Part shown: positions 1 to 40,894 of the stretch, piece after piece | How positions within the stretch are numbered: the stretch's first letter is position 1 | Layout of the letters: each line of letters starts with the position of its first letter | Virus record (IMG/VR): IMGVR_UViG_3300021962_000234 | Coordinates: 1 to 40,894 of that record | DNA length: 40,894 bases | Strand: one strand, 5' to 3' | From: a virus | The notes under the pieces: generated by a model | Databases searched by the model: none | Told to the model about the DNA's origin: nothing | Seen by the model: the letters and a program-made list of their open reading frames with translations, nothing else | Made by a program: the position numbers and the translations under genes

Positions 1-2
1 GG

Positions 3-491
3 CAAGGCACTGCTGCCGTGTATTCAACTGCTGGTGCTATTGATTTTGCTGCCAACTCTGGTGCTACTTGGAGGGTGACGGGTGTGCAGTTGGAACAGAA
101 TTATCAGCCGACCCCGTTTGAGCAACGACCTATCGGTACAGAACTAGCCTTATGCCAACGGTACTATCATCGTATAGTGGCAATGTCTGCATACGGAACT
201 CTTGCTGATGGTGCAGCAGGTGATACAACAAACGGTTATTTTTATACATCTGCACCAGTGACAATGAGAGTCAGACCAACAAGTGTTGAAAGCAACAACA
301 TAATCCTTGGTGACATACAAAATGTTTGGTTATGCAATGCAGCAGTTTTAGATACAACCGTTTCAAATGCCCATAGACCATCAGTATTTATTTCTGCAAC
401 TACCGCTGGTCAATTAGTAGCAGCAAAAAGGTATTTTGTGTTGGGGTACAACAATGCTGCTGCTTATCTTGCTTTTTCGGCGGAGTTGTAA
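3..491 (+). CDS. Tail fibre / minor tail protein, C-terminal part (5' end outside window)
   Basis: The frame is open to the left edge, so only the last ~163 residues are present. Residues around VTGVQLEQNYQPTPFEQRP followed by GTELALCQRYYH match a C-terminal signature seen in many phage tail fibre and carbohydrate-binding tail proteins; this is family knowledge, not a search result. The GTG at 18 is internal and probably not the true start. The stop at 491 is directly followed by the next ATG at 492, as in a tail-gene operon. Likely role: receptor contact at the virion tip. The function call is fairly safe; the exact family is not. Confidence 0.75.
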   Translation, partial: QGTAAVYSTAGAIDFAANSGATWRVTGVQLEQNYQPTPFEQRPIGTELALCQRYYHRIVAMSAYGTLADGAAGDTTNGYFYTSAPVTMRVRPTSVESNNIILGDIQNVWLCNAAVLDTTVSNAHRPSVFISATTAGQLVAAKRYFVLGYNNAAAYLAFSAEL

Positions 492-680
492 ATGTTTTAT
501 TTTTTTGATTGCCCAGAATTTATGACAGGAAATATGCAGCGCCACATTATGCAGCCGTTAGATGATGGTGGTGTGCGTTCATTCCCGTTAACGGACGACA
601 ACCCAAACACGGCAGCCTATTTAGCGTGGGTTGCTGAAGGTAACATCGCAGAAGAATGGAACCCTAATGGGAATCAGTAA
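492..680 (+). CDS. Small tail-associated protein (62 aa)
   Basis: This gene starts one base after the preceding fibre stop and overlaps the next gene (ATG 667) by 14 bases. It is acidic, with no signal peptide or membrane segment. The C-terminal part (DDNPNTAAYLAWVAEGN) resembles a motif common in small phage proteins that follow tail fibre genes, so a fibre-assembly or accessory tail role is likely. No catalytic motif is visible. Confidence 0.6.
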   Translation: MFYFFDCPEFMTGNMQRHIMQPLDDGGVRSFPLTDDNPNTAAYLAWVAEGNIAEEWNPNGNQ

Positions 681-1368
681 CACTATCCCGCCATCAAGGT
701 TGATTCAGCCTGGTGTTGTAGCGAACACGGCTGCACGACCTACTAGCCCGTTCACGGGTCAGGCTATCTATCAGGTTGATACGAACCAGTATCTCATTTG
801 GAACGGTACAGCATGGGTGATACCTAACACTCCTGCACAAAACCCAACAGGTTTAGAGTTGATTACTACCGCTACTTGTACTTCTGGCGGTACGGCATCA
901 GGCGGTGTAATAACTATTGGCTCTGCTGTTTCTAGCGTTACAGTTGCTACTGCTTTTAGCGCAACATATGACAACTACCGAATTGTTATTTCTAACGTAA
1001 CTGGTCCAAACAACACTGATTATGGCATAGCGTTTGAAGCATCGGGTACAAATCACCGATTTGTTGGGTGGTACATGGCTTTTACTGGAACAACTTTGAC
1101 ACCAACATATAGCAACGGTTATAGTTTTATACCTGTTAGTTGGGCATCTTCATCAACTGCTTACAATTCTTTTGCAAGTTTTGATGTTTTGGGTCCGTAC
1201 CTGCCGATTGTGCCAAGAGTTATAAGCCCTTGGACTGGTAGTGGGTTTTCAGGTCATTACAGTGGTTTATGGGCTGATACAACTTCTGTCACTGGGTTTA
1301 TAATCAAACCTGCTAGCGGTACATTGACTGGTGGGACTATTCGTGTCTATGGATACAGGAACACATAA
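667..1368 (+). CDS. Minor tail / fibre protein
   Basis: I chose the ATG at 667 (MGISNTIPPSRLIQPG) rather than the longer frame opening at 631, because the extra residues only translate the end of the upstream gene. The N-terminal ~50 residues (RPTSPFTGQAIYQVDT then IWNGTAW) recur in the next gene as RPTAPYEGQFIYETDT then IWNGTAW, so the two are paralogues sharing an attachment-type N-terminus with different C-terminal domains. Composition is Ser/Thr/Gly rich, as in beta-structured fibres. The stop (1366-1368) overlaps the next start by one base. Confidence 0.7.
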   Translation: MGISNTIPPSRLIQPGVVANTAARPTSPFTGQAIYQVDTNQYLIWNGTAWVIPNTPAQNPTGLELITTATCTSGGTASGGVITIGSAVSSVTVATAFSATYDNYRIVISNVTGPNNTDYGIAFEASGTNHRFVGWYMAFTGTTLTPTYSNGYSFIPVSWASSSTAYNSFASFDVLGPYLPIVPRVISPWTGSGFSGHYSGLWADTTSVTGFIIKPASGTLTGGTIRVYGYRNT

Positions 1369-2018
1369 TGGCTATTAACTCTTTGTCTACAGGCTGGAGA
1401 CCAGGTGTATGCACTAGTGGCACACGCCCCACAGCACCGTATGAAGGTCAGTTCATCTACGAAACTGACACGGATATGCTTGCTATTTGGAACGGCACAG
1501 CATGGCGTTACATCGCTTCTACAACAGCGACAAGCGGTTCAATCCTGCAAGTCCAATCAACAACGCTAGCAACAATATGGTCATCAAACGTTGTATCAGG
1601 AGGCATTGCTGACATAACTGGTCTAAGTGCTTCCATCACGCCCAAATCAACCAGTTCAAAAGTTTTAGTAACAGTGAATATGAACGGCATGGTTGACGTT
1701 TCGGGAAGTTACAGACCGTTTTTTGCTGCTCAACTAAAACGAGATGGCACAGCAATAGGCGGTGGGACTGTTGCTGGAAGCAGAACAAGCATTAACGCTA
1801 GCGGTGGGTACAGTCCTGTCCCTGACATTAATGCAAACATTTCATTTAGTTATATGGATTCTCCTTCTACAACTTCATCAACGACATATCAGGTTGCTGC
1901 TTTTAACGCATTTGGTGCGACGTTCAATTTAACTGTCAACCAATTCGCTGGCGACAGTAACGCTGCTACTACGGGTCGCTTATCTTCAACTATCACGCTG
2001 ATGGAGATTGCGGGGTGA
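1368..2018 (+). CDS. Minor tail / fibre protein, paralogue of the preceding gene
   Basis: 216 residues. The first ~45 residues match the preceding protein (see the IWNGTAW motif); after that the sequences diverge into a Ser/Thr-rich probable beta-sandwich (for example SSKVLVTVNMNG). Similar domains occur in phage tail proteins with unknown ligand. Start and stop overlap both neighbours, which suggests coupled translation. The end of the gene (GTGA) is also the start of a glycosyltransferase remnant. Confidence 0.7.
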   Translation: MAINSLSTGWRPGVCTSGTRPTAPYEGQFIYETDTDMLAIWNGTAWRYIASTTATSGSILQVQSTTLATIWSSNVVSGGIADITGLSASITPKSTSSKVLVTVNMNGMVDVSGSYRPFFAAQLKRDGTAIGGGTVAGSRTSINASGGYSPVPDINANISFSYMDSPSTTSSTTYQVAAFNAFGATFNLTVNQFAGDSNAATTGRLSSTITLMEIAG

Positions 2019-2134
2019 TTAGTGTCATCACCTGCACATACAACACCCCGCCAGACGTACTCGCCCGCACATGGGCCTCCCTACATACTTTGACATGCAC
2101 AAATTCCGTGTCAAGCAATCTACATTTGGCTTAA
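2015..2134 (+). pseudogene. Remnant of a family 2 glycosyltransferase (39 codons)
   Basis: A GTG at 2015 overlaps the previous stop (GTGA) and reads VISVITCTYNTPPDVLARTW then ASL, a clear GT2 nucleotide-sugar-binding N-terminus (the VITCTYN strand and following helix). After about 24 codons the similarity stops, and the frame ends at TAA 2132-2134 after residues that do not fit the family. Intact GT2 proteins are >200 residues, and the next ATG starts an unrelated fibre. I read this as a deletion or recombination scar inside the tail-fibre region, where glycosyltransferases often sit. Confidence 0.6.
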
Positions 2135-2201
2135 TTTTCAAGCTCTGTTTACATGGATGTATATGGCATAATGTATTCAGGACTGGCCAAAAGGAAGCCC
2201 A

Positions 2202-4088
2202 ATGCCGCTTTTTAAACGTAAAAGATTTGACTCAGCTCCAATTTTCACAGTTGGCGATGACTCATTCATAGTTAAGCGCGCTGAAGCTGGATCAACTGGA
2301 GCATTGCTTGACATTCAAGACGAGACTGGTGCCTCCCTGTTCACGGTTAGCAATAACGGCGTTGTCGGCCCGATTACGGTCACAACTGGCTCAATTGAGC
2401 TCGGTACTGGCACAACCGGAGACTATGTAGAAGCCCTAAACGCTGGAACCAGTGTAGTAATTACGAACAATAGTGGTGAAGGGTCAATTCCAACAGTGGC
2501 AGTTGCTCAAGCAATTGGAACTGGTGATAGCCCAACATTTGCAAACCTTTCGTTAACTGGATCGCTCTCGCTTGAGGGAGCAACGGCTAATGATTATGAG
2601 ACGATTTTGCAAGCAGCTGATCCGACTGCAGATAGAACGATTACCCTTCCAGATGCCACTGGAACAGTTGCAATTTCTGGATCAATCGCTCTTGGGTCAG
2701 ACACAACTGGCAACTATGTATCCTACTTGGTCGCTGGAACTGGAGTATCTCTAGATAATAACTCTGGCGAAAGCGCAACCCCGACTGTTTCAATTGGTCA
2801 GGCAATTGGAACATCTGATAGCCCTTCATTTACAGCCATTTCAGCGACAACGGTAAATGTTGGCGGAACTGTTGTCTTTGAAGGCACAACCGCCGACACA
2901 TATGAAACTACATTTCAGGTAGCTGATCCGACTGCAGATAGAACAATAAGCCTTCCAGATGCCTCTGGTACCGTTGCCATTTCGGGATCAATTGCTCTTG
3001 GAACTGATACAACTGGTGATTACGTATCATCCCTTGTTGCCGGTACTGGCGTAACGCTTTCAAACAATTCTGGCGAGAGTGCAACCCCGACTGTTTCAAT
3101 CGGACAGGCAGTTGCAACCACAGATAATGTTGAGTTTCATGATGTAACTGTTACTGGTGACCTAACCGTTACTGGAACGCTTAATACGGTTAATGAGACA
3201 AACCTCTCCGTTGAGGATGCATTCATCTATTTGAATGATGGAAGCACGATTACTAATCCAGACCTTGGTATAACTGGCAATTACAACGACGGTACTTACA
3301 AGCATGCTGGAGTGTTCCGCGATGCTACGGATGGAACATGGAAATTCTTCCAAGGCTACACGCCAGAACCTGCAGCAGACATAAACGTTGCCCATGCTTC
3401 ATACGCCGATGCACCAATCAAGGCCCTAAGCGCAACATTTACTCAGACAACAGGAACGGCTCCGCTAACAGTTTCCTCTACTACAAAAGTCTCCAACTTA
3501 AACACAGATTTACTGGATGACCAAGAAGGATCATGGTATTCACCCCCTGGGATGATCTCAATGTACGGTGGATCATCTGCTCCGTCTGGTTGGTTGATAT
3601 GCGATGGAACTGCAGTTAGTCGCACGACATACTCGTCACTGTTTTCAGCAATAGGAACCGCTTATGGGTCTGGCGACGGTTCAACAACATTCAACTTGCC
3701 AAACCTAAGTGGGCGCGTTCCAGTTGGACTAAATGCAAGCGATACCTCTTTTGACACATTGGGCGAGACTGGTGGACATAAAGAGACACAGTCGCACACT
3801 CATGACGGTGCATCACATACCCATACTGGAACCACCGCAACTGAAGGTTCACACAATCACACATATAGTGATTATTCACAAGACGGTGGCGCTGCTGTCA
3901 ATTTTGGGACTCAATACACAGTTGGCGGCCCTGTTGTGACGACTAGAACTACATCTGCTGGATCAGCGCACTCACATACATTCACTACATCAGCTCCAGC
4001 TGCGGTTGGAACAACTGGGTCATATGGCGGCGGCAACTCTGGAAACCTACAGCCATACATCGTTCTCAACTACATAATCAAGATATAG
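2202..4088 (+). CDS. Long tail fibre with phage tail-collar domain
   Basis: 628 residues, start supported by AAAAGGAAGCCC upstream. The N-terminal part holds about three imperfect ~100-residue repeats (for example GTGVSLDNNSGESATPTVSI and DPTADRTISLPDASGTVAI), typical of fibre shafts. Near residues ~450-510, PPGMISMYGGSSAPSGWLIC followed by DGT and the FNLPNLSGRVPVG strand is a classic tail-collar domain (PF07484 type). The C-terminal ~100 residues are His/Ser/Thr rich (SHTHDGASHTHTG), and such His pairs may bind metal, as in T4 gp37. Predicted role: host recognition. Repeat copies are also similar at DNA level. Confidence 0.85.
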   Translation: MPLFKRKRFDSAPIFTVGDDSFIVKRAEAGSTGALLDIQDETGASLFTVSNNGVVGPITVTTGSIELGTGTTGDYVEALNAGTSVVITNNSGEGSIPTVAVAQAIGTGDSPTFANLSLTGSLSLEGATANDYETILQAADPTADRTITLPDATGTVAISGSIALGSDTTGNYVSYLVAGTGVSLDNNSGESATPTVSIGQAIGTSDSPSFTAISATTVNVGGTVVFEGTTADTYETTFQVADPTADRTISLPDASGTVAISGSIALGTDTTGDYVSSLVAGTGVTLSNNSGESATPTVSIGQAVATTDNVEFHDVTVTGDLTVTGTLNTVNETNLSVEDAFIYLNDGSTITNPDLGITGNYNDGTYKHAGVFRDATDGTWKFFQGYTPEPAADINVAHASYADAPIKALSATFTQTTGTAPLTVSSTTKVSNLNTDLLDDQEGSWYSPPGMISMYGGSSAPSGWLICDGTAVSRTTYSSLFSAIGTAYGSGDGSTTFNLPNLSGRVPVGLNASDTSFDTLGETGGHKETQSHTHDGASHTHTGTTATEGSHNHTYSDYSQDGGAAVNFGTQYTVGGPVVTTRTTSAGSAHSHTFTTSAPAAVGTTGSYGGGNSGNLQPYIVLNYIIKI

Positions 4089-4096
4089 AGGAAGTT

Positions 4097-4429
4097 ATGG
4101 ATCTAGTTCAATCACAATTAGCTATGGCACAAGTACCAGTGCATGCAAGCGAAGCTGCCTCGTTTACTGCTTCTGCAGATACGTTGGTTACGCAAATAAT
4201 TCTTTGCAACACAAGCTCATCAACTGTCACGATGCGCATTTCTCTCACCAACTCTGGTGCATCGTCAACGACGGCTGCTAACAGAATTTTCCACGAGCTA
4301 AGCCTTACTGGACAAGAGACAATCATGCTTATGCCGGATCTGTTTGTTCCTTCTGGTTACAAGATTTGGACGAGCGCTAGCACTGGAAATGTCGTCAATA
4401 TCGTACTTACTGGCATCGTAGAGTCGTAA
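4097..4429 (+). CDS. Small virion-associated beta protein, unknown function
   Basis: 110 residues. The start follows AGAGGAAGTT. Strands such as TLVTQIILCNTSSSTVTMRI suggest a small beta-sandwich. There is no signal peptide, membrane helix or catalytic motif. It sits between two fibre genes in a tight operon, and the stop overlaps the next ATG by one base, so a tail-tip or decoration role is likely but unproven. Confidence 0.6.
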   Translation: MDLVQSQLAMAQVPVHASEAASFTASADTLVTQIILCNTSSSTVTMRISLTNSGASSTTAANRIFHELSLTGQETIMLMPDLFVPSGYKIWTSASTGNVVNIVLTGIVES

Positions 4430-5160
4430 TGTCCAATAGATCGAGGTTCAATTTTCGGCGGATGAACCGAACCTTGGCTGCTGTAGCAGTTGAAGAAGGA
4501 ATTACATCTGCCAACTTGCTTTCGGCATATATTGACGCCTCGGATCCAGTTTATGGCCCAGGTTCAGATGGTGATGTAACCATCTCAAGCAACACATCAC
4601 TCTCTAGTGATATGTACTACAACAATCTTACGATCAATAGCAGCGTTACGCTTACAACTAATGGCTACAGAGTATTTGTTAAAAACTTACTTACTTTAGG
4701 TGATGCTTCGGTAATAGGATTTTCAACTGGGTCATCTTCAGCAGGCTCCATTGGTGCTGGAGCAGCTGCTAATACCGCTGTCTCAAATAGCCTTGGTGGC
4801 TCATCAGCTACACAAACAGCAACTACGCCGACTGCATCTGTTGGCGGTGCAAAGTATTACTACCAAGCATCAAATGCCATACGTGGGTGGGCGGTTTCCG
4901 CATCTCAAACAACGCCACTATTCCTACAAGGTGGAGCTGGTGGTGTGGGTCAAGCTGGAGGTGGCGTAGTTATAGTTGCAGCTCGTTACATAAGCTCAAG
5001 TGCCACAACCACAAACGCATCATTTTCTGCACCAGCTACAGCACCAGCTGGTGGTGGTGTAGTTATTGTGATCTCAAGCGCTTCCGCCTTGCCTTCAAAC
5101 GTATCTACTAATGTAACTGGACAGAATGCTGGAACAGCTATTTACGTACAGGTAACATAA
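4429..5160 (+). CDS. Gly/Ser-rich tail fibre protein
   Basis: 243 residues. Residues ~45-105 (DVTISSNTSLSSDMYYNNLT, then TTNGYRVFVKNLLTL) form a beta-solenoid-like module that is repeated near the start of the next gene. The remainder is Ala/Gly/Ser rich and probably fibrous. It overlaps both neighbours by one base. The paralogous module suggests that both proteins attach to the same tail structure. Confidence 0.7.
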   Translation: MSNRSRFNFRRMNRTLAAVAVEEGITSANLLSAYIDASDPVYGPGSDGDVTISSNTSLSSDMYYNNLTINSSVTLTTNGYRVFVKNLLTLGDASVIGFSTGSSSAGSIGAGAAANTAVSNSLGGSSATQTATTPTASVGGAKYYYQASNAIRGWAVSASQTTPLFLQGGAGGVGQAGGGVVIVAARYISSSATTTNASFSAPATAPAGGGVVIVISSASALPSNVSTNVTGQNAGTAIYVQVT

Positions 5161-6836
5161 TGTCTGAAGAGCTTGAAAATGGCATACGCCGCATCAATAG
5201 ACAACGTTCTCAGCGTTTAGGTACGCTCGAGACCTATGGTGACGGTAGGGATGGAAATGTTGTCATAAGCACAAATACAACATTGACATCAGATATGTAC
5301 TACAACAGCCTTACTGTCAATACTGGGGTTGTTCTTAATACCAACGGGTTTCGTGTATTCGTTAAAGATACATTGACCCTAAATGGAATTCTCGGTATTG
5401 GAACATCTGCTGGAGTAGCTCCTGGTTCTCTTGTTTCATCAGGAACACTTTCTGGTGCGTCATCAGCCACAACGCTCACATATTCACTTGGTGGACGCGG
5501 TGGGGGAGCCACTGCTCCCACGGTCACAGCCTTGCCGGACTCGTATAAGAAGCGTGTTGAAAATCTTCTGTTTGGTATTGCCATATTGCCCAGTGGTTCA
5601 ACAGTTGCAATTTCTGGTGGAACTGCTGGAACTACTGGAGCCAGTGGAACATCAACCCCAGCACTAACTGCAGCGTCATCGTGGCCAGGAAAGGCTGGTT
5701 CAGCTGGTTCAGCTGGAGCTTCTGGATCACCAGGTGGTCTTGGCGCAACTGGAGCATATGCACCAAATGCCACAACCGTAGGCGCATCTGGCGGACGCGG
5801 TGCAACAGGAAGTCCAGGTGGGTCTGGAGCTTCTGGATCTCCTGGCGCAGCAGGAACAGCCACAAATGCAACAGCTGGCCTTGGTGGAGCTGGTGGGTCT
5901 GGTGGGTCTGGTGGAGCCGTAGTTATGATCGTGGCTAAAACAATAACTGGAAGCGGCCTAGTGATATCCACAAGTTTTGCTGGAGCAGTTGGTTCTGCTG
6001 GCTCGTATGGTGCGACCGGCACTCCCGGTGCAGTTGGTGCTAGCGGTGCAAGTGGCCCAGTCGGAGCTACTGGTACACCAGCTCCGAGCGCAGTGATCCT
6101 AACCTCACACCCACACACTGGCCATACTCACCCACATCACAACGGGCACCATTATTCCCATACCCACCCACACAACAATGGTCATCACAGCCCAAATCAC
6201 CACTCTCATTACCACTATGGGCGCGCTTATCACTCGCATGACCACGGCCACTCACACAAAGGTGGAAACCATACAGGTCATCACCACCCAGCCCATCATG
6301 GCCATAATCATCACCATCATCAGGGGCATGGTCATCCTTGCGGGCATTGCGGCCAAAACCCTTCACACCATAATGTGCCTCATTCTTCAACAGAGGGTAC
6401 GCAGCATGATGTGTACTACAACGCAAACATTCATCACAGTAATCCTTCATACTTTCTGCATGAGCCGCATGTTTACACACATAGCACCCATCATGCAGAC
6501 ACAAGCCCACACCACCCAAACCACCACCACGGTGGACACCATCCAAACCACCATCATCACCATGCGCATCCAGCGTTCACTACTTATGCAGGCGGAACAG
6601 GCGGATCCGCTGGGCCTGGCGGAGCTGGCGGAGCTGGCGGAGCTGGCGGAGCTGGTGCGCCAGCACAGCAGGGGGGAACCGGCAAGCGTGGCGGTGCCGG
6701 TGGAGGTGGCGCTGTAATCTTGGTGACAAAGACAGCATCGCTGCCAATATCAATATCCACGGCACCTAACTCAACAGCTGACTCTGATTCTTTCGGTGCG
6801 CAGAGTGGGCAATCGGTTATAATTTACGATATATAA
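5160..6836 (+). CDS. Collagen-like tail fibre with a ~150-residue His-rich segment
   Basis: 558 residues. Order: a beta-solenoid module shared with the previous gene (~25-90), Gly-rich collagen-like stretches (GAxG/GSPG repeats, ~170-310), a histidine-dominated segment at about 316-470 full of HHxH, HxH and one CGHC, then a second Gly-rich stretch (GGAGGAGGAGG) and a short beta C-terminus. The His segment could bind divalent metals or make a pH-sensitive joint; this is inference. The composition of both strands creates long false open frames opposite this gene. A clear stop is followed by AAGGAG and the next gene. Confidence 0.8.
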   Translation: MSEELENGIRRINRQRSQRLGTLETYGDGRDGNVVISTNTTLTSDMYYNSLTVNTGVVLNTNGFRVFVKDTLTLNGILGIGTSAGVAPGSLVSSGTLSGASSATTLTYSLGGRGGGATAPTVTALPDSYKKRVENLLFGIAILPSGSTVAISGGTAGTTGASGTSTPALTAASSWPGKAGSAGSAGASGSPGGLGATGAYAPNATTVGASGGRGATGSPGGSGASGSPGAAGTATNATAGLGGAGGSGGSGGAVVMIVAKTITGSGLVISTSFAGAVGSAGSYGATGTPGAVGASGASGPVGATGTPAPSAVILTSHPHTGHTHPHHNGHHYSHTHPHNNGHHSPNHHSHYHYGRAYHSHDHGHSHKGGNHTGHHHPAHHGHNHHHHQGHGHPCGHCGQNPSHHNVPHSSTEGTQHDVYYNANIHHSNPSYFLHEPHVYTHSTHHADTSPHHPNHHHGGHHPNHHHHHAHPAFTTYAGGTGGSAGPGGAGGAGGAGGAGAPAQQGGTGKRGGAGGGGAVILVTKTASLPISISTAPNSTADSDSFGAQSGQSVIIYDI

Positions 6837-6845
6837 GGAGACTAC

Positions 6846-7112
6846 ATGTCAATCTTTGCAAATATGCCAAATGACGAAAAGCGTGAAGTTGGTCAAATGA
6901 TGCTCGCCAGCATCCGTCGCGAAATATACCGCCTTGCCCTGTCTGAAGGGATTGATCTAGATACTTTCGTGCCAGCCGACTATCCAGATCCAGAGACATT
7001 AGATATTGACCCAACCCAGTACTTCAGGGTCAACTTTAGCGACAAAGTTCTCCTGTATCAGGCTTGTCAGAAATACATCAATCTTGAGCAAAGGCTCGAC
7101 ACGCTAGACTGA
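6846..7112 (+). CDS. Conserved-type phage protein, unknown function (88 aa)
   Basis: The start has a strong ribosome site (ATAAGGAGACTAC). The protein is acidic and probably helical (DEKREVGQMMLASIRREIYR), with a Pro/Asp-rich middle and a C-terminal helix. There is no signal peptide. It is the first gene after the fibre block and may begin the accessory operon that includes the oxygenase and halogenase. No function can be assigned. Confidence 0.65.
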   Translation: MSIFANMPNDEKREVGQMMLASIRREIYRLALSEGIDLDTFVPADYPDPETLDIDPTQYFRVNFSDKVLLYQACQKYINLEQRLDTLD

Positions 7113-7116
7113 GCCT

Positions 7117-7596
7117 ATGAGGCTTGTATATTGCCCAACTGAAGAAATGCTCGAAGAAGCAGAACTGTTGGCGAAAACCTGTGGTGTTCCAATAGTTGTG
7201 GGAGATAACGCTTTCACTTCATCTCTTGATTTTGACAGAACAATCGTGCAGATTGTCTCATCGCCAGAAAAAGACGAACTTAAGTATCTGCCTAAATCAA
7301 CTGTTTCAATGTGTCATGTAGTGATGTTTCATTCAGTAAACACATTGGATCTCAGTGAATCTGTATGCCTATATACACATGATGATATATCTAACGTATT
7401 TTTAACATCTTATAACATTGAATTCACCCCATATCTTTGTGAAAAAAACTATGTTCGCTTCCACAACCGCTTACCGTGCACTGGACTATGGCGTTTTAGG
7501 ATTAACCTCAATGGAAACGATCTAGCCTACGGAGAAGTGAATGTCCATGAAGACGGAAGATATAGAACAACTGGCGCCAGGAATATTTCTATATAA
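7117..7596 (+). CDS. Hypothetical protein (159 aa)
   Basis: A soluble mixed alpha/beta protein without recognisable motifs. Several Cys residues are scattered (positions ~6, 22, 105, 127, 140) without a clear zinc pattern. The last 56 bases overlap the oxygenase gene, whose start is supported by its own GGAGAA site, so the two are translationally coupled. AT-rich codon use resembles the following operon rather than the fibre genes. Confidence 0.6.
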   Translation: MRLVYCPTEEMLEEAELLAKTCGVPIVVGDNAFTSSLDFDRTIVQIVSSPEKDELKYLPKSTVSMCHVVMFHSVNTLDLSESVCLYTHDDISNVFLTSYNIEFTPYLCEKNYVRFHNRLPCTGLWRFRINLNGNDLAYGEVNVHEDGRYRTTGARNISI

Positions 7597-8140
7597 AAAC
7601 CTATTTCACATTAACTTTCTTGAAACTTTACTATTAAGCATAGAAAACGAGTGTTCCGACCCAAATGGGGTTCTTTACTGGGAAAACTCTGGCGTTGGTG
7701 AATCAGGAGCTGCAACCGAATACAGATCTTCTATGACATGTGGAATGGCTCCGGTAATGATGCCAGGAGGCGGACATCCGCTCCACGAGGCCTTCAAGGA
7801 AGCAATTCATAAACCAATACTTGAGTGCGCATTTGACTATGCGAATATACACGACATAAATGTTGGAGTTCACGAACCATACAGCCTACTTAAATATTCA
7901 GCTGGGGCTCACTATAGAAGTCATTACGATGCTGGTCCAGACATGCCAAGAACATTTAGTGCAGTTGCGTATTTAAAAAATACCTCAACTGGCGGAGACC
8001 TTGAATTTCAGCACTTTAAATTACGCGTTCCCTGTATTGAAAACTCTTTATTACTTTTCCCAGCTTCGCACCCATATATGCATTATGCACACCCCGTCAT
8101 TGATGGGATGAAATATTCTCTGGTAACGTGGTACCCATGA
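7541..8140 (+). CDS. 2-oxoglutarate/Fe(II)-dependent oxygenase, prolyl-4-hydroxylase type
   Basis: 199 residues, close to the size of phage P4H-like enzymes. The HxD iron ligands lie in AHYRSHYDAG (H128, D130), the distal His in HYAHPV (H184), and the 2-oxoglutarate-binding basic residue seven residues on (K191, in DGMKYSLVTW). GGDLEF (161-166) is the usual core strand. The family uses O2, 2-oxoglutarate and Fe(II) to hydroxylate protein or small-molecule substrates; the substrate here is unknown. The start is the ATG after GGAGAAGTGA. The stop TGA overlaps the halogenase ATG (ATGA), so the two are probably co-translated. Confidence 0.85.
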   Translation: MSMKTEDIEQLAPGIFLYKNLFHINFLETLLLSIENECSDPNGVLYWENSGVGESGAATEYRSSMTCGMAPVMMPGGGHPLHEAFKEAIHKPILECAFDYANIHDINVGVHEPYSLLKYSAGAHYRSHYDAGPDMPRTFSAVAYLKNTSTGGDLEFQHFKLRVPCIENSLLLFPASHPYMHYAHPVIDGMKYSLVTWYP

Positions 8141-9615
8141 ACGACAACCTACACATTGCCGTTGTTGGCTCTGGTACTGCTGGCCACATTGCAGCACTTT
8201 ACCTCCGCACCGCATTCCCGGCAGCTCAAATTACAAATATATCTTCTTCAAAAGTAGGAATAATTGGTGTCGGGGAAGGCAGTACAGAGCATTGGCGCGA
8301 GTTCATGGATACATGCAACATTCCAGTTCTCGAGATGCTTGCAATGACGGCAGCAACCCACAAGTACGGCATCCGCTTTGAAAACTGGAGTCGTCAGACT
8401 CCAGACTACTTCCATAGCGTTTCGGGCGATGAAAATCTTTTTGCATTCGGAACATATCCGACATATCTAGGCTTTATTGATCGAGGAAAACTTCTGACTA
8501 CGCAGACAACAACTGTTGGTCTGACTCAGAACAAGATACGCCGAGTTGATCTTCACAGTAACACTAATCAATTCCATTTTGATACATTTAGACTTAATGA
8601 ATACTTTGAGGGATTAAGTTTCAGTAGGTCAATAAAGTTGATTGACGATGAAGTCAAGGATATATCTATTGACTCAGAAACTGGAAATATCGTTTCAGTA
8701 AAGATTTCAAGCGGAGAAGACATAGCTGCGGATTTTTGGATTGATGCGACTGGATTTGCCCGCGTCTTAATGACAAAACTTGGCAATACAGAGTGGGTGT
8801 CATTCTCTGATTATCTATTATGCGATTCGGCAATCGCATTCCCGACAGAGTCTGATCCGTCTGGAGAGATCAGACCGTACACAAGGGCTAGGGCTGCTAC
8901 AAGTGGTTGGATGTGGGAAATTCCCACGCAAGAGCGTCGCGGCAATGGCTATGTGTTCTCTTCAAATCACATTAGTGCAGATGAGGCCTTTGCTGAAGCT
9001 TCAGATATGACAGGTTATAAACCAGACAAATTCAGACATTTTTCATTTGATCCAGGATATCTAAAAAAACAATGGGTAAATAACTGTGTTGCCGTTGGGC
9101 TTGCTTCTTCATTTGTTGAACCACTTGAGGCCACATCAATAGGTAGCACTATTCAGCAGGTAAAAGCGCTAATACCAAATATTGCCTCGTACACAAGCAA
9201 GTCGTCAAAAATGCAGAACTTCTATAATCGCAATATGGAGCAAGTTATGCGCAATATTTTGACGATGATCAGACTTCACTACATCAGCGATAGAAGCGAC
9301 ACAGCATTTTGGAATGATGTAAAAGGCATGAAGATCAATGATGAGCTGCAGGAACTTCTTGATCTTTGGTCAGAACGACCTCCAACAAGGTACGACTCTC
9401 CGGAAAATTACTTCTGCATGTTCCAATCTGCGCATTTTATCCACGTTGCTCAAGGTCAAAATATACTCAATAGCGAGAGCGCTGGCAGGGCTATCAATCG
9501 TTTCGGGATTAAAGATGCAGTAAGAAAGGACATGTTTGTACGCAATGCTGACAGGTTTAATCATGAGCTCGTTGACCATGCTCAATCGCTGAGGGAGATA
9601 AACCTTTATGACTAG
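8137..9615 (+). CDS. Flavin-dependent halogenase (tryptophan-halogenase family)
   Basis: I chose ATG 8137, which overlaps the upstream stop; a GTG at 8128 adds three residues. The Rossmann FAD motif VVGSGTAGH is at the N-terminus, followed by GVGEGST (GxxEA(T/S)-type FAD contact). Lys in THKYGIRFENW (K76) aligns with the catalytic Lys of PrnA-type enzymes. The diagnostic WxWxIP motif is present as WMWEIP (~258-263). EPLEATSIG (~328-336) is the conserved halide/FAD strand. All key residues are present, so it is probably active. Such enzymes need FADH2 and halide; cyanophage VirX1 is a known viral relative. Substrate unknown. Confidence 0.9.
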   Translation: MNDNLHIAVVGSGTAGHIAALYLRTAFPAAQITNISSSKVGIIGVGEGSTEHWREFMDTCNIPVLEMLAMTAATHKYGIRFENWSRQTPDYFHSVSGDENLFAFGTYPTYLGFIDRGKLLTTQTTTVGLTQNKIRRVDLHSNTNQFHFDTFRLNEYFEGLSFSRSIKLIDDEVKDISIDSETGNIVSVKISSGEDIAADFWIDATGFARVLMTKLGNTEWVSFSDYLLCDSAIAFPTESDPSGEIRPYTRARAATSGWMWEIPTQERRGNGYVFSSNHISADEAFAEASDMTGYKPDKFRHFSFDPGYLKKQWVNNCVAVGLASSFVEPLEATSIGSTIQQVKALIPNIASYTSKSSKMQNFYNRNMEQVMRNILTMIRLHYISDRSDTAFWNDVKGMKINDELQELLDLWSERPPTRYDSPENYFCMFQSAHFIHVAQGQNILNSESAGRAINRFGIKDAVRKDMFVRNADRFNHELVDHAQSLREINLYD

Positions 9616-10420
9616 CTTTCAGTACAGAAACTACAAAGACATACCAAAACCTAAACCTGGCGAGCTTTTGATTGTTCCAAACGATGATCGTCTTCTAGAG
9701 AATCCACCATTTGTAAATGGCCACAACGTGTTGCCAGACTGGTTTAAGCGCATACCAAAAACAAAAGGTTCAATAAGACGATGTGCGGGAACAATTGATT
9801 ACCTTTCACTTGGGGTGACAGTTCCATTTTGGTCAAATATGTATTTTGAACCAGATATGAATTCTCGCGGTCGGTGGAAAGTTATGATTGAGAATTACCC
9901 CGAGGGTAGACCTTTCTCTAATGAGCCTTTCCCGTTTGAGTCAACTGGTAGATGTCCGATGACTGAAGCACGCGACATTGAAGATGCTTTTTATCCAAAG
10001 ATAGTAAACCCGTATCACTTCAAGACTGCCCCTGGTTGGTCAACGATAGTCTTACCGCCGCTTTTTGAGCCGAATAGTAATTACTCAGTTGTTCCGAGTA
10101 TTGTGCACACAGATGTTTATCACACCATGAATGTTGTTTTAAATATTACAACTGGTTCATCGTTCAGTATAAAATATGGAACGCCAGTAATGCATCTAAT
10201 ACCATTTAAACGCAATAGTGACTTTTCTAAAATAACAGCATTGCCAATGGATGCATATAGAGCAATTATCGGACGCGGTTTTGGTGATGCACCATCTATG
10301 CCTCACGAATCCACCGCTGGGCCATATAGGCGTTTTGTTAAGCAAACCGATGCTCGGATTGAGGAGGAAGACTCAAGAAAAGCAAAAATTCGTCTGCCGT
10401 GGAGGAAGAATGGCAACTGA
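9608..10420 (+). CDS. Uncharacterised protein next to halogenase (270 aa)
   Basis: The start overlaps the halogenase end by eight bases (GAGGGAGATAAACCTTT precedes the ATG). It is a soluble protein with beta-rich segments and conserved-looking motifs (KPGELLIVPNDDRL, NVLPDWFKRIPK, GTPVMHLIPFKR). It resembles proteins of unknown function found beside viral oxygenase and halogenase genes, but I cannot name the family with certainty. Context suggests it provides substrate or carrier functions for the same modification pathway. Confidence 0.6.
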   Translation: MTSFQYRNYKDIPKPKPGELLIVPNDDRLLENPPFVNGHNVLPDWFKRIPKTKGSIRRCAGTIDYLSLGVTVPFWSNMYFEPDMNSRGRWKVMIENYPEGRPFSNEPFPFESTGRCPMTEARDIEDAFYPKIVNPYHFKTAPGWSTIVLPPLFEPNSNYSVVPSIVHTDVYHTMNVVLNITTGSSFSIKYGTPVMHLIPFKRNSDFSKITALPMDAYRAIIGRGFGDAPSMPHESTAGPYRRFVKQTDARIEEEDSRKAKIRLPWRKNGN

Positions 10421-11108
10421 AATTACACGCACCCCCCATATAACTTATGACAAGTTATTTAAAGCATTCAGCCCAACTAATCATGGTCTATTTGGGATAA
10501 TGCAGGCTGTATACATAGATCATGGCGAAATGAAGTGGATTGATCCAAGGACGCTAAAAGCAATGGAGGATGTTCGCTGCGATAACCTCAATTGGACTGG
10601 AGTCGGATTTAAGTACATTGACGGAAAGAAGATCTATGGCGATGGTTGGGTTCACATAACAAATGTGACAAATTATTGTCAAGTTCTTGATGTTGCGCCA
10701 TATTTCTTTATTACATATTTTGAGCTACGTCACCCACTTGGGCAAGATGAATCACTTGCTCTTGAAACATTTTCCCCGCCGATTAACGAACAAACATGGT
10801 GGGCGAAATCTCTTGCTGAATTCCTGAGAAACACATATGAATGGTCATGCGTTGTAGATGACCCATGGAACAATGAAGAGGGAATAGCAATCCACTCTAG
10901 GCGCTTCTTTGATATCTTGAATTTTCCAGATGAGCTCATTGAAGAAATAAAGTCATACCCAGATATGCATGTGTTTAAGTATCTCAAGGGTGATGTAAAT
11001 GCGCGCCTTCGGCCCACGGAGTTTCCAAATGTTTCTGATGCAATGAGGGATTTTTTCTGGGCAAAGGCTCAACAGTACCCACCGCTTCTTCCACATGAGC
11101 GCATATAG
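10410..11108 (+). CDS. Hypothetical protein (232 aa) in halogenase operon
   Basis: The likely start is ATG 10410, eight bases after GGAGGAAG, not the longer frame from 10251. Trp, Tyr and Phe are unusually frequent (for example NNEEGIAIHSRRFFDILNFP). No signal peptide or known catalytic motif was recognised. It overlaps both neighbours. The operon order (oxygenase, halogenase, two unknowns, glycosyltransferase) suggests a role in the same modification pathway. Confidence 0.6.
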   Translation: MATEITRTPHITYDKLFKAFSPTNHGLFGIMQAVYIDHGEMKWIDPRTLKAMEDVRCDNLNWTGVGFKYIDGKKIYGDGWVHITNVTNYCQVLDVAPYFFITYFELRHPLGQDESLALETFSPPINEQTWWAKSLAEFLRNTYEWSCVVDDPWNNEEGIAIHSRRFFDILNFPDELIEEIKSYPDMHVFKYLKGDVNARLRPTEFPNVSDAMRDFFWAKAQQYPPLLPHERI

Positions 11109-12156
11109 TAAAAAACGCTTCCATCTAGTAAGCCTTCCTCACACAAGCACGACGAAGAATTATTCGTCATGTGCTTTTACTGAGAAAGTCCGTAAATTTT
11201 CTCAAATGATGCATGGTCTTGGTCATGAGGTATACCTCTACGGTGGCCCAAATAATGAAGCCCCATGTACAGAGCACATACAGTGCATAACAGAAGATTT
11301 ACAGGATATCGCGCTCGGTGGAAAGCATTACACTCAAGTAAATTTTGATCCAACTACACAATTGTGGAATTTTTTTAATCAATCTGCAATACGGGCTATT
11401 AAGGACAGGATCGAGCCGGCCGACATTATTTGTCTTATAGCTGGATGGTCGCACAAGCCAATCGCAGATGCTTTTCCTAGAAACAAATCTGTGGAGTTTG
11501 GAATCGGGTATCACGGCATATTTGCGCAATATCGGGTGTTTGAATCGTATGCATGGATGCACACACATTATGGGGCCGCTACTGGATCCTCTGACACCGA
11601 CGGGTCTGAGCGCGACTGCGTTATACCAAGTTATATTGATATCAACGATTTCTCTTATAGATCTCAGCCGGAAAGCTATTACGCCTATCTTGGGAGAATG
11701 ATCTACAGAAAAGGTCATTGGTTGGCAGCTAGTGCCTGTAAAGAGGCTCAAGTTAAGTTGATAACCGCAGGCCCAGGAGAATGTTTAGACGGCGTTGAAC
11801 ACTTGGGTGAGATTGGGACTGAAAAAAGAAATGAATTTCTAGGCGGAGCAATTGCCCTACTTGCGCCAACTGTGTATGTGGAGCCGTTTGGAACAGTGGC
11901 CATAGAGGCCATGGCGTGTGGAACGCCAGTTATATGCTCTGACTGGGGAGCATTTACGGAAACCGTGCTTCACGGTGTAACTGGTTTCAGGTGTAGGACA
12001 GAGAAAGACTATGTGGACGCCATCCATGATGCCCCACTGCTCGACCGGGCGGCAATAAGCAAATATTCAAAAGAACGTTTTGGCCTAGATTCTGTAGCTA
12101 AAATGTATGACCGATATTTTGATGTAGTATCCAGAGATCAAGCTAGTTCCAAGTAG
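11095..12156 (+). CDS. Glycosyltransferase, GT4-like (GT-B fold)
   Basis: 353 residues. The C-terminal half has the GT4 hallmarks: AYLGRMIYRKGHW (start of the nucleotide-sugar domain), then EPFGTVAIEAMACGTPVI, the E-x7-E motif that contacts the donor sugar nucleotide. The N-terminus (AFTEKVRKFSQMMHGLGHEV) matches the acceptor-domain helix of this family. The gene overlaps the end of its neighbour by 14 bases. It probably transfers a sugar to a virion or host molecule; donor and acceptor are unknown. In this operon it may act on the product of the halogenase or oxygenase, or on the fibres encoded upstream. Confidence 0.85.
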   Translation: MSAYSKKRFHLVSLPHTSTTKNYSSCAFTEKVRKFSQMMHGLGHEVYLYGGPNNEAPCTEHIQCITEDLQDIALGGKHYTQVNFDPTTQLWNFFNQSAIRAIKDRIEPADIICLIAGWSHKPIADAFPRNKSVEFGIGYHGIFAQYRVFESYAWMHTHYGAATGSSDTDGSERDCVIPSYIDINDFSYRSQPESYYAYLGRMIYRKGHWLAASACKEAQVKLITAGPGECLDGVEHLGEIGTEKRNEFLGGAIALLAPTVYVEPFGTVAIEAMACGTPVICSDWGAFTETVLHGVTGFRCRTEKDYVDAIHDAPLLDRAAISKYSKERFGLDSVAKMYDRYFDVVSRDQASSK

Positions 12157-12162
12157 GAAAAC

Positions 12163-12321
12163 ATGACACAGCAAGTAAATCAGCAGTTCATTATTGATGA
12201 ACTCATTCGCAGGGTCAACGCATTGACAACGGAAAACATTGTTCTGAGCGCACAGATCAGGGAACTTCAGTTCACTTTGCAACAAGAAAACACAGAAAAT
12301 ATTCCAATCACTGCTGAATAG
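12163..12321 (+). CDS. Coiled-coil miniprotein (52 aa)
   Basis: A short reading frame starting MTQQVNQQFIIDELIRRVN and ending at TAG 12319-12321, with AGGAAAAC just before the ATG. Residues ~10-42 give a heptad-like helix (LIRRVNALTTENIVLSAQI). Small coiled-coil proteins of this kind are common in aquatic phages downstream of structural modules; their role is unknown. It closes the accessory operon. Confidence 0.6.
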   Translation: MTQQVNQQFIIDELIRRVNALTTENIVLSAQIRELQFTLQQENTENIPITAE

Positions 12322-12332
12322 CTCTTTTCATT

Positions 12333-12338
12333 TATAAT
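12333..12338 (+). promoter_or_regulatory. Possible -10 box upstream of the secreted repeat protein
   Basis: A perfect TATAAT lies 10 bases before the ATG at 12348, in a 26-base gap after the accessory operon. No convincing -35 hexamer stands 16-18 bases upstream. If used, transcription would begin at or near the ATG. Confidence 0.35.
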
Positions 12339-12347
12339 TGGCATGTT

Positions 12348-15011
12348 ATGCGCATGCCAAAAATACTGTCGTTTACCAGACTGGCGATATTTCTTCCAGT
12401 AGCCCTAATTTCTTTATTTGCTAGCCCTGTCAAAGCTGCAGCAAACGAGATTATTAACCCTACTTTCTCTTCGGCTGGTGGCGGATGGGCCGGTGCCAGC
12501 GGTGGCGCATCATGCTCTGGAGGAAATCCATCTCTCGGATCTTGGCAGGCTAACGCTTTAAATTTTTCATATGTGTGGAACGTGGTTACGCAGACGGTAG
12601 TCATATCGCAACCCTCTGAGGTTGAATTTAGCTACACAGTTCAAGATCGCGCAGAAGCTTGGATCAATGGAAGATACTCGGTGAGTATCTCCGACGAAGA
12701 TCAGAGTGTCACATCCGGAATAGTCGTTGCCCCAGACCAACAAACAACACTAAATCTTTCCCTAACAACTACTCAGCCAAATGAAGTCGTAACAATAGCA
12801 ATTGGCGGCGATGATAATGGATTATTTTGGGCTGGATGCTATGGCCCAATATTTACTAACGCTCAAATATCCGTAGCCCAAATAGCAACTGGATATCCAG
12901 CAGACCAACAGTGGGAGGCGGTTACTTACGGTGACGGAAAGTTTGTTGCGGTTGCTTCGTCAGGTAGTGGAAACCGTGTGATGACATCAACAAATGGGAC
13001 TTACTGGACTTCAAGAACTTCTGCTTCTAACAGTAACTGGCAAGGAATCGCCTATGCCGATGGTCTGTTTGTTGCGGTTGGTTCAAATGCGGTGATGACA
13101 TCGCCTGACGGAATTACGTGGACATCGAGAACTGCTCCAAACGGAGAATGGCAAGCAATAACTAATTGCGGTGGTCTTTTTGTTGCTACTGCAACTTGGG
13201 GAAGCAATTACGTTATGACATCAACAAACGGGATTGACTGGACTGTAAGAACACCTGCCTATGCATGGTCGCATGATGCGGTAGCTTGTAGCGCATCTGT
13301 TCCTCGATTTGTTTCTGTGTCTCAGTTTGGTAGAGGTTGGTCCTCAGCAGACGGAATTTCTAATTGGTCAATTCAGAACCCTGGCGCAATTGTAGATATA
13401 CGAACAGTTGCGTTTGGTGCTGGGCGTTTTTCGTGGCTTGAATACAGCACGAACACAGGAAATAGGTATGGTGCGTACTCTACAAACGGAGTTAACTGGA
13501 CTAACACCGCAAGCGCTCCAGCCAACCAGTGGAGATACATAACATATGGCGGAAACAAGTTCATAGCTGTAGCAGAAGGTGGAGTGAATTCACGCTCTGC
13601 CTACTCAGCAGATGGTGCAAACTGGACACTTGGTTCTGGAGTTCCAGACAATTCATGGCAAGGAGTTGCTTATGGAGCGAACAAGTATGTTGCTGTAGCA
13701 AACTCCGGAACAAATAATAGAGTCATGACTTCTTCTGATGGTCAATCTTGGGAAAGCTTGGCTGTTACTGTTCCTTACTTTAACGCAGCAAGAAACTTGA
13801 CAGCAATAGCAAACGCAAATGGAAGCGTAAATCTAGACTGGGACGCCCCAATATCAAGCAATTCAGACATCTACGCTTATGGTGTCACGTTCTACGACCT
13901 TGACGAGATTGGTGGAACAACATCAGGTGGCTGGGGAGTTTGGACTAACCAAGGAACAAATTATTCACTAGCAGAAAATATGTTCTCTGGAACTACTGGG
14001 TTTGGACCTGTTCGCTTTGGTATCAAAGCAGGAAATGAAAGTTGTTTCTCCGCTGAAGGCGTAGGTCCATGCGTCTACGGGCCAGAAACAACTATTGATG
14101 TAATGGTTGTTGACCCAACTCCACCAACAACTACTACTAGTACTGCCACCACTACAACCATCCCTGAAACAACCATCCCTGAAACAACCATCCCTGAAAC
14201 AACGATCCCTGAAACAACTATTCCTAAGCCGGAAGTCACTAGCACCACTGAAGTGATAATTGAAGATGTAACAACAACCACAGAACAAGAAGTACCTACT
14301 GCAACAACAATTGAAGTAGAGCCAGAACCCCAGCAGGAAGATTCAAAGATAGATGAGAATGTAAATGACCCGTCCCCGGAAACAACGGTATTTGAACCAG
14401 ATGCGGTCCAAGAAGATGCAGAAGAAGAGGCAGCGCCGCCGATAGTTGTTGAACCAACATCTAGCGACGAATTGGTCAATGACATTCTTTCTGGCGAGGC
14501 AACAGATGAGCAAGTAGATGCATTTCTTGAGGATGTGCTTTCTGATGGTGTAACAGATGAGGCCATAGAAGATGTAGTTGACATAATCAATACTGGAACG
14601 CTCGATCCTGAACAGGTGCAGGAGATTATTGACGAAATCCTTGCCGAGGAAATTGACAGCGACCAAGCTGTCCAGCTTGCAACTAGCCCTGAGTTGCTAG
14701 CAAGCATTACGTCCGAACAGGCGGAGGAAATTTTTGCCAGCGTTGATACTGGAGACCTTTCTGACGAAGAGGCCTCTCAGATTGTTGCCGCGGTGCAAAA
14801 CGCAGTTGAGTCAGTCCGTAAAGCATTTGAGACTGAAATAAATGTTTTTGGAGGAAAGTTTGACATATATGTTCCTACTGGGTCGCGTGTGACAGTTGCT
14901 GAACGAAGGGTCCTTGTAGCTGCTGGTGCTGTATTATTTATGGCACCTGTTGTTTCAACGTCATCAATAAATACCACTACTAGTAATTCTGCGCCCAACA
15001 GAAAGCAGTGA
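12348..15011 (+). CDS. Large secreted repeat protein (signal peptide, propeller-like repeats, Fn3-like domain, Thr/Pro stalk)
   Basis: 887 residues. A signal peptide is clear (LAIFLPVALISLFASPVKA). Residues ~180-470 carry repeated GNGKFVAVA-type and VMTSTNGxxWTSRT-type units, a beta-propeller-like repeat common in secreted and phage proteins. A fibronectin-like domain follows (~475-590; NLTAIANANGSVNLDWDAP), then a TTTT/IPETTIPETT stalk, an acidic helical region (~700-830) and a C-terminal hydrophobic stretch (VLVAAGAVLFMAPVV). It is probably exported and displayed on the infected cell. Domain order resembles surface proteins of aquatic actinobacteria. Function unknown. Confidence 0.75.
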   Translation: MRMPKILSFTRLAIFLPVALISLFASPVKAAANEIINPTFSSAGGGWAGASGGASCSGGNPSLGSWQANALNFSYVWNVVTQTVVISQPSEVEFSYTVQDRAEAWINGRYSVSISDEDQSVTSGIVVAPDQQTTLNLSLTTTQPNEVVTIAIGGDDNGLFWAGCYGPIFTNAQISVAQIATGYPADQQWEAVTYGDGKFVAVASSGSGNRVMTSTNGTYWTSRTSASNSNWQGIAYADGLFVAVGSNAVMTSPDGITWTSRTAPNGEWQAITNCGGLFVATATWGSNYVMTSTNGIDWTVRTPAYAWSHDAVACSASVPRFVSVSQFGRGWSSADGISNWSIQNPGAIVDIRTVAFGAGRFSWLEYSTNTGNRYGAYSTNGVNWTNTASAPANQWRYITYGGNKFIAVAEGGVNSRSAYSADGANWTLGSGVPDNSWQGVAYGANKYVAVANSGTNNRVMTSSDGQSWESLAVTVPYFNAARNLTAIANANGSVNLDWDAPISSNSDIYAYGVTFYDLDEIGGTTSGGWGVWTNQGTNYSLAENMFSGTTGFGPVRFGIKAGNESCFSAEGVGPCVYGPETTIDVMVVDPTPPTTTTSTATTTTIPETTIPETTIPETTIPETTIPKPEVTSTTEVIIEDVTTTTEQEVPTATTIEVEPEPQQEDSKIDENVNDPSPETTVFEPDAVQEDAEEEAAPPIVVEPTSSDELVNDILSGEATDEQVDAFLEDVLSDGVTDEAIEDVVDIINTGTLDPEQVQEIIDEILAEEIDSDQAVQLATSPELLASITSEQAEEIFASVDTGDLSDEEASQIVAAVQNAVESVRKAFETEINVFGGKFDIYVPTGSRVTVAERRVLVAAGAVLFMAPVVSTSSINTTTSNSAPNRKQ

Positions 15012-15019
15012 GTATATAA

Positions 15020-15208
15020 ATGTTTAAAAAGTTAATAACAAAACTTACAAGCGAATTCCACTCGCTTATATGGACAGCAGCTGGAACACTCCTTGTCCTG
15101 ATCACGTTGTCTGGAGATGTACAGAAACTTGCAATCCAAATAAGCGTAGCTGCGCTCATTCTTCACCTTGTAGGTGTTTTAGTAAAGCGTGACTCAAATG
15201 AATCTTAA
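15020..15208 (+). CDS. Small membrane protein with two helices (holin-like or accessory)
   Basis: 62 residues with two hydrophobic segments (LIWTAAGTLLVLITL and LAIQISVAALILHLVGVLV) separated by a short loop, and a charged C-terminus (KRDSNES). It sits between two exported surface proteins and 1.4 kb before the r1t-like holin, so it could be a second holin, an antiholin, or a membrane partner of its neighbours. Its stop overlaps the next gene's start region. Confidence 0.6.
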   Translation: MFKKLITKLTSEFHSLIWTAAGTLLVLITLSGDVQKLAIQISVAALILHLVGVLVKRDSNES

Positions 15209-16616
15209 GAAAATACTTGCAATAACAACTGTCCTTTTTGGTGGGTTGTTTGTGGCCTCACTGTCCGAAGCGCCACGCAACCTCGGCATTGTCAGTGTTG
15301 CTAATGCGTCTGGAACTGGTGGCCCAATAGTTCTTGACGGAATGGATCCTGTTTGCCACTCTGGCGGAGAGGGGACCTGGGGGTACATTGCACAGGTCCT
15401 AAAGAAAACACATGCCGGAGCAACGAATCAGAACAGTGGCGCAATTGCTGTTCTTGGAGCAAACGGAGCAACCAATTCCTGCGGTGGCAACTGGAATACT
15501 CTTCTGACAACAAAGTATCTAGGCCAATTCACTACCGCTCCAACAGTTAACTTTTACAACTCAGCAGCTCAGGTTGCTACTTTCTTTTCTACTATAAACA
15601 CACTTAAACCTGCCGTCATATGGATTCCAGACAACTGGAGTCGCTCCTCTGCTGTAGAGGCAACTTTTACATCTAACGCTGAAGTAATTGCCGACTTTGT
15701 CAACTCTGGTGGTGGGTTGTTCGCAAACATGGGCACCTATGGGTGGCTGACAGCACTCCTGCCAAGCGCTGTGTATAACAGTGGTGGCTGTAACGGTGGC
15801 CCAGACGCGACTACGGACGGAACTACAGATTTTGGCTTGACAAACACAATGGTTGCTGCATGTTGGCACGGTTATTTCACTGGAAATGTTGGAACGCTAA
15901 AAACTCTTGTTGATTACCCATATCCAAGTTCTTCAGACACTCGTAAGGCGGTATCCATAGGTGGAGGAAGTGTCAGTCTTCCAAGCTCTTTTACTCTGGC
16001 AATTAGCCCTGCTAACCCATCAGCCGGAACCCCACTCACAATCACAGCAACAGCCCAAACAATTTCCGGAGTGCCACAAGCCGGAGTGGTCGTCAGCATG
16101 ACCGTCAGTAGCGGCCCAGACGCTGGACAAACGTTTACTGCAACAACAGATTCTTCAGGAATAGCAACGATTACTGTAAATACGGCATCCACTGGGACGA
16201 ATGTCTATACGGCAACCGCAATTGTCAATGGCGTTTCAAAGACTGTGTCTGCAACAGTTACTTGGAGTCCTGCTCCAACGACCACTACTGAATTAACTAC
16301 CACCACTGTTGCTCAGACGAGCACTACCTCGTCCAGTAGCACAACAACCAGCCAACTGCCCGCTCCTGCAACAACAGTTCAAACTGTACCCGCTGTGACA
16401 TCAACAGAATTAGTAACAACTACGACAGAAACAAAAGTACCAGACCTTGGTATTTCTTCGTCAACTCAAACCACAGTCCATGATCACTCAAGCCATTCAC
16501 ACGGTTCAAAGCTTCCTTCAACAGGATCAAATACTGGTGACATGGTCTTCTATGGATTCATTCTATCAATTGCTGGATTTATTGTCAGTGTCAGATTTGG
16601 AGGCAACAAGAAGTGA
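15198..16616 (+). CDS. LPxTG cell-wall-anchored surface protein
   Basis: I prefer ATG 15198 (MNLKKILAITTVLFGGLFV...) because it starts a signal peptide; GTG 15189 is an alternative. After export, ~220 residues form an unknown, glutamine-amidotransferase-like or flavodoxin-like domain (AVIWIPDNWSRSSAV, FVNSGGGLFANMGTYGW). An Ig-like domain follows (TPLTITATAQTISGVPQAGV), then a Ser/Thr stalk and HDHSSHSH. The C-terminus is a complete sortase signal: LPSTG (439-443), a hydrophobic helix and a basic tail (RFGGNKK). A host sortase would fix it to peptidoglycan. Such an anchor in a phage gene is unusual; it may alter the host surface. Confidence 0.8.
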   Translation: MNLKKILAITTVLFGGLFVASLSEAPRNLGIVSVANASGTGGPIVLDGMDPVCHSGGEGTWGYIAQVLKKTHAGATNQNSGAIAVLGANGATNSCGGNWNTLLTTKYLGQFTTAPTVNFYNSAAQVATFFSTINTLKPAVIWIPDNWSRSSAVEATFTSNAEVIADFVNSGGGLFANMGTYGWLTALLPSAVYNSGGCNGGPDATTDGTTDFGLTNTMVAACWHGYFTGNVGTLKTLVDYPYPSSSDTRKAVSIGGGSVSLPSSFTLAISPANPSAGTPLTITATAQTISGVPQAGVVVSMTVSSGPDAGQTFTATTDSSGIATITVNTASTGTNVYTATAIVNGVSKTVSATVTWSPAPTTTTELTTTTVAQTSTTSSSSTTTSQLPAPATTVQTVPAVTSTELVTTTTETKVPDLGISSSTQTTVHDHSSHSHGSKLPSTGSNTGDMVFYGFILSIAGFIVSVRFGGNKK

Positions 16617-16918
16617 GTAAGAAAAAAGAAGTTGTTAGCAACATTCTCATGCGCATCCTCGCAACCTTTGCTGCTTCGGGCCTCGGGGTAATTGGCGCAG
16701 GAGCGATTGCTGGAGTGCCCTTGTGGAAAGCCATGTTTATGGCGGGTATAGCTGGCGTTGCAACAGTGGTTGAAGGACTCTCGCGAGCTTTCCTAGACGA
16801 TGGAAAACTAACGCTTAGCGAGATCAATAATGTTTTCAATAAGTTTGACAAGAAGGGCGCTGTGGCGGATTCTGAAGTTTCTGCTGTATCTAGAAAGCGC
16901 TCAACAAATACAGAATAA
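16613..16918 (+). CDS. Holin, phage r1t type
   Basis: 101 residues, GTG start overlapping the previous stop (GTGA). Two hydrophobic segments (LATFAASGLGVIGAGAIAG and AMFMAGIAGVATVVEGLSRA) are followed by a charged tail with DDGKLTLSEINNVF. This layout and the GLSRAFLDDGKL motif fit r1t-like holins of actinophages. It would form the membrane lesion that times lysis and releases the endolysin encoded 84 bases downstream. Confidence 0.8.
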   Translation: MSKKKEVVSNILMRILATFAASGLGVIGAGAIAGVPLWKAMFMAGIAGVATVVEGLSRAFLDDGKLTLSEINNVFNKFDKKGAVADSEVSAVSRKRSTNTE

Positions 16919-16964
16919 AAGCACTACATATATAGGAAAGCCTTATACACAAAGCCCTCAGGTG

Positions 16965-16970
16965 TATAAT
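16965..16970 (+). promoter_or_regulatory. Possible -10 box for the endolysin gene
   Basis: TATAAT lies 32 bases before the endolysin ATG, in the 84-base gap after the holin. The -35 region is weak (TTATAC at 16943-16948, spacer 16). The endolysin ribosome site AGAGAGGGAAG lies between box and start. Confidence 0.4.
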
Positions 16971-17002
16971 TGGTTATCACATCATCCAAGAGAGGGAAGT
17001 AA

Positions 17003-17761
17003 ATGAAGTACCCATACATCAAGCTAGCGCTACCTAAAGCTCTCGAGAAGATTGAAAATGGCAAGCTAACTGACGCAATGCTTGACAAGGTTCTTACAGG
17101 CGGAAGAATGTACAAGCCTGTTGCGGTTCACTTCAATGCGATGTACAAGGCAGCAGAAGCTGCTGGCTTCAAGCTAAAGAATGTCGGAGACTTCCGTCCG
17201 TTTGCCGATCAGATGGCCCTATTCCGCGACAGATACGATGATAAGCCAACTGGGCGCAAGCCAGAGGTGACTCGCGAGTACGAAGGAAAGAAGTGGTACC
17301 TCAAGGTTGGTAAAGCGCCAAGCTCCACACCTGGTCGCAGCAACCATGGCCTTGGATTAGCCATTGACCTTGGCTACGACGCAAAAGGCAAACTCACGGC
17401 TATGGGTGGAAAGTGCCTTGAGTGGATGTGCGAGAACGCTCCCAAGTATGGTTTTTACCTCCAAGGAAATGATCCTAAGTCTCCTGAATTTGAGGCTTGG
17501 CATTGGCAGTACTGCCTTGGCGACAAACAGCCTCCATATCTCGCTGGAGGCGCTGCAGCTCCTTCTATGCCCTTCCCTGGCAATCTACAGGAAGGCGCGA
17601 CTGGAGACGCTGTGAAGGCCGTTCAGGAGAAGCTCGGGGTTTCTCCAGCAGATGGGAACTTTGGCCCATCAACGACAGTAGCGGTAAAGGCTTTCAAGAC
17701 CAAGAATGGCCTAAAAGAAGACGGAGTAGTCGGATCTAAAGTTTGGGATCTGCTCTTCTGA
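17003..17761 (+). CDS. Endolysin: VanY-type D,D-/L,D-carboxypeptidase (M15) with peptidoglycan-binding domain
   Basis: 252 residues, no signal peptide, as expected for a holin-dependent lysin. The catalytic domain shows SNHGLGLAIDLG (zinc ligands H115 and D122) and EAWHWQY (E164 general base, H167 zinc ligand), the M15/VanY signature. Residues ~193-252 form a PG_binding_1 repeat (TGDAVKAVQEKLGV, DGNFGPSTTVAVKAFK). It cleaves peptide stems of peptidoglycan during lysis. The start is ATG after GAGAGGGAAGTAA. The holin lies just upstream. Confidence 0.92.
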   Translation: MKYPYIKLALPKALEKIENGKLTDAMLDKVLTGGRMYKPVAVHFNAMYKAAEAAGFKLKNVGDFRPFADQMALFRDRYDDKPTGRKPEVTREYEGKKWYLKVGKAPSSTPGRSNHGLGLAIDLGYDAKGKLTAMGGKCLEWMCENAPKYGFYLQGNDPKSPEFEAWHWQYCLGDKQPPYLAGGAAAPSMPFPGNLQEGATGDAVKAVQEKLGVSPADGNFGPSTTVAVKAFKTKNGLKEDGVVGSKVWDLLF

Positions 17762-17810
17762 TTTAGAAGGCCGTACCTAAATATTCAGATTTATCCAGTA
17801 ATCTTCCAAT

Positions 17811-18149
17811 ATGGAAGTTGAGATGACGTGGCACAACGACGGCCACAAAATGTCCTTAGTTCTTGACAAGGCTGAAATTGTCATAAGAAGCGTCAGTTGT
17901 CCACATGGGCAGGATGAAGATGCTTCATGCTCTGGGATTGTAAAAGGCCAGTGCGTAGTTGAGTATTTCTTGAATCGCTACGGGTTTGACTGCAATGTTG
18001 GTGTTGCGCCAGTTTCCCCAGAGATGGAAATTGCATGGACTCTTGTTGGTGAGCCAAGGTACGACGTTGAACTCTGTCAAGTGTGGGTAATACCAGTAGC
18101 TGACGAGTTCTTTGCGGCTTGGCTGGTAAGCCAAGGCTCTCAATCCTAA
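17811..18149 (+). CDS. Hypothetical protein (112 aa)
   Basis: A soluble acidic protein with five Cys (SCPHGQDEDASC then KGQC, DCNV and ELCQVW) that might bind a metal, though the spacing matches no family I know. It follows the endolysin by 49 bases and converges with the minus-strand regulator, overlapping its 3' end by four bases. A second start at M5 (17823) is possible. No function assigned. Confidence 0.55.
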   Translation: MEVEMTWHNDGHKMSLVLDKAEIVIRSVSCPHGQDEDASCSGIVKGQCVVEYFLNRYGFDCNVGVAPVSPEMEIAWTLVGEPRYDVELCQVWVIPVADEFFAAWLVSQGSQS

Positions 18150-18616
18150 AAAGGATCCTCTTCTTCAATGATATCTTTTGGGGTTTGGGGCTCTAGCATG
18201 CGCTGTGCATGCAGGGCGTCAATAAGGCGCCTGATATCAGGATGCTCAAGGGCGCGTTTTTTATCAATTTGATATTTGTTGCGACCTTTTACTTTTGTCT
18301 TTGCTATGAGTCCAGAATCAACAAGCGTTTTGACGGCTTTGTGGATATTTGATTCAGTCACACCAAGGTATACAGAAAGTGCCCTTTGAGTAATTTCTGG
18401 ATCCTCAAGCATCGCTACCAATACCCTGCCGGCTGGTGTTATCAGCGAGATTTCATCCTTCGCTGAGTACATGATCATCCGCTGAGAGTTGAGTGTTTTG
18501 AGCACTGTTTCTACAACATCGCTTGACGAACTGCCAGACTCCAAGGCAGCCCTTATTGATTGCTCAAGCGGTTCCCGCAAAACATGCTCACGGTGGCTTC
18601 GTTTATTTTTGTCCAT
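18146..18616 (-). CDS. Winged helix-turn-helix transcriptional regulator
   Basis: I chose ATG 18616, with GAGG seven bases upstream, over a TTG two codons earlier. Residues ~75-130 form a winged helix: ITQRALSVYLGVTESNIHKA (recognition region) followed by VKTLVDSGLIAKTKVKGRNK (wing). The pattern suits MarR/ArsR/HVO-like repressors. The protein is transcribed away from the next gene block and shares a 109-base divergent region with it, so it may control that promoter or early/late switching. The C-terminus is acidic (EEEDPF), reminiscent of an SSB tail. Confidence 0.75.
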   Translation of the reverse strand: MDKNKRSHREHVLREPLEQSIRAALESGSSSSDVVETVLKTLNSQRMIMYSAKDEISLITPAGRVLVAMLEDPEITQRALSVYLGVTESNIHKAVKTLVDSGLIAKTKVKGRNKYQIDKKRALEHPDIRRLIDALHAQRMLEPQTPKDIIEEEDPF

Positions 18617-18725
18617 TGACAACCTCGCTACAAAGACAGTAGCAAAAACTTATTGAGTATACTTGCATACACGACATGTTGTGGTGCAGAATTTACGACA
18701 GCACAAGATGCGAGGAGGGCCACAA
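18617..18725 (+). promoter_or_regulatory. Divergent intergenic region with possible operator
   Basis: The gap between the winged-helix gene (-) and the next gene (+) holds TATACT readable as a -10 box on either strand and an imperfect dyad GTATACTTGCATAC at 18657-18670. This is a natural place for autoregulation. No good -35 is visible, so the promoter call is tentative. Confidence 0.35.
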
Positions 18726-18974
18726 TTGAGCGAGCTTAAAAATCGGCTTGAAGCTTTGATGGACAAAAAACCAAAACCCTGTCCTGTAATTCAGATGATG
18801 GATGAATGGGACAAAGAAACAAAGGACGCTTTTAATAGCGTTCTGTCCTCAAAGGCCAAGACAACGGATATTCACAGAGAGCTTGCATCCGCTGGTTTCA
18901 GAATTGGCAGAGACACACTTTCCTACCACAGAAACGGATTCTGTAGATGCGGAGCATACAATGACGCACAATAA
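18726..18974 (+). CDS. Small helix-turn-helix-like phage protein
   Basis: I chose TTG 18726 because AGGAGGG lies eight bases upstream; upstream codons in the same frame give an unlikely N-terminus. 82 residues: CPVIQMMDEWDKETKDAF..., then TDIHRELASAGFRIGRDTLS, which looks like a helix-turn-helix, then HRNGFCRCG with two Cys. Related small proteins precede phage metallophosphoesterases in actinophage-like genomes. DNA binding is likely but the target is unknown. It overlaps the next start by 14 bases. Confidence 0.6.
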   Translation: MSELKNRLEALMDKKPKPCPVIQMMDEWDKETKDAFNSVLSSKAKTTDIHRELASAGFRIGRDTLSYHRNGFCRCGAYNDAQ

Positions 18975-20208
18975 CAAGTCCAAGGACTTGATCGCACGAC
19001 TAGCTGCTGTTGAAAACAAAGCTGAGCATGAAGATGCTGTCAAGGACAAGAAGTACCCTGCTGGCTGGGAGCCTGGGGTTGTCTGGGATGGCACCAAGGG
19101 TGTAATTACAACCGACACAGTTTTTGAAACGCCCAAAGATTGGTCTGACTTGCTGGCAATGCGAGGCCTCGATCCAGAAGCCTACGAAGTTGTTGGTGAT
19201 AGCATCAAATGGTGCTCGTATGATGGATGGAAGCGCGACGAGCCAGGCCAGCCAGCCTATTCAGCCATCTGTTACTCGTATAAAGCTGAGATTCGCCTCA
19301 GAAAACGCGATGTTTCGTTCATTCCTGAAGAGTTATATCGCGAGGTCAAAAAGGCCAAAAAGAAAGAAAAGCGACCACAGTCGGGTGAGTCCACTTTTGT
19401 AGTTGCTCTGTCTGACTGGCAGACGGGAAACCGCGACGGCGGCGGAGTTGCAAAACAGGTTGAAAAGATTGCTGCTCTGCCAGAATCAATTCCCGACAGG
19501 ATTGCAGATCTACGTAGAGCTGGAAATGATATTGGACATATCGTCATTGCCGGCCTTGGCGACCTCCTTGAAGGAACATGCGGACACTACCCTGCGCAGC
19601 AGTTCAGAATAGAACTTGACAGGCGCGAGCAATTGAAGCTTGTTCGCCGCGCCATTAGAGACATTGTCATGGCTGTTGCTCCGCTTTCCGACAAAGTTAC
19701 AGTAACTGCAGTCGGAGGAAACCACGGCGAAAACCGCGGGCTTAATGGTAAGGCGTTCACAACCACTGGCGACAATGACGATGTTGCAGTATTTGAGCAA
19801 GTTGCCGAGATACTGGCAGCCAATCCTGATGTTTACGGTCATGTCGGATTTAGGCTTCCGCTAGAAAGATTGACAGTATCACTCAATCTCTCTGGCCATA
19901 TTGTCGCTTTCACCCATGGACATCTGTCAAAAGCCGGCCCGAACGCTGCTCAAGCAGTGTGGAACTGGTGGAAAGATCAGTCCCATGGCCGTGCTCATGC
20001 CGGCGTTGCCGATGCCGACATCCTTGTAACCGGCCATTACCACCACCTGAATGTAAAGGAACAGGAAGGGCGCGCAGTATTTATCTGCCCAAGTCTTACC
20101 CAAGTTGGCGAATACTTCCAAGATTCGTATGGAGTTAAAACCCGCGAGGGCACTCTTTCTTTCGTGATATCACCGGAGGGTTGGGGTGAGCTCCATCTCA
20201 TTAACTGA
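18961..20208 (+). CDS. Metallophosphoesterase (calcineurin-like)
   Basis: 415 residues from ATG 18961; an upstream in-frame extension is not needed. The dimetal motifs are in order: VVALSDWQTG (D152), AGLGDLLEG (GD at ~200), GGNHGENRG (GNH at ~253), FTHGH (~317-321) and VTGHYHH (~356-362). These are the five signature blocks of the family. The N-terminal ~140 residues are phage-specific. Likely a nuclease or phosphodiesterase acting on DNA or nucleotides; the substrate cannot be told from sequence. Confidence 0.85.
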   Translation: MTHNNKSKDLIARLAAVENKAEHEDAVKDKKYPAGWEPGVVWDGTKGVITTDTVFETPKDWSDLLAMRGLDPEAYEVVGDSIKWCSYDGWKRDEPGQPAYSAICYSYKAEIRLRKRDVSFIPEELYREVKKAKKKEKRPQSGESTFVVALSDWQTGNRDGGGVAKQVEKIAALPESIPDRIADLRRAGNDIGHIVIAGLGDLLEGTCGHYPAQQFRIELDRREQLKLVRRAIRDIVMAVAPLSDKVTVTAVGGNHGENRGLNGKAFTTTGDNDDVAVFEQVAEILAANPDVYGHVGFRLPLERLTVSLNLSGHIVAFTHGHLSKAGPNAAQAVWNWWKDQSHGRAHAGVADADILVTGHYHHLNVKEQEGRAVFICPSLTQVGEYFQDSYGVKTREGTLSFVISPEGWGELHLIN

Positions 20209-20575
20209 AAAGATCAAAGAAATAGCTGAGAGAATCTCTCCCAGTTATGGCCAGTCAATAGATGTTGACGAAGGCTGGCACCCAATAGTTGTCTCATGCT
20301 ACGAAAAGCTGTGTGAGATAGATCCATACCACTCAATATTCCAAATTAAGGAAAAGTTTGGTGGCTTTAGGTATTACTTCAGTACAACGGTTGAAGGCGA
20401 TGCCTTGGGTCGGATGAGCAGAATTGTTGCCGACCACGAGGAGATGGCGTCTAAGACATGCGAACTGACAGGAAAACCTGGCTTCCTTATGCAAAAGGGA
20501 TTCCGTTACAAGACCCTCTGCGAAGAATATCTTGCTGATGGGTGGAAGATAACTAGGAGTCCACATGGGAAATGA
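20186..20575 (+). CDS. Conserved-type phage protein (129 aa)
   Basis: GTG start inside the preceding gene's end, with GGAGGGTTGGG just before it. The motif IKEKFGGFRYYF, followed by CELTGKPGFLMQ and KTLCEEYL, is a recurring pattern in small phage proteins, often with zinc-type CxxC in relatives. Here the spacing is CELTGKPG plus a late Cys, so metal binding is uncertain. Function unknown. Confidence 0.6.
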   Translation: MSSISLTEKIKEIAERISPSYGQSIDVDEGWHPIVVSCYEKLCEIDPYHSIFQIKEKFGGFRYYFSTTVEGDALGRMSRIVADHEEMASKTCELTGKPGFLMQKGFRYKTLCEEYLADGWKITRSPHGK

Positions 20576-20900
20576 AGATAGTCCTGACTACATCAGTGAC
20601 CTAGAATCCGTTGAGATAAGCCTAGAGGTATTTGCCAGACTCCTAGATACTGGTCAAGTTGAAGTACACCCAGAGGCAATATTTTTCAAACAGACTCTAC
20701 AACAGATAGCTCTGCTTAAATCTCAACTAAATCTATCTCGTTCTTTTAGTGCAAAGGCGTATGTGGCCTTGCGCGATGTCATTGCCGGCGGATACCGAGA
20801 CTGGCCACAACAAATAGAACACCTTGATGTCATGTACCTCAATGCACTACTAGATGAATATGAGGCCTCATTCAAATCCAAGCCAGAGGAGGCTTCATGA
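20565..20900 (+). CDS. Hypothetical helical protein (111 aa)
   Basis: Acidic and mostly helical (VEISLEVFARLLDTGQVEV, FKQTLQQIALLKSQLNL). It overlaps both neighbours (11 bases before, four after), so it belongs to the same transcript as the Ntn hydrolase. No motif recognised. Confidence 0.55.
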   Translation: MGNEDSPDYISDLESVEISLEVFARLLDTGQVEVHPEAIFFKQTLQQIALLKSQLNLSRSFSAKAYVALRDVIAGGYRDWPQQIEHLDVMYLNALLDEYEASFKSKPEEAS

Positions 20901-21529
20901 CAACAATCGTAGGAATACAGGGAGACGGCTACGCCGTAGTAACGACAGATAGCCGGATCAGTTCGGTAGACGAGTCGGGCTTTGCGTACCAGATCACGAC
21001 ATTGGGTACAGGCAGCTCAAAGGTGGCTACAAATGGCAAGTACCTTCTAGGAGCGGCAGGCGATGTCCGAGCGATCAACATCCTGCACTATGTCTTCACG
21101 CCCCCGACGCCCGCGCCCTCATTGAAAGGGAAGAAGCTGGACGCCTTTATAACATCCAAGTTTGTACCCGCATTAAGGGGATGCTTTGAAGAACAAGGGT
21201 ACGCATTACCAGAAAGAGACTCAAGCCACCATATGGCTGAACACGACTCAACGATTCTGGTGGTTATTAATGGAATGATTTACATCATTGAGGGGGATTA
21301 CTCCTGGACTTCCGACAGTGCCGGTCATTACGCAATCGGCACTGGTGCTCCGTATGCCCTAGGAGCCTTACAGGTACTGAGGGGGAATAAGAAATGCACA
21401 CCTCAGCAAGCCAAAACCATTGCCCTGAAAGCCCTAGCGGTAACAGCCAAATTTGACCCTCACACTGGCGCTCCGTTTAATACGTTCGTACAAGAGCATG
21501 TGACAAGGTCTAATAATGGAAGAAACTAA
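20897..21529 (+). CDS. N-terminal-nucleophile hydrolase of proteasome beta / HslV type
   Basis: 210 residues starting MTTIVGIQGDGYAVVTTDSR. If Met is removed, Thr becomes residue 1 and Asp17 and Arg19 fall exactly where the proteasome active site needs them; a Lys follows in GSSKVA at ~41, slightly late compared with Lys33. GAAGDVRA and YAIGTGAPYALGAL match the core strands and the usual GxGxxxA turn. These enzymes cleave peptide bonds in self-compartmentalised rings. It is probably a phage-encoded relative with an unknown target. AGAGGAGGC precedes the ATG, which overlaps the prior stop. Confidence 0.8.
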   Translation: MTTIVGIQGDGYAVVTTDSRISSVDESGFAYQITTLGTGSSKVATNGKYLLGAAGDVRAINILHYVFTPPTPAPSLKGKKLDAFITSKFVPALRGCFEEQGYALPERDSSHHMAEHDSTILVVINGMIYIIEGDYSWTSDSAGHYAIGTGAPYALGALQVLRGNKKCTPQQAKTIALKALAVTAKFDPHTGAPFNTFVQEHVTRSNNGRN

Positions 21530-21869
21530 CGAGAATAATTTAACTGAAATAGAACAGCCCAGTGGGCCTTCAGAAGAAGATATACAACGTTTGGGTTGGA
21601 TGGCATTCGCTAATTGTAGGAATAGAACGACCGAGATGTTTCCCCAGAGTCATAAGGACATCTCTTATATTCTCAATGCGCGAGCGATATGTTCAGAGTG
21701 CTCAGTCAGTAAGCAATGCCTTGAGTATGCCCTAGAGTTTCCAGCAGCTGACATGCACGGAGTGTGGGCTGGGTATACCAGTAGACAGCTAGCTGCGGAA
21801 CAGAAGAGAAGGGGAGTTGGGCCAACTAGACCGACCCTTGCTCAGATGTGGGGCGACAAGGCTAGATAG
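21516..21869 (+). CDS. WhiB-family transcriptional regulator (WhiB-1)
   Basis: 117 residues. The four iron-sulfur Cys are present: C34 (FANCRNRTTEMFP), then C59, C62 and C68 in AICSECSVSKQC. The GVWAGYTSRQL turn and a basic RLQ-type tail (AEQKRRG) complete the Wbl fold. WhiB proteins occur only in Actinobacteria and their phages, so this supports the host assignment. They bind the housekeeping sigma factor. It overlaps the Ntn hydrolase gene and ends against the convergent macro-domain gene. Confidence 0.92.
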   Translation: MEETNENNLTEIEQPSGPSEEDIQRLGWMAFANCRNRTTEMFPQSHKDISYILNARAICSECSVSKQCLEYALEFPAADMHGVWAGYTSRQLAAEQKRRGVGPTRPTLAQMWGDKAR

Positions 21870-22341
21870 AGCAGACGGAGAACTTCACCTGCGAGCAATG
21901 CCCGTTCAGGATAAACATCACATCCTGCCAGCGAAGTCCACCAATGCCACAGCCGATGCGAGGCATAGCGATGTGGTTAATACCGTGATCCAGCGCGTGC
22001 TGAACCATACGCCCGACAGCAATATCAACAGCTGTCAGAGATCCGTGAGGGCCAGGCTCTACTTGAGTCGCAAGGTTATAGATGACATAGGGTGCGCCGG
22101 CCCTAGAGGTAGTAACAGGAAAGCAACCACCGATGCGGAGCTTGCGAGTTTTACAAGCGGTGCGATAAGCGGATTCAACCATCGGGTACTTCTGAGCGAT
22201 CTGGAGAGCGATTCCACCACCCATCAGGCCCATGATGTTCACGCCGTGAGCGAGAGCAGGGGCATCAAACTCAAGGGCGTCTGTTTTGAAGTATTCGGTT
22301 AGATTGGGATGGACTGTGCGGAGAGTAGGGTCAATTAACAT
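21862..22341 (-). CDS. Macro-domain protein (ADP-ribose binding / hydrolase)
   Basis: 159 residues. LAHGVNIMGLMGGGIALQIA (~31-50) is the first ADP-ribose loop, and MPRIGCGIGGLRWQDV (~125-140) is the second, both hallmarks of macro domains of the TARG1/Appr-1-p family. Such enzymes remove or bind ADP-ribose on protein or nucleic acid; in DarTG systems the DarG macro domain reverses DNA ADP-ribosylation. This is the last gene of a minus-strand early operon. A counter-defence role is plausible but inferred. The C-terminus overlaps whiB-1 by eight bases. Confidence 0.85.
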   Translation of the reverse strand: MLIDPTLRTVHPNLTEYFKTDALEFDAPALAHGVNIMGLMGGGIALQIAQKYPMVESAYRTACKTRKLRIGGCFPVTTSRAGAPYVIYNLATQVEPGPHGSLTAVDIAVGRMVQHALDHGINHIAMPRIGCGIGGLRWQDVMFILNGHCSQVKFSVCSI

Positions 22342-22395
22342 TACACTGAGGATATCAGAGCGACATTTGTAATGCCACCAATAAAGAAGGGCAAA

Positions 22396-22740
22396 TTAGT
22401 ACGCCCGGACGCGGCATTTTTTGCAAAAGCCTTCATTTTGTAATTGCACGATCTCCGGTTCGCAGTCAGTTTGCCCGCAGGGGTTCATTAGTTTCTCGCC
22501 GGCGAAGTAGGCCCTGAGCTGCGATGCGACATCGGGCATAGGCGCTTGTGGTGGTGGCGCTGGTGGCAAGCCCTTCTGTGCCTCTACGGCCTCCTTGAGG
22601 AGCCAGAGGATCCACTGGTTGACGCCAGTCTTCTCTTTGCGACAGATCTCTACGATCTCGTTCTTTAGCCAGCCGGGTAGGTTGACAACGATGTGGTAGG
22701 TAGCGTCGGGTTTACGGGCTTTCTGGGCTTTGCGCGGCAT
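22396..22740 (-). CDS. Ribbon-helix-helix protein with C-terminal CxxC pairs
   Basis: 114 residues. A basic N-terminus leads into a strand (ATYHIVVNLP) and two helices (WLKNEIVEICRKE, VNQWILWLLKEA), an Arc/MetJ-like DNA-binding fold. A Pro-rich linker (PPAPPPQAP) joins a small C-terminal unit with CGQTDC and CKKC, probably zinc-binding. Likely a DNA-binding regulator. It overlaps the preceding RHH gene by 29 bases. Confidence 0.65.
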   Translation of the reverse strand: MPRKAQKARKPDATYHIVVNLPGWLKNEIVEICRKEKTGVNQWILWLLKEAVEAQKGLPPAPPPQAPMPDVASQLRAYFAGEKLMNPCGQTDCEPEIVQLQNEGFCKKCRVRAY

Positions 22741-22897
22741 CCCTTGAGATTAGCGTGAGCAGGTACTCCGTGATGGTCATGTCATAACCGTCGGCCAGCT
22801 CTAGTATCAAATTCTTAGTAGCTCCATCAACGCGTATTGTTATAGAGCTCATTTTATTCTCAGTGTATTTTGGGGGTCGTCCCATTCTATTTTGCAT
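22712..22897 (-). CDS. Small ribbon-helix-helix protein (61 aa)
   Basis: Sequence GRPPKY, then SSITIRVDGATKNLILELAD and ITEYLLTLI fits a CopG/Arc-type strand-helix-helix. It is preceded by the two replication-like genes and overlaps the next RHH gene. Two adjacent RHH proteins could form a heterodimer or bind separate operators, for example the AAGTAC cluster near 23.85 kb. Confidence 0.6.
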   Translation of the reverse strand: MQNRMGRPPKYTENKMSSITIRVDGATKNLILELADGYDMTITEYLLTLISRDAAQSPESP

Positions 22898-22909
22898 GAC
22901 TCAGTCGTT

Positions 22910-23383
22910 TCATTCCGAAGGTGGCTTGATCGCGAGCTTTGTCCGAAGCCACTCTTCCGCCACCGTGTTGTAGACTTCTATGAATGCTTGACGATCCCCA
23001 TTGGTGTGCATTGAATAACTGGCCGTGCCCCCTAGACGGCGTATTACCTCCTTCGTACATGGATGAAGGTCTACCTCCACATATTCTCCGCTGGATGCAG
23101 CTTGAGCGACACTTTGAAAAGAAGCCCAAGCCTCGAGAGCTGAAGGACTTGCGGATTGGTTGCTCAGGATTGAATGCCGACGAACTGCGCCTGGATTCGG
23201 CATGTACGTGTCGGTCACAAGCAAAGCGTCTACGGCCTGGTTGACTTGGTCGGCGGTCAGGTCGTTTAATGGCCGCCACCATGCTTTCAAGAGCCTCTGA
23301 CGCTCTTCGCGCACCGTAGGGACCTTCTGGTTCCATGAAATGAATACGCGCTCTACGATCTCTTCAAGCTCGGCCTTGGTCAT
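22910..23383 (-). CDS. Probable replication accessory protein (helicase-loader-like)
   Basis: 157 residues. The N-terminal ~60 residues (ELEEIVERVFISWNQKVPTV, then WWRPLNDLTADQVNQAVDAL) and YMPNPGAVRRHSI resemble phage G39P-like loader/inhibitor proteins with their PxPGxxR turn; similarity is by eye only. The C-terminal part is helical. It overlaps the gene before it by one base, and the pair is probably the start of the early operon. A role in replisome assembly is inferred. Confidence 0.5.
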   Translation of the reverse strand: MTKAELEEIVERVFISWNQKVPTVREERQRLLKAWWRPLNDLTADQVNQAVDALLVTDTYMPNPGAVRRHSILSNQSASPSALEAWASFQSVAQAASSGEYVEVDLHPCTKEVIRRLGGTASYSMHTNGDRQAFIEVYNTVAEEWLRTKLAIKPPSE

Positions 23384-23772
23384 TAGAAGTCGCCCTTTCC
23401 GCGAGAGTCTTCCTCCACCGTCAATGAGATGAAGCGCTCGATGTGAGCTGCGTCGCGCAAGATCAGCTCAATATCTGTGTAGCGCCGGCGCATCTTGTTG
23501 TCGCCCATATGGAACGGCGAGAGGGTGCAGCCCCGAATGGCCATCTTGGCCTCCTCGAGGCCGTATTCGTAAATGGCCAGCGCGATCTTCCGCCACCGTG
23601 GATCAGTAAGCTTGGGTCGGGGGCCCCGCTTGATCCAGGTCTGATCAACCCAGTAGTTGAACACTTCCTGGACCTCGAGCTCACTAATGGCCGCAATCTT
23701 CTGGGCCGTCGTCAATTTCTTGGCCAACTTGTTTTTTACCGGCTCCTGGTTACCAAAAAGGTTTTCTTGCAT
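23383..23772 (-). CDS. Phage protein with replication-protein C-terminal-like domain
   Basis: I chose ATG 23772 (MQENLFGNQEP) with CAGGAGC upstream; the longer frame from 23811 lacks a ribosome site. 129 residues. The C-terminal ~85 residues (FNYWVDQTW, RWRKIALAIYEYGLEEAK, AIRGCTLSPFHMGDN, YTDIELILRDAAHIERF) match a domain common at the C-terminus of phage replication initiator proteins, here as a stand-alone protein. First gene of the minus-strand operon ending with the macro domain. Confidence 0.65.
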   Translation of the reverse strand: MQENLFGNQEPVKNKLAKKLTTAQKIAAISELEVQEVFNYWVDQTWIKRGPRPKLTDPRWRKIALAIYEYGLEEAKMAIRGCTLSPFHMGDNKMRRRYTDIELILRDAAHIERFISLTVEEDSRGKGDF

Positions 23773-23831
23773 CAAAGCTCCTGCGCGCAAACTGCTCCCC
23801 TTGTCGTACAAACGTTTGAAGGACTTTCCTA

Positions 23832-23860
23832 AAAGTACCTGTACTACAGATATAAGTCAA
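23832..23860 (-). promoter_or_regulatory. Promoter of the 23.8-21.9 kb minus-strand operon
   Basis: On the minus strand, TTGACT (23855-23860), a 17-base spacer and TACTTT (23832-23837) precede the first gene by ~60 bases. The -10 is weak, and one AAGTAC motif overlaps it, which would allow repression. Confidence 0.5.
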
Positions 23861-23893
23861 CCCACAGACCGTTTTAAGTACTTAACCAAGTAC
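23833..23893. promoter_or_regulatory. Operator-like cluster of AAGTAC motifs
   Basis: AAGTAC occurs at 23833, 23876 and 23888, the middle copy inside the perfect palindrome TAAGTACTTA (23875-23884). Further copies lie at 23974 (inverted) and 24144. The cluster brackets the promoter and looks like a repressor-binding array. The binding protein is unknown; the RHH or winged-helix proteins are candidates. Confidence 0.45.
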
Positions 23894-24228
23894 TAAACAA
23901 TCCCTTCCAAACGATTTATCTCTGCCTCCGTATCAGCCATAGGCTGATTAAGGAGTGCTACTTACGAACAGCTGTACTTACTTGGAAGACTGTCCGGAAG
24001 GGGGGTTCCAGGGGGGAAACCATTTTGGAGATATATGCCGGGGTAGCGCAAATAGAACACTCTATTTTCGGGAGTGCCTCGAACGGACTTTCGGCCGGCC
24101 TGTTCAGTTGCGTGCCCAGTATACACACTCATACGCCACCGTCAAGTACATTGGGAATATTTCCCGGCGGGACTCATGAGCTGATGTAAAGTATTGACAG
24201 CAGCTGCGCTCAAGCTAGCGCGACTGCG
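23894..24228. other. Gene-free stretch upstream of the early operon
   Basis: No convincing gene. A 74-codon plus-strand frame at 23955-24179 has an implausible composition and no ribosome site. The stretch contains the small dyads AGCCATAGGCT (23936-23946) and CACTC/GAGTG (24058-24085), repeat element A (24134-24174) and a CGGGACT motif. Confidence 0.6.
24134..24174 (+). repeat. Repeat element A (divergent copy of the CCGCCACCGT...CGGGRCT family)
   Basis: CGCCACCGTCAAG is followed by the perfect hairpin GGGAATATTTCCC (24153-24165) and then GGCGGGACT. The left part of the motif (TCATC) is missing. Same orientation as the other eight copies. Confidence 0.6.
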
Positions 24229-24291
24229 GAGCGGGGCTTGGTAGCTTCAACGCCTGGGCCGGCCGTTTGGATATTAAGCCAGGCCCCGCTC
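24229..24291. terminator. Strong inverted repeat between operons
   Basis: GAGCGGGGCTTGG (24229-24241) pairs over 13 bases with CCAGGCCCCGCTC (24279-24291), with one T-G pair. On the minus strand it follows the Nmad1 stop by ~14 bases and could end that transcript, although the T-run is poor. It also contains a CGGGGCT motif (24232-24238). Confidence 0.5.
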
Positions 24292-24304
24292 TTCAAAATA
24301 GTTA

Positions 24305-24778
24305 CTATTTAAGCGGCAGCAAGAATCGCTGTGATTCCCACATGATTCCAATCGCAGAATATCCAATGATGTCCATCAATGTGTCCTCAATTGATTCGTT
24401 TTGAGGAATTCCTTCTTGATCCCAGAGATTCTCGAGGCGAGCGACTTTGTCGTGGGTACGAATACAAAGGCCTTGGCGTCCAAAGCGACGAATATTCTCG
24501 GATCCGTAGTCTCGTTGTTTGCTGATCAGGATTTTGGTTAAACGTTTAACCGAGAAATCAAATTGTTTTTTAATTGCGAGCTCCCAGGCATCTGCTCCAA
24601 CAACTGACCAGCGAGCAATCATTCTTTCCGACCCGGACGGTGTGTGAAAAAATTCGTCAACCATCTCATCAAAATCAGTACGCAACTGAACTAGGTCAGT
24701 GCGGGGTTTAAACCTCACTTCTGAATTGATTAGTTGTACAGCAGCCTCAGCTGCATCGTTCCATGAGCTGTATTCCAT
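24305..24778 (-). CDS. Nucleotide modification associated domain 1 protein (Nmad1, DUF1599)
   Basis: The C-terminal ~95 residues carry the family signature: LISKQRDYGSENIRRFG, then RTHDKVARLENL and NESIEDTLMDIIGYSAIG. The preceding helical part is phage-specific. The family is found next to phage DNA-base-modification genes and is thought to act on nucleotides; the exact reaction is not known to me. ATG 24778 is nine bases after a possible -10 (GATAAA); a longer start at 24802 lies inside repeat B. 157 or 165 residues. Confidence 0.75.
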   Translation of the reverse strand: MEYSSWNDAAEAAVQLINSEVRFKPRTDLVQLRTDFDEMVDEFFHTPSGSERMIARWSVVGADAWELAIKKQFDFSVKRLTKILISKQRDYGSENIRRFGRQGLCIRTHDKVARLENLWDQEGIPQNESIEDTLMDIIGYSAIGIMWESQRFLLPLK

Positions 24779-24798
24779 ATATGACTTTTTATCACACG

Positions 24799-24847
24799 TC
24801 ATCCGCCGCCGTCAAAAAAAGACACTATCTGCGGCGGGGCTCCGAAG
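24799..24847 (+). repeat. Repeat element B
   Basis: TCATCCGCCGCCGTCAA (24799-24815) to CGGGGCT (24835-24841). CCGCCG and CGGCGG form a 6-bp stem around an A-rich loop. It lies in the gap between the Nmad1 gene and the next minus-strand gene. On the minus strand it offers TTGACG as a possible -35. Confidence 0.75.
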
Positions 24848-24853
24848 GGGGAA

Positions 24854-25087
24854 TTACCAGTAGCGCCAGCTCCGCCCCCAACGAGGAGAAGTTGAGCGCA
24901 GATACTTGGCTGTGCCAGGAAGCTTATTTTCAATGAGCTCCGGCAGAACAATATGAATCAAGATGTCAATCGAGCGAACAAAACGACAAGGTGATCCAAG
25001 GGTGAAGCGACTCTTCGCCGGCTGTTCAGCTGCGCACAGGCGATCAAATGTCTCGCGCATGCCCATATGTGGGCTAAGCACACTCAT
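24854..25087 (-). CDS. Hypothetical basic protein (77 aa)
   Basis: The start ATG overlaps the stop of a tiny upstream frame (ATGA), suggesting coupling. The protein is basic, with one mildly hydrophobic helix (IDILIHIVLPELI) and an Arg/Trp-rich C-terminus (RWGRSWRYW). No family recognised. Moderately supported by position in the operon. Confidence 0.5.
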   Translation of the reverse strand: MSVLSPHMGMRETFDRLCAAEQPAKSRFTLGSPCRFVRSIDILIHIVLPELIENKLPGTAKYLRSTSPRWGRSWRYW

Positions 25088-25143
25088 CGCGACCCAAGAA
25101 CTCCTCCGAGAAAGATTATGAAGGCAAGTGTTGTAATTGTCAT
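25084..25143 (-). CDS. Membrane microprotein 1 (19 aa)
   Basis: ATG 25143 to TGA 25084-25086 encodes MTITTLAFIIFLGGVLGSR, a single hydrophobic helix. It starts just after the upstream stop and its own stop overlaps the next ATG. Three similar peptides with the same arrangement occur elsewhere in this window, which is the main support. The ribosome site is weak (GAAAG). Confidence 0.5.
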   Translation of the reverse strand: MTITTLAFIIFLGGVLGSR

Positions 25144-25144
25144 G

Positions 25145-25399
25145 TTAGTTACTTTCTACTGCGTCGTCGGCAATGATCTGGCGAATCATGATGTAAGGAA
25201 ATGACACCCAGTCCGCATCTCGAGTGTCAATTTTAAAAGGATGACGCATGCGTGGGTTGCGGAAAACGCCGTGCGTCAGGTCTTGTATGTCAAGAGACTT
25301 ACCGCTAAATAAAGCACGAAAGTTCTCGCCACTTTTCATCGTGACGAGAACTTCGCGTCCTACGAGCTTTTCAACTTCGGTGCGTGTCAGGTTTTTCAC
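25145..25399 (-). CDS. Hypothetical protein with small beta-barrel-like core
   Basis: GTG 25399 overlaps the upstream stop (GTGA); an ATG at 25420 would add seven residues. EVLVTMKSGENFRALFSGKS looks like the strands of an Sm-like or SH3-like small barrel, and the C-terminus is mixed. Function unknown. Confidence 0.55.
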   Translation of the reverse strand: MKNLTRTEVEKLVGREVLVTMKSGENFRALFSGKSLDIQDLTHGVFRNPRMRHPFKIDTRDADWVSFPYIMIRQIIADDAVESN

Positions 25400-25938
25400 G
25401 CCTGGCCTGCGGACCAACATTCAACAAGCTGCGTGGTGCTAAGAGCTTTAGCGAGTTTCCCCCATTCAAGGTCAACCCATTTGAGCTGCACGCCCTGGTA
25501 ACGCATTTGGCCAGCAGCGAAATACCAGCGGAAGATGTCTGTATCTTCACCGCGCCACTCAATCCATGATTCGTCTTTAACCCAAGGCGAGATGGCGCAG
25601 AAGAAAAGGTCTTCCTGTCCCTGCTTGTTGTTGTAAACGAGGTCAATCAGATTGCCCTCGTCGTCATAAGTTGGATCAAACCCGAGCTCAACCAACATTT
25701 GGTGAAATGTTGCAATAGTCTCTGGATAGTTCGCATCCATCCAGGAGAACCAACGCGCAGGATGGTGATCCATACCCTCAGGCCGAGGATCGTCAGAGCT
25801 GATGTCATTGCCCCAGCCGCCACCGCGCTTCAGATGGTCGTAATCGTTAAGCTTGCACATCGCCCTGTAGCAAGATGCAAAGTCTTCTTTCTTGATGAAG
25901 AATTCTGATCCTTCGGTACGAACGTAGTAACCCATCAC
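25396..25938 (-). CDS. Conserved-type actinophage protein (180 aa)
   Basis: Starts MMGYYVRTEGSEFFIKKED, a beginning shared by many actinophage early proteins of unknown function. Rich in Trp and acidic residues (ARWFSWMDANYPET, DESWIEWRGEDTD, FRWYFAAGQMRYQG). No metal or nucleotide motif. The ATG overlaps the previous stop (GTGATG). Confidence 0.65.
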   Translation of the reverse strand: MMGYYVRTEGSEFFIKKEDFASCYRAMCKLNDYDHLKRGGGWGNDISSDDPRPEGMDHHPARWFSWMDANYPETIATFHQMLVELGFDPTYDDEGNLIDLVYNNKQGQEDLFFCAISPWVKDESWIEWRGEDTDIFRWYFAAGQMRYQGVQLKWVDLEWGKLAKALSTTQLVECWSAGQA

Positions 25939-26246
25939 TTCACCCCAGCAGTCTGCTTGATGCGCGACTCAGCAAATTCCTTGTGCTCCTGCATGACGCA
26001 GTCAACAATCTGAGTGTTGGCCTCGGCCATCTTGCCTGCGAAATCCCAAACTTCGCTGATGTCGTGGAAGGTGAAGGTGATAGATGAACCAGATGCATAC
26101 GATCCATCTTTTTCGCTATTCCACTTGATCTGAATGGTGTGGAACCAGGGCGTGCCCTTCTCCACCGTATCGCTTTCGTGGTAGTAGGTACGGAAACTTA
26201 CCTCTGGCTTATATACGTGAGCCGCACGGATATCTGTGGTTGACAC
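25935..26246 (-). CDS. Hypothetical protein (103 aa)
   Basis: First gene of a four-gene minus-strand operon. Strands such as VSFRTYYHESDT and SSITFTFHDISEVW suggest a beta-rich fold. The ORF opens at 26246, just after the CTAGGAGGC site (~26252-26260). Function unknown. Confidence 0.6.
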   Translation of the reverse strand: MSTTDIRAAHVYKPEVSFRTYYHESDTVEKGTPWFHTIQIKWNSEKDGSYASGSSITFTFHDISEVWDFAGKMAEANTQIVDCVMQEHKEFAESRIKQTAGVK

Positions 26247-26283
26247 TTTTGCCTCCTAGGCGTAGTGGTTAATAGGTGGCCTC

Positions 26284-26312
26284 AATATAGCCACTAACCG
26301 CATGACTGTCAA
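26284..26312 (-). promoter_or_regulatory. Sigma70-like promoter
   Basis: Minus strand TTGACA (26307-26312), 17-base spacer, TATATT (26284-26289). Nearly consensus. It drives the operon from 26246 to 24854, with a ~20-30-base leader containing AGGAGG. Confidence 0.8.
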
Positions 26313-26317
26313 CCTAT

Positions 26318-26788
26318 CTAGCTATTTTTTTCTGCTTCCCGGTCAGCTTTTGGATCGCGAACCTCATAGAGGCCACGCTTGATTTTACGAAAGAGATCTG
26401 GCCTGTCCGCGATCAGTTTGAGGGCCGTCGGATAAGAAATTTCTCCGAGCTCCGCGATCTCAGCAGCTGTCACCTGGGCAAAAACATTTTCTTGACACCA
26501 AGAGTAGATAGTCCCGTACTTGTCAGAACGACGAACTTTCTTATCTGGCTCTACCTGGACAAATCCAAAGATGTCTGCCGCAACTTTGGCATCAATCGAG
26601 TAATAAGAGACAAGCTCCTTGACGGAAAGAGAAGGATTTGTAATTGCACACATACGTGCGCGATCGCGCTCAGCGATTCTTTCTTTAACATCTTTGGGAA
26701 TGGAAAATACACTCCCGTACTGTTTTGATGCTTTTGCCCAATCCTCTTTGCCGAGTGCGCACGCTTCTTCGTAAGTAAAATAACTCAT
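26318..26788 (-). CDS. Possible helix-turn-helix protein (156 aa)
   Basis: I chose ATG 26788 (MSYFTYEEACALGKED) because a TAGAAT -10 box ends exactly seven bases before it, fitting a leaderless message; a start at 26809 has no ribosome site either. The C-terminal region (VTAAEIAELGEISYPTALKL, then IADRPDLFRKIKRGLYEVRD) resembles a winged or simple HTH. Likely a regulator. Confidence 0.6.
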   Translation of the reverse strand: MSYFTYEEACALGKEDWAKASKQYGSVFSIPKDVKERIAERDRARMCAITNPSLSVKELVSYYSIDAKVAADIFGFVQVEPDKKVRRSDKYGTIYSWCQENVFAQVTAAEIAELGEISYPTALKLIADRPDLFRKIKRGLYEVRDPKADREAEKNS

Positions 26789-26795
26789 TGTTGGA

Positions 26796-26801
26796 ATTCT
26801 A
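26796..26801 (-). promoter_or_regulatory. -10 box of a leaderless gene
   Basis: Minus strand TAGAAT, seven bases before ATG 26788. The -35 position holds TTCTCG with a 17-base spacer, which is weak. Confidence 0.5.
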
Positions 26802-26836
26802 TCAATCATCTGCTCGAGCGAGAAAGTCTTTGCAAG

Positions 26837-27004
26837 CTACAGACCTTCCTTCATGTCAATAACTTTTGCGCCCATTCCGACAAGTGTCTTGGCACAACTA
26901 AAGCAAAACCAACCTTCCCCAGAGAGGGTCATGTCGGGAGTAAAAAAAACCCTGTAGAAGCCTTCGCCGCTACAGGGGGTACCGAGACCTTGGCAGTCAG
27001 TCAT
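26837..27004 (-). CDS. Small Cys-rich protein, probably zinc-binding (55 aa)
   Basis: Starts MTDCQGLGTPCSGEGFY and contains WFCFSC, giving a CxnC...CxxC arrangement. Two in-frame ATGs lie just upstream (27007, 27010). It overlaps the end of the next-described paralogue by eight bases. The two proteins share CQG, a second Cys and a late CxxC, so they arose by duplication. Function unknown. Confidence 0.6.
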   Translation of the reverse strand: MTDCQGLGTPCSGEGFYRVFFTPDMTLSGEGWFCFSCAKTLVGMGAKVIDMKEGL

Positions 27005-27167
27005 CATCATTGCCCTTTACTCCAAAAATTTCAGCACCAGAGTTCTTGAGAATCTGGATGCAGTTGGAACAAAGCCAGCAGCACCCGGCGTCCGAAAGAT
27101 CAGGCATGAGGTAGGAAGCGTAAACAACTTCATCGCTACATGGCCCGTAAAAACCTTGGCACTCCAT
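26997..27167 (-). CDS. Small Cys-rich protein, paralogue (56 aa)
   Basis: Starts MECQGFYGPCSDEVVYASYL and continues with CCWLCSNC, again a likely zinc site. The ATG overlaps the upstream stop (TGATG). Ends GNDDD before TGA 26997-26999. Tandem paralogue of the 26837-27004 protein. Confidence 0.6.
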   Translation of the reverse strand: MECQGFYGPCSDEVVYASYLMPDLSDAGCCWLCSNCIQILKNSGAEIFGVKGNDDD

Positions 27168-27370
27168 CAGATACCCACCGCCTCGAGAAACTTACTGCGA
27201 TCAAAACGTGGATTGTCACGCTTCATTGCGTCGCACATGCATTCAACAGCGATTTGAAAAGCTGTGCGTTGGTCGCTCTCGCCATCTCCCTTTGATGCGA
27301 TGCAACCATCCAGGTTGCGAAGAGTGATTGCCAGCTCCTCCGCCAAACGTTTGTAGTCCTTACGGGTCAT
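27167..27370 (-). CDS. Conserved-type small actinophage protein (67 aa)
   Basis: MTRKDYKRLAEELAITLRNL and the C-terminal DNPRFDRSKFLEAVG form a pattern found in many actinophage early regions, with unknown role. A strong ribosome site (AAGGAGGAATA) precedes ATG 27370. Entirely helical by eye. First gene of a three-gene operon. Confidence 0.7.
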   Translation of the reverse strand: MTRKDYKRLAEELAITLRNLDGCIASKGDGESDQRTAFQIAVECMCDAMKRDNPRFDRSKFLEAVGI

Positions 27371-27395
27371 TATTCCTCCTTGATTAGGTATGCGT

Positions 27396-27424
27396 ATTCT
27401 AAACAGCCATCAAGAAAAAAGCAA
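27396..27424 (-). promoter_or_regulatory. Sigma70-like promoter
   Basis: Minus strand TTGCTT (27419-27424), 17-base spacer, TAGAAT (27396-27401). It precedes ATG 27370 by 25 bases with an AGGAGG site between. Confidence 0.65.
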
Positions 27425-27491
27425 CTACCTAAAAGGCTAAATTACTTCGAGTGGCCATGGCCGGGCAAACAAAAAAGAATCCGCCGGCAGC

Positions 27492-27539
27492 TCATCCGCC
27501 ACCGTCATAAAAAAGACGCATCTCAGCGGGGCTTCGGAC
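27492..27539 (+). repeat. Repeat element C
   Basis: TCATCCGCCACCGTCA (27492-27507) to CGGGGCTTCGGA (27527-27538). It lies in a 233-base gene-free gap between divergent genes. Upstream is GGCCGGGCAAACAAAAAAG (27459-27477), a module seen before other copies; downstream an inverted TAGCCCCGTTA (27573-27583) can pair with the CGGGGCT arm. Confidence 0.8.
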
Positions 27540-27603
27540 GCACAGCTGCAGCTATACGCGATGTATGCCTGGTAGCCCCGTTAGCTGTAGTAAAGTCCTA
27601 CTC

Positions 27604-27981
27604 ATGAACATTACAAAAAGATGGGACAACAAAGTCCGAGCCCTCGAGGAGTACGTAAAGCTAAATGGAACAGCTCTCGTGCCGGCAACTGCAAAGATTG
27701 AAGTTGACGGGACTGTTGTGAGCTTGGGGCCATGGGTTTGCGCTACTCGAGCTGCCTACCACAGGGGCGATCTTATGCCTCACAGAATTACTCAGCTTGA
27801 ATCTTTTCCTGGATGGAACTGGGGCCCGCTTAAGCCGGGAAGAAAAGTTTCTCCGAAGCGCGATCAGGAAATTGTTCAGGCGCGCGAATCAGGATTGAAG
27901 CTTGAACAGATTGCTGAACAACATAATCTGTCGCGCCAGAGAGTTCATCAGATCGTGAAGAGGTCAAAAATAAATGCCTAG
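27604..27981 (+). CDS. Helicase-associated domain plus helix-turn-helix protein
   Basis: 125 residues from ATG 27604. Residues ~5-72 (WDNKVRALEEYVKLNGTALV ... SLGPWVCATRAAYHRGDLM) fit the helicase-associated (HA) domain, a small three-helix DNA-binding unit found in actinobacterial helicases. Residues ~83-122 (RDQEIVQARESGLKLEQIAE, then QHNLSRQRVHQIVKR) form a sigma-region-4-like HTH. The combination suggests a small DNA-binding protein. It overlaps the next gene by eight bases. Confidence 0.75.
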   Translation: MNITKRWDNKVRALEEYVKLNGTALVPATAKIEVDGTVVSLGPWVCATRAAYHRGDLMPHRITQLESFPGWNWGPLKPGRKVSPKRDQEIVQARESGLKLEQIAEQHNLSRQRVHQIVKRSKINA

Positions 27982-28228
27982 AGAGTTCAGCCGAAGCAAT
28001 TGGCCACAGGAAGAAGAAACTGACGAGCAGCAAATAAGAACCTGGACAGCGTTTTTTACGTTCGTTTGGGGATCGTTGTTTTTAACAGCTTCACTTTGGC
28101 TGACATTTTGGGTTCTTGAATCAGAGGGCGTGATCAGCTGGATGATTCCGTGGTGGAAGTGCGGAATACTTTCGTACTGCTTCTTGATTATCTTTGGGAT
28201 GACGCGAATCGGTAAACGACAGCAATAA
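27974..28228 (+). CDS. Two-helix membrane protein (84 aa)
   Basis: An acidic N-terminus (QEEETDEQQ) is followed by two hydrophobic segments (TAFFTFVWGSLFLTASLWLT and WKCGILSYCFLIIFGM) and a basic tail (RIGKRQQ). Coupled to the upstream HTH gene. Role unknown; early membrane proteins of phages often act in exclusion. Confidence 0.6.
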   Translation: MPREFSRSNWPQEEETDEQQIRTWTAFFTFVWGSLFLTASLWLTFWVLESEGVISWMIPWWKCGILSYCFLIIFGMTRIGKRQQ

Positions 28229-28272
28229 AAAAAGCCAGCGCCTCGGTCAGAAAGGAAACCGAGACGCTGGCT
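28226..28272 (-). terminator. Rho-independent terminator for the 28.7 kb minus-strand gene
   Basis: AGCCAGCG-C-CTCGGT pairs with ACCGAG-A-CGCTGGCT, leaving an 11-base loop (CAGAAAGGAAA). On the minus strand it is followed by seven Ts (28227-28233). It sits between convergent genes and can also protect the plus-strand transcript end. Confidence 0.85.
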
Positions 28273-28337
28273 AGCGTCGTGCAGCAGGGCAAGGAGGTGG
28301 AGTCCCCGCGCACAGAGCGCCGTACCTAGTTTAATGA

Positions 28338-28748
28338 CTAGGCAACGGCGGTGACGGAAGTCGTCTGCGAGGCCTCCACAGCCTGCGCAACACGGATCTG
28401 CGAGTAATCGCTGTAATCCGTGCATGCTTCCGCAATGTCTGTCGGCAGAGACCCAAGCTTCACGGCCGCCTTGAACTTCTCTCCATCCACGACACTCTTG
28501 ATAAGTGTCTTGAAGAGGTTTGGCTTAACCATTTGCTTCAGCTTCTCAATGTCGTATGACGGACGACGTCCTTCAACGATAGAAACCTTGACGCCGTCAA
28601 CAACAACGGAAGTAGTCATTCCGTTTGCCATTGCGAGACGCATTGCGTTCTCTGCCTTTTTGAGAGCGTCTTCAGCTTCAGACTTTGCCTCGCGAGCTGC
28701 GAGATAGTCGGAAACCGCCTTGCTCATTTGTCCTGCGCTTGCTTTCAT
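28338..28748 (-). CDS. Coiled-coil protein (136 aa)
   Basis: The first ~45 residues are a long amphipathic helix (VSDYLAAREAKSEAEDALKK AENAM, broken here by a space), then a small beta unit (TSVVVDGVKVSIVEGRRPSY) and a helical tail with VVDGEKFKAAVKLG. Preceded by TAAGGAGGAATAAA. It has its own promoter, a ~120-base leader and a terminator, so it is a single-gene transcript, probably expressed strongly. Function unknown. Confidence 0.65.
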   Translation of the reverse strand: MKASAGQMSKAVSDYLAAREAKSEAEDALKKAENAMRLAMANGMTTSVVVDGVKVSIVEGRRPSYDIEKLKQMVKPNLFKTLIKSVVDGEKFKAAVKLGSLPTDIAEACTDYSDYSQIRVAQAVEASQTTSVTAVA

Positions 28749-28906
28749 TTTATTCCTCCTTAGTAAGTGATTTGAGTGTGGGATCGTCCAGTTCCGATCC
28801 CACGAATGTGGTTTTTGGTGCGGGATGAACTGGCACCCCTTAACTTAGTAGCACGACAACCTCCTATGTCATAGCTCAATTTACATGCGACTAAATAGAA
28901 AGTCAA
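28749..28906 (-). promoter_or_regulatory. Promoter and structured leader of the coiled-coil gene
   Basis: Minus strand TTGACT (28901-28906), 17-base spacer, TAAATT (28878-28883). The leader holds AGGAGG followed by a tiny frame (GTG CTA CTA AGT TAA) and then the hairpin GTGGGATCG/CGATCCCAC (28777-28803 region) before the real ribosome site. This layout could allow attenuation or translational control; that is inference. Confidence 0.6.
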
Positions 28907-28909
28907 CCC

Positions 28910-29161
28910 CTAAGAGATAATTTCCCAAGAATCTTCTTCAGGGACGAGGCCAAGGCTTGAACCGTCATCCCAAGTGACATGAACAGTGCCATGATCATCA
29001 ATGAGATTGATTGTTCCTTCTGCTCCCGGCAAGAGCTTCGTGAATTTATCAGTCGTTGAAGTAAGGCGAATGCGCCTCCCCACGAGAACTTTGTTGAGGC
29101 TTTCTTGAATGACATGAATTAACAGCGACATGTCATCGTTGAGGTTGTTGTTAGTAGACAT
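28910..29161 (-). CDS. DUF4314 protein
   Basis: I chose ATG 29161 (MSTNNNLNDDM), which sits exactly seven bases after a -10 box, so the message is leaderless; a frame open to 29206 is not needed. 83 residues. VGRRIRLTSTTDKF, then PGAEGTINLIDDHGTVHVTW and DDGSSLGLVPEEDSW match the DUF4314 small beta fold of phages and Gram-positive bacteria. Function unknown. Confidence 0.75.
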   Translation of the reverse strand: MSTNNNLNDDMSLLIHVIQESLNKVLVGRRIRLTSTTDKFTKLLPGAEGTINLIDDHGTVHVTWDDGSSLGLVPEEDSWEIIS

Positions 29162-29167
29162 AAGAAC

Positions 29168-29196
29168 ATCAAAGCAGCTTAAATAGAAAATGTCAA
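29168..29196 (-). promoter_or_regulatory. Sigma70-like promoter giving a leaderless message
   Basis: Minus strand TTGACA (29191-29196), 17-base spacer, TTTGAT (29168-29173), then seven bases to ATG 29161. Geometry is the same as at 31.95 and 39.08 kb. Confidence 0.7.
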
Positions 29197-29253
29197 CCCG
29201 TGTCAATAATAAATATTTAACTGCAGAGATCTGCCGGCCGGGAAAAAAAGAAG

Positions 29254-29303
29254 ATCATCCGCCACCGTAAAAAAAGAAGAACACCGCCAACGGGGCTCCG
29301 GAG
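29254..29303 (+). repeat. Repeat element D
   Basis: ATCATCCGCCACCGTAA (29254-29270) to CGGGGCTCCGGAG (29291-29303). A GCCGGCCGGGAAAAAAAGAA module stands just upstream. It lies between the DUF4314 promoter and a terminator. Confidence 0.8.
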
Positions 29304-29335
29304 TGCTTCTTCGTGTAGCTGCATAATCCTGGGCA

Positions 29336-29378
29336 ACAAAAAAGGGGCGTCCGACGGAACTGATCCGCCAGACGCCCC
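29336..29378 (-). terminator. Rho-independent terminator
   Basis: GGGGCGTC (29344-29351) pairs with GACGCCCC (29371-29378); on the minus strand a run of Ts follows (29338-29343). It ends the 29394-29828 transcript. A T7 tract on the plus side (29389-29395) may make it bidirectional. Confidence 0.85.
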
Positions 29379-29393
29379 TTTGGGGTGGTTTTT

Positions 29394-29828
29394 TTATGCG
29401 CAGAGACTGTGAGCGAGATCGCTCATTTGGTTCGCGAGTGCGCCACGGCCTTCGCCTTCATCGGTGAAATGCGAGCCATCAGCGAAATGGATCACAGAAG
29501 CCGACGTTTGGCGGGTGAAGACTGTAATCAGCGTCACGCGACAACGTTCAGGGTGTTCGCTCGGTGGCGTAGAAGGCTCATCTTCGCCTTCCTGGATCGG
29601 AGAAGCCCATCCCGACGTCAATGCGCCTACAGCCGCGTAGCCGTTCTTCACGGCGGGCGATTCATGCGCTTGCTCAATGGCGTGGTAAATGTCCATAGCC
29701 GAGCTGAGAACGGAGATGCCTTCATCATCAACCCCGAAAATGATTGCCTCGGGCAGTTTCTTTTCAGGATCAAGCGTTGCTTGCCCGAAGTGGTCAGAGG
29801 CCTTGAGGGCCAAGTCCAATGTTTTCAT
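29394..29828 (-). CDS. Hypothetical protein (144 aa)
   Basis: A single-gene transcript with clear promoter, ribosome site (AAGGAAGGAATAAT) and terminator. Soluble, acidic; a helical N-terminus (MKTLDLALKASDHFGQ) and a middle with IIFGVDDEGISVLSSA. No signature recognised. The isolated, well-signalled gene suggests strong early expression. Confidence 0.65.
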   Translation of the reverse strand: MKTLDLALKASDHFGQATLDPEKKLPEAIIFGVDDEGISVLSSAMDIYHAIEQAHESPAVKNGYAAVGALTSGWASPIQEGEDEPSTPPSEHPERCRVTLITVFTRQTSASVIHFADGSHFTDEGEGRGALANQMSDLAHSLCA

Positions 29829-29858
29829 ATTATTCCTTCCTTGTTGTGAACAGGGTAG

Positions 29859-29887
29859 ATGATAGCGACCAAAAAATGCTTTGTCAA
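29859..29887 (-). promoter_or_regulatory. Sigma70-like promoter (minus)
   Basis: Minus strand TTGACA (29882-29887), 17-base spacer, TATCAT (29859-29864). Strong match. It drives the 29394-29828 gene and is arranged back-to-back with a plus-strand promoter. Confidence 0.8.
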
Positions 29888-29891
29888 ACTA

Positions 29892-29920
29892 TTGCATTTC
29901 TTTTTTATTAGTCATATACT
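29892..29920 (+). promoter_or_regulatory. Sigma70-like promoter (plus)
   Basis: TTGCAT (29892-29897), 17-base spacer, TATACT (29915-29920). It drives the two genes at 29947-30743. Its -35 lies four bases from the -35 of the divergent promoter, so both could share a regulator. Confidence 0.75.
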
Positions 29921-29946
29921 GAGACTCCCAACAGAAAGGAACAAAA

Positions 29947-30480
29947 ATGGGATTGGACAATATGCCACACGAGTACCCGTGCAAGACACAGGGTACGGCG
30001 ATCATGGAACAACGTGTAAGCCAAAAGACTGGCGAAGCATTGCTTGACGAAGACGGTCAGCCAATGATGACGATCAAGTGCGAAGAAACACAAGAAGCTG
30101 GCGGTTGCCCGTATCAAAACGCTTTCGCCAAGTCCGGGATTACTGAGGGTCGCGTTTATGGGATGTTTGGTACGGACTGCTGGTATCGCGGTAAATACGG
30201 CAACGCGATCTTGGCCGAGGCCTCGCACAACAGCATGGATGACGAGTTCACCTTCTACGGCGATAATGATGATGCAAGCCACAAGTCAGCCGAGTCCTGT
30301 ACCCAGCTGGCCGACTTCATCAAGGTCGTTACGGCCTCTTATGAAAATGAAGACATTGCCGCAGATGCCGACAAAGAGTTTGCCGAAGATAAGGCCGACG
30401 TCCTGAATGGCCTCCGCTACGCTGAGTGGTATCTCCGCTGGGCGGCAGCTGAGTGTGGCGGATTGGATTGCTGGTACTAA
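29947..30480 (+). CDS. Conserved-type actinophage protein, Cys-rich (177 aa)
   Basis: MGLDNMPHEYPCKTQGTAI, then KCEETQEAGGCPY, GMFGTDCWYRGKYGN and LDCWY form a pattern I associate with actinophage early regions. Conserved Cys residues could bind metal. A good ribosome site (AGAAAGGAAC) precedes the ATG. The stop overlaps the next ATG (TAATG). Function unknown. Confidence 0.7.
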   Translation: MGLDNMPHEYPCKTQGTAIMEQRVSQKTGEALLDEDGQPMMTIKCEETQEAGGCPYQNAFAKSGITEGRVYGMFGTDCWYRGKYGNAILAEASHNSMDDEFTFYGDNDDASHKSAESCTQLADFIKVVTASYENEDIAADADKEFAEDKADVLNGLRYAEWYLRWAAAECGGLDCWY

Positions 30481-30743
30481 TGGAAATGAAGTTTTACTCC
30501 GACGATCAAGAAAAAGAAGTGATTGAGGTCGCTGAACTTATTCTTGAAGGATATTTTGGACTTGGAACCACCGGCGCGGATGCCATCGTGGACTGTCTTC
30601 GCGATCTCGTGAGCGGTCAGATGAATGTCTCGGAGTGGGAAACAGACGACGACACGGTTTTCCGTGCTGTCGCGATGATCGGGATGAAGCTGCAAGAGGA
30701 AAACAAGCTGCATCAAATGATCGTCCCCCTCCCGGTCGTATAA
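30480..30743 (+). CDS. Hypothetical acidic protein (87 aa)
   Basis: I chose ATG 30480, overlapping the previous stop, over an upstream GTG frame at 30453. Mostly helical (DDQEKEVIEVAELILEGYFG, then TGADAIVDCLRDLVSG). Coupled to the upstream gene; followed at once by repeat E. Function unknown. Confidence 0.6.
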   Translation: MEMKFYSDDQEKEVIEVAELILEGYFGLGTTGADAIVDCLRDLVSGQMNVSEWETDDDTVFRAVAMIGMKLQEENKLHQMIVPLPVV

Positions 30744-30749
30744 AAAAGG

Positions 30750-30833
30750 ATCATCCACCACCGTAAAGGAGGTGGAAGTCCTTAGCCCCGTTGCCCGCTG
30801 TCCTGCTGCTTTATGGCCAGCGGGGCTTCGGAG
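30750..30833 (+). repeat. Repeat element E (long copy)
   Basis: ATCATCCACCACCGTAAA (30750-30767) to CGGGGCTTCGGAG (30821-30833). CCACC can pair with GGTGG nearby. An inner inverted arm AGCCCCGTTG (30784-30793) pairs with CAGCGGGGCT (30818-30827), a 10-bp stem with one wobble pair. It lies just after the 30480-30743 gene and may also end its transcript. Another CGGGACT stands at 30898. Confidence 0.8.
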
Positions 30834-30923
30834 GTTGGGCCTGAGTTTTTAGACTTAGCTAACCCAGGGCGATTCTCTCGGTGAGGGGTAGACTTGGCGG
30901 GACTCTAGCGCTAGACTGTCGCA

Positions 30924-31118
30924 ATGGCGTTGTTTGCGTGCAAAGTGTGCGGCATTGAGCTGAATAAAGATACGCCAGGCATCAGCCGGCATGTAAAGGG
31001 TTGGCAAAAGTACGGCTCCACAACCGTGGCCTACACTGAAGAACTCTTTGAGTATGCGCACACTGTATGTCTGAGCATGCGAAAAAGCCCTAGCACCCAA
31101 GCTGAGAGCTTGTTTTAG
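30924..31118 (+). CDS. Small zinc-finger-like protein (64 aa)
   Basis: CKVCGIELNKDTPGISRHVK gives CxxC plus a later His; VCLSM adds another Cys. A TAGACT box ends six bases before the ATG, so a leaderless start is possible, with no good -35. The end of the gene lies inside a strong hairpin. Function unknown; nucleic-acid binding is possible. Confidence 0.55.
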   Translation: MALFACKVCGIELNKDTPGISRHVKGWQKYGSTTVAYTEELFEYAHTVCLSMRKSPSTQAESLF

Positions 31119-31130
31119 GCGCTAGGGCTT
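31082..31130. terminator. Terminator hairpin at the end of two convergent genes
   Basis: AAGCCCTAGC pairs with GCTAGGGCTT, with an inner CAAGC/GCTTG stem. On the minus strand it is followed by five Ts, ending the 31.9-31.15 kb transcript; it includes the last codons of the plus-strand gene. Confidence 0.75.
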
Positions 31131-31147
31131 AATCGGTTGTTTGACTG

Positions 31148-31198
31148 TCAGCCGGCCAGGAGAAAAGCAAGCACAAGTACCAAGAAAACGGTACCCAT
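31148..31198 (-). CDS. Membrane microprotein 2 (16 aa)
   Basis: ATG 31198 overlaps the stop of the upstream gene (TAATG) and encodes MGTVFLVLVLAFLLAG, one hydrophobic helix, ending at TGA 31148-31150. The same arrangement recurs at 25.1, 33.5 and 35.5 kb. Confidence 0.5.
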   Translation of the reverse strand: MGTVFLVLVLAFLLAG

Positions 31199-31626
31199 TA
31201 AAGGCCCAAGCGTTCTGCCTCGTCTTCGCTAACTGGCCAAAGCTGCGAGGCTCCACCCATGCTGTCGTGGTGACTGAGCGAGTAGGCAACATGATCAGCG
31301 TGCACGTTGTAGCGCAACGTCCAGCTTGAGTCAACTGTCATGCCACGGAGAATGTCAACTACCTTCTCGGCGTGGAAATAACCGCTAACGGTACGATTCC
31401 AAAGGTTGAGATCCTTGACATGCCACCATCCAGTCTCATTTGACTCACGGAGTGACTTGGTATCTTCGCTGAACAATTCAACGACGAACTCCCAGCAATC
31501 GCCGTAGCAATCATCGGCCGGCTCATCGGTGAACTCTTCTTTGATCGTGTCGTACTTAACGCAGGTGCAGTCGTTTGATACCTCCGACTGCCAAAGGCCT
31601 AGATGATCCCCGAAGAGAGTGGTCAT
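31198..31626 (-). CDS. Conserved-type phage protein (142 aa)
   Basis: I chose ATG 31626 (MTTLFGDHLGLWQSEVSNDC), with AGAAAGGAAAT upstream, over a longer frame to 31701 that runs into the upstream gene. Acidic, with several Trp and Cys (CYGDCWEFVVELF, ETGWWHVKDLNLWN) and a C-terminal DHVAYSLSHHDSMGG. Function unknown. Shares a transcript with the upstream 102-aa gene and with microprotein 2. Confidence 0.65.
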   Translation of the reverse strand: MTTLFGDHLGLWQSEVSNDCTCVKYDTIKEEFTDEPADDCYGDCWEFVVELFSEDTKSLRESNETGWWHVKDLNLWNRTVSGYFHAEKVVDILRGMTVDSSWTLRYNVHADHVAYSLSHHDSMGGASQLWPVSEDEAERLGL

Positions 31627-31639
31627 TTTTATTTCCTTT

Positions 31640-31948
31640 CTATTTATTGGTAGAGAAATTTGAGTAGTACGCGATGTGATCATGAAGTGCGCCAGTATCA
31701 CGCCAGTCAGGCAAGTTGTCTGTCATCCACTCGTGAGCAACGGAGAAAAGGCCTTCAACCGTGATCGTCGGCTCGCTTGTTTCATAATCCCAAACATTTA
31801 CACAGTCAAAAGCCTGGTCGGGAACATCCCCAATCGCAATATCTACGTATGGGCCGCCATGCCAGGTGAAAATGAATCCGTCAACGGCCAGCTGAAAATA
31901 TTGATCGCCCGTATCCGGGTCGGTGAGAGTTTTGATCTTGTTACGCAT
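31640..31948 (-). CDS. Hypothetical protein (102 aa), leaderless
   Basis: I chose ATG 31948 (MRNKIKTLTDPDTGDQYFQL), exactly seven bases after the -10 box. Beta-rich start, then FIFTWHGGPYVDIAIGD and an acidic helical end (VAHEWMTDNLPDWRDTG). No family recognised. First gene of the three-frame operon to 31148. Confidence 0.65.
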   Translation of the reverse strand: MRNKIKTLTDPDTGDQYFQLAVDGFIFTWHGGPYVDIAIGDVPDQAFDCVNVWDYETSEPTITVEGLFSVAHEWMTDNLPDWRDTGALHDHIAYYSNFSTNK

Positions 31949-31955
31949 GCGCAAG

Positions 31956-31984
31956 ATCATATACGAAGCTATCCAATAATGCAA
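31956..31984 (-). promoter_or_regulatory. Sigma70-like promoter giving a leaderless message
   Basis: Minus strand TTGCAT (31979-31984), 17-base spacer, TATGAT (31956-31961), then seven bases to ATG 31948. Confidence 0.75.
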
Positions 31985-32074
31985 CTCTATTGAATAATAT
32001 CTCGACTGGCCCAGATGATTAGATCGCAAGCCCGGCCGGCAGCTGAAGAAAAAGACAAACAATCTCGACTGGCC

Positions 32075-32145
32075 ATCATCCGCCACCGTCAAAAGAAGAA
32101 GACAGCGCGACAGTCCCGTCCGCCCCCGGACGGAGGAACGGGGCT
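32075..32145 (+). repeat. Repeat element F
   Basis: ATCATCCGCCACCGTCAA (32075-32092) to CGGGGCT (32139-32145), with the perfect inner hairpin CCGTCCG/CGGACGG (32116-32133). Confidence 0.8.
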
Positions 32146-32688
32146 CTGGCCCAGGCTGTTTAATTCTGCGAGAAAACTTACTCTTTGCGCTCGAGGAGCT
32201 GACCTGGATCTAAAAATTTAGATTGCAGCTACTGCGCCTGGTGAAGTGATCGCAATTTTTGCTCAAACTGGGGCCCGGAAATTGAATTTTGGGCAGAGCT
32301 CCGCCGCGAATGCGTGTAGCTACCGGCAATACTACTTTGTAAAAATAAAAAAACAACCCTGGAGCTAGGAAAAAAATGCCCGCATGTACACGTGTGTATC
32401 GCAAAAAATACAAGCCAGATGGCGTATTGCGGGCAATACACCCAGTAGCCCCGCATGTTTTATCTTTATTCCGCCGGCCCTGGATGCGCTGAGGTAGGTG
32501 GTTACCTTTTTGGCGACTTTTGGTTGCCCAGATGCGTGCTGAAACCCTTACAGAATAAGGACTTCAAAAAACTCGTTTTCCCCGTAAAATTTCTGACTTT
32601 TGAAAACTGACTTCACCACCCCGGGGCAAAGAAAAAACAAACCGCCGCTGCCGGGCCCTGTGGAAAAACTCCGACGGCGCGACTCGAG

Positions 32689-32769
32689 TCATCCGCCACC
32701 GTCAATAGAAGATGGCGCGCCGCCAGCCCCGTCTTCTTGGATCTTGTAGCTACGTGTAGCTACGGGACT
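32689..32769 (+). repeat. Repeat element G with palindromic hairpin
   Basis: TCATCCGCCACCGTCAA (32689-32705), an inverted AGCCCCG (32726-32732) inside a GAAGA/TCTTC stem, then the perfect hairpin GTAGCTAC-GT-GTAGCTAC (32746-32763) running directly into CGGGACT (32763-32769). Confidence 0.8.
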
Positions 32770-32779
32770 CTGGAGTAGA

Positions 32780-32873
32780 GGCGTAGTCACATCATTACTT
32801 CCCCGGAGGCTAAGTGTAATGAAGCGGAGCGTAATGTAACGATGCCGTTGGGGAATGTAATGGGTGCGAAGCC
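32780..32873 (+). repeat. Structured element S1 (candidate ncRNA or ssDNA structure)
   Basis: CATTACTTCCCC (32793-32804) pairs with GGGGAATGTAATG (32850-32862), one bulge; an outer GGC/GCC may extend it. The apical core contains GAGGCTAAGTGTAATGAAGC and CGATGCCGTTGG, shared with S3 and S4. First of four related elements whose stems differ in sequence but still pair. Confidence 0.7.
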
Positions 32874-32934
32874 AACCGGGTCTGTGTTCTTATTCATTAC
32901 GGGACTAGCGACCATAAACAGTCTCTGAAAAGGC

Positions 32935-32971
32935 GAGAGCCACCGCGCATGTCAGAAACGCGGTGGCTCTC
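32935..32971 (-). terminator. Perfect 13-bp hairpin terminator
   Basis: GAGAGCCACCGCG pairs with CGCGGTGGCTCTC. On the minus strand TTTT follows shortly after. It ends the minus-strand operon 34015-33069 about 100 bases after its last stop. Confidence 0.75.
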
Positions 32972-33068
32972 CACCCCCCAAACGAGACATCGGACTGAAA
33001 ACGATGTCAATTGAGAAGCTAGCACTAGCTCCGTGGAGAAGTCCACGAATAACGGAAAGTCAGTAGTT

Positions 33069-33326
33069 TTAGTCAACAGACCTGGCAACCGGCAGGTCGC
33101 AGATAAGGCATTTCATGCGACGCAGAGTGCGTACTTGCATCTTGCGGTAGCGAAAGTGCACATTGTCGCCAGTGCCACCTTCGGTTGCGTGAAGATGGGT
33201 GAAGTTCAACCCACCTTCAACGCACCACTCGCAGATAAACGCTTCATGCGTGTCGCTGTAAACGACCTCAATGACAACTTGGTCAAAGTCATGTTTATCG
33301 TGGTAGTTGTAGTAAAAAGTTTTCAC
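33069..33326 (-). CDS. Small Cys-containing protein (85 aa)
   Basis: I chose GTG 33326 (VKTFYYNYHDKHDFDQVVIE), which overlaps the stop of the upstream TM protein (GTGA); an ATG at 33416 would give an unlikely Arg-rich start. It has CEWC and a late CLIC with intervening His, a possible zinc ribbon (FICEWCVEGG ... MKCLICDLP). Function unknown. Confidence 0.55.
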   Translation of the reverse strand: MKTFYYNYHDKHDFDQVVIEVVYSDTHEAFICEWCVEGGLNFTHLHATEGGTGDNVHFRYRKMQVRTLRRMKCLICDLPVARSVD

Positions 33327-33442
33327 AGTTCGTCGTCGTATGGTTCGTTGAACTCGTCTGCAGTGATCAAAATGTATGCGTAGGCGAGTGCGCACGCAAG
33401 ATACACGAGTGCGCAAGTAAGCCCGATAGTACGAAGAATCAC
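33323..33442 (-). CDS. Small membrane protein (39 aa)
   Basis: GTG 33442 after GAGGAGGATGTT. It reads (M)ILRTIGLTCALVYLACAL then AYAYILI, a single membrane helix, followed by an acidic tail (DEFNEPYDDEL). The stop overlaps the next start. The strong ribosome site makes expression likely. Confidence 0.6.
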   Translation of the reverse strand: MILRTIGLTCALVYLACALAYAYILITADEFNEPYDDEL

Positions 33443-33452
33443 AACATCCTCC

Positions 33453-33503
33453 TCACGACGCCAAGAGAATCCCGATAAGGATCGCAAAAAATACAGTAAT
33501 CAC
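33453..33503 (-). CDS. Membrane microprotein 3 (16 aa)
   Basis: GTG 33503 overlaps the stop of the upstream gene (GTGA) and encodes (M)ITVFFAILIGILLAS, ending TGA 33453-33455. Same arrangement and composition as the other microproteins. Confidence 0.5.
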   Translation of the reverse strand: MITVFFAILIGILLAS

Positions 33504-34015
33504 CAGATCTGAAATCCTCCGCTATGGCGCAGAAAGAGCGCAAATTCCTGGACATTCTCAACCGAGAATGGGTAGCTGGCTTCAAACGAATCAACAACCC
33601 CTTCACCATGGCAACCATTGCAATAACCATGCGTGCGTCCAACTACCAAGGCAGTTGCCTCATCAAGTTCACGATCAGGAAACCCAAGATCAAGACCGAC
33701 GGTGTCAGTGCGAATACCAGTTGCATTGCACCATTCGCAGTTCTTGCGAGGAAGGTTTGCAATGTGCTCACGGTATCCCTCTTCGTATGACTTGGTGATG
33801 CCAAGTTCAATCTCACGAAACAGGATGTCAGCAAGTTGGCTGGCACCTTCGGCGTTGAGTCCATCTCCGTCGTTGAATTGACCATCCACGTCAGAACAGA
33901 GTTCCGGAGCTGCCGTTTCGCAGTAGTTCCACAACGGGCGCCACCACCAAACATTGTTCCTGAAGTACTCACCACACTTTTCCGTGGGGTTCCTTCCGAT
34001 TACATCCATACCCAT
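33500..34015 (-). CDS. Conserved-type phage protein with two CxxC zinc-binding pairs (171 aa)
   Basis: Starts MGMDVIGRNPTEKCGEYFRN and continues NVWWWRPLWNYC, a beginning shared by a widespread phage and bacterial protein of unknown role. CEWCNATG (~108) and CNGCHGEG (~148) form a DnaJ-like zinc site. Ribosome site AAAGGAGGCATT. It has its own promoter. First gene of a four-frame operon with two membrane miniproteins. Confidence 0.75.
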   Translation of the reverse strand: MGMDVIGRNPTEKCGEYFRNNVWWWRPLWNYCETAAPELCSDVDGQFNDGDGLNAEGASQLADILFREIELGITKSYEEGYREHIANLPRKNCEWCNATGIRTDTVGLDLGFPDRELDEATALVVGRTHGYCNGCHGEGVVDSFEASYPFSVENVQEFALFLRHSGGFQIW

Positions 34016-34042
34016 AATGCCTCCTTTGTATAGGTAATGAAG

Positions 34043-34071
34043 ATCATAAAAGCTTTAAATAAAAAAAGCAA
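34043..34071 (-). promoter_or_regulatory. Sigma70-like promoter
   Basis: Minus strand TTGCTT (34066-34071), 17-base spacer, TATGAT (34043-34048). It drives the 34015-33069 operon with a ~20-30-base leader. Confidence 0.75.
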
Positions 34072-34090
34072 CCCAGATGAAAACTAAAAA

Positions 34091-34516
34091 CTACGAGACT
34101 GGCCAAAAGTACGGGAGATCATCCTCCACCAACCAATTCCATTGGCCGTAGAAAGCGCGATCCTTGCGAAGAAGATTGCTTTGGTGGCTCAGGTGTACTC
34201 GCGAATCTCCCCACCAGGCCGGCAAATCATCAAATTCCGGGCTCGAGACGGCAAGCAGCTTTTCCTTGCATGTGTCTTTGTAGCCCCGCCCAATCCACTC
34301 GTCGCAGATTGCAACTCCGTAAGCGATCAGGCCGCCGAGATTCTTTTCCCACATCTTTGTAGCTGGGTGGTTCCGCCATCCATGACTTTTTCTTCCGGTG
34401 ACCGGGACAAGCGCTTGGACAATTTGAAGCGTTTCAACTCTTTGTTTCCCGAGGCGCTGGCGATCAAGAACTCGAGCGCACTGGTCAAAATGCTCATAAG
34501 GTACGAATGTCTGCAT
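34091..34516 (-). CDS. Pyrimidine-dimer-glycosylase-like / MSMEG_6728-type protein
   Basis: I chose ATG 34516 (MQTFVPYEHFDQCARVLDRQ), with GGAGG eight bases upstream. 141 residues. RLGKQRVETLQIVQAL, WRNHPATKMWEKNL, then HLSHQSNLLRKDRAFYG and DDLPYFWPV match a bacterial family related to T4 endonuclease V (pyrimidine dimer DNA glycosylase). A DNA-repair role against UV damage is likely for a sunlit-water phage but is not proven. Confidence 0.7.
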   Translation of the reverse strand: MQTFVPYEHFDQCARVLDRQRLGKQRVETLQIVQALVPVTGRKSHGWRNHPATKMWEKNLGGLIAYGVAICDEWIGRGYKDTCKEKLLAVSSPEFDDLPAWWGDSRVHLSHQSNLLRKDRAFYGQWNWLVEDDLPYFWPVS

Positions 34517-34535
34517 TAGTAAATCCTCCGTAGCT

Positions 34536-34584
34536 ATCATCCACCACCGTAATAATAATGTCAACCTGTTACGGGGCTTTTGAC
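34536..34584 (+). repeat. Repeat element H, overlapping a minus-strand promoter
   Basis: ATCATCCACCACCGTAA (34536-34552) to CGGGGCTTTTGAC (34572-34584); GTAA/TTAC brings the arms together. On the minus strand the same DNA reads TTGACA, 17-base spacer, GATGAT, a promoter for the glycosylase-like gene; the -10 is the first part of the repeat. Confidence 0.75.
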
Positions 34585-35179
34585 CCAAGATGCCCAGATC
34601 AACTCAAGCTACCCGCAGCTGCTGAAAAAACGTTCTGCCGGGAAGGCCGGCAGCTGGAAAAAGGGAGTTTTGTCCTCTCGAGCAGCTCGGATCCGGCTCT
34701 CGAAGGAGAAGTTTTTAACTTTGCACGCGCGCGACCCGGGTAAAGCCGATAAAACCAAGCTGGAATGGCCTTGTCGGCATCGTTAGCCCCGTCTTCAGCT
34801 ACTTATACGAAGCATTAGTGATTACCAGGTAGCGCATCAATCCAAAACTAGCCATAAATGACCATACGGGACTAGCGAGTCATATGTTGCAGCAAGGTAC
34901 TTGCTACTACATATGCGAGCGGGACTAAGACCTTACCTGTACTGCGGGCTTAGTTCATGTCTTTATTACAAAGAGGTCAGAAGCGTAAGTAGTGAAGCAC
35001 AGCGTAACGGATGTAGCGGTTGACCGTTTTGTAATAAAGGATGACTAAGACCTCATAAGTTGTCTAGTGAATCATTACGGGACTCATGACCTTCAAACAG
35101 TTAAACCACATGTCAAACCAGCCCGAGCCTCGAGTTCAGAAAGACAAAGCCCTCGAGTTTAGAAAAACATTTAAAAAAG
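34585..35179. other. Gene-free stretch with structured element S2 and four CGGGACT or inverted motifs
   Basis: A plus frame at 34558-34743 lacks a ribosome site and looks accidental. It holds a GCCGGCAGCTGGAAAAAGG module (34647-34665), TAGCCCCGTC (34784-34793), CGGGACT at 34867, 34920 and 35078, and element S2. An A-rich segment precedes the strong whiB-2 promoter. Confidence 0.6.
34949..35049 (+). repeat. Structured element S2 (candidate ncRNA or ssDNA structure)
   Basis: The longest stem of the family: CTTAGTTCATGTCTTTATTA continuing CAAAGAGGTCA pairs with TGACC, GTTTTGTAATAAAGG and ATGACTAAG with few bulges (~22 pairs). Core AGAAGCGTAAGTAGTGAAGC and GGATGTAGCGG correspond to S3 and S4. 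Flanked by CGGGACT on both sides. Confidence 0.75.
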
Positions 35180-35208
35180 TTGACAACAGGAGCCGGCGCA
35201 CGTATATT
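35180..35208 (+). promoter_or_regulatory. Strong sigma70-like promoter of the whiB-2 operon
   Basis: TTGACA (35180-35185), 17-base spacer, TATATT (35203-35208), then ~30 bases with AAGGAG to ATG 35238. Almost consensus. Confidence 0.85.
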
Positions 35209-35237
35209 GATTAAACCTACTAACTAAGGAGCTATAT

Positions 35238-35498
35238 ATGACCTGGCGTCTCGACCGCAACTGCGAAGACAAAGATGTCTCGTTTTTCTTTCCATCCGAC
35301 CGCGGAGGAGTAAAACGCGCAATCAAAGTTTGCAGTGAGTGCACTGTAAAGGCCGAATGTCTCGAATTCGCAATCTGCAATCAAATCACCGACGGCATTT
35401 GGGGTGGTACCACGGAAACATCTCGTATCAAGCTGATTCGTGAGCGCTTTGGCCGCCTTGGTAATGTTGATTTCAATTACATGGCGGTTGAGGCATGA
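35238..35498 (+). CDS. WhiB-family transcriptional regulator (WhiB-2)
   Basis: 86 residues. Cys at 9 (DRNCEDKDVSFFFPSD), then CSECTVKAEC (~32, 35, 41) bind the iron-sulfur cluster; GIWGGTTETSRIKLIRER is the Wbl turn and basic tail. Differs from WhiB-1 in length and N-terminus, so it is not a recent duplicate. First gene of an operon with microprotein 4, DUF3846 and probably the SNF2 helicase. Confidence 0.92.
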   Translation: MTWRLDRNCEDKDVSFFFPSDRGGVKRAIKVCSECTVKAECLEFAICNQITDGIWGGTTETSRIKLIRERFGRLGNVDFNYMAVEA

Positions 35499-35554
35499 GC
35501 ATCGTTAGCGTACTCTTTGTTGTAGTACTTGGCGCACTTTTTGGAGCGCAATAA
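35495..35554 (+). CDS. Membrane microprotein 4 (19 aa)
   Basis: ATG 35495 overlaps the whiB-2 stop (ATGA), and its TAA overlaps the next ATG (TAATG). It encodes MSIVSVLFVVVLGALFGAQ, close in pattern to microprotein 1 (an I followed by hydrophobics, then LG.LxG). Double overlap strongly suggests translation. Confidence 0.6.
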   Translation: MSIVSVLFVVVLGALFGAQ

Positions 35555-35919
35555 TGTTTGCGACTGGTCTCTATATTGACGGTAACCGCATCACTCGCGT
35601 GCAGGTGAACACAAATAACAACTCATCAATCTCAGACATGATTGACGGAGACATTGATGCCGTCACGAGGACAACCCAAGACGGACAAATGTTTTCAGTC
35701 TTTGTTAACGACATTGGTCTTTTTAGCGATTTTGAAATGAATCCAATTGCTTCAATCATTGCTGGAAGCTATCTTGTTGGGCCAGCCGTGATCACTGGAA
35801 CTGCGCCGAACGGAGAAACAACTTCGGTACCAGCTTCAGTCATTGCGCACGCAACACATATCCTTGAGACCATGGCCCTTCATCAGGCCTTCGGTTCGTC
35901 AGATCAGCTGCCTGTATGA
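35554..35919 (+). CDS. DUF3846-like protein (121 aa)
   Basis: The middle and end (GDIDAVTRTTQDGQMFSVFV, then IASIIAGSYLVGPAVITGTA and ASVIAHATHILETM) fit the DUF3846 pattern, a small phage protein of unknown function with a conserved GDxxV...NE/ND, GxxVI order. Coupled to microprotein 4 by one base. Confidence 0.6.
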   Translation: MFATGLYIDGNRITRVQVNTNNNSSISDMIDGDIDAVTRTTQDGQMFSVFVNDIGLFSDFEMNPIASIIAGSYLVGPAVITGTAPNGETTSVPASVIAHATHILETMALHQAFGSSDQLPV

Positions 35920-35935
35920 ACGATTACAATCATCA

Positions 35936-37948
35936 ATGATGAGGTACGACACATCTGCAGGAAGCTTGTTCTTCCTCAAAGACATGCTTGTTTTTGAGTT
36001 TGAATACAACGCTGAGCTCGTAGACGAAGTTCGTCTTATACCTGGAGCAAAGTACGACAAGAAGTTTAAAGTTTGGCGAGTTCCAGCCACACAGATAGCT
36101 GCTTCTAGAAGAATTGCGCAAAGGTACAACCTCTTCATAGAGCCAACCGTCGCTAGATTTGAAGTACCACGAACAGAGAACGAGTTCATTGGGCTGAAGA
36201 GGGACGGAGAGTGGGTATACCTCGGCTTTCTTTACGACCAAGTCAAGGTCAGAAAAGTAAAACAACTTCCTGGCGTTACGTGGCATTCAAAGTCCAAGGC
36301 GTGGAGGGTTCCAGTGACGGCCATCGCAGAAGCTGTCGCATGGGCTGACAATTTCGGGGTACCCGTAGACGACGATGTTCGTGCCGAAGCCGAGGAATTC
36401 ATCCAAAATAGGCGTAAAAAAAGCGAAGCATCACGATCTGTAGACGCCGATGTCAATATACCGAACATGGTTGGCGACCTTTTACCCTACCAGCGGGCTG
36501 GGGTTGCATACGCAGTTGATGCACGCAGATGTTTTATCGCTGACGATATGGGCCTCGGTAAAACTGTGCAAGCTCTCGCTGCGTTAGAATTTGCTTCCCA
36601 GACAAGCGCAGTATTCCCAGCAGTCGTAATTTGCCCACCAAGTCTCGTGCTGAACTGGAAAAAAGAGATCAACAGATGGTTTCCGCACCGAAGTGTGGAG
36701 GTTGTTACTAACCGACGCAGTTTCCCGGGATCATCCGCCACCGTCAATTCTAGTGCCAAGAATTACGGGGCTTCTGACTACCTTGTTGTGGGTTACTCAA
36801 ACATTTCTCACTGGGAACAGCTGCTGCTTGGGTTCAACGCGTACGTGTTTGACGAGTCGCATTACGTCAAGACCCCAACAGCACAGCGCACGAAGTCGGC
36901 AATCAAACTTGCCAAGTCGTGTCCGAAAACTGGAATGGTTCTGTGCCTGACCGGGACTCCAATCACAAACCGTCCTGCAGAATACGCATCGCAACTGGAA
37001 ATCATTGGTCGGCTCAACTCGCTCGGGGGGAAATGGGGTTTCTACAGGCGCTACTGCGGTGCCTATCAAGACAAGTGGAAAGTGTGGCACATTGACGGCG
37101 CCACAAATCTTGACGAACTCAACGACACCCTTCGCTCAGTCTGCTACATCCGTCGGACAAAGACGCAAGTACTTGACGAGCTCCCAGATGTCAGGCATGC
37201 TCCTGTCGTTGTTGACGGGACTGCCAAGATTATGCGCGAATACAAGGAAGCTCAAGACGACATTATTGACTACCTGGTCAAGCGCGCTGCAGAGATTGCT
37301 CGCGAGCTCGGGAAATCACCTGGATCCGCAGCTGTTCGCGCCAGGATGAAAGCGGAAGCAAACCAACACTTGGTGAGACTTGCGGTACTTCGCCGGATTG
37401 CTGCCCGTGCAAAAATGGACGCGGTCACCGAATGGGTTGAATCGCGGATTGCCGGCGGACAAAAGGTCGTCATTGCAGCCCATCACCGGGAGATCGTTGA
37501 CGAACTCGCAAACAAGTTCGGCGGGCTGAAGATCCAGGGTGGGATGGACGTGTCGGTGGTTGAGGAGAACAAGCGCCTCTTCCAAGAAGGGGATGTCACC
37601 GAAGCCCCGTGTATCGTTCTGTCCATCCAAGCAGCCAAGACTGGACACACACTTACGGCAGCGCAGGAAGTCTTGTTCGTTGAGTTGCCCTGGACACCAG
37701 CTGACGTTGATCAGACTTACAGCCGTTGCCACAGATTGGGGCAAAAGGGTTCAGTAACCGCAACGTACATGATCACCGAAGACACAGTTGACGAAGAGAT
37801 CTATGAGTTGATCCAGGCAAAGCGCTCAATCATTGACGCAGCTACCGAAGGAACGGAACTGGACGAAGAAGCAGCTGGTTCACAGATCGTGATGCGACTT
37901 CTTGAGGCGGGACTTCAGTCCAAGACTGTCCGCACCTCGAGCAAGTAG
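35936..37948 (+). CDS. SNF2-family ATPase, SMARCAL1/HARP-like annealing helicase
   Basis: I chose ATG 35936 (next ATG 35939); upstream codons overlap the previous gene and look unreal. 670 residues. Two HARP-like N-terminal repeats (KKFKVWRVP, SKAWRVP) precede motif I DDMGLGKT (~203), II DESH (~306), III LTGTP (~338) and VI QTYSRCHRLGQKGSV near the C-terminus. Such ATPases anneal or remodel branched DNA at forks. Residues ~262-279 are an apparent insertion encoded by repeat I. All catalytic motifs are intact. Confidence 0.9.
   Translation: MMRYDTSAGSLFFLKDMLVFEFEYNAELVDEVRLIPGAKYDKKFKVWRVPATQIAASRRIAQRYNLFIEPTVARFEVPRTENEFIGLKRDGEWVYLGFLYDQVKVRKVKQLPGVTWHSKSKAWRVPVTAIAEAVAWADNFGVPVDDDVRAEAEEFIQNRRKKSEASRSVDADVNIPNMVGDLLPYQRAGVAYAVDARRCFIADDMGLGKTVQALAALEFASQTSAVFPAVVICPPSLVLNWKKEINRWFPHRSVEVVTNRRSFPGSSATVNSSAKNYGASDYLVVGYSNISHWEQLLLGFNAYVFDESHYVKTPTAQRTKSAIKLAKSCPKTGMVLCLTGTPITNRPAEYASQLEIIGRLNSLGGKWGFYRRYCGAYQDKWKVWHIDGATNLDELNDTLRSVCYIRRTKTQVLDELPDVRHAPVVVDGTAKIMREYKEAQDDIIDYLVKRAAEIARELGKSPGSAAVRARMKAEANQHLVRLAVLRRIAARAKMDAVTEWVESRIAGGQKVVIAAHHREIVDELANKFGGLKIQGGMDVSVVEENKRLFQEGDVTEAPCIVLSIQAAKTGHTLTAAQEVLFVELPWTPADVDQTYSRCHRLGQKGSVTATYMITEDTVDEEIYELIQAKRSIIDAATEGTELDEEAAGSQIVMRLLEAGLQSKTVRTSSK
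36730..36778 (+). repeat. Repeat element I, in frame inside the helicase gene
   Basis: ATCATCCGCCACCGTCAA (36730-36747), stem AATTCT/AGAATT (36745-36764), then ACGGGGCTTCTGAC. Same orientation as intergenic copies. It encodes SSATVNSSAKNYGAS between helicase motifs Ia and II without breaking the frame. Confidence 0.8.
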
Positions 37949-38145
37949 GTTCCGTCGTCTTTCACCTCGAGCACAGCTGCACCAAGTTCCTCGAGTATCG
38001 CATCCGCGACATCGGCCATCTGCCGCTGGAGTTCACGAAGTTCTTCCCCGGATACTGATCCGGCATCAGCCAGGTCAAGCAATACATCCGTAATAGTGTT
38101 GACCAGCTCTACCCTGGCTTCATAAATATTTGGCGTTTGGGGCAT
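37915..38145 (-). CDS. Hypothetical helical protein (76 aa)
   Basis: MPQTPNIYEARVELVNTITD and SGEELRELQRQMADVADAIL give a coherent amphipathic protein. It converges with the helicase and overlaps its last 34 bases, and its start lies next to the SSB promoter. No ribosome site; a weak TAGTGT box seven bases upstream could make it leaderless. Moderate support. Confidence 0.5.
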   Translation of the reverse strand: MPQTPNIYEARVELVNTITDVLLDLADAGSVSGEELRELQRQMADVADAILEELGAAVLEVKDDGTYLLEVRTVLD

Positions 38146-38172
38146 GACACGAACACTAGCAGGTGCTATATT
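38144..38172 (+). promoter_or_regulatory. Promoter of the SSB gene
   Basis: ATGACA (38144-38149), 17-base spacer, TATATT (38167-38172). Downstream, GCGGGA-G-TCCCGC (38180-38192 region) is a hairpin that carries the reverse complement of CGGGACT, then CGAGG and ATG 38215. Confidence 0.6.
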
Positions 38173-38214
38173 GCCTGGCGCGGGAGTCCCGCAATAACGA
38201 AACGAGGTACGAAA

Positions 38215-38667
38215 ATGAGCAAGCCAGTTGCTACGGTAACCGGGAATCTTACGGCAGATCCCGAGATCCGCTTTTTTGATGGTGGGAGTGCCAAGGCATC
38301 TTTCAGCATCGCCGTAAACAGTCAGTGGAAAGATGCGTCAGGGCAAATGCAGGAGCGCACTTCCTACTTTGATGTCGTGGCATGGAAAGCCTTGGCGGAG
38401 GACATCGTGCGTGTCGCCACCAAGGGTTCGCGTGTCATCGTCACTGGCACACTGGAACAGCGTTCATGGGACGATAAAGCCAGTGGTCAGAAGCGCACCA
38501 AAGTGGAAATCGTTGCCGACGAGGTAGCGGTGTCTGTGCGGAGCATTGAAGAGTTCACACGCAAACAGCGTGTGGAGGGTTCTGATGGAGCCACAAAGAA
38601 GCCTGCAAGGGGCCGTGGCCCAGCGGTGAATCGTCAGGACATCCCTGAGGACGAAGAGCCGTTCTGA
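38215..38667 (+). CDS. ssb: Single-stranded DNA-binding protein
   Basis: 150 residues from ATG 38215 after CGAGGTACG. The OB fold is clear: ATVTGNLTADPEIRFFDGG, SYFDVVAWKALAEDIVR, then SRVIVTGTLEQRSWDD and VEIVADEVAVSVR. A linker rich in basic residues leads to an acidic tip (PEDEEPF) as used to recruit partners. It protects ssDNA in phage replication. Own promoter and terminator. Located after the annealing helicase. Confidence 0.93.
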   Translation: MSKPVATVTGNLTADPEIRFFDGGSAKASFSIAVNSQWKDASGQMQERTSYFDVVAWKALAEDIVRVATKGSRVIVTGTLEQRSWDDKASGQKRTKVEIVADEVAVSVRSIEEFTRKQRVEGSDGATKKPARGRGPAVNRQDIPEDEEPF

Positions 38668-38690
38668 TTCTTCCTTGGGCAGGGAGAAAA

Positions 38691-38731
38691 AAAAGACCCC
38701 ACCGTGGAGGGCAACGGTGGGGTCTTTCTTA
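38691..38731. terminator. Bidirectional terminator
   Basis: GACCCCACCGT (38695-38705) pairs with ACGGTGGGGTC (38714-38724), with A-run before and TTTCTTATTT after. It ends ssb on the plus strand and the 39076-38780 gene on the minus strand. Confidence 0.9.
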
Positions 38732-38779
38732 TTTGCTATGCAAGCAAGTAGCCAACAAGCAAAAGCAAACTGAGCGTTA

Positions 38780-39076
38780 TCACTTGTCGGTCGCCCAGTC
38801 CCACGAACCGTCCATGGAGAGAACCATGATGGGATCAAGGTTCCGACAGTTGTTCGGGTCGGTGTCGCCATGCACCAAGCGAAATGCACTCACATCCCAA
38901 GTGAAGTCCTTGTTGATGACGAGGTCACATTCGGGCTTGGAGTTCTCCGCCAACAGGGGCGAGTTCTGAAGCACCAAGTAGGTAGCAAGAGCCACCAAGG
39001 CACTCACGCCGAGCCAAAAGGCGAGACGGACGATGGAGCGGATACGGTAGTAAGCAGGGCTGTGATAGTAGGTCAT
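38780..39076 (-). CDS. Membrane-anchored or exported protein (98 aa), leaderless
   Basis: I chose ATG 39076 (MTYYHSPAYYRIRSIVRLAF), seven bases after a -10 box. A hydrophobic segment (WLGVSALVALATYLVL) suggests an N-in/C-out anchor; the outside part has Cys (ECDLVI, NNCRNL) that could form a disulfide. Single-gene transcript. Function unknown; early exported phage proteins may act in exclusion. Confidence 0.65.
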   Translation of the reverse strand: MTYYHSPAYYRIRSIVRLAFWLGVSALVALATYLVLQNSPLLAENSKPECDLVINKDFTWDVSAFRLVHGDTDPNNCRNLDPIMVLSMDGSWDWATDK

Positions 39077-39083
39077 GCAAAGT

Positions 39084-39112
39084 ACAATAATGAAGGGGTG
39101 TGACAAAGTCAA
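39084..39112 (-). promoter_or_regulatory. Sigma70-like promoter giving a leaderless message
   Basis: Minus strand TTGACT (39107-39112), 17-base spacer, TATTGT (39084-39089), then seven bases to ATG 39076. Confidence 0.7.
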
Positions 39113-39120
39113 GCATTTCT

Positions 39121-39546
39121 ATGGAACCAGTAAACCGCAAGAAGGCACCCCAGCAAGAGATAGTTGAGATTCAGAGGGTCGGCTCATGGGGGCGAGTCGC
39201 CTACCAGCACAAACTTTCGTGCGGCCACGTGGAGATCCGGAAGCGGCCCTCATCAGCCCCGAGAATCGCTTGTACGTGGTGCGTCCAGGCCGAACGTAAA
39301 GCCGAAGAACTGAAGGCATTGGCGATCCGCGAACCAGAGTCGCTTGAGATCCCAGATGACGACATCAGGCCAGCGGGACTTGAGACAGCCGAAGGAGAGG
39401 CCGTGGCCATCAAAGCTGCAATCGTCCGGGCCCTGGGATGTGCAGCTGAAGCTGTTGATGTAGTGCTCGAGGACAACGACGGAACGCTCGAGGTGTCTGG
39501 AGCTATCGTTTTCCTGGACGCAATCCAGGCACGTAGCTATCTTTAG
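39121..39546 (+). CDS. Zinc-ribbon-like phage protein (141 aa)
   Basis: I chose ATG 39121; a GTG at 39100 is possible. LSCGHVEIRKRPSSAPRIAC then TWC gives C-x-H and CxxC, a zinc-ribbon pattern frequent in actinophage proteins. The C-terminal ~60 residues are acidic. The stop TAG (39544-39546) lies inside the hairpin that begins the next gene-free region. Function unknown. Confidence 0.7.
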   Translation: MEPVNRKKAPQQEIVEIQRVGSWGRVAYQHKLSCGHVEIRKRPSSAPRIACTWCVQAERKAEELKALAIREPESLEIPDDDIRPAGLETAEGEAVAIKAAIVRALGCAAEAVDVVLEDNDGTLEVSGAIVFLDAIQARSYL

Positions 39547-39664
39547 CTACGGGACTTGCTACCCGAGTAGCGAGTGGTCTTTCTGCGGTGCCAGAGGCTA
39601 AGCGTAAGTAGCAGCGCGGATGTAGCGAGCCGTTGGCAGAGCATAAAGGCACGAGCGGTAGCAA
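39533..39664 (+). repeat. Structured element S3 with leading hairpin (candidate ncRNA or ssDNA structure)
   Basis: Hairpin GTAGCTA-TCTT-TAGCTAC (39533-39550) runs into CGGGACT (39550-39556). TTGCTACC (39556-39563) pairs with GGTAGCAA (39657-39664); inside, TGCCA pairs with TGGCA with further partial pairing. Core AGGCTAAGCGTAAGTAGC and GATGTAGCGAGCCGTTGG. Confidence 0.75.
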
Positions 39665-39761
39665 CATTCTTGAGGAGTTGTGAGTCATCACATTGATGGC
39701 ACCGGCATCAATAGGGATGCGAATAACGATGTCTACACGGGACTGCTGAGCAATAGAGAAG

Positions 39762-39872
39762 CATTGTTGTCTTATGATGCCAAGAGGCTAAGCGTAAGTA
39801 GCGAAGCGCATTTAGCGAAGCGGATGGAGCGATGCCGTTTGGCATAATAAGGAACATGCGTACCCAACAATG
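39762..39872 (+). repeat. Structured element S4 (candidate ncRNA or ssDNA structure)
   Basis: CATTGTTG (39762-39769) pairs with CAACAATG (39865-39872), and CTTATGATGCCAA (39771-39783) with TTGGCATAATAAG (39839-39851), one mismatch. The core is the fullest of the family: AGGCTAAGCGTAAGTAGCG followed by three ~13-base units with (T)AGCGAAGCG. Confidence 0.8.
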
Positions 39873-39880
39873 TGTATAGG

Positions 39881-39927
39881 ACTCATTCATCTGTACCACA
39901 AGCCTCTTGTGGTACTTGATGATGAGT
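39881..39927. repeat. Long hairpin beside S4
   Basis: GTACCACAAG (39893-39902) pairs perfectly with CTTGTGGTAC (39906-39915), loop CCT; ACTCATTCATC and GATGATGAGT extend the stem with one bulge to ~20 pairs. Confidence 0.7.
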
Positions 39928-39998
39928 ACGAAGTCTGTACGGGGCTAACGAGCCTTAAACCCCCAAAAACTACGAAAGTACAGAAAAATTCTAAAAAG

Positions 39999-40061
39999 TT
40001 ATCCACAGCTTAAACCCTTGAAATATAAGGATATGAACAAAAAACCACAGTGTTATCCACA
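39999..40061. other. Two perfect DnaA boxes: possible replication origin
   Basis: TTATCCACA occurs at 39999-40007 and 40053-40061, the consensus bacterial DnaA box, separated by 45 bases of A-rich DNA (GAAATATAAGGATATGAAC). A weaker CCATTCACA lies at 40080-40088. This is the expected look of a DnaA-dependent origin, but two boxes alone do not prove it. Confidence 0.5.
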
Positions 40062-40070
40062 GGTTGGTAC

Positions 40071-40098
40071 TTGATTATTCCATTCACAGGGTTAAAAT
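40071..40098 (+). promoter_or_regulatory. Promoter of the terminal secreted protein gene
   Basis: TTGATT (40071-40076), 16-base spacer, TAAAAT (40093-40098). It overlaps the weak DnaA-box-like site, so initiation and transcription could interfere. Confidence 0.55.
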
Positions 40099-40179
40099 GA
40101 TGAGGCACAGTTACTACATATGGCGAGCGCCTATACCTTCCAGCTCGTCGGCCCCATCCATCTCGTGAAGGAGAATCCT

Positions 40180-40894
40180 TTGATTAAGAGACTGATTTTG
40201 TCATTGACCATATTGGCTAGCGTCGTAAGCCTCGAAGCGACATCAAGCCATCCAGCTAACGGCCTCATGGCCACCGAGGCATCCCTGCCCAGAGATGTAG
40301 TTTTACAATCCCTCAAGCCCCTCCAGGCGCCGCCAGCAGTTGTCAACGAGACAACAGAGGTAGAGCGACTGATCCTTACTGGCTCCTACAGGTTTGGAGA
40401 GAGAAGCGAAGCGGTCAAAAGCCTTCAGCGGATCGTGGGAGCCTACGTAGACGGCGTCTACGGATGGGAGACCTATGGCCTCCATAAGAAGAAGCTGGCC
40501 AGTAATGGACTTTCTTTAACAACATTGCCTTCCATGGCTGGAGTAAAAAAAACATCAACAGGGCCACGCTACCCATCTGACAAGAAGCTGCGTTGCCCGA
40601 AGTTTGAGACCAAGTTTAAAGAGTACGGTCTTCCAGTTGATGTTTTTAGCTACATCGCATACCGGGAGTCGCGCTGCAACCCGAAAGCAGTAAACGCCCT
40701 TTGGGACAAGAATGGAAAAATCAAGTGGACGCTCAACAAAGACGGTTCATTTGACAGCGGACTGCTCCAGATCAATAGTTCTTGGGTTCGTACCGTCAGG
40801 CAAGTGTGCAAGGTTGATACAGGCAGCTGGGCAAAAGACCTCAAGATTCTGCTTGACTTGGAATGCAACCTGAAGATGGCTCGCTGGATCATGA
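40180..40894 (+). CDS. Secreted lytic transglycosylase-like protein (3' end outside window)
   Basis: TTG 40180 follows GAAGGAGAATCC and starts a signal peptide (LIKRLILSLTILASVVSLEA); an in-frame ATG at 40120 would add 20 residues. Residues ~70-105 resemble a peptidoglycan-binding repeat (RSEAVKSLQRIVGAYVDGVY). AYRESRCNPKAVN holds the expected catalytic Glu of lysozyme/SLT folds, and DSGLLQINSSW is the matching second motif. It probably acts on cell-wall glycan outside the membrane. It continues past the window edge. Confidence 0.75.
   Translation, partial: MIKRLILSLTILASVVSLEATSSHPANGLMATEASLPRDVVLQSLKPLQAPPAVVNETTEVERLILTGSYRFGERSEAVKSLQRIVGAYVDGVYGWETYGLHKKKLASNGLSLTTLPSMAGVKKTSTGPRYPSDKKLRCPKFETKFKEYGLPVDVFSYIAYRESRCNPKAVNALWDKNGKIKWTLNKDGSFDSGLLQINSSWVRTVRQVCKVDTGSWAKDLKILLDLECNLKMARWIM

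Follow-up and report, generated by a model that had tools for sequence, protein, structure and literature searches.

Sets of 14-20-residue hydrophobic frames at gene stops of a phage and its relatives: very probable genes for membrane peptides

Five short frames and their neighbouring genes

The window analyzed here, i.e., the whole stretch of 40,894 nucleotides of viral DNA, contains five very short frames (m1 to m5) at or directly beside the stops of longer genes. These frames and the surrounding genes and elements are, in order of position:

17003-17761: endolysin
24854..25087, minus strand: gene after m1, of a family with the ending RSTSPRWGxSWRxW
25084..25143, minus strand: microprotein m1, MTITTLAFIIFLGGVLGSR; opens one base past the TAA of 25145-25420
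25145..25420, minus strand: gene before m1; weak Sm-like match, below cut-off
30924..31118, plus strand: C-x-x-C protein convergent to m2, 64 aa, with ..YAHxVC..LF
31082..31130, minus strand: after m2, terminator-like hairpin and subsequent T run, recognized from sequence; downstream fold -34.5 kcal/mol
31148..31198, minus strand: microprotein m2, MGTVFLVLVLAFLLAG; TAATG overlap with the stop of 31198-31626
31198..31626, minus strand: gene before m2, 142 aa, no function assigned
33323..33442, minus strand: 39-aa protein with GTG start, one helix and the acidic tail DEFNEPYDDEL; GGAGGA upstream
33453..33503, minus strand: microprotein m3, (M)ITVFFAILIGILLAS, GTG start; GTGA overlap with the stop of 33500-34015
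33500..34015, minus strand: gene before m3, 171 aa, widespread in phages (572 relatives)
35238..35498, plus strand: WhiB-family gene before m4 (Pfam Whib, E=3.5e-17)
35495..35554, plus strand: microprotein m4, MSIVSVLFVVVLGALFGAQ; overlaps the WhiB stop (ATGA) and the DUF3846 gene (TAATG)
35554..35919, plus strand: DUF3846 gene after m4 (Pfam, E=1.7e-8)
38692..38727, no strand assigned: terminator between m5 and a convergent SSB-like gene, 14-bp stem with T run
38736..38783, minus strand: microprotein m5, (M)ITLSLLLLVGYLLA, GTG start; GTGA overlap with the stop of 38780-39112
38780..39112, minus strand: gene before m5; its product has an N-terminal hydrophobic helix of its own

The microproteins comprise 14-20 residues and are strongly hydrophobic by Kyte-Doolittle and Wimley-White sums. 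An earlier note on this DNA had described m1 to m4 as hydrophobic frames, with TAATG, GTGA and ATGA junctions for m2, m3 and m4, respectively, and a start just past a stop for m1; all four translate as described, with these junctions. It did not include m5 (MITLSLLLLVGYLLA, 38783-38736 on the minus strand), whose GTG overlaps the TGA of the preceding gene. Within the window, four of the five frames overlap the stop before them. The exception is m1, which starts one base after it (TAAcATG) and whose own stop overlaps the ATG of 24854-25087 (ATGA). The likeness of m1 and m4 over their whole length, claimed in the same note, also holds: the alignment is gapless over all 19 residues with six identities, and none of 50,000 shuffles of m4 was as good. 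The 39-residue protein after m3 is likewise present as had been claimed, with GGAGG just upstream, and its single helix and acidic tail are retained in relatives, with an indel.

Opposite m1, an antisense hydrophobic frame at 25118-25204 (plus strand) is also kept in the relative G003. It was left out of the set as it spans coding sequence on the other strand.

Conservation in near relatives and sets in other phage groups

All near relatives in which the sites are covered retain start, stop, length and hydrophobic helix, which is the outcome of the search for the same short frame in the same place that had been proposed as a check. For m1, G003 encodes MTITTLAFIILLGGMLGSR and G005 the identical peptide; m2 is the same peptide in G003, and m3 reads MITVLFAILIGIILAA in G001, G002 and G003. 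The counterparts of m4 are MSMISLIFVVVLGAFFGAQ in G003, MSMISFVFIVVLGAFFGAR in G002 and MSTASFILLFALGGIVGLR in G004, and those of m5 are MITLGLLLLVCYLLA, MMTLGLLLLVAYLLA and MVTIALIILLAYFVS, respectively. In G004 (75% nucleotide identity), the sequences of m4 and m5 are largely rewritten, yet the frames are open, hydrophobic and coupled to the preceding gene. Neutral simulation at this divergence left the frame open and hydrophobic in 2% (m4) and 1% (m5) of runs. Among close pairs, nucleotide changes at the three codon positions number 15/2/22, a deficit at the second position (p=3e-5).

At greater distance, homologs of the m2 gene are followed in the same place by MIATVIVVFVIALILSQ (L109), MIALVVIGLLLMTLID (L135) and MIVAVVVIVALILLVGSN (L129). 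The helices there are entirely different, and the L109 homolog of the m2 gene is 47% identical. Loss of the frame beside a retained gene, which had been named as an observation that would speak against these genes, does not occur in the near relatives; it appears only in distant ones, namely after the m2 gene in L108 (56% for the m2 gene) and in relatives of the 171-residue m3 gene at 63% identity or less. The frames are also absent in the distant helicase relative L104 (57%), and m1 and m3 are known only from close kin. The microprotein set is lineage-restricted.

Other phage groups (G007 and G009-G014) carry sets of their own after other genes, and the copies recur as two to five per phage. 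In a single contig of G007, MxxLxFFxFCxFVVWLWS follows three unrelated genes, with xxFFxFCxFxVWLWS in all three. Two copies in G010 share 41 of 54 bases within the frame (76%) versus 6 of 24 upstream. Within one phage group, the peptides from separate loci are closer to each other than to peptides of other groups (p<1e-4; 0.0003 without G007), a similarity that among hydrophobic peptides is partly compositional. From these sequence comparisons, the copies within each phage are highly likely to form one paralogous family. Some neighbours recur as well: in G009-G011 the microORF comes next after a homolog of the 24854-25087 gene, and in G007 and G009-G014 homologs of the 64-residue C-x-x-C protein stand tail-to-tail with a microORF.

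The frames are shown to belong to a family of 14-20-residue hydrophobic peptides with several dispersed copies per phage, located at or beside the stops of unrelated genes, in which selection keeps a single hydrophobic helix. Among annotated phages we found no near relative, and homologs of the m2, RSTSPRWG and FSDPRDF genes were missing there too, so that no cultured carrier came to light. Phages isolated on Ca. Planktophila (PMC10202952) were not among the matches of these searches.

Enrichment at gene stops and mode of translation

Chance open frames in T-rich DNA were considered as an alternative: any genome contains numerous short hydrophobic frames, and the window holds many, mostly antisense or out of frame. 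At gene stops, hydrophobic frames of 14-20 residues were found in 29 of 361 cases versus about 12 of 1,500 elsewhere, in 156 loci that were fetched by homology and not chosen for carrying frames. Across the phage studied here, its kin and further carriers, 23 of 85 short frames at junctions are hydrophobic versus 0 of 90 at displaced positions. The contrast of this 23/85 with other phages is partly selected since G007 and G009-G014 were chosen for carrying frames. The enriched junction offsets are d=-4, -1 and +2. Such junction frames are absent in Arthrobacter phages that encode a homolog of the gene at 25396-25938, in the cultured actinophage DSL-LC01, in pelagiphage HTVC023P and in 13 bacterial loci. 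Chance is hardly credible for the set as a whole, being refuted by the junction enrichment with its internal control, the conservation, the codon-position bias and the paralogs, though an individual copy may still be spurious.

The case for membrane microproteins is well supported at the level of sequence: position, length and hydrophobicity are conserved, second positions seldom change, and genomes contain paralogs. The frames are very probably translated genes. This phage and its relatives very probably carry unannotated sets of genes for 14-20-residue membrane peptides, because the frames are conserved and duplicated within each genome. Such genes fall below the length limit of usual annotation, and inspection of stop-start junctions is a simple rule for finding more of them. 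If translated, the products would rank among the smallest membrane proteins for which selection is evident, and the sets would demonstrate duplication and spread, within one genome, of genes about 50 bases long. They would also provide minimal membrane-active peptides, made during infection, that lend themselves to testing.

The junctions bear the hallmark of translational coupling, a start that overlaps or adjoins the upstream stop (ATGA, GTGA, TGATG, TAATG), and coupling at ATGA/TGATG overlaps is general (PMC6728339). Shine-Dalgarno-like pairing of -4 kcal/mol or stronger occurs at 60% of the starts of microORFs and at 39% of those of long genes, versus 15% at random sites, and the d-locus copies have AGGAGG-like sites. 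The microproteins are probably made by termination-reinitiation from several transcripts.

Two other readings of the junctions were considered. Couplers or spacers that merely carry ribosomes to the next gene, with the peptide as a by-product, would suit m1 and m4, whose links to both neighbours (the following gene by ATGA or TAATG) would let ribosomes run straight on. Within the window, however, only these two hand over directly to an overlapping gene. Strong hairpins follow m2, m5 and the copies after m2-gene homologs in L109, G012 and G013. In seven copies, the stop overlaps that of a convergent gene, which leaves no downstream gene to be coupled. As a general role, translation coupling, which had been suggested earlier, does not hold, since terminators lie at the end of several copies; it also leaves the selection for hydrophobicity and the paralogy unexplained, and we consider it very unlikely. 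Alternatively, a frameshift at the stop might fuse the helix to the upstream protein as a C-terminal membrane tail. The relative frame is indeed the same for most copies (d = -1 or +2), but that of m1 and several others differs (d = +3, +4, +7) and the start codons are conserved, which, judged from a reading of the junctions, renders such fusions very unlikely.

Known membrane peptides and possible action at the host membrane

Small bacterial membrane proteins such as KdpF, CydX and YohP are single helices of about 27-40 residues, often encoded in an operon and single-copy; KdpF and CydX each act as partner of an adjacent enzyme. The frames here share the single helix but encode 14-20 residues and occur in several copies after unrelated genes. 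Ibs genes of the Ibs/Sib type I toxins are present in several paralogous copies per genome, as are the frames here. Size, a single hydrophobic helix and little sequence conservation are shared with the Ibs peptides (18-19 residues; IbsC of E. coli, 19 aa). In contrast, Ibs genes form stand-alone toxin transcripts repressed by an antisense RNA from the opposite strand, whereas all five frames here overlap or adjoin the stop of another gene. Among the described RNAs of Rfam, neither Sib nor any other antitoxin RNA matched 22000-40894 (E<=0.5). Nothing in Rfam exceeded its cut-off; a weak Thr_leader match over m5 reached 27 bits where the cut-off is 55 and was put down to chance. Placement in a holin or pinholin lysis cassette was rejected as well: the endolysin lies at 17003-17761, and the microproteins lie at 25-39 kb on both strands. 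The three 20-aa members, the only ones scanned, have no Pfam or PHROGs match at E<=0.1.

Short conserved intergenic frames of 15-70 codons, mostly hydrophobic, were described in Enterobacteriaceae (PMC11188072); these are chromosomal, and the available part of that paper reports no dispersed, paralogous phage sets coupled to gene ends. The frames here belong among the very many small phage genes without annotation, the subject of the review PMC11323111, whose available part describes no family of multi-copy coupled 14-20-residue membrane peptides. The open-access literature searched yielded no published description of such a family.

On established knowledge, ribosomes finishing the upstream gene would reinitiate at the overlapping start, and the released peptide would enter the host inner membrane as one helix; such insertion is highly likely. 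With less support, the copies of one phage may share one membrane target or assemble together, and their scatter over several transcripts may set dose and timing instead of reflecting a partnership with each upstream protein. As a best guess, the peptides would alter the energised host membrane during infection, be it in potential, in permeability or through one of the membrane proteins, perhaps directed against a second phage. Both of the other roles put forward in the earlier note, membrane effector and exclusion peptide, stay candidates. Dispersed coupled paralogs that form a membrane helix and affect the energised host membrane are, on balance, the explanation that we favour with some reserve. 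IbsC (19 residues) is toxic down to 15 residues with at least 10 hydrophobic ones and depolarises the membrane (PMC8309996). By analogy, an IbsC-like action on the membrane is conceivable, though tentative. Equally tentatively, some phages, probably of Actinobacteria, may have duplicated one peptide after unrelated genes such that each transcript delivers a dose and the copies jointly change membrane energetics or exclude other phages. Were such a multi-copy dose system true, micro-genes of about 45-63 bases would have been duplicated and moved as units.

Each peptide could instead serve as a small subunit in the membrane by which the product of the preceding gene is tethered or regulated: coupled synthesis would match their amounts, and the m2 gene retains its microORF in four phage types. 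We regard individual partnerships as unlikely, given that the upstream proteins are unrelated (WhiB, small C-x-x-C proteins and others) whereas the peptides of one phage are alike, and that the convergent loci marked by YAHxVC..LF keep the microORF while the upstream gene differs.

The five frames of the window and their close relatives

The four microprotein frames claimed by the earlier note are present in the window, and scanning every short frame for hydrophobicity revealed a fifth of the same architecture, m5, which that note lacks. We use microORF for a frame that encodes a 14-20-residue hydrophobic peptide and starts at or beside the stop of the preceding gene.

25143-25084, minus strand: m1
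31198-31148, minus strand: m2
33503-33453, minus strand: m3
35495-35554, plus strand: m4
38783-38736, minus strand: m5, MITLSLLLLVGYLLA; its GTG overlaps the stop of 38780-39112

Overlaps tie m1 and m4 to the following gene too. Terminator-like hairpins follow m2 and m5, each the final frame before its hairpin; after m3 comes a 39-residue helix protein that has a Shine-Dalgarno-like site of its own. The peptides are of two types, m1/m4 (..LGxxxG-S/A-R/Q) and m2/m3/m5 (MxT...LLA). The plus-strand hydrophobic frame at 25118-25204, opposite m1 and the gene upstream of it, is also open in the relative G003 and probably just mirrors the coding strand.

Selection favours a short hydrophobic helix at the ends of genes, in multiple copies. 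Relatives, collected via flanking proteins, reveal an identity to the window of 99.99% over 20 kb (G005), approximately 90-92% (G001, G002, G003) and 75% over 6 kb (G004), and the frame is kept in every one of them that covers a given site. Variants of m4 are MSIVSVLFVVVLGALFGAQ, MSMISLIFVVVLGAFFGAQ, MSMISFVFIVVLGAFFGAR and, in G004, MSTASFILLFALGGIVGLR, with coupling at both ends constant throughout, G004 included; those of m5 are MITLSLLLLVGYLLA, MITLGLLLLVCYLLA, MMTLGLLLLVAYLLA and, in G004, MVTIALIILLAYFVS. Hydrophobicity is set by codon position 2. Differences between close pairs at codon positions 1, 2 and 3 number 15, 2 and 22, a deficit at position 2 with p=3e-5, which is approximate, some sequences being common to several pairs. 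Simulated neutral change to the divergence of G004 preserves an open, hydrophobic m4 in 2% of runs and such an m5 in 1%.

On general principles, microORFs would be translated by reinitiation at the gene end. Shine-Dalgarno-like pairing of <= -4 kcal/mol precedes 60% of microORFs; the figure is 15% at random sites and 39% at long-gene starts, roughly defined as each long frame's first ATG. The d-locus copies have well-spaced AGGAG-like sites. At such overlaps in other organisms, coupling was strict in 13 of 14 pairs tested (PMC6728339).

MicroORFs in other phages

Diverged homologs of the gene preceding m2 (31198-31626) are followed by a 16-18-residue hydrophobic frame, unrecognisable in sequence, at the same junction in L109 (47% identity), L129 and L135; none is found at this junction in L108 (56% identity). 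Other phages have such frames after the RSTSPRWG gene (the family of 24854-25087, which follows m1), the FSDPRDF gene and a small C-rich gene (G009-G011), after the m2-gene homolog and small C-x-x-C genes (G012-G014), and after three unrelated genes (G007).

In 156 loci, picked by neighbour-gene homology and not by presence of microORFs, 29 of 361 frames starting -4 to +8 around a stop were hydrophobic and 14-20 residues long, versus about 12 of 1,500 control starts at least 13 bases from the stop and within 52 bases; these loci include the window's own kin, and the unit to count is families, not rows, the other families being those named in the preceding paragraph. An earlier version with wider limits gave 40/478 versus 106/4,128 (p=3e-9). 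In a selected carrier set, 23 of 85 short frames at junctions are hydrophobic, versus 0 of 90 at displaced positions. Of the junction frames pooled from Arthrobacter phages, DSL-LC01, HTVC023P, two other contigs and bacterial loci, none is (0/105), a contrast between groups that is illustrative only because the carriers were chosen.

A further neighbour recurs:

30924-31118, plus strand: 64-residue C-x-x-C gene, C-terminal YAHxVC..LF; about 30 distinct loci among the phages analysed have a homolog

In the window's kin, G007 and G009-G014, its downstream neighbour is a microORF in tail-to-tail orientation; the stop codons of the pair overlap or directly adjoin in seven of these phages, mostly in a common CTAG. 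The gene upstream of the microORF varies between phage groups at these loci, and more diverged homologs have no adjoining microORF.

Paralogous copies and their possible target

One contig, G007, encodes MEILTFFTFCVFVVWLWS, MWTLQFFAFCAFVVWLWS and MQPILFFAFCGFIVWLWS, each after an unrelated gene. G010 has MIEMLTALVVLIIIAAL and MIEMLTALVFLIIIASV on opposite strands, likewise after unrelated genes; 41 of 54 bases are identical within the frame, several differences being silent, and 6 of 24 upstream, which is chance level. Peptides at different loci are more alike within than between groups (p<1e-4; 0.0003 without G007). Without selection on the peptide product itself, and a target common to its copies, this paralogy is difficult to account for. 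Since the peptides of one phage resemble each other, we infer such a target; one-to-one partnership of each peptide with the upstream protein is less likely, as the upstream genes are unrelated.

On general grounds, the peptide would insert into the membrane. The nearest known match in size and physics is, by analogy, IbsC, which tolerates a cut to 15 residues if at least 10 are hydrophobic, and depolarises the membrane (PMC8309996). The Ibs/Sib system is defined by an antisense RNA, none was found by Rfam for the microproteins, and any likeness in toxicity would be an analogy. Conserved hydrophobic microproteins as a kind (PMC11188072) and phage small proteins (PMC11323111) are already known. 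For paralogous peptides of 14-20 residues, scattered as a set over a single phage genome and coupled to the ends of genes, no description was found in the open literature, most subscription journals being outside this scope.

Gene content and host

The left side of the 40,894-base window encodes tail, endolysin, tryptophan halogenase (8128-9615, plus strand, in the half with the tail genes; Pfam Trp_halogenase, E=6e-102) and proteasome-like genes (20897-21529, plus strand, matching the HslV/proteasome family by phrog_1040 and Pfam Proteasome); the right side has small accessory genes, WhiB, a helicase and an SSB-like gene. The WhiB gene suggests an Actinobacteriota host. No close annotated phage was found at the DNA level. 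The 171-aa protein encoded before m3 (33500-34015, minus strand) has its top cultured match in the lake-derived Actinomycetia phage DSL-LC01, and the window phage may be of freshwater origin. This protein has C-x-x-C pairs and no match in Pfam or PHROGs; with at least 572 relatives in IMG/VR, and copies also in contigs of bacterial genomes from several phyla, it represents a widespread phage family without a name.
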